Assembly: GCA_028288445.1 (NCBI GenBank)
Contig: JAQBNT010000065.1
Coordinates: forward strand, 1-37,913
Direction of reading: 5' to 3'
DNA from: Hymenobacter sp.
GTDB taxonomy: Bacteria; Bacteroidota; Bacteroidia; Cytophagales; Hymenobacteraceae
Length of the DNA stretch: 37,913 nucleotides
A program made the translations under genes and the position numbers. This document shows positions 1-37,913 of the stretch, piece after piece (positions within the stretch are counted from its first letter, which is position 1; every line of letters begins with the position of its first letter). The notes under the pieces are model-generated. The model saw nothing but the letters and a program-made list of their open reading frames with translations, ran no database searches and had not been told where the DNA came from.

Positions 1-44
1 AGGCCCTATTCTGTCCAGGTTTATCCGACCACCTCAGAAAACCG

Positions 45-854
45 CTACACCAGCACGCCTTCGACGACTTTGCGGACCGTCATTTTCGTAGTTTCCGGAA
101 AGTCGTTATTCAACAGCCAGCTGACAAACCCGGTGTCTGTTTCGGTGACCGGCAGTCCCGCGTGCTTACCAAAATTCCACACGATGGCGCCGTCCGCGTT
201 GCGCACCAGCTTGCCGGAGGGGTCGATGCGCGCCGAGCGCGAGCGGCCATGGTGCAGGCCATCCCCAAAGTCGCAAAGGCCGCTGGGGCAGAACAAGTCC
301 TCGGCGCTCACCTTCTTCGATTCGCCCACAAAGGCGGTGAGGGGGCCGGTAATGAGGGCTTCGAGCAACTCAAACGTGACGGTGGTATCGCCTTCGGCCG
401 AGTGGGCCTGGGTGTGCTCCCGGTTGAGGTACTGTGCGACCGCGGCCGACAGGCTCCGGGGATTGAGGAGGCGGTAAATGTCAAAAATATCGACAACGGC
501 CACGTCCCGGTCCGGAAAGTCCAGCCGGACCCGCGCAAACTCTTCCGCCAGCAGCGGCACGTCGAAGCGCTTGCCGTTGAAAGTGCACAGGTCGCAATCC
601 GCTAAGTAGGCATGCAGGCCTTTGGCGATTTGCCTGAAAAGCGGTTGCTCCGCCACATCCGCATCCGAAATGCCGTGCACCGCGGTGGCCTCGCGGGGAA
701 TCGGCCGTTCGGGCTGCAGGCGGCGGGTGCGCGCCTCCCGCGTGCCGTCCGGGAAAATCTTCAGAACGGAAATTTCCACAATCTTGTCGGTCACCGGATT
801 GGTGCCGGTCGTTTCCAGGTCGTAGATGGCCAGCGGGCGGGTAAGCTTCAGCAT
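45..854 (-). CDS. DEDDh 3'-5' exonuclease (DnaQ/PolC-epsilon type) with C-terminal DUF3820-like domain
   Basis: This 269-residue protein should remove nucleotides from DNA or RNA 3' ends using two metal ions. The DEDDh motifs are visible: ExoI as IYDLETTG with D12 and E14, ExoII as FNGKRFDVPLL with D98, and ExoIII as HSAEGD with H151 and D156. The C-terminus (about 228-254, FGKHAGLPV then GFVSWLLNNDFP) resembles the small DUF3820 domain often attached to such nucleases. The gene follows the Shango-like operon on the same strand after a 93-bp gap. It has its own promoter-like element, so it is probably a separate unit that may assist defence. It could equally be a housekeeping proofreading-type nuclease. 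The enzyme class is secure; the substrate and any link to defence are inference. Confidence 0.9.
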   Translation of the reverse strand: MLKLTRPLAIYDLETTGTNPVTDKIVEISVLKIFPDGTREARTRRLQPERPIPREATAVHGISDADVAEQPLFRQIAKGLHAYLADCDLCTFNGKRFDVPLLAEEFARVRLDFPDRDVAVVDIFDIYRLLNPRSLSAAVAQYLNREHTQAHSAEGDTTVTFELLEALITGPLTAFVGESKKVSAEDLFCPSGLCDFGDGLHHGRSRSARIDPSGKLVRNADGAIVWNFGKHAGLPVTETDTGFVSWLLNNDFPETTKMTVRKVVEGVLV

Positions 855-888
855 GCGGTCGCGCGGATAAAAGCAGTTCTGGACAATT

Positions 889-896
889 CAAATGTA
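889..896 (-). promoter_or_regulatory. Bacteroidota -7 promoter element for the exonuclease gene
   Basis: On the minus strand this reads TACATTTG, an exact match to the Bacteroidota sigma-A -7 consensus TAnnTTTG. It lies 35 bases upstream of the exonuclease ATG. No clear TTTG -33 element is seen at the usual 19-21 base distance; a palindrome sits there instead. Confidence 0.45.
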
Positions 897-910
897 AGTA
901 TAGAGAACAA

Positions 911-926
911 TACCAGTTAATTGGTA
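911..926. promoter_or_regulatory. 16-bp near-palindrome, candidate operator
   Basis: TACCAGTTAATTGGTA is palindromic in 14 of 16 positions (TACCA arms around a TTAA core). It sits in the short gap between the helicase stop and the exonuclease promoter, where the -33 region of that promoter would be. No T-run follows on the minus strand, so it looks more like a repressor operator than an intrinsic terminator. Confidence 0.3.
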
Positions 927-947
927 TTTAACCGCTTAAAAAGACCA

Positions 948-3122
948 TTAGCCAACGCTACTGGTGGAAGCATCCGCTGCCTGCATGGACAAGAGCGGCC
1001 GCAGCTCCTGCAGAAAGGTGGCCGCGCCCGCGAAGTCAAAGTAGCGTTCCTGCAGCACGGCGGCCTGGTAACGTACCGGCAGCGAAGCGGCCCACTTGGC
1101 AAAGTCCAGCAAGCCGGGGTTTTCGGCAATGGCCGCCAGCAGGTGCTCCTCCACGTCCAGCGCATAGAGCTGCAACTGCGCCAGTAAATCCGGCAACAGG
1201 GCAGCCGACAGGGTCAGCGTAAAGCTACTGGTCGGGTCGTCGTACTCGTAGGGCACGGTTACATCCAGGCAGTTGAGCAGGAAGGCCAGGCTGCGGTTAA
1301 TCTTCGTGCTGGTGAAGGTGTAGAGCACGAGCTTGGCTTCCTTGACCAGCACGGGCCGTTCGTGCCGGGCTTCGACCAGGCCAAAGCGGGCAAATTCCTG
1401 GCGCAGCTCCCGCAGCTCCAGCTGGCTCGCCGCGTCCAGCTTGGAATGCGGGGAGTCGCTGATGAGCAGCTGCAGCATTTTCTCCCGCACTTTGGCGTCG
1501 ACCACGCCGCCGCCGCCCAGAAAGATGGGCCGCTTGCCGTCGTGGGCCGGAACGACTTCGATTTTCTTCGCGGGCTCGTCGACGTACTTGATTTTCCAGA
1601 TGCGGGCGGCCAGCAGCAGGTTCTCGTTTTCCCGCACCTGGGGCGTGAGCGGAATCTCCCCGATGGTTTTGCCCGCGTGCTGTACCTTGAAGGCGGGCTC
1701 GGTTTTGAAGACGCTGTAGAAGTCGCGGGAATTGACCGTGTACTCGCCCTCCACCCCGATAATCAGTTCCGGGCCGATGCGCTCCAGCCAGTTGATGCGC
1801 TGCAGCTCGGCCAGAATCTCGACGATGTCTGCGGCCGGAATGGTGCTGAACGCCGCGTTGGCCCGCAACCGGGCCACCAGCTCGGCCTCGGAGCAGCCCG
1901 ACAGCTGCTTGACAATGGAGAGGGCCTGGTGCAGCAGCAAATCATACGGTTTGGTGGCCGTGCGCAGGGGCTCCACGAAGCCTTCGCCGTAGAGCAGCCA
2001 GCACGCCAGCGACTGCAGCAGGCTCCAGGGCTTGGTGGCGTAGAGCAGCAGGTGACTCTGCTCCCCCTCGCGGCGGCCGCTGCGGCCCACGCGCTGGATG
2101 AGCGAGGCAATGGAGTGCGCCGCGTCCACCTGCACGACTTTATCCACCGAGCCGATGTCGATGCCCAGTTCCAGCGTGGAGGTGCACGCAATGCAGAAGG
2201 GCTGGCGCTGGTTGTGCTTGGCGAAGTGCTCGACGTATTCGCGCACCTCCTTGTCCACCGACGAGTGGTGCGAGAAGTACTTGTCGTGGCCGCCCACCCG
2301 GTCGGCAATCTGCCGGAGCTTCACGGCGATGACCTCGGCCAGGCCCCGGCTGTTGGGGAAAATAAGCACCTTGCTGGTGCTCGTTTGCTTGTACAGGTCT
2401 TTCAACAAGGCCAGCGGCAGGTCGCTGCCGTCGTCCTCCGCGCGGAAGTACCGGAACGAAGTCAGCATGTCCTTGCTGGCCCGGTCGAGCAGCACCTTGG
2501 TGCGCTCCTCGTGGCCGGTGAAGCGCTTGGCCTCCGCGTAGTCGCCGATGGTGGCCGAGAGGCCCACAATGGCGAAGGAACGGGCCGCCGTGACGGCTTC
2601 GAGCCGGGATAGTAGCGACTTCAGGTGAATGCCCCGGTCGGTGCCCAGGAAGGAGTGGATTTCGTCAATCACCACGTACTGCAGCTGGGCAAACAGCGCG
2701 GGCACACTGTAGGGCGCGTTGACGAACATGGCCTCCAGCGACTCGGGTGTGATGAGCACGATGCCCTCGGGCTGCTGCACGAGCTTCTTCTTCTCGGTCC
2801 GGCTCGCCTCGCCGTGCCACTTGGTCACCTTCACGTCGAGGTACTGGCAGAGCTGCTCGATGCGGTGGAACTGGTCGTTGATGAGGGCAATCAGCGGGGA
2901 GATGTAAAGCACCCGCACGCCCGGCTGCCGGAAGTTCACCTTCGAGAGAATCGGCAAAAAGGCCGCTTCCGTCTTGCCGGAAGCCGTGCGTGAGGCCAGG
3001 ATGTAGTTGTCGTCGGTGGCCAGGATGTGCTGGATGGCGGCCGCCTGGATGGGGCGCAGCGATTCCCAGCGCTGGTCGCGCACGTAGCGGCGGATGGGCT
3101 CGGCGAGCAGGTCGAAGGACAT
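948..3122 (-). CDS. sngC: Shango-type DEAD/DEAH (Lhr-like) helicase SngC
   Basis: A 724-residue superfamily 2 helicase predicted to unwind or remodel nucleic acid using ATP in a phage-defence complex. Visible motifs are a Q-motif (LRPIQAAAI, 22-30), motif I (RTASGKTE, about 45-52), DEIH as motif II (153-156), SAT as motif III (189-191), motif V (STLELGIDIG, about 315-324) and QRVGRSGR as motif VI (343-350). The long C-terminal part is unlike short RNA helicases and fits the Lhr/BrxHI group. Its ATG overlaps the ATPase stop by one base (TGATG), so translation is coupled. The TerB-ATPase-helicase gene set is that of the published Shango system; the symbol rests on that architecture. BREX and related systems use similar helicases, but their other core genes are absent here. 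Confidence 0.85.
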   Translation of the reverse strand: MSFDLLAEPIRRYVRDQRWESLRPIQAAAIQHILATDDNYILASRTASGKTEAAFLPILSKVNFRQPGVRVLYISPLIALINDQFHRIEQLCQYLDVKVTKWHGEASRTEKKKLVQQPEGIVLITPESLEAMFVNAPYSVPALFAQLQYVVIDEIHSFLGTDRGIHLKSLLSRLEAVTAARSFAIVGLSATIGDYAEAKRFTGHEERTKVLLDRASKDMLTSFRYFRAEDDGSDLPLALLKDLYKQTSTSKVLIFPNSRGLAEVIAVKLRQIADRVGGHDKYFSHHSSVDKEVREYVEHFAKHNQRQPFCIACTSTLELGIDIGSVDKVVQVDAAHSIASLIQRVGRSGRREGEQSHLLLYATKPWSLLQSLACWLLYGEGFVEPLRTATKPYDLLLHQALSIVKQLSGCSEAELVARLRANAAFSTIPAADIVEILAELQRINWLERIGPELIIGVEGEYTVNSRDFYSVFKTEPAFKVQHAGKTIGEIPLTPQVRENENLLLAARIWKIKYVDEPAKKIEVVPAHDGKRPIFLGGGGVVDAKVREKMLQLLISDSPHSKLDAASQLELRELRQEFARFGLVEARHERPVLVKEAKLVLYTFTSTKINRSLAFLLNCLDVTVPYEYDDPTSSFTLTLSAALLPDLLAQLQLYALDVEEHLLAAIAENPGLLDFAKWAASLPVRYQAAVLQERYFDFAGAATFLQELRPLLSMQAADASTSSVG

Positions 3123-4447
3123 CAGAGCACCTCGATGCGGTCGACCAGGCTATCAACCGCCGATTCGTTGGGGCGCTCGTCACGGATTTCGATGTCGCCG
3201 AACAGGCGCTGCTTGTCCAGCCCCGGGTTCTGGCGCAGCAGGCTCAGGATGTTGAGGAAGTCGCGGATGACTTCGCGCGGCGTGAGAAACTCGCTGGCCC
3301 CGGGCTTGTTGAACATCTCCTCCATGAAGGCCTGGATGTCGGCGGCCGTCACGTCGAGCTGGGTTTTGTAGTTGAAGTCGAAGATTTCCTTGAGCTTCTG
3401 CAGCAGCACGAACACCTCGTTGTGCGTCAGCGGCAGCAGGCGGATAACGGGCTGGGCAAAGTCGCGCACGCCGGCCGTTTCAAACTTGTTGGTTTCGAGC
3501 CGGGACTTCAGCGCCTGGTAGCTGAACAGGCCCCGGCGGTCGTTCTCGAGCACTTCGCGGGTGCCGGCGAAGTTGAGGAAGAAGTTGCTGACCTTGCCCT
3601 GGAAGCAGTCGTTGTAGATGGTGAGAATCTTCTCGTAGTTCTTCTCCCGCATCACGGCGGTGGAGATTTTGTAGAGGTTGATGGCCTCGTCGAGGTTAAT
3701 CATGAAGCCGCTGTAGCCCATGCTCACGAACAAGCGGCAGAAGTTCTTGAGCATGTCGTAGTAGTTCAGGTCGTGGATGATTTCGCGCACGCCCAGGTCC
3801 TGCCGGGCCTCGGTTTTGGTGCGGTACTCTCCTTTGAGCCACTTGAGCGCGTTGCGCCGCAGCAGGTCGTTGTCGGTCACGTAGCCCTCGTAGTACTTGA
3901 GCACGACCATGCCGAAGTCGAAGCCCCCCACGTCGGTCAGCTCCTGAATGGTTTGCATGATGCCGGCCTGAATCCGGGGCAGGTGCTGCGGCTCGCGCAT
4001 GTCGCCCAGCGCAATGCCCTGCTCCTGCGCCGTTTTGGTGATGACCTGCTCAATCCACTTCTCCAGCAGCGTGGCCAGCGCCCCGCCCTCGGGCTTGGTC
4101 TGGATGGCGATGTTGTCCATAATGGACGAGTAGAGGGCCACGCCCTTGCCGTCGTTGGCGTACAGGCGGTTATCGGGCGTGAAGTCGGCGTTGGCCACCA
4201 CGAACTTCTGCTTTAGGGCCACCGTGTTGAGCAGGTGCAGCATGAACGACTTGCCCGAGCCGAAATCGCCAATCCAGAACTTGACCATGCTGTGGCCATT
4301 CTTCACATCGTCAAGGGCCTTCACGAACGCTGCAATCTCGGGCGAGCGGCCCACCGTGATGTGTTGCACGCCTACCTTGGGCACGACGCCTCCGAGCAGG
4401 GAGTTGATGATGGCCGTGGCCTCTTTGGGCTTGATGTTGTCTAGCAT
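3122..4447 (-). CDS. sngB: Shango-type ATPase SngB (DUF2791/BrxD-like P-loop protein)
   Basis: A 441-residue P-loop ATPase of the DUF2791/BrxD family. Walker A is GDFGSGKS (60-67) and Walker B is GFMINLDEA (about 247-255, with D253 and E254). The N-terminal section with HITVGRSPEI (29-38) ahead of the P-loop is typical of the family. The gene overlaps the upstream TerB_C gene by seven bases and the downstream helicase gene by one, so the three are co-translated. The family also occurs in BREX type 2 as BrxD, but no PglX, PglZ or PglW is nearby. It probably couples ATP hydrolysis to assembly or signalling between the membrane-anchored TerB partner and the helicase; this role is inferred. Confidence 0.85.
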   Translation of the reverse strand: MLDNIKPKEATAIINSLLGGVVPKVGVQHITVGRSPEIAAFVKALDDVKNGHSMVKFWIGDFGSGKSFMLHLLNTVALKQKFVVANADFTPDNRLYANDGKGVALYSSIMDNIAIQTKPEGGALATLLEKWIEQVITKTAQEQGIALGDMREPQHLPRIQAGIMQTIQELTDVGGFDFGMVVLKYYEGYVTDNDLLRRNALKWLKGEYRTKTEARQDLGVREIIHDLNYYDMLKNFCRLFVSMGYSGFMINLDEAINLYKISTAVMREKNYEKILTIYNDCFQGKVSNFFLNFAGTREVLENDRRGLFSYQALKSRLETNKFETAGVRDFAQPVIRLLPLTHNEVFVLLQKLKEIFDFNYKTQLDVTAADIQAFMEEMFNKPGASEFLTPREVIRDFLNILSLLRQNPGLDKQRLFGDIEIRDERPNESAVDSLVDRIEVL

Positions 4448-6285
4448 GGGGTCGCCAGTTGCTGGTAATAGGATGCGTAAATGGTATAGGTGTCGCCGTC
4501 TTCTTCAATCAGCACGTCGTCCAACTGCTCGTAGCATTGCTCGTTGATGCTGTCGATGAGCTGGTTGCGCAGGGCCCCGTGCTGCCGGGCAAAAGCTTCC
4601 ACTTCGGCCTGCGCCAGCGTCAGCGCCTGCTCGCCGAAGCGGGTCAGCAGGGCCTGTTGGGTAGCACCCAGCCCCCAGGCGGCGGCAAACGCGCCGCTGG
4701 TAGTCGCGGTGGGCACGGCGGGAACTGGAGCTGCCACGCTTAACTGAATCTCCTCGTCCGGCTTGGCTTCCGCTACTGCCGGGCCTGCTACGGAGTTGGG
4801 CACGGGGGCTACGGCCTGCTCCGGCTCGTCCTGCAGGTACTCGTTGAGTAACTCCACCGTGCCGGCGTGCTGGTGCTGTACTTCGCGGATGGCACCTAGG
4901 TCGAGCTCGATTTTGCGACGCTGCCGCGCGTACACCGCTGGCACCCGGTCCAGGGCCTGCGCCAGGTCTTTGTCCTGCACCAGCTGACTTATCAGTGCCT
5001 CGAACCGCTGCAGCTGGTCGGGCTGCGGGAACAGGCTTTTCTGAATGGTCTTGGCCAGGGGCTTGCTGTTGACAGTAATCGAGTTCAAATCGTGATACAC
5101 GTACTGCATGTAGAGGCGCAGGGCTTCTTCGCGGTCGTATTTGGCCACGAGTTTGGAGGCGTCGAAATAGATATTCTCCAGAGCCGGGTTGCGGGCGTTG
5201 CGCTGTCCCAATTGATTCACGCCCGCCACGAAGGCGGCACTTGTGCTGGGGCTGAGCGCTTCGGCGAGTTGGTCCAGCTGCTGCTTCCAGCGGGTCACGT
5301 TTTGTAGGTTCAGCGCCAACTCCGTGGCCTCGTTGGGGGCCTGGATGCTGGTAACCAGACCGGGCAAAAGAGCATCCAGGGGCTGACCCAGCTGTTGTTC
5401 CAGCTCGGCCGCCAGGGCCGCGTCCATCCCGGAGAATTCCGCCGCCAGCTTGCGTTTGTTGCCGTAGGCCTCGCGCACCACGTTTTCGCAACGCCGGAAA
5501 ATAGTCGAGTATATCGTGGCCTCGGTTTGCTCCTGCAGGTAGCGCTCGTCGTAGTCGTTCCAGCTGTAGCCGTAGGGGTTGGGCGCGGCGCGGCGCCCGC
5601 GCAACGCCTCCTGCTGGGCCTGGTCCACAACCTGGGCCAGCGAAGCACCCACGGATTGCAACGCCGTTTCCAGCGCGGGCAACGCCTGCAGGTAGAGGTG
5701 CATGGTGGCCAGGCAGCAGCCTTGGATAGCGACAAAGACGTTCTGCGGCGGCCAGAATTTGTCCAGCCATTCTACTTGCTGCTCCGTTAAGCCAAGCTTT
5801 TTGCCGTGCTTCGTGCCCAGCCGCGGCATATAGTAGCCGTAGTCGGGGGGCGTGTCACCGGCGGTGGGTACTGCCGCCGCGGGGCGAATGGGTTCCGGTC
5901 CCGTTATCGGAAAGCGCAGGGGCACTTCCGGCCCGGTCACGTCAATAATCATGGCATCCGGCTTAGACGCTTTGGTGGTAGGAGTAGAAGCAATGGCAGT
6001 AACAGGGGGGGGAATCGGCCGGGTAACCGCCGGGGAAGACGGGGCAAAAGGGAGCTGCCGGGCCGGTGCTGCAGTCGGGCGGAGTGCCACCGGTGGGGGT
6101 GGCGGCTCGGCTGGCGTGGCGGCCACACGCTTTTTGGGGCCGACGAACCAGGTGGTCAGTAGCGCAACGGGCCAGAGGAAGAAGGCGAAAAGCCCCCAGC
6201 CAACCATTGAACGCCCGCGCTGGTGAGCACGAACTAGGCAGACAACGATTGTGCTAAGAAAGAGAACGGCAATCGTGGAAGACAT
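4441..6285 (-). CDS. sngA: Shango-type TerB_C-domain protein SngA, membrane-anchored
   Basis: A 614-residue protein with two hydrophobic segments at the N-terminus (about 3-19 and 29-48), a Pro/Ala/Thr-rich linker (about 58-150), a helical middle starting near LTEQQVEWLDKFW, and a C-terminal TerB_C-like domain of about the last 90 residues (from AAAWGLGATQQALL to the end). It is the first gene of the operon and overlaps the ATPase gene by seven bases. TerB-family domains occur in stress and phage-response systems and are thought to sense or bind at the membrane. The two membrane helices plus flexible linker suggest a tethered sensor that recruits the cytosolic ATPase and helicase; this is inference. 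A canonical central TerB domain is not obvious by eye. Confidence 0.75.
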   Translation of the reverse strand: MSSTIAVLFLSTIVVCLVRAHQRGRSMVGWGLFAFFLWPVALLTTWFVGPKKRVAATPAEPPPPPVALRPTAAPARQLPFAPSSPAVTRPIPPPVTAIASTPTTKASKPDAMIIDVTGPEVPLRFPITGPEPIRPAAAVPTAGDTPPDYGYYMPRLGTKHGKKLGLTEQQVEWLDKFWPPQNVFVAIQGCCLATMHLYLQALPALETALQSVGASLAQVVDQAQQEALRGRRAAPNPYGYSWNDYDERYLQEQTEATIYSTIFRRCENVVREAYGNKRKLAAEFSGMDAALAAELEQQLGQPLDALLPGLVTSIQAPNEATELALNLQNVTRWKQQLDQLAEALSPSTSAAFVAGVNQLGQRNARNPALENIYFDASKLVAKYDREEALRLYMQYVYHDLNSITVNSKPLAKTIQKSLFPQPDQLQRFEALISQLVQDKDLAQALDRVPAVYARQRRKIELDLGAIREVQHQHAGTVELLNEYLQDEPEQAVAPVPNSVAGPAVAEAKPDEEIQLSVAAPVPAVPTATTSGAFAAAWGLGATQQALLTRFGEQALTLAQAEVEAFARQHGALRNQLIDSINEQCYEQLDDVLIEEDGDTYTIYASYYQQLATPC

Positions 6286-6601
6286 GGGAAAGGAAAACAG
6301 TGGGTAGCCTGCTGCAAAAGGAGTCCCAAGCTACGCCAGCCGAAGCAATTCTTTCCGGCAATCCAGTGGTTTAATAAGCACGGCCCCTGCGCCGATAATT
6401 GTCGACGGCCGTTAGTCATTGTCCCGGTTTTGCGCAGGGGTGAGCATTGCATCATGCGGCGTGACCCCAAAAGCAGGTGGCGCGCAGAGGCGGTGCCTGC
6501 TGGTTTAGCCCCAAGCCTCGGCAACAGCAGGCTTAATATTTATGTCGACAGCACCATGAAAGATTTGCCAATATCTGCCGTCTATTGGCGTATCTTTCGT
6601 C
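6286..6601. other. Divergent intergenic region between Shango and AbiE operons
   Basis: This 316-bp gap must hold the promoters for both operons. On the plus strand TATCTTTC (6591-6598) is one base from the TAnnTTTG element and TTTG lies at 6564-6567. However, the 23-base spacer is long and the element is almost on the AbiEi start codon, so it is doubtful. On the minus strand TAGCTTGG lies about 47 bases before the SngA start and matches imperfectly. A 9-bp inverted repeat (CCCCTGCGC at 6384-6392, GCGCAGGGG at 6432-6440) could be a binding site. No convincing gene is seen. Confidence 0.35.
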
Positions 6602-7378
6602 ATGCTTTTGCCTGATGAACACTTTCTGATTTTTGTGGAGCACCAACTTCACAATTGGTTCGGTGACCAGCCGGTGCTCTCACGTAAGGAGTTACTGGAG
6701 CGGGTGGCGGCTCTGAACCCAGCCTTGAAAAAGGGCACCTTGGATGTTTACCTACACCGGTTGGCGCTGCGCAACCAATTGGTGCATGCCGGCCGAGGGG
6801 TATATGCCTTGCCGGATGCTTCCCTCGGGCCCGACTTTACGCCGGCGGTGCCACCGAAGCTGGCGAAGCTCTGGCAGGAAGTCGCCGCCGAACTGTTTCT
6901 GGACGCGGGCTGCGTCTGGACCACGCAGTGGCTAAATGACTTTACCAGCCACCAGGTCATGCGCACGGTGCAGTTGGTGGAAGTGGCCCCCGAGGCGCTG
7001 CAATCCACGTACTATGCGCTGAAAGACCGGCTGGGCGGGCGTGTGTTCCTGCAGCCCGACGCCCACGTGCTGGAACTCTACGTGGCCGAAACGCCCGAGG
7101 CGGTGCTGGTACTGCCCTTGGTGAGCCGCGCCCCCCTCAGGCAGCTGAACGGTACGCCCGTACCCCGACTGGAAAAGCTCCTGGTGGACCTGCTCAGCGA
7201 GCCCGTGCTGCTGGCCGCCTACCAAGGCGAGGAGCTGCGCACCATCTACCGCACGGCGGCCCACCGCTACCGCCTGGACGCGCGCACGCTGCTTTCTTAC
7301 GCCAAGCGCCGCGGCCGGGGCCCCGCCCTGCGCGAGCTGTTGCGGGCCGAGAACCTTTCTTCCCTACTGCCCACATGA
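6602..7378 (+). CDS. Type IV TA antitoxin / regulator, AbiEi family
   Basis: A 258-residue protein with an N-terminal winged-helix region (about 28-72, LSRKELLERVAAL through GRGVYALPD), as in AbiEi antitoxins and DUF6577 proteins that pair with AbiEii. The C-terminal half (about 195-255, LEKLLVDLLSEPVLLAAYQG then LLSYAKRRGR) matches the conserved block of that antitoxin group. The stop overlaps the next gene's ATG by four bases (ATGA), which is typical of AbiE pairs. In characterised AbiE systems the antitoxin represses its own promoter and neutralises the toxin without stable binding; the same is expected here. The first ATG at 6602 is used because no better in-frame start exists. Pairing and order make the assignment strong. 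Confidence 0.85.
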   Translation: MLLPDEHFLIFVEHQLHNWFGDQPVLSRKELLERVAALNPALKKGTLDVYLHRLALRNQLVHAGRGVYALPDASLGPDFTPAVPPKLAKLWQEVAAELFLDAGCVWTTQWLNDFTSHQVMRTVQLVEVAPEALQSTYYALKDRLGGRVFLQPDAHVLELYVAETPEAVLVLPLVSRAPLRQLNGTPVPRLEKLLVDLLSEPVLLAAYQGEELRTIYRTAAHRYRLDARTLLSYAKRRGRGPALRELLRAENLSSLLPT

Positions 7379-8496
7379 TTACCGCCACCTCCTTCACCCG
7401 CGAATGGATGCTGGACCACTGCCGGCAGCGCCCAGGCCTGGACCCTTCCATCCTGGAAAAAATGATTCTGGCCCTCACTCTGGTCGAGCGGCTGGTGGAA
7501 ACCGGGCTACCCTTTACCTTCAAGGGTGGCACCTGCCTGGTGCTCGTGCTCGGGCAGGCCCGGCGCTTTTCCGTGGACGTAGACCTGGTCACCACGGCCG
7601 AGCTCGACGACATCAACGCGGCGCTGACGCAGGTGTGCGCGCAGCCTCCTTTCCGCTCGTTCGAGTACGATGCCACCCGCAGCCACAAAGACGACGTGCC
7701 GCGCGGCCACTACTACGTGTACTACGACTCGGCCCTGGACCAGCAGCTGCTGGCTAAGCACCCGCAGCGGGCTATCGCCATCGACCTGCTCTTCGAGGAA
7801 CACAACTACCCGCGGGTGCTGCAGCTGCCGGTGGCCTCCCCATTCCTGCACCAGGAAGGCGAGCCGCTGCTCGTGGCCGCGCCCAGCGTTGAATCCATCG
7901 CCGGCGATAAGCTCACGGCCTTTGCTCCGCGTACCACCGGCATCCTCTACGGCAAGGGCAAGGAGTTGGAAATCATCAAGCAACTCTTCGACGTGGGCGT
8001 GCTCTTCGACCAAGTGCAGGACGTGGCGACGGTAGCCGAGTCATTCGCGGCCACCGTGGCCAAGGAGCTGCGCTACCGCCACCTGAGCGCCACCAGCGCG
8101 GCGGATGTGCTGGTGGACGCCCTGCAAACGGCTTTGCTGCTGGCCCAGATGAAGCTCAATCGGGCGCCGGCCAAGGAGCTGGCCCCGGCCGAGCTGCGCC
8201 GCGGCATTGCCGGCTTCCGCAATTTCGTCATCGACGGGGCCTTCCGTGAAGACCAAGCGGTGGCGGCGGCCGCCCGGGTGGCTTACCTGGCGGCGCGGTT
8301 GCTCACCGAGGACCACAGCGCCCTACCCCGGCCGATACCTGGTGCCGACCCACGCGATTTCTTCGTGCCGCATGCTGACTTTAACTACCTCAACAAGCTG
8401 CGCACCGTGCCCGGGGATGCGCTTTTCTACTGGCACCATACCGTTGCCTTGCTGGAAAGCCATAAGAAATTGGCGTGGCTATCAGCACCAAACTAA
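7375..8496 (+). CDS. Type IV TA toxin, AbiEii/AbiGii nucleotidyltransferase family
   Basis: A 373-residue nucleotidyltransferase-like toxin. Motif I is FKGGTCLVL followed by RRFSVDVDLV, giving the GGT loop (51-53) and the metal-binding aspartates D68 and D70. A third acidic position is likely in AIDLLFEE (D137). SIAGDKLTAF (174-183) and QLFDVGVLFD (203-212) are the later family motifs, with the conserved lysine K179. Members such as MenT and AbiEii transfer nucleotides to tRNA or other targets and stop growth during phage infection. All visible active-site residues are present, so the toxin should be functional. It overlaps its antitoxin gene by four bases. The actual substrate cannot be read from sequence. 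Confidence 0.88.
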   Translation: MITATSFTREWMLDHCRQRPGLDPSILEKMILALTLVERLVETGLPFTFKGGTCLVLVLGQARRFSVDVDLVTTAELDDINAALTQVCAQPPFRSFEYDATRSHKDDVPRGHYYVYYDSALDQQLLAKHPQRAIAIDLLFEEHNYPRVLQLPVASPFLHQEGEPLLVAAPSVESIAGDKLTAFAPRTTGILYGKGKELEIIKQLFDVGVLFDQVQDVATVAESFAATVAKELRYRHLSATSAADVLVDALQTALLLAQMKLNRAPAKELAPAELRRGIAGFRNFVIDGAFREDQAVAAAARVAYLAARLLTEDHSALPRPIPGADPRDFFVPHADFNYLNKLRTVPGDALFYWHHTVALLESHKKLAWLSAPN

Positions 8497-8564
8497 TCCG
8501 TTGTTAAGCAGGCCGTCCCGTCGACAGGCTGCTATCTGCGAAACGCCAATCTTAAGCTTTGACA

Positions 8565-9671
8565 GTGTCTTTCTACACCTTCACTGAGCTACACGAAGCG
8601 CTGGACAACTACGCAAAAATCTATGCGCTGGAGCACGTGGCCTTCTGTCCAGCGGAGTCAATGAAAAGGAAGCTCAAGCGGCAAGCCGAGCGAGTATGCC
8701 GTTTTTGTGGCTTGCGGAAACCCCAAACCAAGTTCAGCAGCATTCCCCACGTCATTCCGGAATTACTGGGCAATAAGTACCTGATTTCCGATTTCGAATG
8801 CGATGCCTGCAACACACATTTTTCAACTCTGGAAAACGATTTAGCCAATTATTTGGGGGCCACCAGGGCGTTTAATCAGGTGCCGGCAAAGGACAAGGTC
8901 CCCATCTTTACTTCGCTGGGCGGGCAGGTCGTGGTTAAGAAAGAAGATTTTTACGGCGTCGAGAACAGCACGAAAATCGTCCGCAACAGTGCGGATGATG
9001 ACAGTTTTACTTTCAATTTGGAAACGGGTGACTGCGAGATTAAGTACCTCAAGCAGCCTTACACGCCCCTGAAGGTGTACAAGGCGCTGTTAAAAATCGC
9101 CATGTCGGTCATGCCCGAACAGCACGTGGGCGACTATGCGGAGTTGCTGTGCTTACTGCTGGTGGACGAGCACAACATCTTAGCCAGATATGCCAACGGG
9201 GTAATCGTGCACGAACTGCCCATTGCCTATGCCCTGCCCAGATGCCACGTTGACCACCGAATGGCGACTGACGTGAAAGCCTGTACCCATATGTTTTCGC
9301 TTTATTTCCAAAACTTTGCCTTCGAGCTGCCAATTCCGCTGCACCGCCTGGATGTCGCTGAAGGAATCTATGAAGACAGCAGTTTTCTCTGGTACACGCG
9401 GCCGCCTCTATTCCTGGAGAAACCTGATGATGCCTTGCTTGAAGGCTACCGCCGGGAAGTAAAAGACCTGTCTGGCACTGACGTGAAGAGAGAACAGGAA
9501 CACATGACATTTAACATGGCCGTAGATGCATTCAAACACACGCAAGTGTATGACCCTGCCACCGGAGAAATGAAGGATTCTGACGGCATGCTACCCAACA
9601 TTGTGGGGCTCTATGTCGTCCGCGGGGACGAGCGGCCGGATTTCCCATTAAGGCCAATTGATTCGAAGTAA
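8565..9671 (+). CDS. HNH endonuclease-like protein, orphan in defence island
   Basis: A protein of about 368 residues with an HNH-type zinc-associated core near the N-terminus (about 45-90): CRFCG, then IPHVIPELLGN, then ECDACNTHFSTLEN. The two CxxC pairs and the His before IPELLGN match HNH_5-like nucleases, so DNA cleavage is plausible. The remaining 280 residues show no domain I recognise. No ATG lies at the 5' end: GTG at 8565 is chosen, TTG at 8559 is possible, and ATG at 8661 would start just before the core. The gene is visibly AT-richer than its neighbours, which suggests separate acquisition. It stands 68 bases after the AbiEii gene and may share its transcript. Function in phage or plasmid defence is inferred from location. 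Confidence 0.65.
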   Translation: MSFYTFTELHEALDNYAKIYALEHVAFCPAESMKRKLKRQAERVCRFCGLRKPQTKFSSIPHVIPELLGNKYLISDFECDACNTHFSTLENDLANYLGATRAFNQVPAKDKVPIFTSLGGQVVVKKEDFYGVENSTKIVRNSADDDSFTFNLETGDCEIKYLKQPYTPLKVYKALLKIAMSVMPEQHVGDYAELLCLLLVDEHNILARYANGVIVHELPIAYALPRCHVDHRMATDVKACTHMFSLYFQNFAFELPIPLHRLDVAEGIYEDSSFLWYTRPPLFLEKPDDALLEGYRREVKDLSGTDVKREQEHMTFNMAVDAFKHTQVYDPATGEMKDSDGMLPNIVGLYVVRGDERPDFPLRPIDSK

Positions 9672-10310
9672 AGAAGACAATAATGGCCTTGGTTAAAAGT
9701 TTGGTCCAAAAGTCGCATTTGCCAATCCCTAAACCCTCCACCGCAAGCACTATCGGTTTCCATAGCTCTAGACTCTTAGACCGGCTCAGAAACCATGGTT
9801 CAACTACTAATAAGCTAACCTATTGGCCCTATTTTATTGTTGTGCATCAATTACCTAATAGACGATGGAGCCTAGCCCAGTACTAGGTCCCGTATGGTGT
9901 GCCTTTCTGGGCCCACTGCCGCATAGCCAATGCGCGTTGACACGTCAGCTTAATAGGCGTCCGTTCAACTTTGTACCAACCTCTTAATCAAAGCCAGCAA
10001 TTAAACCTCACCTACATCAGCCCCCGGCTGCGCCCGCAGGATGCTCTACCACTGCGAGAGCCGATAAGCACGGCATTTTTGACAAGGAGGGCAATTGCCG
10101 CACCACTGTCCCAACGGATTGGTGTGCGGCCGGACCGTCGAGCCCCTTTTGGTGCGAGGCGTTTAAGGTTAGGGTAATACCTAATTATATCCTCCTTTGT
10201 GTTTGATGATGCACTTGGCTGCAACGCCAGGTTTTCGTTGCCAGTCTGGAGTTGTGCCTTTTTGTTCGCGCACGGGCGGGCAATTGGGGTAACGCACTAA
10301 AAGCAACCTG
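9672..10310. other. Gene-free, AT-richer spacer at the edge of the defence island
   Basis: This 639-bp stretch has only short ORFs without recognisable content. Two small structures can be seen. One is a hairpin at 10043-10061, which on the minus strand is GCTCT, then CGCAGTGGT, then AGAGC; it mimics a tRNA D-arm but no T-arm or acceptor stem accompanies it. The other is TTAGG/CCTAA at 10169-10184 with a six-base loop. The lower GC suggests decayed or imported DNA. It may contain remnants of an integration site, but no att repeat or integrase is visible. Confidence 0.4.
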
Positions 10311-11429
10311 CTAACCCATCACCAGCGCACCCATACGGGTTTGCCAATACGCTTCCGACAGATAGCGAAATTCACTCGTGTAGAAGAGCTTCCGACTGCG
10401 TTGATTGGCTTCAAAGACCCGGTTTACCTGGGCCTGGTAGTTCTCGAATGCCAAGGTTTCCTGGTGCGGCGCAGCTAGTATGCGAATAATGGTTTCTGCA
10501 CCCTTGATGCCACTGTATAAGGCGAAGAAAATCCCTTGCGAAGAGATTGGGTCGAAGGCGAGGGCCGCGTCGCCCACGGCCAGCAGTCCAGCTGTAGCCG
10601 CCCGTGGTAGACGGGCTACACTTGCATCCATGCCCTTGATTTCCATGGGCTCAGCCGGGCTTGCGGCATAAGGCAGGATGCCAGTAGCATCAAACGCTGC
10701 AAAAAAGGCCGTCGGGTTTTTGAGGTGCGCCGCCACAGCGGCCGGCAGCCCATGAAAGCAGATAACCCGCCGACCGGTCGGTAAGCGGGCCGTGTACCAC
10801 CAGCCCGTCGGCACCGATTTGATGCGGGTCGTGCGGTCATGGTCGTGCGTTGCGCTCGGCACCCAGCTCACTGCCGCCATTTGGGTATCGAGCTGCTCGC
10901 GCGCCAGGTGCTGCCGGCGGCACACGTAAGCCCGGCGCCCGGTGGCATCAATGAGCCAGGCAGTGCGAATAGCCTTCGTATCCCCGGCATGCTTGAGCTG
11001 CACCAGCCATTCGGCGGTTGCTGCCCTGCTCAATTCGTTGACCTGAGCGGCGTAGCAGGGCACGCCAGCTGCACCGGCATGCCGGTGCAGGGCGGCATCA
11101 AACGCGGCCCGGTTGAGGTGCCAACCGCCCCCTTCCGGATTGGCCAGCGCTGACTGGTACGTCCACTGCTCGCTGCCCCAGGCCGAGGCATTGGCCGCGC
11201 AGGCGTGGTAGTCCGCCGGAGCCAACAGGTTGCCCAGCCCCGCAATGCCCAGCTGGTGCAGCAGGCGGCTGGCCGCGCCCGGGAGCGACTCCCCTACTTT
11301 GGGGCCAGGCGTTGGGTTCTCATCCACCAGGCACACGCGCCGCCCGGCCCGGTGCAGCATCAGAGCGGCGGCGCAGCCCGCCGGGCCGGCGCCGGCAATC
11401 ACCACCTCGTAGCGCGGAAAATCCTCCAC
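10311..11429 (-). CDS. LodB/GoxB-like FAD-dependent oxidoreductase, CTQ maturation factor
   Basis: A 372-residue flavoprotein of the tryptophan-halogenase/monooxygenase-like group. It has an N-terminal FAD Rossmann motif (VVIAGAGPAGCAAAL, about 9-23) and the second FAD motif LAVGDAALAFDPISSQG (about 282-298). Proteins of this type (LodB, GoxB) are encoded beside LodA/GoxA oxidases and are needed to build their cysteine tryptophylquinone cofactor. The gene lies directly behind the LodA-domain gene, and its GTG start shares a base with that gene's TAG stop (TAGTG), implying coupled translation. Family plus context make a maturation role likely. An independent halogenase or hydroxylase is the alternative; the halogenase WxWxIP motif is not seen. 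Confidence 0.8.
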   Translation of the reverse strand: MEDFPRYEVVIAGAGPAGCAAALMLHRAGRRVCLVDENPTPGPKVGESLPGAASRLLHQLGIAGLGNLLAPADYHACAANASAWGSEQWTYQSALANPEGGGWHLNRAAFDAALHRHAGAAGVPCYAAQVNELSRAATAEWLVQLKHAGDTKAIRTAWLIDATGRRAYVCRRQHLAREQLDTQMAAVSWVPSATHDHDRTTRIKSVPTGWWYTARLPTGRRVICFHGLPAAVAAHLKNPTAFFAAFDATGILPYAASPAEPMEIKGMDASVARLPRAATAGLLAVGDAALAFDPISSQGIFFALYSGIKGAETIIRILAAPHQETLAFENYQAQVNRVFEANQRSRKLFYTSEFRYLSEAYWQTRMGALVMG

Positions 11430-14400
11430 TAGCGGCCGCGGCGCTTGATGGTGTCGAACTCGTTGCGCTGCTCTTCGCTGGCCCAGCCGGCTTCGGCCAG
11501 GCGCTGGTCGTAGAACCCCAGCTGGTTGAAGGCCTTGCGGAATAACAGCTTGTCCTTTTCCAGCTCCGCGCGTTTCACTTCGCTCAGGTTTTCGACGTAC
11601 AGGTGTTCCGGCAGCCAGTCCAGGTCGGCGGGACGGGGCTTGGCTTCCAGGATGCCCATTTCGCTGAAGTAGCTAATCATGTACATCATCTGGTCGGGCG
11701 CGGACAGCTGGGACGGCAGCTGCCGCAGCCAGCTGGGCCGGGTCTGGAAGGCTGCAATGCGGATTTCCATCGGTTGCTTCGCGTCGCACAGGGTCTGGTA
11801 ATCGGCTTCGGTCAGCACCTGGTTGGGCACCCGGGCGGGCCAGAAGGTGGGCAGGTAGGGGTCGTACTCGAACTCGTAGCCCGAACGGCAATAAGCCGTG
11901 TCCCCTTGCCAGGGCAGGGCCATCCAGCGGGTAAGGCTCCCGGGGCTTTGCCCGTACAGCGGCCCGTTAATAGCCAGCACGTTGGCATTGTTGAGCGTGG
12001 CGCCGTAGGCCGGGTCGCTCAGGCCCTCCTCGCACTGGCGGATGCGGTAAGGCGCGCGGTAGAGCGAGGGGTTGCGCATGGGCCAGGTCAGCTCGGCCCC
12101 GGGGTGGAAGGCATCGGCCAGGCAGAAGTGCATCGCCGCGCGGTCCAGCATTTCGGGCTGCTGCGCCAGGGGCACGTCGTCCAGCTTCCGGGGCGTGGGG
12201 CGCTGCGGCTCATAATCATTGATAAACAACCCGTTTACCCAGTTGGTCAGCACGTAATCGTACATGGCCGGCAGGCGCAGGTAGGTAGTGGGCGCGGGCG
12301 GCAGCGTGGGGTCGGGGTTGGTGTAGCCGTAGGCGTCGCCGTAGCTCCAGGGCCAAGCCGCCATGTCGGCGGTTTGGCCGTTGGTGGGCCGGAAGCTGTT
12401 GTACACCGTGCGCCGCAGCTCCACGTACGGGTCGGGGTACACGCTGGTGTCCTGCGGCACGTAGGCCAGCTTTTTCAGGAATTCCGGGTCGGCGAAGTTC
12501 ATCGGCGCGCCGGCCCCGAAGTTGGCCAGATAGCCTTTGTTCACCCACTGCAGCTCGTTTAGGCGCGCCAGAATGGGCTGCACGTGCTCGGTAAAGGACA
12601 GCTCCTGGGGCACGGGCAGCAGGCCCGCCTGCATGTACACGCTGCGCAGCAAATCGTCCATCGTGCGCCAGCCGATGATGTCGGGCGCGAAGTTGGGCGG
12701 GGCCGTGGCCACCCAGGCCGGGTCGGCATCAAAGTCGGTGTTGCCGATGGTCACCTTGGCGTGCACCGGGCCGTCGGCCACGTCGTCGTACCAACCGTCG
12801 GCGTTGTTGAAGCTGTCCGGGTTGAGCGGGTTATAAATAGGCGTATTGGCCGGGCTGGCCGATACCCCAAAGCCGGGCAGCACCAGCAGGCGGCCGGCCT
12901 CGTCGGTGCGCAGCTCACCCAGCGTCACGGGCGTGCCCTGGAAGTTACCGCTCATCTCGTAACTCGAATCGTTCATGTTCACGCCCATGATGGTCATCTT
13001 GCCCGGGTCGATGGCCAGCGCCGCGCGGGCGCTGCCGCTCACGCCGGCGTTGCGCAGCGGCACGGTCAGGGCCACGGTGGCCGGAATGTCCATCGCCGCG
13101 TTAAACTGGTACCACGCGGCCTTCTTGTTGGCCAGGTGCACTGTCCACTCGATGCTGGCGTTGGCCGCCTGCTGAATCTCGGCCACCACGTGGCCAAACC
13201 GGTCGTAGCCGTACACCCGGAAGCGGGCCGCCTGGCGCTTGATGGCCCCGCCCGCGTCGCGGGTCGAGCCGAAGGCCGTGGGCTCGGGCGTCATCACCTC
13301 CGGCCCGATGTAGTAGCCCTCGGCGCTGTTGCCCACCCGCGCCAGGCCAATGCCCGGATGAATCCGCACGTGGGTGATGCGCTGAATTTGCTCGTCGGTG
13401 AGGGGTTGGGCCACTGGCTGCGCGTCCAAACCAGCCGCTGCCTTGTGGTGCGGAAACGGGCACACCGGGTTTTTAATCGCCGGCTCGCCGGGCGCGGTAG
13501 GCTCGGTCACGGGTTGGCCGTTTTGCTCGCGGCGGTAGTTGGCGCTGGTCTGGTATACGCTCACCCGGGCCTCGGCCACGCTGCCCACGGGTTGGTTGGC
13601 CAGCGGCACGCGGCCGATGTTGAACGCCAGCCAGTCGCCGTAGGTGGCTTGTTCCGGGGTGGTAATGTCCTGCTGGGGCAGGGCGATGGTGGCCACCGTT
13701 ACGGGCACGGCCAGCTTCTCGTCCCACACCACGGTGGCCCGGTCCAGCGGAAAATGCTCGTCGATGTACTCCTGGCCCAACGAAGGGTCGGTGGGCCGGG
13801 GTTGAAGGTAGAGGTCCAGGGTGACGGGGCCGGCGGCCAGGCGCCCGGCCAGGTCCTTGCCCAGAAAATTGGGGTCGTTGATGTTGACGTCCCCGGCAAA
13901 TGTGGACGTGCCGGGGCGCAGGATGTATTTGCAAAACAGCTTTTCTCCCAGCTGAAACGGCACCACGCTCCAGAGCGAGGTTTCCAGCACCGAGCGGATG
14001 GGCTTCTCCATGTTGTTGAGCAGCTCGGTTGTGTTGGGCGCGTTCTGCTGAATCCAGTCGTCGCCCCAGCCTTCCAGGCTGGCCTTGGTGAAGTTGCACA
14101 TATCCCGGGCCGTGTCCACGAAAAAGAACGGCACGTTCTGGAACAGGAAGTCGGCGGTGTTGGCCCCGTCGTCGCTCACGAGCTTGGTACCAGGCACGTC
14201 GAATACTTTAATACCCAGGCCAATGGTGCTGAGCCAGTCGGGGCGTCCGTCGGCCAGGTCCGACGAGTAGCGCACGTACACCGGGTGCCGCCCGGCGGTA
14301 GCAAACATCCCTTGCTTTAGCTCCTCGGGGATGGTGTCCAGAATGGTAAAATCCCCCTTGATGATGCCGTGGGTGCGCAAAAACACCGGCCGCCGCACGG

Positions 14401-14629
14401 GGCACTGGCCCTGCTCTTCCACCCGCTTTTTCTGCACCAGGTCGCAGAACATATGGCGCAGGCACTCGATGGGGTTCTCGCAGGTACAGGCCGTGTTGAG
14501 GTGGCCGCCTTCTTTGGCAATGCTTTTCATGGGGCAGAAAAAAGTGTTCTTTTTTGGCTGGCAAGCTGGGGGCAATAACGCCGAAATGCTGACTAGCGGG
14601 CCCTGCCCAGCCAGCCTGCTAAAGGTCAT
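11429..14629 (-). CDS. Catalase-like domain fused to LodA/GoxA-type CTQ amino-acid oxidase
   Basis: A 1066-residue two-domain protein. Residues about 45-375 resemble the short catalase-like family: RTHGIIKGDF carries a candidate distal His (H88), followed by YVRYSSD, GLGIKVFDVPG, DFLFQNVPFFF, LWSVVPFQLGEKLFCKY and VATIALPQQD. Residues about 415-1040 match LodA/GoxA oxidases: VRIHPGIGLARVGNS, EWTVHLANKKAAWYQF, GWYDDVADGPV, FHPGAELTW, LPWQGD and YLPTFWPARVPNQVL. C836 and W907 are the likely cross-linked CTQ pair. Such oxidases deaminate lysine, glycine or other amines and release H2O2. ATG at 14629 gives the longest form; ATG at 14530 (residue 34) begins just before the first domain and is equally credible. 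A standard catalase proximal Tyr is not evident. Substrate is unknown. Confidence 0.82.
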   Translation of the reverse strand: MTFSRLAGQGPLVSISALLPPACQPKKNTFFCPMKSIAKEGGHLNTACTCENPIECLRHMFCDLVQKKRVEEQGQCPVRRPVFLRTHGIIKGDFTILDTIPEELKQGMFATAGRHPVYVRYSSDLADGRPDWLSTIGLGIKVFDVPGTKLVSDDGANTADFLFQNVPFFFVDTARDMCNFTKASLEGWGDDWIQQNAPNTTELLNNMEKPIRSVLETSLWSVVPFQLGEKLFCKYILRPGTSTFAGDVNINDPNFLGKDLAGRLAAGPVTLDLYLQPRPTDPSLGQEYIDEHFPLDRATVVWDEKLAVPVTVATIALPQQDITTPEQATYGDWLAFNIGRVPLANQPVGSVAEARVSVYQTSANYRREQNGQPVTEPTAPGEPAIKNPVCPFPHHKAAAGLDAQPVAQPLTDEQIQRITHVRIHPGIGLARVGNSAEGYYIGPEVMTPEPTAFGSTRDAGGAIKRQAARFRVYGYDRFGHVVAEIQQAANASIEWTVHLANKKAAWYQFNAAMDIPATVALTVPLRNAGVSGSARAALAIDPGKMTIMGVNMNDSSYEMSGNFQGTPVTLGELRTDEAGRLLVLPGFGVSASPANTPIYNPLNPDSFNNADGWYDDVADGPVHAKVTIGNTDFDADPAWVATAPPNFAPDIIGWRTMDDLLRSVYMQAGLLPVPQELSFTEHVQPILARLNELQWVNKGYLANFGAGAPMNFADPEFLKKLAYVPQDTSVYPDPYVELRRTVYNSFRPTNGQTADMAAWPWSYGDAYGYTNPDPTLPPAPTTYLRLPAMYDYVLTNWVNGLFINDYEPQRPTPRKLDDVPLAQQPEMLDRAAMHFCLADAFHPGAELTWPMRNPSLYRAPYRIRQCEEGLSDPAYGATLNNANVLAINGPLYGQSPGSLTRWMALPWQGDTAYCRSGYEFEYDPYLPTFWPARVPNQVLTEADYQTLCDAKQPMEIRIAAFQTRPSWLRQLPSQLSAPDQMMYMISYFSEMGILEAKPRPADLDWLPEHLYVENLSEVKRAELEKDKLLFRKAFNQLGFYDQRLAEAGWASEEQRNEFDTIKRRGR

Positions 14630-14834
14630 GTTTGCGATGCAATAGTCGTGGTTCCTGCACCAATATGCACAGGTATAAATACGTGATTTGAAATACCAGT
14701 ATTTCTACGCTATTTCTGCGGAGCTGCGGGCCGTCTCTTTGTCGTCATGTAAATGCGCTTCGCCCGGTGGACAATTGCGGAAGAATCCGACAAGCCACCC
14801 GGGCACAGCGCAAATAACCCCAAGCTCCGGTCGC
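14630..14834. promoter_or_regulatory. Divergent promoter region of the redox cluster
   Basis: This gap separates the CTQ-oxidase operon (minus) from the GMC oxidoreductase operon (plus), so it should hold both promoters. No exact TAnnTTTG element is found on either strand. An in-frame TTG at 14688 would extend the GMC protein by 49 residues, but that extension looks unlike protein. The region is taken as noncoding. Confidence 0.4.
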
Positions 14835-16637
14835 ATGAAAACATTTTCCTCCAGCCCCAATCTCGCCTTCGGCTATCCTACCCCCGGGCCGCAGTACCCC
14901 ACGCCCCAAAAGGTGATGGACCACATCTTCTTTTTGTCGGAAGCGGATTGGAAACATGCCCGGGAGCAAGAGCAGTTTGATTACATCATCATTGGCAGCG
15001 GGTTCTGCTCGCTGGCGTTCGCGGAAAGAATTCTGGCTAAAACGCCGATGGCCAAAATACTGATTCTGGAGCGGGGGCCGTTTTTCCTGCCCGAGCATTT
15101 TCAGAACCTGCCCCTGCCTTATCAGCATACGCTGGGCGGCCTGTCGGAAACCTTCCCCTGGACGCTGTCCCGCCAGACGGCGGCCCAGCCGGCGGGCAAT
15201 ATTCAGTTTCAACACGGCATGGTGCCGTTTTTTGGCGGGCGGAGCATCATGTGGAGCGCTTGGTGCCCGCGGCCCACACAGGAGGAAATGCAGTACTGGC
15301 CCAAGGAAACCATTGCAGCCGCCCACGCCCACTTCGATTCGGCCGAGAAACTGCTGAACGTGGTGCCCGCCGATAAAATCGACCAGGATTTGGACCCTAC
15401 GCAACTGCAGTTCGTGGCCAAGCAGCGCCCGGTGTACAAGGTGATGCAGCACCAGCTGCAAGCCATGCTCAAGGCCAACCTGAACAAAATCCCGTCGGCG
15501 ACGCGGATGATGGCGGCCCCGCTGGCGGTGGGGGCCAGCGAGCAGGAAGGCATCGATTTTGCCAAATTCTCGACGCCGGCCGTGCTACTGGATTTGGCCA
15601 GCAAACAAGCCGACCTGTCGGCCAAGCACCAGGGCAGCCCCCTGAAAATTGCGGGCGAGTGCGTGGTCAATCTGATTTATCAGCAAGAAGGCGTGGCCAC
15701 GGCCTTGGACACGTCGCGCGGCGTGGTCAACATTGGCAACGCCAAGTTGATTCTGGCCATGGGCACCATTCCGCCCGCCACGCTGCTCATGAATTCCTTT
15801 CCGGGGCTGACCAAGGCCGGCGAACGGTTCACGGCCCACTTTATCACGTCCGTGGTTGCCCGCATTCCCCGCCGGGATTATGCGTTTGCCGACGACCTCG
15901 AAGAATTGGAGCTGGCCGCGATTTACCTGGCCGGCGCAAACGCCAAAAGCGGGATGCAGTACCATGTGCAGCTGTCGGTGCTGTCCGACCGCGACCCCCA
16001 GAAAAATGCCCGCAAAGCCGCCCGCTACATGCCCGACGTGGTGGCCACGGCTTCCCTGGCCCAACTGACCAGCTCCGAGGATTACCTGGTGTTTGTGTGC
16101 GCGGTGCTGGGAGAGCTGGACTTTAAAAACCCTGATAACTTCCTTCGCCTCAACGGGGCCGGCCACCCGACGATGAACGTGGACCTGCAGGCCCTGGCCA
16201 ATGAAAAGGACTTGCAAACCTGGGATACCATGGACGAAGGCACTTTTCATATGCTGGAGCAGGCCCTCTCGCCCCAGGGAAGCCAGCGCGTGGAATACTG
16301 GCACGGTGAACCCACGAAAGGAGGCTGGAGCACCACGGAAGGCACCTGGAGCAGCGAACAGCCCCCCATCCCGCTGCGGCGCGTCGGCGGCTTGGTGCAC
16401 GAGGGGTCGCTGCTGTGGATTGGGAAAGGCACGGAGGGCGTGGTCGGGCTCGACTACCGACCCAATGGAATAGAGAACGTGTACGTGACCGGTGGCGCCC
16501 TGTGGCCCGCGAGCGGCTCCTGGAACCCGACCATGACCATGGTGGCGCTCACCCAGGATTTGGCCGACCAGCTCTTGGCCGACACCGAATCTACTCCGGC
16601 CGCGGTGGGCCAGGTACTGGCCGCCACGCTTGCATAA
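14835..16637 (+). CDS. GMC-family FAD oxidoreductase
   Basis: A 600-residue FAD enzyme of the glucose-methanol-choline family. The dinucleotide-binding motif is DYIIIGSGFCSLAFAERIL (49-67), with ILERG at about 77-81 as the ribose-binding acid. FGGRSIMWSAWCPRP (about 137-151) matches the second GMC signature region. The C-terminus reads NVYVTGGALWPASGSWNPT then MTMVALTQDLADQ, the usual FAD/active-site segment. Such enzymes oxidise alcohols or sugars and many pass electrons to O2, giving H2O2. ATG at 14835 is chosen over an upstream TTG because similarity-like sequence starts there. It heads the plus-strand half of the redox cluster, 16 bases before the PAS-cupin gene. Substrate is not readable. 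Confidence 0.85.
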   Translation: MKTFSSSPNLAFGYPTPGPQYPTPQKVMDHIFFLSEADWKHAREQEQFDYIIIGSGFCSLAFAERILAKTPMAKILILERGPFFLPEHFQNLPLPYQHTLGGLSETFPWTLSRQTAAQPAGNIQFQHGMVPFFGGRSIMWSAWCPRPTQEEMQYWPKETIAAAHAHFDSAEKLLNVVPADKIDQDLDPTQLQFVAKQRPVYKVMQHQLQAMLKANLNKIPSATRMMAAPLAVGASEQEGIDFAKFSTPAVLLDLASKQADLSAKHQGSPLKIAGECVVNLIYQQEGVATALDTSRGVVNIGNAKLILAMGTIPPATLLMNSFPGLTKAGERFTAHFITSVVARIPRRDYAFADDLEELELAAIYLAGANAKSGMQYHVQLSVLSDRDPQKNARKAARYMPDVVATASLAQLTSSEDYLVFVCAVLGELDFKNPDNFLRLNGAGHPTMNVDLQALANEKDLQTWDTMDEGTFHMLEQALSPQGSQRVEYWHGEPTKGGWSTTEGTWSSEQPPIPLRRVGGLVHEGSLLWIGKGTEGVVGLDYRPNGIENVYVTGGALWPASGSWNPTMTMVALTQDLADQLLADTESTPAAVGQVLAATLA

Positions 16638-16653
16638 CTCTTGCAGTAGTTCC

Positions 16654-17598
16654 ATGGAAAATATCCGCGCAACCGCCGAAAAACCACTGCTCAGCGACCT
16701 GTTGCTGAAAACGGACCCGCCCATGTCAGTCGGTGATGTATTAAACCGCACCGACGGTGTCTATTTCTGCATAAAAAACAACGACTCTGTTTTTTTATGG
16801 GTGAACGAGAACTTCGCTCGGCTGGTGGGCCAGCGCCCGCAGGACCTCATTGGCACCCGCGATAGCCGGGCCGCCCACGTGGCCCACGACCAGCAGGTGA
16901 TGGCCAGCGGTGTCCCGTTGCTCAACTTCCACGAAACCATTCAGGTCCCGACGGAAAATGGCGCGATGGCCGATTTGGAAATAGTTACCCAGAAAGGCTT
17001 GTTGCGGAAAAAAGGCAGCACGGAAATCATCGGCATCACCGTCTGCTTTGCGAAGGCCTACCCCGATGCATCTAGGGAAGCCGACGACATTTGTAAACGC
17101 CTGCACCTGGTGCCAACCGGCATCGGCGGCTACCTGGCCCCCGGCCCCGCCGGTGATTTCACCCTTGAGGCGGGCGCGTTGCCGCCGCGTTTCAACGGGG
17201 CGCGGGGCATCTACTCGGCGAATTACTTCCTGTTAAAAGCGGGCGAATTCCTCCAGCTGCACTCCCTCAACCAGGACGAGCAGTGGTTTTTTCACCAAGG
17301 AAGTGCCCTGCGGCTACATGCCTTCTCCGCGCAGGGCATTTACTCGACAGTGACGCTGGGCAGCGACGTGGCGCAAGGCCAAGTCTTTCAAGCAGTGGCT
17401 CCTCATAGCCAGTGGTTTGGAGCCGAACTACTTGGCCCGGGCTACGCCCTGGTCAGCTGTAGCCTGGCGCCGGCCTGGAGCAAGGAGGACTCCGGCCTGC
17501 CGACTGCTGAGCAGGTTGAGCGGTTGAAAGATGCTTTTCCCGAACAAGCGGCCATCATCGAACTGCTCCGGCAAAAGCCTTTGAAAAATGGCGGCTAA
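16654..17598 (+). CDS. PAS domain-cupin_5 fusion protein
   Basis: A 314-residue protein from ATG 16654 (an in-frame ATG eight codons earlier is less likely). Residues about 20-120 look like a PAS sensor: GVYFCIKNNDSVFLWVNENF, then ARLVGQRPQDLIGTRDSRA, and ending near GITVCFAKAYPD. Residues about 130-295 match the cupin_5 (DUF985) family: LHLVPTGIGGYLAP, ANYFLLKAGEFLQLHSLNQD, EQWFFHQGSALRL, TLGSDVAQGQVFQAV, QWFGAEL and YALVSCSLAPAWS. The His/Glu pairs of the cupin core (LHSLNQDEQWFFH) may bind a metal. No output domain such as a kinase or HTH is present, so the PAS may sense a cofactor or redox state for the cupin itself. It is co-directional with the GMC gene, 16 bases away. Confidence 0.75.
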   Translation: MENIRATAEKPLLSDLLLKTDPPMSVGDVLNRTDGVYFCIKNNDSVFLWVNENFARLVGQRPQDLIGTRDSRAAHVAHDQQVMASGVPLLNFHETIQVPTENGAMADLEIVTQKGLLRKKGSTEIIGITVCFAKAYPDASREADDICKRLHLVPTGIGGYLAPGPAGDFTLEAGALPPRFNGARGIYSANYFLLKAGEFLQLHSLNQDEQWFFHQGSALRLHAFSAQGIYSTVTLGSDVAQGQVFQAVAPHSQWFGAELLGPGYALVSCSLAPAWSKEDSGLPTAEQVERLKDAFPEQAAIIELLRQKPLKNGG

Positions 17599-17618
17599 CT
17601 GCCCCAGTTAGGAACTGG
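17595..17618 (+). promoter_or_regulatory. Two overlapping, mutually exclusive hairpins at the PAS-cupin stop
   Basis: CTAACTG-CCC-CAGTTAG (17595-17611) is a perfect 7-bp stem that includes the TAA stop. CCAGTT-AGG-AACTGG (17604-17618) is a perfect 6-bp stem that reuses the same CAGTT bases. Only one can form at a time, as in attenuators. No U-tract follows, so a simple intrinsic terminator is unlikely. Confidence 0.35.
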
Positions 17619-17753
17619 CCTTACGGCTCCTGATGGATAGTCATTGCGCACTTTCCTCATTCCGGTTGCAGAGCCTCCGGCATTGCTTCCTAACCCAACA
17701 GCTGTCAAAAAGAGATTGCCCTAAACGATTCGGAAATAACCATAACCATCATC

Positions 17754-18878
17754 ATGGCAGAAGCTGAAAACGAGAATCCGTTAGCCTCCCTGAACCTCGG
17801 GGGCCTGACGAAACTGGAGGAGCAAACAAAGGGAAAAGGGGTTCAGCGGGCCGAGCAGGGCGCCTCCTTTGAACCCATCTCCCTGAAAAGTGTGCGCGCC
17901 GGGGTGGCAGACGCGGTGGCTCCGAAAGCCGCGGCCGGACCGGTCGAGCTCACGCTCGGTCCGCTGACGGATTTTCCGGGTACCTGGGAAGGCAGCGGGT
18001 TCAACCTGATTGAAATACCCAACCGCAACCAGGACCTCCATGTGCACCCCCCGGCGGCTGACAAGTTCAAGCTCGTCCTGAACAACACCTTCGAAAAGCT
18101 AACCATCACCGCGATTCCCGGCGGAATCATCAACCGGGGCAACGTGCAGGGCGACATTGAATACCTCTCGCTGCACTACCTGCAGCAGGTGGACGATGTG
18201 AACGTGCCGGTGGGCACCTCGGGGCGAGGCATTCACCTCGAAACCGGCCTCTTCCTAAACCTGCCGGCCGGCACCGACCCGGCCGTGCAGCCTTCGGTGG
18301 CGCGGCTGGGCTCCATTCCCCACGGCGACTCGCTGCTGGCGCAGGGCACCTTCACCCCGACCCCACTGCAGAATCAGGGGCCGAAATTTGACTTCAACCG
18401 GGCTGACCCAACGCCATTTACCGTGGTAGCTGGCAAACGGGTGAACATCACCGATGAACACTACCTCTCCCTGCTAAAAAACCCGGTAAAGGTGCCGGAT
18501 GGTATTCCCCAAGCGGCCGTGATGGACCCCACGCTCATCCTTGAAGAAGCGCTCAAGGACGTGCAAGTGCTGGACATGACGGTGGTGTTTCTGGATGCAA
18601 ACCCGATTGCGGGGGTGAGTAATCCCAACGCCCTTGAGAATGCCGGGGGCATCACCAACATTCCGTTCGTGACTAAAAATGCGAACGCAACCACCTTCTC
18701 GGCGATATTCTGGCTGATGACCGTGCAGAAGCCCGACAAGACGACGACCAAGCTGCTGCAATACACGCAGACTGTTGTGCTGGATTTCCCGGTTTTCGGG
18801 GCCGACCCCGGCACGGTGGTCGACGTCAAGTGGCCTCACATTTCGGTGGCAACGCTAGAGCTCCAGCCCACTACTTGA
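17754..18878 (+). CDS. Putative heme-binding beta-barrel (nitrobindin-like) protein
   Basis: A 374-residue protein without signal peptide. The segment LTDFPGTWEGSGFNLIEIP (about 70-88) resembles the GTWxGxG opening of nitrobindin/THAP4-type heme barrels. Further conserved-looking blocks are ITAIPGGIINRGNVQGDI, LHYLQQVDDV, GIHLETGLFLNLPAG and IPHGDSLLAQGTF. I recall these from a bacterial family annotated as heme-binding or hypothetical, often next to oxidoreductase genes; I could not verify this. The first 60 residues look disordered. The family is weakly supported and the role unknown. In this cluster a heme barrel could handle peroxide or an oxidised intermediate, which is inference. Confidence 0.55.
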   Translation: MAEAENENPLASLNLGGLTKLEEQTKGKGVQRAEQGASFEPISLKSVRAGVADAVAPKAAAGPVELTLGPLTDFPGTWEGSGFNLIEIPNRNQDLHVHPPAADKFKLVLNNTFEKLTITAIPGGIINRGNVQGDIEYLSLHYLQQVDDVNVPVGTSGRGIHLETGLFLNLPAGTDPAVQPSVARLGSIPHGDSLLAQGTFTPTPLQNQGPKFDFNRADPTPFTVVAGKRVNITDEHYLSLLKNPVKVPDGIPQAAVMDPTLILEEALKDVQVLDMTVVFLDANPIAGVSNPNALENAGGITNIPFVTKNANATTFSAIFWLMTVQKPDKTTTKLLQYTQTVVLDFPVFGADPGTVVDVKWPHISVATLELQPTT

Positions 18879-18938
18879 CGCGGAGTTCGCCGCATTTGAA
18901 AGCACCTGGTTTTTATCTAATTACTCTGCTTGAAAGCA

Positions 18939-20846
18939 ATGGCTCTCCCCCCTACCCCCACGCCACGCTGGTCGCGCGATTACCTGTTCGATATTCTGCG
19001 TGAACTGGGCATTCACCACATTTTCGGGGTGCCGGGCACCAACGAGATTCCGCTGATTGACGGGACTTCCTACCCCGAAAACGAGGTCACCTACATCGAG
19101 TGCCTGCACGAGAACATTGCCATTGGGGCCGCCATGGGCACGGCCCGCATGACCGGGCTGCCTGGCGTGCTGGTGGTGCACGTCACGCCGGGCATTGCGC
19201 ACAGCATCGGCAACCTGTTCAATGCCGCGCGCTCGCACATGCCGCTGGTGATTTTGTGCTGCCAGCAGCAGAACGAGTTGGTGACGCAGGAGCCGCTGCT
19301 AGCGTCCAACGTGGTCGACTTGGCCCGGCAGTATACCAAGTGGGCGCATGAGGTGCGCGCCGCCGAAGAGCTGCCGCTGGTGCTGCAACGCGCCTTCAAG
19401 GAGGCCATGGCCCCGCCCAACGGGCCGGTATTCGTCTCGATTCCGTGGGAATTCACCATGCGCCGCATCGGGGCCGATGACCGGGTGGCGGGCATTACGC
19501 GCATCTTGCCGCACTTCACCGGCGATGCGGCCGCCATTGCGCAGGCCGCCCAGGTGCTGGGCGAGTCCATTACGCCTCTGCTGGTGCTCGGCGACGCGGC
19601 CGGCTATGCCGATGCCTGGCCCGAGCTGCAGGAGCTGGCCGAACTGCTGGGCGCGCCCGTGTTACAACAAACGCTGAGCAGCGTGGCCAACTTTCCCAAT
19701 GACGACTACCACTGGCAGGGCGAGCTGCCCGGGGCGCAGGCCTCATTGCAAACCCTGTTCGGAGCGCACGACGTGGCCTTTTTGTGCGGTTTTGGGGCGC
19801 AGGCCCAAGTTACGGTGTTCAAATACTCGGACGGGCCGCTAATTCCGGCCAGCGTGCGGCAGATATACCTGACGAACAACACCTGGGACATCGGCAAGAA
19901 TTTCTACGGCGAGGCGGCCGTGTTCGGCGACATCAAAGCCACTCTGCCGCTGCTGCTGGCCCACCTGCGCCAGCACCCGCCCAAAGGCGCAGCGGCCCGC
20001 AACAAGGTGCTGCGCGAACAGGCACGGCTGCGCGCCCAAGCCTGGGTGGCCTACGAAAAACAGGCCCTAGAGCAGCCCACCGAAATCTGGGCCGTAACGC
20101 TGGCCGCCGCGCTGCGCGATGAAATAAAAAGCCGCCGGCTGGAGCGCCAGTTCGTGTACGTGCACGAAGCCATTTCGGACCCGGCTCCGTTTCAGTTTCT
20201 GCTGCCTTTTACCCGGGCAGCGGCAGCCCCGACCAGCTACTACTGCGTGGCTGGCGGCTCGCTGGGCTGGTCGATGCCCGCCTCGCTGGGCGTGCGGCTG
20301 GCGGGGCGCGGCTGGCAAGACATCGAGCCCAAGCTGGTGATAAACGCAGTGGGCGACGGCTCAGCCTTGTTCTACCCACAGGCGTGGTGGACGGCCAGCC
20401 ACCGCAAGCTGGGCGTGCTCTACATCATCACCAACAACTTCGAGTACCACACCCTGCAAATTGGCCTGGGCCAGGTGACGGCCGCCTACGAGGCCGACCC
20501 GGCCTATGGCTGGCACCCAAAAACCACCGACCCCGAATACCTGCGTCTGGAACGCCCGAAAATTGATTTCGTGGCCCTGGCCCGCGCCTTTGGTGTGCCG
20601 GCCGGGGAGGTGGTGACGCACGCCCACGACGTGGCTGCCGCCGTGGCCCGGGGCATCAGCCAGGTGCTCAAAACCGGCGAGTCGTTCGTGCTCGACGTGC
20701 ACATCACGCCCAGTTCGCTGCCTGCCCAGCCGCAGGCCTCGCAACGGTACACGGACCAGCCCCCACTGCACACGCCGGCCCCAACCAAAGGCTTGCTACG
20801 CGCCGCGCCACCCGCCCCGCACGCGGGCGTCCAGGTGATTCCGTAG
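18939..20846 (+). CDS. ThDP-dependent enzyme (acetolactate synthase / benzoylformate decarboxylase superfamily)
   Basis: A 635-residue thiamine-diphosphate enzyme with the three-domain layout of the ALS/BFD/PDC superfamily. The N-terminal PYR domain has the catalytic-type Glu in CLHENIAIGAAMG (E58) and VTPGIAHSIGNLFNAARS. The C-terminal PP domain has the ThDP/Mg motif GDGS (472-475) ending in NN (499-500). Enzymes of this group decarboxylate 2-oxo acids or make C-C bonds from them. A 2-oxo acid is what the neighbouring amine oxidase would deliver, so the two may act in sequence. Residues after about 590 are a Pro/Ala-rich tail not needed for catalysis. ATG 18939 is preferred to TTG 18930. Substrate is unknown. 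Confidence 0.85.
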   Translation: MALPPTPTPRWSRDYLFDILRELGIHHIFGVPGTNEIPLIDGTSYPENEVTYIECLHENIAIGAAMGTARMTGLPGVLVVHVTPGIAHSIGNLFNAARSHMPLVILCCQQQNELVTQEPLLASNVVDLARQYTKWAHEVRAAEELPLVLQRAFKEAMAPPNGPVFVSIPWEFTMRRIGADDRVAGITRILPHFTGDAAAIAQAAQVLGESITPLLVLGDAAGYADAWPELQELAELLGAPVLQQTLSSVANFPNDDYHWQGELPGAQASLQTLFGAHDVAFLCGFGAQAQVTVFKYSDGPLIPASVRQIYLTNNTWDIGKNFYGEAAVFGDIKATLPLLLAHLRQHPPKGAAARNKVLREQARLRAQAWVAYEKQALEQPTEIWAVTLAAALRDEIKSRRLERQFVYVHEAISDPAPFQFLLPFTRAAAAPTSYYCVAGGSLGWSMPASLGVRLAGRGWQDIEPKLVINAVGDGSALFYPQAWWTASHRKLGVLYIITNNFEYHTLQIGLGQVTAAYEADPAYGWHPKTTDPEYLRLERPKIDFVALARAFGVPAGEVVTHAHDVAAAVARGISQVLKTGESFVLDVHITPSSLPAQPQASQRYTDQPPLHTPAPTKGLLRAAPPAPHAGVQVIP

Positions 20847-20860
20847 TGGCTCACGGCTTC

Positions 20861-20886
20861 CCCGGCCCGCCTGGCGGCAATGGGCC
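20861..20886. other. GC-rich inverted repeat after the ThDP gene
   Basis: GGCCC (20864-20868) pairs with GGGCC (20882-20886), and CCGCC-T-GGCGG lies inside. It follows the stop codon by about 15 bases, so it could be a weak terminator or RNA 3' end. No T-run follows on the plus strand. The rest of the 208-bp gap before the amine oxidase gene shows nothing clear. Confidence 0.2.
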
Positions 20887-21054
20887 CCGGGCGGAGCAAA
20901 AAAGGCTATTACCAACAAGCATAATATGCTGGCTACCTGAAGAAAAACAGCTGGCGCCAACGATTCGAAGAAAAACCGTTTTCAAATCTGCCGCAGGGTC
21001 GACTCCTGCCCTGGGCTTTGCCTGCTATTAACCACTTCATCTCCCTCAGTCCTT

Positions 21055-22719
21055 ATGAAAAACGAAGAAGTCGACATTGCCATCGTGGGTGGCGGCGTAT
21101 CGGGCGTGTACTGCGCCTGGCGGTTGAAAAAGGCGCATCCCACCCTTAAAATCGTGGTGCTGGAAGGCAGCGGCGGGGTGGGCGGCCGGCTGCTGTCGGT
21201 GCGGCCGCCGGGTATCAACAACATGGTGGCCGAGTTGGGCGGCATGCGCATTTTGCCGGCCGTGCAGCCCTTGGTGGCGAGACTGATTGACCAACTCAAC
21301 CGGCTGCTGCCCAAAGCCCGGAAGATTGCGATGTACGACTTCCCAGTCGACGAGCCCCAGAATCTGGCCTACCTGCGCGGCGAATACCTGCGCCTGGCCG
21401 ATTTCACCACCAGCCCTGATAAGGTACCTTACCACCTGAACTGGCTGGAGCGGGGCCAGACGCCGGGCGGCCTCATCGTGGCAGCCATTGAGCAACTGGT
21501 GCCGGGCATCACCGACCCCAACTTGACTAGCGAGGAGCGGCAGCAAATGGCCCAGGCGGCCACGTTTGCGGGCCGGCCGCTCCACGAGCAGGGCTTCTGG
21601 AACGTGCTGCTGCGCATCATCAGCCCCGAGGCATTTCAGCTGGGCGTGGATGCTGGGGGTTACAGCTCGACGCTGAGCAACTGGAACGCGGCCGATGCCA
21701 TTCCGTGGTTTCTGGCTGATTTTGGGGTTACGCCCAAGTACCGGGCATTTTGCGAAGGTTTCCAACAGGTGCCGCTGGCGCTGGCCGACCTGTTTGAGCA
21801 AGCCAAGGGCGACCTGCGCATGGCGCACAAGGTGCGCGGCGTGAGCTGGCACGACGGCGCTTACGACCTGCCCTGGGTGAGCCACGATGGCACGCCCCAG
21901 CAGCAGGAAGGCCAGTTGCGGGCCAAGAAGGTGATTCTGGCCATGCCCCGCCGCGCCCTCGACCTGCTGGCCCCCAGCAGCCCGCCGCTGCAAGCTTGCC
22001 AGGCCTTGATTGCCAGCGTGACGCCCCGACCATTATTCAAGCTCTTCACCACTTACACCAGCCCCTGGTGGCGCAACGCGGGTTATACCAGCCGTGAGGA
22101 CGGCCAGAGCACCTACGTGCCCGTGGAGCAGGGCCGCACTGTGACCGACCTGCCCGTGCGCCAGACCTATTACTGGCCCACCATCGAGGGCAAAGCCGCT
22201 ACGACCGGCCCGGCCATGCTGATGGCCAGCTACGACGACGGCAACAGCGTGGGCTATTGGGACGGCCTGCGCCCGCGCCGCCGCCAGGCCTGGCAGCAGG
22301 GCCAGGTGGTGGCGCAGCCCGAAGTGCCCTTCGTGACGGCCACTGTGGCTCCAATGGCGGCCAGCGCCAAGGCGGCCCCGGTCACCGATCCCGAGCGCCA
22401 ATGGGAAACCTACCAGGCCTCGGCCGATATGGTAGCCGAGGTGGCCCGGCAGCTGAGCATTATGCACAATCTACCTTACTCGCCTGAGGTGCAGCAAGCG
22501 GCTTTCCGCGACTGGGGCGACGACCCGTTTGGCGGCGGCTGGAACAGCTGGAACATCGGCGTAAAAAGCTGGGAGGTGAAGCACCAGATTGTGCAGCCCA
22601 ACTCCGCCCAGCCGCTCTACATCTGCGGCGAGGCCTATTCCGATGCCCAGGGCTGGGTGGAAGGCGCGCTGCAAACCGCCGACTACGTGCTGGCCAAATT
22701 CGGGCTCGACGCCCTCTAA
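21055..22719 (+). CDS. FAD-dependent amine / L-amino-acid oxidase (RebO/VioA/tryptophan-monooxygenase-like)
   Basis: A 554-residue flavin amine oxidase. The FAD motif is VDIAIVGGGVSGVYCAW (6-22), followed by VVLEGSGGVGGRLLSV (about 34-49) and the substrate-side AELGGMRI. The C-terminus has the second FAD signature LYICGEAYSDAQGWVEGAL. This pattern fits L-amino-acid oxidases such as RebO, VioA and tryptophan 2-monooxygenase, which turn an amino acid into an imino or keto acid plus H2O2 (or an amide plus CO2). No signal peptide is present, so it acts in the cytosol. It is the last gene of the plus-strand cluster. It could supply a 2-oxo acid to the ThDP enzyme upstream. The family is secure; the preferred amino acid is not. 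Confidence 0.85.
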   Translation: MKNEEVDIAIVGGGVSGVYCAWRLKKAHPTLKIVVLEGSGGVGGRLLSVRPPGINNMVAELGGMRILPAVQPLVARLIDQLNRLLPKARKIAMYDFPVDEPQNLAYLRGEYLRLADFTTSPDKVPYHLNWLERGQTPGGLIVAAIEQLVPGITDPNLTSEERQQMAQAATFAGRPLHEQGFWNVLLRIISPEAFQLGVDAGGYSSTLSNWNAADAIPWFLADFGVTPKYRAFCEGFQQVPLALADLFEQAKGDLRMAHKVRGVSWHDGAYDLPWVSHDGTPQQQEGQLRAKKVILAMPRRALDLLAPSSPPLQACQALIASVTPRPLFKLFTTYTSPWWRNAGYTSREDGQSTYVPVEQGRTVTDLPVRQTYYWPTIEGKAATTGPAMLMASYDDGNSVGYWDGLRPRRRQAWQQGQVVAQPEVPFVTATVAPMAASAKAAPVTDPERQWETYQASADMVAEVARQLSIMHNLPYSPEVQQAAFRDWGDDPFGGGWNSWNIGVKSWEVKHQIVQPNSAQPLYICGEAYSDAQGWVEGALQTADYVLAKFGLDAL

Positions 22720-23004
22720 CAACCACTTGATTATGCCAGCTACCTGATTGTCGCGGCAGGACAGGAAGTTGGCATAGTTAAGCGGGTCGTATTTGAAGCG
22801 CTGGCCAAAGAAGACTTCAGCGTACGCGCTACAAGAAGCTCTTGTGGGATTTCAAGACTTACCCCAAATCTTGCGACGAGGTCCTGCCCCGCAGTTACCA
22901 GCGGGCCGAAGCGAGCAGATGCCTAGCCTAGTGCTAACGCGCGGGACTGAACCTGCTTTCTGGTCAACAAGTACTTGCACAAGCATCTAACCGAATCATA
23001 TAGA
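22720..23004. other. Convergent spacer with possible gene debris
   Basis: This 285-bp gap lies between two convergent operons. An unassigned peptide-like reading (RYKKLLWDFKTYPKSCDEVL) runs on the plus strand from about 22827, without a start codon and ending at a TAG. It may be a remnant of a lost gene, but I do not recognise it. No clear intrinsic terminator for either operon is visible. Confidence 0.25.
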
Positions 23005-23547
23005 TTAGGGGGACGAAGACACCAACCGGCTAACCGTTTTCTTTTTGCCTTGAAAGGTTACCTGCACGGAGTCCCGAAAGATGCTAGCTACTACAACGCC
23101 TTGCCGATTATCACCGGACTTGAGCATTACCTCCTGCTCGTTAATCGCCAGCAGGGCAATACGGCTGTTCTGCCGGGGGTTATTGATAAAGCCTAGGTAC
23201 CTAAGCGAAGGCCAGACGACGGGCGCAACTGCCACGGGAACCGGTGCCACGGGAAAATTCAGGGTCGGTGAGGTGACGGCTTGGGCAAACGCCACCGGCC
23301 TGTTCGCCGGTTGGTCAAGGCTACGGCCCGCTTTTTCCGTCGTCACCTTGAACGGGTCGCTGTAATTCAGCAGCAGTTTGGGTAATGTGTGCGCGGTGAC
23401 GGGACCCGTCAAGACGTGCGGCAGGGCCGCATCCGCCGGCTCAGGCTCAGGCTCTCCTGCGGCCGCCGACCAGATGCGCTGGAAAATCAGGCCCCAGATG
23501 GCCAGTACTGCTGGCAGCAGCACGTAAAGCAAGCGCTTGTTTTTCAC
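23005..23547 (-). CDS. GspC/PilP-like inner-membrane clamp protein of the T2SS-like machine
   Basis: A 180-residue protein with one N-terminal membrane helix (about 6-23), a linker with LLNYSDPFKV (the DPF motif common in GspC/PilP-like proteins of Bacteroidota), and a small C-terminal beta domain (about 113-175, LRYLGFINNPRQN through FQGKKKTVSRL). That layout fits GspC homology-region or PilP domains, which link the inner-membrane platform to the secretin N-domains. It is the last gene of the eight-gene minus operon, 12 bases after the lipoprotein gene. Assignment rests on layout and context more than on residue identity. Confidence 0.65.
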   Translation of the reverse strand: MKNKRLLYVLLPAVLAIWGLIFQRIWSAAAGEPEPEPADAALPHVLTGPVTAHTLPKLLLNYSDPFKVTTEKAGRSLDQPANRPVAFAQAVTSPTLNFPVAPVPVAVAPVVWPSLRYLGFINNPRQNSRIALLAINEQEVMLKSGDNRQGVVVASIFRDSVQVTFQGKKKTVSRLVSSSP

Positions 23548-23559
23548 CCAGGTCCCGCG

Positions 23560-24537
23560 TTATTGAATGATAAAGGCCCTTTTGACAGCGGCCGGCCCGA
23601 CGTTGCCCGCTCGGTCGACGGAGCGCACCGACCAGTAGTAGGTGCCCGTAGCCAGTGGAATGGCGGGCGCGGGCAATGCCAGCGTCGTTCCACTGCTGGC
23701 CTTGGGAAAACCGTTGAAAAGCGTCGCCTGGTTGGATTCGTAGAAGAATACGCTGTCCCGCACGACATCCGTTGAGGGATGAGACCAGGTGAGCGTTACC
23801 GGCAACGTCAGAAACAAGGCCGAGGCCGCCGGGCTCACCAGGGCCGGGGCGGCGGGTGGCGTCACGTCTACTTCCACGGTTCGGGTGGCTGAAGTGGCCG
23901 AACTATTCGTGTTCAAGGCCGTGATGTGCCACTGGTACACTTGGCTGGTGCGCGGCAGGCGCAGACTAACGGCCGTGGTCCCTCCCACCAGCGTATCCAG
24001 GGCAGCTCCGCCCCCCGCCCGCGGATTGGGCGAGATAGATAGTTGGTAGCGCTGGGCCATCGGCAGGCCCGTCCAGCTAAAGTTGACGACCGTGGCATTG
24101 GTCACCGCCCCGGCGGCGGGCAAGCCCAGCTGCAGTGCTTGCCCCGTTAGCCGGGTGGTGGTGTCCAGTTGGAAGCCCCGGGTGCTGAACGCGGTTTCGT
24201 AGCTCCCGTTCACGGCCTGTACCCGCCACTGATAGGCCCCCGGCACTAGGGTCGTGGTGAAGAAGGTGCGGGTCACCGTCGAGTCGTGGAACGCTTTGGT
24301 GGGGCTGGCGAACGAAGGCGATGCCACCTGAATCCGGTAGCTGCGGGCATTGGCCACGGGCTCCCACCGAAAGGTCTGGACGACGACGGTGGTGCGGCTG
24401 CTGTCGGTTGGCGTGAGCAGCAGCACGTGCCGGGCCGAGATATCCGGCTCGATGAGGTCGTCGCAGCTGGCCAGCGATAGCCCAATGAGACCCACGCTCA
24501 ACAGGAGCAACAAGGAATTACGGCAGAGGCGTATCAT
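23560..24537 (-). CDS. Lipoprotein with three fibronectin-III-like domains
   Basis: A 325-residue lipoprotein starting at ATG 24537; longer upstream frames run into the preceding gene and were rejected. The signal peptide ends in LSLASC with C25 as the lipidated residue. The acidic residues right after it (DDLIEPD) resemble signals for surface export of lipoproteins in Bacteroidota. Three FN3-like repeats follow (about 35-130, 138-227 and 228-325), each ending in a YQWRVQAVN / YQWHITALN / YYWSVRSVD strand. It overlaps the PilO-like gene by 20 bases, so it belongs to the operon. Standard T2SS and T4P systems have no such component; a pilotin-like or surface-exposed accessory role is inferred. 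Confidence 0.7.
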   Translation of the reverse strand: MIRLCRNSLLLLLSVGLIGLSLASCDDLIEPDISARHVLLLTPTDSSRTTVVVQTFRWEPVANARSYRIQVASPSFASPTKAFHDSTVTRTFFTTTLVPGAYQWRVQAVNGSYETAFSTRGFQLDTTTRLTGQALQLGLPAAGAVTNATVVNFSWTGLPMAQRYQLSISPNPRAGGGAALDTLVGGTTAVSLRLPRTSQVYQWHITALNTNSSATSATRTVEVDVTPPAAPALVSPAASALFLTLPVTLTWSHPSTDVVRDSVFFYESNQATLFNGFPKASSGTTLALPAPAIPLATGTYYWSVRSVDRAGNVGPAAVKRAFIIQ

Positions 24538-25066
24538 GGACTTCGCGGGAAATGCTTTGTAAATAAAGGTAGGCAAACAAAAAATCGCGGCGCTGCTTGC
24601 GGTCTTCTTCCACCACGAACCGCACCGAGGCGAGCCGGCCCACCGGGCGTTCGTACTCCAGGCTGTGCACGGCCTGGACCAGTCCCCGGAATGGGCCCCG
24701 CAGCTTGGCAATGCGCGTCTGCACTTGGTAGCCGGCATGGTTCAGAGTTGCCCCGCGCGAGAGGGCCGCCAGCGTCACGCCGTACTGGCGCGCGGTTTGG
24801 CTGAGCTGATTCAGCAGATAGCCCTCCTGGCGGGTGGTATCGATGCGGTAGCTGCGCATCAGCCAGGCGTCAGCCCGCGCCTGGGCCGTGAGCTGTTGGA
24901 GTTGCTCGGGCGCGCGCTGCAACTCCCCAAGGGCCTGCGCCTGGGCCGCGTTGCTGCGCCACAGGGCGAAGGTGGGCTGCAGGTAACCCGCGCACACGAT
25001 GACGAGGAAGAGCAGGCCGCCGCCCAGCACCAGGGCCATGCGCTGCCGGTAGGTTAGGGTTCGCAT
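24518..25066 (-). CDS. GspM/PilO-like platform protein
   Basis: A 182-residue protein with a short cytosolic start, one membrane helix (about 11-30), a helical stretch (about 35-95), and a C-terminal ferredoxin-like fold region ending in FVVEEDRKQRRDFLFAYLYL. This matches PilO/GspM, which dimerises with the PilN/GspL-like neighbour in the inner-membrane platform. Its start shares a base with the stop of that neighbour, and its end overlaps the lipoprotein gene. Sequence identity within this family is low, so position in the operon carries much of the weight. Confidence 0.7.
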   Translation of the reverse strand: MRTLTYRQRMALVLGGGLLFLVIVCAGYLQPTFALWRSNAAQAQALGELQRAPEQLQQLTAQARADAWLMRSYRIDTTRQEGYLLNQLSQTARQYGVTLAALSRGATLNHAGYQVQTRIAKLRGPFRGLVQAVHSLEYERPVGRLASVRFVVEEDRKQRRDFLFAYLYLQSISREVHDTPLP

Positions 25067-26331
25067 CAGGAAAGGAGCACGGCGGGTTTAATCACCAGCG
25101 TAAACGTGAACGTGCCCACGCCGGCGGCGTAGTCGTAGGTGAAATTCTGGTCGCGCACGGCCCGCACCCACCCCAGCTTGGTAATGCGCTGCAACCAGGC
25201 GTTAAACTGCTGGGCGTCGCGGCACTGGCCCTTGACCGTGACCAAATCGGGCTGAAACGTTGCTTGCGGCTGGACTCCGCCGCCCGCAGCAGCCGGCGCT
25301 ACGTCCAGGCTGAGCAGGGTCAGCCCGGGGGGCATGGAGGCGGCCAGCCGGTCGGCGCAGACGCTGTTCCACGAGGGTTGCGCCCAGCCCGTGCTCGTGA
25401 GAAACTGGTGCTTCTGGCCCGTGACCTGCCGCAATTGCTGCACTTGCTGCAGCAGGTGCTGGTTGTTGCCGAGGCGGGCCGTGAGGTGGTCCCGCTCGTC
25501 GGTCAGGTGCTGGGCCACGAAGAAGTTGGCCAGTAGCAGCACCAGAATGACCAGGGGCACGGCCAGACGCAATCCTTGGTAGAGGCTGCGGTAGCTCCAT
25601 TCAGTCCGGAGTTCCTGTACGCGGGGGACTGATAGCCGCTCCTGCCCTGCTACCGGCGGCTGCGCCAGCGCCGTGAGCGCGGCCGCATAGGGCAGTACTT
25701 GGCGGGATGAAAAAACATCGTTGCCCACGGCGAAGGCCGCCGGCACTGCTTCCTCGCCCGGCTGGTATTCCACGGCTGCCAGGCCATCGCCGGCCGCGGT
25801 GAGGCGCACCTGAAAATCGCCCACGGCCAGCACCGGGCGTTTGACCGCCGCGGGCAGATACGGCAGCAGAGTGGCAAAATCATACGGCCCCAGGCTCACG
25901 GCCACCACCCACAGGTCGGCCGTATGGAACTCGGCCAGCAAGGCGTCCAGCAGCTGCCGGCGGATGAGGGCGACTTGCGTCTCCCCCACCCCGGGCTGGT
26001 ACTGAATGTAAAAGTCGTTTAGGTTAACGCCCGGCAGCGCGGCCGTGAGCCGCTCCGCCCGGTTGGCGGCCGACTCTGGGGCCGGACCGGGGAGGGCGCG
26101 CCACAGCACCCCGCGCCCGGCCAGCACCAGGGCCAGCGGTACCGGCCCCGGGACCAGGGCCTCGCTTAGCGCGGTGGCCGAGGCCAGGTCCTGCCCCTGC
26201 TGGGTGAGGCGCACCACGTCGTGCTGGCGGCTGACTCCGCAGAAATCGGCCCGCCAGCTGCCGTCCGCCTGGAAGGTAAGCGCCACGCCGGTGACGGCGG
26301 GCAGAGCAGAAAAGACCATCGGTAAGCGCAT
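25066..26331 (-). CDS. GspL / PilM-PilN-like platform protein
   Basis: A 421-residue protein with an N-terminal cytosolic part of about 250 residues that looks like a divergent actin-like PilM/GspL domain. A membrane helix (about 258-276, VPLVILVLLLANFFVAQ) is followed by a helical linker (NNQHLLQQVQQLRQ) and a small C-terminal ferredoxin-like domain (about 335-415). It would connect the cytosolic ATPase GspE to the periplasmic parts, as GspL does. It lies six bases after the secretin gene and one base from the PilO-like gene. The order D-L-M-C is T2SS/T4P-like, which supports the call despite weak residue conservation. Confidence 0.7.
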   Translation of the reverse strand: MRLPMVFSALPAVTGVALTFQADGSWRADFCGVSRQHDVVRLTQQGQDLASATALSEALVPGPVPLALVLAGRGVLWRALPGPAPESAANRAERLTAALPGVNLNDFYIQYQPGVGETQVALIRRQLLDALLAEFHTADLWVVAVSLGPYDFATLLPYLPAAVKRPVLAVGDFQVRLTAAGDGLAAVEYQPGEEAVPAAFAVGNDVFSSRQVLPYAAALTALAQPPVAGQERLSVPRVQELRTEWSYRSLYQGLRLAVPLVILVLLLANFFVAQHLTDERDHLTARLGNNQHLLQQVQQLRQVTGQKHQFLTSTGWAQPSWNSVCADRLAASMPPGLTLLSLDVAPAAAGGGVQPQATFQPDLVTVKGQCRDAQQFNAWLQRITKLGWVRAVRDQNFTYDYAAGVGTFTFTLVIKPAVLLS

Positions 26332-26337
26332 CGCGGG

Positions 26338-28338
26338 TTAGTACATGATGGTGGGCTTGATGAACACAACCAGCTTGTTGGTCTGCTTGGCGTCCCGGCG
26401 TGAGCTGAACAGCCACTTCAGGATGGGGATGCGCGAGAGGATGGGCACCCCCGACCCGCTCCGGGTTTTGCGCACTTCCTCCAGCCCGCCCAGCACAATC
26501 ATGTCCTCGTTCTTCACCCGAATCATGGACGTGAACTGCCGGGTGGCGTTGCCGGGGGGGGCGCCCACGATGACGGGGTCGATGAAATCCGAAAACTGCG
26601 CGTCCACCGTCAGCGTGATGTTGTCGTCGCCCGACACCATGGGGTTGATTTTAATCGACAAATCGGCCGAGACCTGCTTGAACACCTGGCTGCGGGTGAT
26701 GATGGGCGTGACGCCCCCGCTCACGTTCTGCACCGTTTCGACATAGTACACCGACTGGCCGATTTTCAGGCTGGCCTCGTGCCCGTTCAGGGTGGCGAGC
26801 TTGGGCGTGGAGCGGATGTTTAAGTAGCTGTTCTGCTCCAGGGCCTGCAGCGTCACGTAGAAATTCGGCGTCACCCGCCCCAGGTCCACCAGGCCCCGCG
26901 AGGAGAGCTTGCTCAGCACCGAATTGATGCTTTTGGAATTGAGGGTCATGTCCAGCCCCGGGAAGACCGTGCCGCCGGTCTTGACCGTGGAGTCGCCCAG
27001 GGCGGCGCTGATGCCGGTGCTCACGGTGTGCCCCCGCCGGAGTTCGGCCACAATTACCTCGATGAGCACGTTGACGACCGGCTTGTCGATGCTCTTGAGA
27101 AACTCCGCGATTTCGTCAATCTGCGGCGGGCTCCCGCTCAGGATAACGCTGTTGAGCTCTTTGAATACCTTGATTTCGACGCCCTTCTTGAGCTCGGTCG
27201 GGATGACTTCGTCCAGCTTGTCGGCGGGCCGGAACTGGAGCTTGACCACCCTGGAGCGCCGAAACCCTTCCAGCGCCCGCCCGCCGATGGCGTAGCGCCC
27301 CGCCGTAAACTCGAACGTGTGGGTGGTGCCTTGCAGCAGCAGGGCCAGAAAATCGGCGTAAGCCAGCTGCCGGATGTGCATGGTCGTGTTGCCGGTCAGC
27401 TCCGAGAACAGCACGTAGTTGACGCCCATGTCCAGCGACACGTCGGTGAGCAGCTGACCGATGGACACGTTGTCGGCATCGATGCTGACCCGGGACTGGC
27501 CGTCGGCACCGGCGGCTACCACCACATCGGCTCCGCTCAGGCTGCTGCGCCCGGGGTTGGACAATCCGACGCCATTGCCGGCCGTGCCGCGGCCCGTCCG
27601 GGCGGGCCGGGCAGTAGTCGCTGTGGTCGTGACTGGCTCGGTGGATTGCAACACGTACGACTGGTCGTCGACGCGCACCAGCCGCAGGGCGTTGGCGTAC
27701 GCCAGCCGGTCCAGGGCCTGAGCCAGGGGCATTGCTTCCACATAACCCGTGATGGTGCGCCCGCCCAGGCCAGGCGCCAGCACGATGTTGCGCTTGGTGA
27801 GTTGGGTCGCTTGTTTCACGAAGCTGCTGAGGCTGTCGCCGGCCAGGTCGGCGGTGAACCGGTCCTGGGGGCTGTCGTAGCTCAGGCGCAGCTTTTTGGC
27901 GAGCAGCACGGGCTTGGCCTCGGGAGCCGGCACGTACTTGTAGAAGGCGATGATGTTGCCGGTCACGCGCACGTCCAAATCGTATTCCCGGGCCAGGAAC
28001 AGCAGCAGGTCCACGACTTTCACGTCCGTGAAGTTGTTGCTCACCTTCACCTGCAGGGCGGGGTCGATGCTCACGTTCAGGCTGTGGGTTTCGGCCAGCC
28101 CCCGCAGGAACTCCTGAATGGACACCCCGGCCACCGAGAGGCTGGCGCGCTGGTTCAGGCCCGGGGCCGTGGAGTCGCCCAGGGCCTGCAAGCGCCGGCC
28201 CATGGCCGTGAAGCGGTCGGTGCTGGGAAACGTGCTGCTAGGCGCCGCTGTTTGTGCCTGCGTGCGCGGTACCAGCAGCACGAGGAAGAGAAGGAGCCAG
28301 CCGAGGGGTCGGAGGCGCTCCGGTCGGTTAGTTGCCAA
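26338..28338 (-). CDS. Secretin GspD/PilQ-like outer-membrane channel
   Basis: The outer-membrane channel of the T2SS-like machine. The C-terminal secretin domain (about the last 245 residues) has NVLIEVIVAELRRG, LNIRSTPKLATLNG, MIVLGGLEEV, VPILSRIPILKWLF and KLVVFIKPTI. Ahead of it is an N-domain ring unit (NSVILSGSPPQIDEIAEFL). The N-terminal third seems to hold three tandem STN-like units (about 68-135, 160-233 and 284-354). The frame is open to ATG 28398 and ATG 28446, but those overlap the ATPase gene by 71 or more bases. TTG at 28338 overlaps by 11 and gives a neat signal peptide (RPLGWLLLFLVLLVPRTQAQ), so it is preferred. A signal and secretin fold are clear. Confidence 0.88.
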   Translation of the reverse strand: MATNRPERLRPLGWLLLFLVLLVPRTQAQTAAPSSTFPSTDRFTAMGRRLQALGDSTAPGLNQRASLSVAGVSIQEFLRGLAETHSLNVSIDPALQVKVSNNFTDVKVVDLLLFLAREYDLDVRVTGNIIAFYKYVPAPEAKPVLLAKKLRLSYDSPQDRFTADLAGDSLSSFVKQATQLTKRNIVLAPGLGGRTITGYVEAMPLAQALDRLAYANALRLVRVDDQSYVLQSTEPVTTTATTARPARTGRGTAGNGVGLSNPGRSSLSGADVVVAAGADGQSRVSIDADNVSIGQLLTDVSLDMGVNYVLFSELTGNTTMHIRQLAYADFLALLLQGTTHTFEFTAGRYAIGGRALEGFRRSRVVKLQFRPADKLDEVIPTELKKGVEIKVFKELNSVILSGSPPQIDEIAEFLKSIDKPVVNVLIEVIVAELRRGHTVSTGISAALGDSTVKTGGTVFPGLDMTLNSKSINSVLSKLSSRGLVDLGRVTPNFYVTLQALEQNSYLNIRSTPKLATLNGHEASLKIGQSVYYVETVQNVSGGVTPIITRSQVFKQVSADLSIKINPMVSGDDNITLTVDAQFSDFIDPVIVGAPPGNATRQFTSMIRVKNEDMIVLGGLEEVRKTRSGSGVPILSRIPILKWLFSSRRDAKQTNKLVVFIKPTIMY

Positions 28339-29782
28339 AGAGTAAGGGGTAGATTTCTTCCAAGGTAGTTTCCCCGCGCTCGAATAAAGCGAAGGCATTT
28401 TCCGCGAGCGAAATAATGCCGCGCTCGGCCAGCAGGTGGGACACATTCAAATTATTGGCTTTCAGGTGGTCGGCTAATTCTTCGTCCAGCGGGATGACTT
28501 CGTACACGGCCTGCCGGCCCCGGTACCCGGTAAAGTGGCACTGCTCGCACCCCACCGCCACGAAGTGGGCGGTCACGGGCCGGAAGGGCACGAACCGCCG
28601 CGGGTACAGGGCCGGGCTGAACGGCTCCTCGCGCTTGCACACCGGGCACAGGCGCCGCAGCAGGCGCTGGGCCACGCTGGTGTTGAGGGTATTGGCCACC
28701 AGGTAGGCCGGCACGCCCATGTCAATCAGGCGCGAGACCGTGCCCCAGGCCGAGTTGGTGTGGATGGTGGACAACACCAGGTGGCCGGTCAGGGCCAGGC
28801 GCACGGCCATGGCCGCCGTTTCCGGGTCCCGGATTTCGCCCACCATGATGACGTTGGGGTCCTGGCGCAGAAACGTGCGGAGCGCGGCAGCGAAGGTCAG
28901 GCCGATGTTTTCCCGCAGCTGCACCTGATTCACGCCGTCGAGCGTGTACTCGATGGGGTCTTCGATGGTGAGGATGTTGCGGCTTTCCAGGTTCAGCAGC
29001 TTGAGCGTGGCGTAGAGCGTCGTGGTTTTGCCCGAGCCCGTGGGGCCACTAATAAGCAGCATGCCCTTGGGGCGGCGCACGCCTTCGAGGTAGGTGGCCA
29101 AATCGTCGGGGTGGAAGCCGAGCGAGGAGAGCTCCACGGCCACGGCCTCGTTGTTGAGCAGGCGCAGCACCACCTTCTCCCCGTGCAGGGTGGGCATCAC
29201 CGACACGCGCACGTCCATTTTCTGCTGGCTCCCCGCGGCGATGAACAGGCGGCCGTCCTGCGGCAGGCGCTTTTCGGCAATGTCCAGCCCGGCCATGATT
29301 TTCACCCGGTTGATGAGGGCCGGGTAGTCGGCCCGGGGCAGGTGGTAGCGCTCCACCAGCTGGCCGTCGATGCGGATGCGGATGCGCGCCTTGGCCGCGT
29401 ACACTTCGATGTGAATGTCGCTGCTGGCCAGGGTGCGCGCTTCCTGGATGAGCTGCAGCAGAAAATCGTCGGAGGCAGCTACGGCTTTGCTGACCGCGGC
29501 GGCCGGCCCAGGGGCCGCGGCCCCGGCAGTATTCTGCCGCAGAAAATACTTATTGAGCGTGCGCTCAATCTGCGCCACCGGGGCGGAGCGCAGGCGCACG
29601 GTCCGGCCGAGCAGCACTTCCAACTCTTCGGCTAGCGCCGGGGTGGCCCGGTCCGGTTCGGTATAAAGCTCCAACTCGTGGGTGGTAGCGGAACACGGCA
29701 CCACGCGGTAATGCCACGCCAGCTGGGCGTTGAGCAAGGGCAGCAGTTCAGCGGCGATAACCAGGGGCTCGGCGTCCGTCAC
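28328..29782 (-). CDS. GspE/PilB-type secretion ATPase
   Basis: A 484-residue hexameric motor ATPase that drives pseudopilus assembly from the cytosol. It has an N-terminal GspE-N-like domain (about 1-80) and all catalytic boxes: Walker A GPTGSGKTT (246-254), Asp box LTIEDPIEYT, Walker B VIMVGEIRDPET (311-322) and His box LSTIHTN (337-343). The tetracysteine zinc site of GspE/PilB is intact (C379, C382, C412, C415). It overlaps the peptidase gene upstream by four bases and the secretin gene downstream. No second, retraction-type (PilT) ATPase is in the window, which favours a secretion or non-retracting pilus role. Confidence 0.93.
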   Translation of the reverse strand: MTDAEPLVIAAELLPLLNAQLAWHYRVVPCSATTHELELYTEPDRATPALAEELEVLLGRTVRLRSAPVAQIERTLNKYFLRQNTAGAAAPGPAAAVSKAVAASDDFLLQLIQEARTLASSDIHIEVYAAKARIRIRIDGQLVERYHLPRADYPALINRVKIMAGLDIAEKRLPQDGRLFIAAGSQQKMDVRVSVMPTLHGEKVVLRLLNNEAVAVELSSLGFHPDDLATYLEGVRRPKGMLLISGPTGSGKTTTLYATLKLLNLESRNILTIEDPIEYTLDGVNQVQLRENIGLTFAAALRTFLRQDPNVIMVGEIRDPETAAMAVRLALTGHLVLSTIHTNSAWGTVSRLIDMGVPAYLVANTLNTSVAQRLLRRLCPVCKREEPFSPALYPRRFVPFRPVTAHFVAVGCEQCHFTGYRGRQAVYEVIPLDEELADHLKANNLNVSHLLAERGIISLAENAFALFERGETTLEEIYPLLFGN

Positions 29783-30318
29783 GACAGCAGCAGCGTAAGC
29801 CGGTCAAGGTCCGACCCCGGGGCGGGCCAGGCCGGCGCCAGGTACTGAATGCCCAACACCAGCAGCAGACAGGCAGCCTGCACCCCCGCCAGGGGAATGC
29901 GGAAAGCCGCGAGGGCGACCGGCCGGTGCCACTGCGCCACGGCCGCCGTAATCAGGGCTACCACCGAGCTCCCCAGGAAGTAGAGCAGAAATCCCGCCGG
30001 GGCGAAGTACAGGGCCGCCACCACCCAGTACAGCACGTCGCCGCTGCCCAAGCAGTCCCACAGGCGCAGATTACGAAAGCGCAAACGCACGTAGACCGTG
30101 AGCGCGGCCAGCAAAATGGCCAGGGCCGCCCAGCTCACGGCCACCTGCCCGGCGACCTCGGCCGCCGGGGCTCGCAAGAGATGCAACGCCACCAGGGCCA
30201 CGCCCAGCGCCGGAAAAGCGGGCCAGCTGATGCTGCGGGCCTGCCAATCTTGGTAACACATCAACGCCAGAATGCTGCCGGCCCCGATGGCAAGTCCCAG
30301 TGGTAGATACTGTTCCAT
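29779..30318 (-). CDS. A24-family prepilin peptidase, catalytic domain only
   Basis: A 179-residue membrane protein with about five to six hydrophobic helices. The two catalytic aspartates of the A24 aspartic peptidases are visible: YQDWQARSISW (about D24) and CLGSGDVLYW (GxGD motif, about D94). The N-terminal methyltransferase domain with its CxxC pairs, present in PilD/GspO, is absent. It should cleave the leaders of the pseudopilins encoded around it but may not methylate them. It is placed 14 bases after the pseudopilin gene and overlaps the GspE gene by four bases. Short A24 enzymes of this kind also occur in Tad systems, but no other Tad gene is present. Confidence 0.82.
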   Translation of the reverse strand: MEQYLPLGLAIGAGSILALMCYQDWQARSISWPAFPALGVALVALHLLRAPAAEVAGQVAVSWAALAILLAALTVYVRLRFRNLRLWDCLGSGDVLYWVVAALYFAPAGFLLYFLGSSVVALITAAVAQWHRPVALAAFRIPLAGVQAACLLLVLGIQYLAPAWPAPGSDLDRLTLLLS

Positions 30319-30332
30319 GGCGGGTGCGGGGC

Positions 30333-30767
30333 CTAGTCTTTGGTGACCTCGACCAAGTTCTGGTTCTGGTCAATCTCCCACACGTTGAAGGCCCCGTCCC
30401 CGTCAAAGTCGACCACTGAGGTCGCCCGGGCGGCGAACGTGGTGGGGCCGGCGGCGGTAATCACGATTTGGTAATTAGCCTTGCCGTTCTCGGTGGCCAG
30501 CTTCTCCTGCTCGAAGCCGATGTCGTCCAGGCTGTTGGTGTAGCGCGAGTGCTCGTAGAAATACGTTTTCTCCAACGCTTGCAGGTGGGTCAGCATCTGC
30601 TTGGCTTCCACGCTCCGGGTACGGCTAATGAGCGGCATCAGGGCGGGCAAAGCCATCAGCACCAGAATACCAATGATAACCAGGACGATGAGCAGCTCGG
30701 TGAGGGTGAACGCCGGCAGGCGACCCGCGGAAACGGACTTCCGAATGGCAGGGGTAGAAAAAACCAT
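30333..30767 (-). CDS. Major pseudopilin GspG / type IV pilin-like
   Basis: A 144-residue class III-signal protein, started at ATG 30767 so that the leader is MVFSTPAIRKSVSAGRLPA. Cleavage is expected before FTLTELLIV, leaving the conserved Glu at mature position 5 and a long hydrophobic helix (about 20-46). The C-terminal part holds FDGDGAFNVWEID, a DxDxD calcium-type loop as in GspG. The residue before the cleavage site is Ala instead of the usual Gly. It is the first gene of the minus operon and likely the major pseudopilus subunit. Reading the frame further upstream gives no pilin-like sequence. Confidence 0.85.
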   Translation of the reverse strand: MVFSTPAIRKSVSAGRLPAFTLTELLIVLVIIGILVLMALPALMPLISRTRSVEAKQMLTHLQALEKTYFYEHSRYTNSLDDIGFEQEKLATENGKANYQIVITAAGPTTFAARATSVVDFDGDGAFNVWEIDQNQNLVEVTKD

Positions 30768-30885
30768 TGAGTAGGCAAATGAAAGGAGGATAAACAATCG
30801 GGGGCTAAAAGTAAAGAAATAACTAGTATTTTCCCGCACAATTCGCCGGGCATCTACCTTATTTACAAATCCGGACGATTCGCTG
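30768..30885. promoter_or_regulatory. Shared divergent promoter region of the T2SS-like operons
   Basis: A 118-bp AT-rich spacer between the G-pseudopilin operon and the plus operon. On the minus strand TACTTTTA (30806-30813) is one base off the TAnnTTTG element, 39 bases from the pilin ATG. No good -33 match was found. An AGGAGG-type run (30785-30790) on the plus strand precedes no start codon. Confidence 0.35.
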
Positions 30886-31575
30886 ATGAATACAATTTGT
30901 CGCCGTGTGCTTTTAGGGCTGCTGTTGAGCGGACTGATTCCGGGGGGCTCGCACGCCCAGTCACTGCGCAAACTGGAGCGCGGAGCTATTAACCGTACGC
31001 GCATTACCCTCGTCAATGGGGACACCATCCAGCGCTTCACCACCACGTTGCGGCACCCGCAACCCAGGCCCGACCGGTTTTATTATTGGCAGGGTCAAGA
31101 CCGTATCCAGCGCAACGTGGGGGGCTACAATGGCCATTTGCTTGATGGCCCCTACCAATTGACCGACCGCGACGACCACTTGCTGGGCAACGGGGCGTTG
31201 CGCCAGGGTCTGAAAACGGGCAGGTGGCGCACCTGGCGTCCCGATGGCAGCCTGGCCAGCACCAGCCACTGGCGGCAGGGGCGGCAGCAGGGGCGAACCA
31301 AGGCCTACGATGTCAACAGCCGGCCCCTGCCGCCAGTGGCTGCGCCACTGAATCATAGCCCAGCGACCGTTACCGCTACTAATGCCGCTGCTGCTCCATT
31401 GACGCACTGGTGGCAGGTGTCCTATTGGAAAATTAAAATCAAGCGCAGCAAGGCAGCCCGGGTGGCCCCCACACCAGGCGGTGCCCCCGTCCCTGTTTCC
31501 CCGGTGCCAAAGAAAAAGAGCGGCTCGCAAAAGGATGTGCTCCCGCCGGTCACCCCTAAGCCGGCCGGTTTATGA
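30886..31575 (+). CDS. Secreted MORN/YwqK-like repeat protein, first gene of the plus operon
   Basis: A 229-residue protein with a signal peptide (VLLGLLLSGLIPGGSHAQ, cleavage near 25). The middle (about 78-140) contains MORN_2/YwqK-like repeats: GYNGHLLDGPYQLTDRDDHL, GNGALRQGLKTGRWRTWRPD and GSLASTSHWRQGRQQGRTKA. The C-terminal 90 residues are Pro/Lys/Ala-rich and probably disordered. Such repeats are common in Bacteroidota exported proteins of unknown function. The stop overlaps the next gene by four bases, so it is co-translated with the pseudopilins. No known T2SS or T4P component looks like this. It may be a periplasmic accessory factor, though context alone suggests that. Confidence 0.6.
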   Translation: MNTICRRVLLGLLLSGLIPGGSHAQSLRKLERGAINRTRITLVNGDTIQRFTTTLRHPQPRPDRFYYWQGQDRIQRNVGGYNGHLLDGPYQLTDRDDHLLGNGALRQGLKTGRWRTWRPDGSLASTSHWRQGRQQGRTKAYDVNSRPLPPVAAPLNHSPATVTATNAAAAPLTHWWQVSYWKIKIKRSKAARVAPTPGGAPVPVSPVPKKKSGSQKDVLPPVTPKPAGL

Positions 31576-32870
31576 CCCGGAACTTCGGACAGCCCCAGCG
31601 GCTACCTGCGGGGGCGCTGATGCTGGTCATTGCCGTCAGCATGCTGGTGGCGGCCATTCTGCTGTCCCTGCTGTTTTTGACCAGCAACCGCCGGCTGCTG
31701 ATGCAACGGGATGAGCGTCGGCAAATCGTCAGTCGCAATCTGTTATCTGGGCTAGCCTATGCCCAGGCATCGACCAGCCTGCCTTACTTAAGGCGGCAGT
31801 CGCGGGACTTATTCGGGGAAGGCGCCGATTCGGTGATGATTGAGAAAAAACCCTGGGGAGTATTTGATGTGGCGGTGGTCATCGCGGCCCGGGGCCAACT
31901 ATCCGATACCGTTATGGCGCTGCTGGGTAGTCAGTTTTCAGAAGCCAACCAAGCCGCCCTATACCTGGCTAATGAGAACACCCCGCTCAGTCTTAATGGG
32001 GACGCCCAGGTCCGGGGTGGGGCCTACCTGCCCAAGGGCGAGTCCGCCCGCGATGCTAACCTGCCCCTGACCGGCCCGGCGCGCACGGGCCCGGCCGTGA
32101 CCGGCCGCCGGCAGCCCAGCCGGTCCGGCTTGCCCATCAGTGCGGATTCCAGCTTGGCGCGCCTGGGCGAATACGCTAGCCTGCGTTTGGAACACCTCTT
32201 GGCCACCGGCAGTCAGCCAACCGGTAACCTGCGGTCGTTGCGCACTTCCTTCGTCGGGGCGGCCGCCGTGCTGTACCGGCCCGAACCCATCACGCTGACG
32301 GAGCTCACCCTGACCGGCCAAATCGTGGTCATCAGTTCGCACCACCTGGTGGTGGAGGCCTCCAATCACCTCGACAATGTCCTGTTGATTGCGCCGGTGG
32401 TCGTGGTGAAATCCGGTTTTCGGGGCCGGGTGCAAATTATGGCCCGCGACACTGCCGATATCCAGGCAAACTGCGAACTGTTATATCCAAGTGTTGTGTG
32501 TGCCTTTTCCTCCAGAGCCTCGACTTCCCCTGTGGCGGCCCCGCAGGTCCTGCTCGGCGAGAATAGCATTATCAATGGCATCGTCGTGGCCGCCCAAACC
32601 ATGAGCGGGAGCCATGTACCCTGCACCATTCGCATGGGGCAAGGGACCACCGTGCAGGGCCAAGTATTCTCGGCGGGCACCATCGAAAACTGCGGCACGG
32701 TCCGCGGCACGGTGATGTGCCGCCGCCTGGTGTACCGGACGCCTGCTACCTTCTACGATAACTACTTGGTGAACGCCGTGGTGGACCGGCCGGCGCTCCC
32801 CGCCGCGTTTCTTACCTCGCCCCTGCTCAACGCGGGCGCGCCTACCGGCATCATCGCATGGCTTCATTAA
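31572..32870 (+). CDS. GspK/PilX-like minor pseudopilin candidate with beta-helix-like body
   Basis: A 432-residue protein with a short positively charged start, one long hydrophobic helix (about 14-38, GALMLVIAVSMLVAAILLSLLFL) and a helical neck (NRRLLMQRDERRQIVSRNLLSGLAYAQ), as in GspK or PilX tip proteins. It lacks the usual Glu-5, which is also true of GspK. The body (about 225-400) has regular short strands (TLTGQIVVISSHHLVVEASN, VLLGENSIINGIVVAAQTM, GQVFSAGTIENCGTVRGTVM) resembling a bactofilin-like beta-helix. It overlaps the genes on both sides (4 and 13 bases), giving a K-I-J-F order. GspK proper has a different alpha-helical head, so the call is by position and N-terminus. Confidence 0.6.
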   Translation: MTRNFGQPQRLPAGALMLVIAVSMLVAAILLSLLFLTSNRRLLMQRDERRQIVSRNLLSGLAYAQASTSLPYLRRQSRDLFGEGADSVMIEKKPWGVFDVAVVIAARGQLSDTVMALLGSQFSEANQAALYLANENTPLSLNGDAQVRGGAYLPKGESARDANLPLTGPARTGPAVTGRRQPSRSGLPISADSSLARLGEYASLRLEHLLATGSQPTGNLRSLRTSFVGAAAVLYRPEPITLTELTLTGQIVVISSHHLVVEASNHLDNVLLIAPVVVVKSGFRGRVQIMARDTADIQANCELLYPSVVCAFSSRASTSPVAAPQVLLGENSIINGIVVAAQTMSGSHVPCTIRMGQGTTVQGQVFSAGTIENCGTVRGTVMCRRLVYRTPATFYDNYLVNAVVDRPALPAAFLTSPLLNAGAPTGIIAWLH

Positions 32871-33223
32871 GCCGCCACCGGCTGGTGGCCTCATCACTGG
32901 TCGAAGTCACCGTGGCCTCCGTCATCTTGGTGCTCGTATTCAGCTTAGCGATGGCCAGCCTCACGCGGCTGGTCGTCAGCGGTCCGCAGCAGTTGCCGCT
33001 GCGCGCCCGGCAAGTGGTGGCCCGGGTGGCCGCGGAAACGATTCGGGACCGGACCTGGCAATCCCGCGTTTGGCATGAAGGAGCCCTGGAACTTGAACAA
33101 GTGGTGAGTACTTCGCCGCAAGCCCCTTACCTGATTACCTTGCGCATCACGGCGGCCGTGCGCGGCCACGAAATGGCCCGTTTACAACAGCTTGTTTATG
33201 CACCGCCGCCCGTCTCCCCTTAG
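32858..33223 (+). CDS. GspI/PilV-like minor pseudopilin
   Basis: A 121-residue pilin-like protein. The N-terminal helix reads RLVASSLVEVTVASVILVLVFSL in pieces: SSLVEVTV carries the Glu expected at mature position 5, and the hydrophobic stretch spans about 12-36. The rest is a small soluble domain with two strands near the end. The size and order next to the J-like and F genes point to GspI. It overlaps the upstream gene by 13 bases and the downstream one by 26, which fits a tightly packed operon. The leader cleavage site is atypical (Ala-Ser). Confidence 0.65.
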   Translation: MASLSRHRLVASSLVEVTVASVILVLVFSLAMASLTRLVVSGPQQLPLRARQVVARVAAETIRDRTWQSRVWHEGALELEQVVSTSPQAPYLITLRITAAVRGHEMARLQQLVYAPPPVSP

Positions 33224-33701
33224 TGCCTTCACCGTACTCGAGCTCCTGCTCGTCATGGTCGTCAGCGCTCTGCTCTTCAGCATGGCCTACGCCGCGCTGC
33301 GCATGGTACAGCGCCAGCAACGGGCCATCGAGCGTAAATCATTGGTGATGAGTCAGGTTAGCACTTGGCAAACGGCGTTGGCGGCGGATTTCCGGGCCGG
33401 TGCTATCATAGCTGTGGTGGATGACCAAGTGCGCTGTGAACGCGAGGGCCGGCAGATACTCTATACGTTCCGGGATTCGGTGCTGGTGCGCGAGCAGGGG
33501 GAAGTCATCGATACGTTGCCATTGCCGGTGCGCGAATACATTTACTACTGGCAGGGGCAGCCCCGCATGAGCGGCTTCATCGATGAGCTGGCCATCACGG
33601 CGGGCACGACGGCCCGCGATACCTTTTACCTGCAAGCCTCGGCGCACTACACGGCGCAACAGCTGGTCCTATCTCTGTCCCCGACTTCTTCTCCTTTATG
33701 A
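33198..33701 (+). CDS. GspJ/PilW-like minor pseudopilin
   Basis: A 167-residue pilin-like protein with a classical N-terminal segment: leader MHRRPSPLSA, then FTVLELLLVMVVSALLFSM with Glu-5 conserved. A coiled helical neck (RMVQRQQRAIERKSLVMSQ) and a soluble domain follow. Size and position after the I-like gene point to GspJ, part of the pseudopilus tip. ATG at 33198 is used; TTG at 33192 would add two residues only. The stop overlaps the GspF start by four bases. Confidence 0.7.
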   Translation: MHRRPSPLSAFTVLELLLVMVVSALLFSMAYAALRMVQRQQRAIERKSLVMSQVSTWQTALAADFRAGAIIAVVDDQVRCEREGRQILYTFRDSVLVREQGEVIDTLPLPVREYIYYWQGQPRMSGFIDELAITAGTTARDTFYLQASAHYTAQQLVLSLSPTSSPL

Positions 33702-34846
33702 GTACTGGTCTGCGCCTGCGCCCCGCCGCCCCGACCGTAGCGCCCCCCTCCTCCGCAACGGGTGAGCAGCTAGGCACCCTTCTGAAACGGGACATTTCCT
33801 TTGGGAACCGGGGCAAGCCTACCGCGAAGCAGCGCGAGGCTCTCTACCTAGAACTGGGCATGTTGCTCGGGGCCGGCGTTGATATCAAAACGGCGCTAGA
33901 CTTGCAGGTGGACCAGCACAAAGGGGCTTTACGAACGACGCTCGAAGAATTGCGTAGCGCCGTGGTGAGCGGCAGCACGGTGGCCGCCGCCTTGGAAGCA
34001 TCAGGGCATTTCTCCGCCTACGAGTTTCACAGTGTGCGGATTGGGGAAGAGACCGGCCGCTTGGCCGACATTCTGCACGAGCTGGCCCGCTACTACACCC
34101 GCCAAATCAAGCAGCGCCGACAACTGCTGCAAGCCCTGGCGTATCCGGCACTAGTCCTCTCCACAGCTGCCGGGGCGGTGCTGTTCATGCTGCGCTTCAT
34201 CGTGCCGATGTTCGCCGACGTTTTCCGGCGCTTCGGCGGCGAATTGCCGCCCCTGACGCAGGCCATCGTGCGCCTGTCGGCCGGCGTGCGGGAGCACGGA
34301 CTGCTCGGCATCGCGCTCGTGCTAGGCCTCGCGCTTCTGGTCCGCTGGTTGGTTAGCATGCCGGCCTATCGCTACTTGCTTAGCCGCTTTATGCTGCGTA
34401 TCCCTATCCTGGGACCGCTGCTGCGGGGTGTGTACCTGGGCCGCCTTTGCGGGTCTTTGGCCTTGCTCACCGGCGCGCACGTCCCGTTGCTGCAAGCACT
34501 GGCCCTGGCCCGACAGATGCTCAGCTTTGCCCCGCTGGCGCGGGCGTTGCAAGAGGTGGAGGCACGGGTGCTCCTGGGCGCGCCGCTGCACAACAGCCTG
34601 CAGGAGTTTAGCTTTTTATTCGATGCCCGGCTGGTGGCCCTGGTTAAGGTGGGAGAAGAGGTCAACAAACTGGATTATTTTTTCAACCTGCTGGCCCAAC
34701 AGTACGGCGAGGAGGTCGACCACCGGGCTGCCTTGCTGAGCACGGCCCTGGAGCCGCTCATCATGCTTTTCCTGGGGGGAGTAGTGGGCCTGATTCTCAT
34801 CGGCATGTACCTGCCCATCTTCCAGATTAGCAATGCCATTCAATAA
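33698..34846 (+). CDS. GspF/PilC-type inner-membrane platform protein
   Basis: A 382-residue polytopic protein with two GspF repeats. The first soluble repeat (about 40-150) has LGMLLGAGVDIKTALDLQ and HSVRIGEETGRLADILHELA, then the membrane helix ALVLSTAAGAVLFMLRFIVPM. The second has LCGSLALLTGAHVPLLQALA and ALVKVGEEVNKLDYFFNLLA, then the terminal helices with LIMLFLGGVVGLILIGMYLP. The motif pair GxDIxxAL and VxxGEExxxL is standard for T2SS/T4P F proteins. The first 40 residues are extra and likely disordered. It is the last gene of the plus operon and the platform partner of the GspE encoded on the other strand. Confidence 0.92.
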   Translation: MSTGLRLRPAAPTVAPPSSATGEQLGTLLKRDISFGNRGKPTAKQREALYLELGMLLGAGVDIKTALDLQVDQHKGALRTTLEELRSAVVSGSTVAAALEASGHFSAYEFHSVRIGEETGRLADILHELARYYTRQIKQRRQLLQALAYPALVLSTAAGAVLFMLRFIVPMFADVFRRFGGELPPLTQAIVRLSAGVREHGLLGIALVLGLALLVRWLVSMPAYRYLLSRFMLRIPILGPLLRGVYLGRLCGSLALLTGAHVPLLQALALARQMLSFAPLARALQEVEARVLLGAPLHNSLQEFSFLFDARLVALVKVGEEVNKLDYFFNLLAQQYGEEVDHRAALLSTALEPLIMLFLGGVVGLILIGMYLPIFQISNAIQ

Positions 34847-34883
34847 TGACGGTCGTCCGACAATGGGGGAGTGGAAACCGGTT

Positions 34884-34891
34884 TATATTTG
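34884..34891 (+). promoter_or_regulatory. Bacteroidota -7 promoter element for the GEVED protein
   Basis: TATATTTG matches TAnnTTTG exactly, 42 bases before the ATG at 34934. No clear TTTG -33 element lies 19-21 bases upstream. It suggests that the surface protein is transcribed separately from the secretion operon. Confidence 0.4.
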
Positions 34892-34933
34892 ATTTGCTAT
34901 TGTGATTATTTTCAACTGCTTAATTTCTACCTG

Positions 34934-37913
34934 ATGAAGCAATTCTACTTTTCTTTTTACCTTTTCCTTTTTACCGCTTTTGCTCTTCATCCGGCCCTGG
35001 TAGTGGCCCAGTGCCCCGTAGCGGCCGTCTGTACGCCTGGGCGGGCCAGCAACCCACAAGCAGCGGCGTTCGGCATGGGCATATTCCGGGTCCGGCTCGG
35101 CAGCATCGACACCACGACGGCGGGCACGACAGACGGCTATCAGAACTACAGCTGCACCCAGCGCACCCAACTCGCACCCGGCCTGAACTACCCCATCAGC
35201 ATCACCACCAATGCCAACACGGACGAGAACGTGCGCGTGTGGCTGGACTACAACAACGACGGGGCCTTCGACCCGATTGGCGAGCTATTGTTTTCGTCCA
35301 ACGGCGCCCGGCTACATACCGGCGTCACGGCGGTTATACCGGCCACGGCGGTGCTGGGCGTGCGCTTGCGCCTGCGCGTGGCCGCCGATGCGCAAACCTC
35401 GCCCATTCCCACTCCCTGCTCCACCCCGCAATATTCCCAGACCGAAGACTATGGCGTGCTGCTCGGCGTGCCCACCCAGCCGCCCGTGGCTGCCTTCATC
35501 GTCGATGCCACGCAGGCCTGCGGTGGCACATTCGGGTTTACCGACCTAAGCCAGCGAGGCCCCACCACGTGGCGCTGGACGTTTGGCGACGGCACCACCA
35601 GCGCGCTGCGCAACCCCAGCCACACCTATCCCCAGGCCGGCACCTACGCGGTGAAGCTGCGGGCCTGCAATGCCTTCGGCTGCGACTCGGTGACCCAGGC
35701 CACGGCCGTGACCTGGTACCCGGCCCTGGCAGTGCCCGCGCAGTGCACGCCCGCCACCAGCAGCTACTGCTGCGGCTACGGCATCACGCGGGTGAGCTTC
35801 GGGGGCCTGGCCCAGGCCTCGGCCGATGCGGCCGTGGGCTACGAAGATTTTACCTGCCGCCGCCGCTTCAGCGGGCAGCAAAACCAGGCGCTGCCGCTGC
35901 AAATCACCACGGGCGGCACCGGGCTCTACAACACGCGGGTTTACATCGACTACAACAACGACGGCACGTTTGACGAGGCCACGGAGCGCGCGTTTGAGGC
36001 CCTGAATGCGAGCAACCCCACGGGCACCATCCGGCTGGCCGGCGGTGGCCCCGTCAACACGCCCCTGCGCATGCGGGTCATCGCGGCGGCCAACGGGCAG
36101 GCCATCGGCAGCGCCTGCGCCAGCCTGGTGCTGGGCCAGGCCGAAGACTATAGCCTGGTCATTACCCCAACGGTGTGCACCGCGTTTACCACCATCGGTG
36201 CCCTGACGGGCAACTTTGCCGTGTGCCAGGGCGGGGACGTCCGGCTGGGCTTGTCGGCCGCGCCGGCCAGCAATGTATTCGTGCAGTGGCAAAGCTCGCC
36301 CGACAGCCTCGTGTGGACCAACGTGGTGGGGGCCAATGCCAATAGCCTGACGCTGACCGTGGTTAACACGGCCGCTTATTACCGGGTGCGGGCCACCTGC
36401 GGCACCGTGACCCGGACCACCGCCGCCCGCCGGGTGGTGCCCGACCCCAATATCTGCTACTGCGCCAGCTTGTACCGGAACGGGAACTGCAGCCCGCTCA
36501 TCGACCGCATTACGCGGGCCTGGATACCCCAGACGACGCTCGACCACACGGCGCGGCCGTGCGGGACCGTGGGCGACTCGGCGCATTACCACCTGCTGCC
36601 GACCGGCAACCAAACGGCCACGCTGCAACGCAACGGCACGTACGAGTTCAACGTGACGACCACCTACGCGCTGGAGGTTGGCCTGTGGATAGACTACGAC
36701 CACAACGGGCAGTTCGATGCCAGTGAGTTCACGCTGATTCCCCTGTCGGCCTCGCGGATTCCGCCGTATTCCGTTTTGTTCACCGTGCCGGCCACCGCGC
36801 AGCTGGGCCTGACGGGCATGCGCCTGCGCACGGCCGAAATTACGCCCACCTCGGATGCCTGCCAGCGGTTAAACTTCGGCGAAGCCTACGACTACCTCGT
36901 CACCATTGCCCCCGGCCAATGCCCTGCCCCGCTCAGCAAGGGCGCGGTGCTGGGCGCGCGCACGTTTTGCCCCGGCAGCCTGCCCCCGCTCAGCGTGCTG
37001 GGGCAGTCCATCGGCACGGCGCTGCAGTGGCAAACCTCGCCCGATAGCCTGACGTGGACCAACGTGGCCGGGGCCCAAACCCGGTTGCTAACCGGCGCAC
37101 CCCTGCCGGACAGTATGTACGTGCGCGTGCAATCGAGCTGCGGCACCGCCGTGGCCTACACGGCCGCCGTGTACGTGCGCCCCGACCCGCAATTGTGCTT
37201 TTGCCGCCCGCCCACCACCACGCAGTGCCCCCTGTTTGACGCGCTGACGGGCTTGCGCCTGGGCAACACGCCCCTGCGCACCCGGGGCTCGCCCTGCACC
37301 ACGGGCGCGGCGTACGGCTATTATCCGCCCGCCGCGCCCGCCAGTACCGCCACGCTGCTGCGCGGCATCGCCTACCCCTTCCTCACCTACGACCAGGGCA
37401 CCAATTACAGCGGCCCGCTCACCCGGCTGTGGCTGGACTACAACCACGACGGGGCCTTCACCGACGACGAAGCAACCATGCTCCGCTCCTACCCCCGGCA
37501 GGGCGATAGCCTGGCCACGTTCGTGGTGCCGGCCAATGCCCCGCTCGGCACGCTGCGCATGCGCGTGGTGTCGCACGAAGCCGGCGACTGGTTCAACAGC
37601 CGGACGCTGTGTTCCACCACCTCGACCGACACCCGCGACTACCTCGTGACCATTGCCGCGCCTACGCCGGCCCCCGGCGCTCCCGTGGCGGGCACCATCA
37701 CCGGCCCGCCCAGCCTGTGCCCCGGCCAGCGCCTGCGCCTGACGGTGGCCGGCTTTTCCTACGGGGCCACCCTGCGCTGGGAAGCGCAAACGGGCGGCAG
37801 CACGGCCGCCTGGCAGCCCATCGCCGGGGCCACCGGAACCGTGCTGCTAACCGCACCGTTTACGGCGGCGACCAGTTACCGGGTGGCAGCCACCGCCAAC
37901 GGGCTCACCACGT
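34934..37913 (+). CDS. Large secreted surface protein with GEVED, PKD and Ig-like modules (3' end outside window)
   Basis: An open frame of 993 codons without a stop, so the gene is partial at its 3' end. It starts with a signal peptide (FYLFLFTAFALHPALVVAQ). Four GEVED-type modules are marked by calcium-loop motifs DYNNDGAFD (D105), DYNNDGTFD (D339), DYDHNGQFD (D587) and DYNHDGAFT (D835), and close with EDYGVLL, EDYSLVI, YDYLVTI and RDYLVTI. One PKD domain (WRWTFGDGT, about 215) separates modules 1 and 2; Ig-like segments with WQSSPDSLVW and WQTSPDSLTW separate the later ones. Such proteins are adhesins or polymer-binding factors, usually exported by the type IX system with a C-terminal tag that would lie beyond the window. 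Its position 87 bases after GspF makes it a possible cargo of that machine instead. Confidence 0.88.
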   Translation, partial: MKQFYFSFYLFLFTAFALHPALVVAQCPVAAVCTPGRASNPQAAAFGMGIFRVRLGSIDTTTAGTTDGYQNYSCTQRTQLAPGLNYPISITTNANTDENVRVWLDYNNDGAFDPIGELLFSSNGARLHTGVTAVIPATAVLGVRLRLRVAADAQTSPIPTPCSTPQYSQTEDYGVLLGVPTQPPVAAFIVDATQACGGTFGFTDLSQRGPTTWRWTFGDGTTSALRNPSHTYPQAGTYAVKLRACNAFGCDSVTQATAVTWYPALAVPAQCTPATSSYCCGYGITRVSFGGLAQASADAAVGYEDFTCRRRFSGQQNQALPLQITTGGTGLYNTRVYIDYNNDGTFDEATERAFEALNASNPTGTIRLAGGGPVNTPLRMRVIAAANGQAIGSACASLVLGQAEDYSLVITPTVCTAFTTIGALTGNFAVCQGGDVRLGLSAAPASNVFVQWQSSPDSLVWTNVVGANANSLTLTVVNTAAYYRVRATCGTVTRTTAARRVVPDPNICYCASLYRNGNCSPLIDRITRAWIPQTTLDHTARPCGTVGDSAHYHLLPTGNQTATLQRNGTYEFNVTTTYALEVGLWIDYDHNGQFDASEFTLIPLSASRIPPYSVLFTVPATAQLGLTGMRLRTAEITPTSDACQRLNFGEAYDYLVTIAPGQCPAPLSKGAVLGARTFCPGSLPPLSVLGQSIGTALQWQTSPDSLTWTNVAGAQTRLLTGAPLPDSMYVRVQSSCGTAVAYTAAVYVRPDPQLCFCRPPTTTQCPLFDALTGLRLGNTPLRTRGSPCTTGAAYGYYPPAAPASTATLLRGIAYPFLTYDQGTNYSGPLTRLWLDYNHDGAFTDDEATMLRSYPRQGDSLATFVVPANAPLGTLRMRVVSHEAGDWFNSRTLCSTTSTDTRDYLVTIAAPTPAPGAPVAGTITGPPSLCPGQRLRLTVAGFSYGATLRWEAQTGGSTAAWQPIAGATGTVLLTAPFTAATSYRVAATANGLTT
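35060..37660 (+). repeat. Four GEVED-type protein modules in tandem
   Basis: The conserved Asp of the DYNxDG motif recurs at residues 105, 339, 587 and 835, giving spacings of 234, 248 and 248 residues. Each unit ends in a [E/Y/R]DY[G/S/L]V-like strand. The first spacing includes a PKD domain, the later two an Ig-like domain with a WQxSPDSLxW signature. Confidence 0.75.

Follow-up and report, generated by a model that had tools for sequence, protein, structure and literature searches.

In a single gene of Hymenobacter sp., a catalase-fold domain precedes a LodA/GoxA-type quinone oxidase in one polypeptide, and in our alignments the catalytic distal histidine of the "catalase" is missing from this protein and from every linked copy that we read. 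It is this loss that we add here; the architecture itself has, to judge from the accessible part of a survey, been in print since 2015 (PMC4417212). Our preferred reading, to which we assign a probability of roughly 0.55, is that a LodA/GoxA-type oxidase is coupled in cis with a heme domain that has been repurposed and would no longer be a catalase. The gene was found in a stretch of 37,913 nucleotides, referred to here as the window, and catalase-fold domains that are either fused to a LodA-type oxidase or encoded beside one (split) are together called linked.

Results

The fusion is encoded by one unbroken frame on the minus strand (ORF 11429-14629, 1066 aa, translation P0001). Translation probably starts at M34 of this ORF (position 14530), giving 1033 aa, because the close relatives named in Table 1 begin there; residue numbers nevertheless follow P0001 and are not counted from M34. 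The earlier note had allowed for a frame error joining two separate genes, but an error or chimera of this kind is rejected because other genomes hold the same fusion: it is found again in further Bacteroidota and in Alphaproteobacteria, and in three places the two parts are encoded by neighboring genes. Two of these (L075 and L076, from genomes of the window's order) have a split operon in the order catalase-like gene, LodA, LodB, with genes of 342 and 645 aa lying 26 bases apart and the maturase following; the split form in L033 (Sinorhizobium medicae) has a broken LodA. In the window, a LodB-like maturase gene lies directly downstream, its ORF sharing one base with the stop codon of the fusion. 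The fused gene likewise adjoins a maturase in L002-L012, L140, and L141, and in five plasmid copies it adjoins an FAD oxidoreductase/halogenase that corresponds, going by annotation, to the maturase.

Table 1. Positions in the window of the fusion gene, its domains and key residues, and adjacent genes (residues in P0001 numbering; KatE, E. coli catalase).
Feature	Position	Strand	Basis or remark
Catalase-fold/LodA fusion gene, 1033 aa	11429..14530	-	Probable start, by homology to L002, L003, L004, L006
LodB/GoxB-like FAD maturase	10311..11429	-	NF038171 E 1.1e-59, NF038174 E 4.3e-54, both below equivalog cut-off
Divergent run, five genes	14688..22719	+	Possible functional neighbors of the fusion
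y4iL-type catalase-fold domain, residues 54-380	13490..14470	-	Profile comparisons; weak structural support
LodA/GoxA CTQ oxidase part, residues 420-1020	11570..13372	-	PF17990, PF18417; NF038173 below cut-off; PDB 2ymw, 3weu, 6byw
C914, predicted Cys of CTQ pair	11888..11890	-	Aligned with LodA C516; Cys in 58/58 rows with a residue
W930, predicted Trp of CTQ pair	11840..11842	-	Aligned with a PlGoxA Trp; Trp in 57/57 rows with a residue
F83, distal catalytic His column (KatE H128)	14381..14383	-	Phe in 22/22 linked, His in 41/41 stand-alone with a residue
D124, channel Val column (KatE V169)	14258..14260	-	Asp in 22/22 linked, 0/41 stand-alone
Q164, distal Asn column (KatE N201)	14138..14140	-	Gln in 22/22 linked, 0/41 stand-alone
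M177-C178, channel Phe/Pro columns (KatE F214/P215)	14096..14101	-	Met, Cys in 22/22 linked, 0/41 stand-alone
Y359, proximal heme-ligand Tyr column (KatE Y415)	13553..13555	-	Tyr in 22/22 linked, 41/41 stand-alone

That one polypeptide combines a catalase-like domain with a LodA/GoxA-type oxidase, as the earlier note had read from motifs, was borne out by profile matches to both parts. In the oxidase half, the Pfam models LodA_N (residues 424-641, E 2.9e-76) and LodA_C (residues 781-930, E 5.2e-36) both scored above their cut-offs. The NCBIfam equivalog cut-offs were missed, with 396.6 bits for GoxA (cut-off 750) and 179.9 bits for LodA (cut-off 600), and therefore neither glycine nor lysine oxidase activity can be claimed for the window protein.

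The cofactor residues named in the earlier note, C836 and W907, proved to be the wrong pair. Among the 59 LodA-part rows aligned, which represent 57 different ones because some genes appear more than once or as partial sequences, C836 is Cys in just 46, and W907 is conserved yet is not the cofactor Trp. The alignment points instead to C914, a Cys in 58 rows, and W930, a Trp in 57, the remaining one and two rows, respectively, being gaps; at D910, 58 rows have Asp and one has a gap. W930 aligns with a Trp of PlGoxA that we take to be W697, and C914 falls on residue 516 of the LodA chain 3weu, at which point the LodA alignment stops. Residue C516 is given as the CTQ cysteine of LodA in the accessible part of PMC4417212. 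We infer from these correspondences that CTQ is formed on C914 and W930 of the window protein by its LodB-like neighbor, and, because H2O2 release is established for LodA and GoxA, the oxidase half would by analogy deaminate an amine with release of H2O2.

The N-terminal part is less easily recognized. The Pfam catalase model gave no match there in a single-sequence scan (it matches 12 of 15 stand-alone relatives, at E values up to 0.1), and single-sequence phmmer gave E 0.0088 for 3e4w and E 0.43 for the catalase 1m7s. The catalase-fold match emerged when profiles were compared, with one profile (A3) built from 10 rows of fused and split domains and the other (A2) from 15 rows of stand-alone y4iL-like proteins; hhalign aligned the two over 315 columns with a probability of 100 and E 3.6e-65. 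Against the PDB, A3 matched 3e4w at E 4.1e-14, a catalase (4qol) at 6.9e-8, and an allene oxide synthase (1u5u) at 6.9e-5, and A2 matched 3e4w plus many catalases. AlphaFold2 models, made from a shallow alignment, were of low quality (pLDDT 32.0 for the whole protein and 45.7 for the catalase domain), and a Foldseek search with the latter, a poor model, ranked catalases first (E 8.7e-7, query-length TM 0.38). By tblastn, the window protein also matched the catalase-like gene of plasmid pNGR234a (strain NGR234, L038; E 2e-22), which is taken to be y4iL. By profile, then, the N-terminal part is a y4iL-type catalase-fold domain. An ordinary catalase gene (PF00199, E 8.2e-188) is present at another site in the window's genome.

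To read the heme pocket, we aligned 19 fused rows (the window included, and two, L005 and L032, from broken copies), 3 split rows, 43 stand-alone proteins, and two true catalases, one from the window's genome and E. coli KatE. Only loci returned by the searches were included, repeat fetches having been removed by hand, and several of the 22 linked rows are near-copies; two stand-alone fragments have no residue at the distal His column, leaving 41 of 43. At this column, the linked domains uniformly carry Phe (F83) and the stand-alone proteins uniformly carry the catalytic His. The column is anchored by R80, which is Arg in 21 of 21 linked domains with a residue and in 40 of 41 stand-alone proteins, and by H87, which is His in 22/22 and 35/41, respectively. 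Both Azospirillum proteins in the set (L030 and L031) have Phe here, as does, by blastp alignment only, an extra fused protein from Azospirillum ramasamyi (L156); an extra stand-alone protein from Nostoc sp. HK-01 (L154), likewise aligned by blastp only, has His.

The distal Asn is replaced as well, by Q164, but neither Asn nor Gln is found at this column in any of the 41 stand-alone rows. Because the stand-alone proteins lack it too, loss of the distal Asn is not special to the fusion by this alignment, and it is the loss of His that sets the linked domains apart. By KatE numbering, the neighboring N165 is the second Asn, the catalytic Asn column being that of Q164, and it is replaced by Phe in two of the three split copies. 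The proximal side is intact: the columns of KatE R411 and Y415, on the heme-ligand side, are kept in all 22 linked and all 41 stand-alone rows, and R355, R366, and the KatE S167 column are kept in 22/22 linked domains. The N-terminal domain is predicted to bind heme.

Substitutions at two of these pocket columns have been described in catalases. The D124 column is presumably that of V111 in yeast catalase. In the accessible part of PMC9687031, the yeast V111A variant is described as having higher peroxidatic activity, and the distal His as essential in catalases, with the H128N variant of HPII being inactive. PDB entry 3hb6 carries the title "Inactive mutant H54F of Proteus mirabilis catalase", and H54 corresponds to the distal His column by arithmetic on profile offsets rather than by a printed alignment (A2 position 49 leading to Proteus residue 54 and human catalase residue 75). 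Because the distal His is lost, and because the H54F catalase is titled inactive and H128N HPII is inactive, the linked heme domains are unlikely to work as catalases for detoxification.

The replacement of the pocket residues appears to have happened once. In a catalase-domain tree of 65 rows, with two fragments dropped and column 83 removed, all 22 linked domains formed one clade (support 100/100), and because they do so, the change seen in 22 of 22 is by this tree one event kept under constraint and not 22 events. In the LodA-part tree (59 rows), the 17 fused and 2 split rows all fell within a group of 24 (support 94/94, not starred, with several long branches), which also contains five unfused oxidases (L034, L035, L036, L037, and L077); the heme domain would therefore be dispensable in some lineages. 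The two halves co-diverge closely across 19 proteins (Mantel r 0.986; none of 2000 permutations as high), and their mean pairwise identities, 48.1% for the catalase part and 52.0% for the oxidase part, indicate that the two are conserved to a similar degree. Because of this co-divergence and the placement in the trees, we conclude from the sequences that the pair arose early and travels as a unit, with the heme part not decaying.

The fusion is patchily spread among the sampled genomes. Full-length matches were found in 8 of 395 genomes of a phylum sample and in 2 of 390 of an order sample, the window's own genome being counted in both; the order sample held split pairs in 2 more genomes. The samples of two families gave 4 of 397 (f7) and 1 of 222 (f3), the latter also containing a broken copy and the two split pairs already counted. 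The closest copies, 73-81% identical, include named Flavobacteriaceae and Spirosoma records, and because these close copies sit in loci whose GC content (0.37-0.55) is unlike that of the window (0.63), horizontal transfer of the fusion is suggested. Two scans of viral contigs returned no relative of the fusion protein.

Discussion

Fusions of this type have been catalogued before. The survey of Campillo-Brocal et al. lists, in its Table 3 and the surrounding text accessible to us, 21 catalase-LodA fusions of its group III annotated as pfam00199/cd08152, none of them characterized, and the window protein shares their domain order and size range (PMC4417212). The earlier note knew of no characterized protein with this layout, but the layout as such was already on record in that table. 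Two of our sequences, L030 and L031, correspond by strain and length to entries in that part of the survey, from Azospirillum lipoferum 4B (999 aa) and Azospirillum sp. B510 (1004 aa); both align with the window protein across both domains, and among the 21 surveyed fusions it is in these two that the pocket has been read. The other 19 come from Ralstonia, Acinetobacter, Streptomyces, Massilia, and further organisms. As described in the accessible text, the fusions did not cluster as a subgroup of the LodA tree (PMC4417212), whereas in our catalase-domain tree all linked domains group in a single clade and the LodA-part tree has the five unfused rows among them. The same portion of that article makes no mention of a lost distal His or Asn, and a literature search, mostly of titles and the openings of abstracts and with subscription journals little covered, found neither a paper on the missing histidine nor one on a characterized fusion; PMC4417212 was the one paper in which the fusion turned up.

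Compared with the proteins that have been studied, the window protein resembles LodA (lysine 6-oxidase) and GoxA/PlGoxA (glycine oxidase) in its LodA_N and LodA_C domains, its Cys/Trp pair, and its LodB-like maturase, but it scores below the equivalog cut-offs and carries an extra heme-type domain. That domain shares its fold and its proximal Tyr and Arg with the stand-alone y4iL-like proteins, which differ in retaining the distal His; of the features of a monofunctional heme catalase it likewise keeps the proximal Tyr and Arg, while the distal His, the distal Asn, and the Pfam match are absent. The catalase fold presumably serves functions other than catalase in 3e4w (a MAP catalase-related protein), 1u5u (coral allene oxide synthase), and 9jdb (EasC chanoclavine synthase). 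The likeness of the window domain to these three is remote and limited to sequence and fold, and none of them is fused to a CTQ oxidase.

In the reading that we prefer, the CTQ half, an amine or amino-acid oxidase, would deaminate its substrate to yield H2O2, and the heme half, with its Tyr/Arg proximal site kept and its distal pocket rebuilt (His to Phe, Asn to Gln, channel Val to Asp, and channel Phe to Met), would be a repurposed partner that perhaps consumes the H2O2 or the product of the oxidase. The coupling of the two domains, which the earlier note had put forward, is supported by the conserved fusion, the split operon form, and the tight co-divergence of the halves, all of which argue for it at the level of sequence. 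What reaction the heme half might catalyze is a guess; the leading one is a peroxidase- or peroxygenase-like use of locally made H2O2, with D124 perhaps acting as an acid-base group. The peroxide may thus serve a second oxidation, one of two possibilities in the earlier note. A more specific proposal is that the heme half forms a new oxygenation or rearrangement center, fed in cis by H2O2 or by the imine/keto product of the quinone site, with Asp at the channel constriction, Met-Cys at the channel wall, and Phe/Gln in place of the distal His/Asn. We regard it as tentative and on the whole doubtful; if it were true, the protein would be a self-contained two-step enzyme performing quinone deamination and then heme oxidation in one chain.

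The domain could instead be a pseudoenzyme, a structural, oligomerizing, heme-sensing, or docking module with no chemistry of its own. The loss of both catalytic distal residues and the tight co-conservation with the oxidase would suit such a role, but the proximal heme residues retained in 22/22 linked domains, together with the invariant and clade-specific D124, Q164, M177, and C178, go beyond the needs of a scaffold, and we consider this explanation unlikely. The other possibility in the earlier note was self-protection, in which the N-terminal domain would still disproportionate the H2O2 made by the oxidase. A catalase-like domain beside a peroxide producer makes sense, and the fold and the proximal heme site have been kept; however, all 22 linked domains have Phe and Gln in place of the distal His and Asn, the same His-to-Phe change is that of the mutant titled inactive in 3hb6, and the window's genome supplies an ordinary catalase in trans. 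This makes self-protection very improbable, and if all such domains lack the catalytic His, the obvious version of that story fails. The earlier note does not record the loss of the distal His.

Two further roles tie the heme domain directly to the quinone. MauG carries out a comparable maturation for TTQ, and the constant pairing of the domain with both oxidase and maturase could mean that it helps in cis to oxidize or cross-link the CTQ precursor. For LodA, however, the required factor reported in the accessible part of PMC4417212 is LodB. Moreover, the five unfused oxidases keep the Cys/Trp pair and a maturase, and no catalase-like gene lies within the 14-16 kb fetched around them, so that we give a maturation role even less credence than self-protection. 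Quinohemoprotein amine dehydrogenase combines CTQ and heme. The presence of both in one chain recalls that enzyme, which the abstract of PMC7876137 names, and raises the idea of a quinohemoprotein whose heme accepts electrons from reduced CTQ. Yet LodA and GoxA are oxidases and a heme with a Tyr ligand should have a low potential, and electron transfer is to us the most improbable of the explanations weighed here.

Should every such domain lack the catalytic His, the fusion would be a conserved case of the catalase fold rebuilt for another job beside a quinone oxidase. The reading that we favor predicts that heme is present and catalase activity absent, and a change at Y359 should show the role of the domain.

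The genomic surroundings may bear on the substrate. The divergent run beside the fusion encodes a GMC-like oxidoreductase, a cupin/PAS protein, an FMP-type heme-binding protein, a TPP enzyme, and a VioA-like FAD amine oxidase. Apart from the maturase, genes of the window gave one weak match among L002-L012 (L006-L012 being only ~6 kb long), and the wider loci of fused copies had no further conserved window neighbors. At the fused loci compared, then, only the maturase is kept, and the idea that the fusion belongs to a conserved gene cluster was rejected. A relative of the VioA-like gene, 71.5% identical, lies ~5 kb from an unfused LodA belonging to the same group in one other genome (G614). 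This genome is the only one of 291 besides the window's own with a VioA-like match above 70%, which is suggestive but no proof. The VioA-like amine oxidase and the TPP enzyme are possible hints as to the substrate. A violacein-type pathway was considered and rejected because the VioB/ferritin-like neighbors show too little similarity (E 0.00025 at best, to VioB). As a separate observation, the fusion of Spirosoma oryzae has a ferritin-like gene (PF12902) directly upstream.

Genes surrounding the fusion and related oxidases

A gene in the vicinity of the catalase-fold/LodA fusion encodes a 374-aa protein that matched the NCBIfam model 'heme_bind_FMP' (E = 6.6e-70), its match to 'peroxidase, FMP-type' falling under that model's cut-off; it may be a second heme protein close to the fusion. 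The VioA-like FAD amine oxidase of the window shares 71.5% identity with that of the G614 locus (L077), and the LodA genes near the two belong to one common LodA group. The G614 locus also carries a ferritin-like gene (PF12902) and a 633-aa gene without known family, a pair to which the 663-aa and ferritin-like genes upstream of the Spirosoma oryzae fusion (L081) are ∼60% identical.

Near unfused LodA genes, other oxidase and peroxidase genes were seen. The BBE-like FAD oxidase of L138 includes a laminin-G-like domain (Pfam; this locus only), and the L139 gene in the equivalent position resembles it in length and start. The DyP-type peroxidase of Mycetohabitans is a further case of a heme peroxidase close to an oxidase of the peroxide-making type.

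Within the fusion protein, Cys 15, 17, 23, 29, and 43 (1033-aa numbering) are invariant in five aligned rows, and the close relative L006 has Gly in place of one of them; this pattern is not conserved in the distant fusions. At three loci (L005, L032, and L033), from a Spirosoma MAG, a Sinorhizobium meliloti plasmid, and a Sinorhizobium medicae plasmid, the fused gene or its split counterpart appears broken.

Elsewhere in the window, the SngC, SngB, and SngA matches (E = 8.2e-210, 6.7e-166, and 1.2e-35, respectively) form a trio that we take to be the Shango defence system, and the prepilin-peptidase-like gene among the type II secretion-like genes scored under the Pfam cut-off.

Features in the window and at relatives' loci
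Feature	Locus	Position	Strand	Remark
DEDDh exonuclease gene	window	45-854		beside Sng genes
SngC/SngB/SngA matches, three genes	window	948-6285	-	PADLOC
AbiEi/AbiEii toxin-antitoxin-like pair	window	6602-8496	+	
HNH-type gene	window	8559-9671		after AbiEi/AbiEii-like pair
Cys-rich N-terminus of fusion	window	14402-14488	-	
374-aa protein	window	17754-18878	+	
VioA-like FAD amine oxidase	window	21055-22719	+	near LodA gene
Type II secretion-like genes	window	26338-34846		secretin, T2SSE ATPase, prepilin-peptidase-like, T2SSF
VioA-like FAD amine oxidase	L077	749-2401		near LodA gene
663-aa gene (no Pfam family) and ferritin-like gene	L081	4334-7456		directly upstream of fusion
BBE-like FAD oxidase	L138	9518-12217		adjoins unfused LodA gene, upstream side
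Gene at equivalent position	L139	5089-7770		upstream of unfused LodA
DyP-type peroxidase gene	L040	2214-3764		∼2 kb upstream of unfused LodA gene
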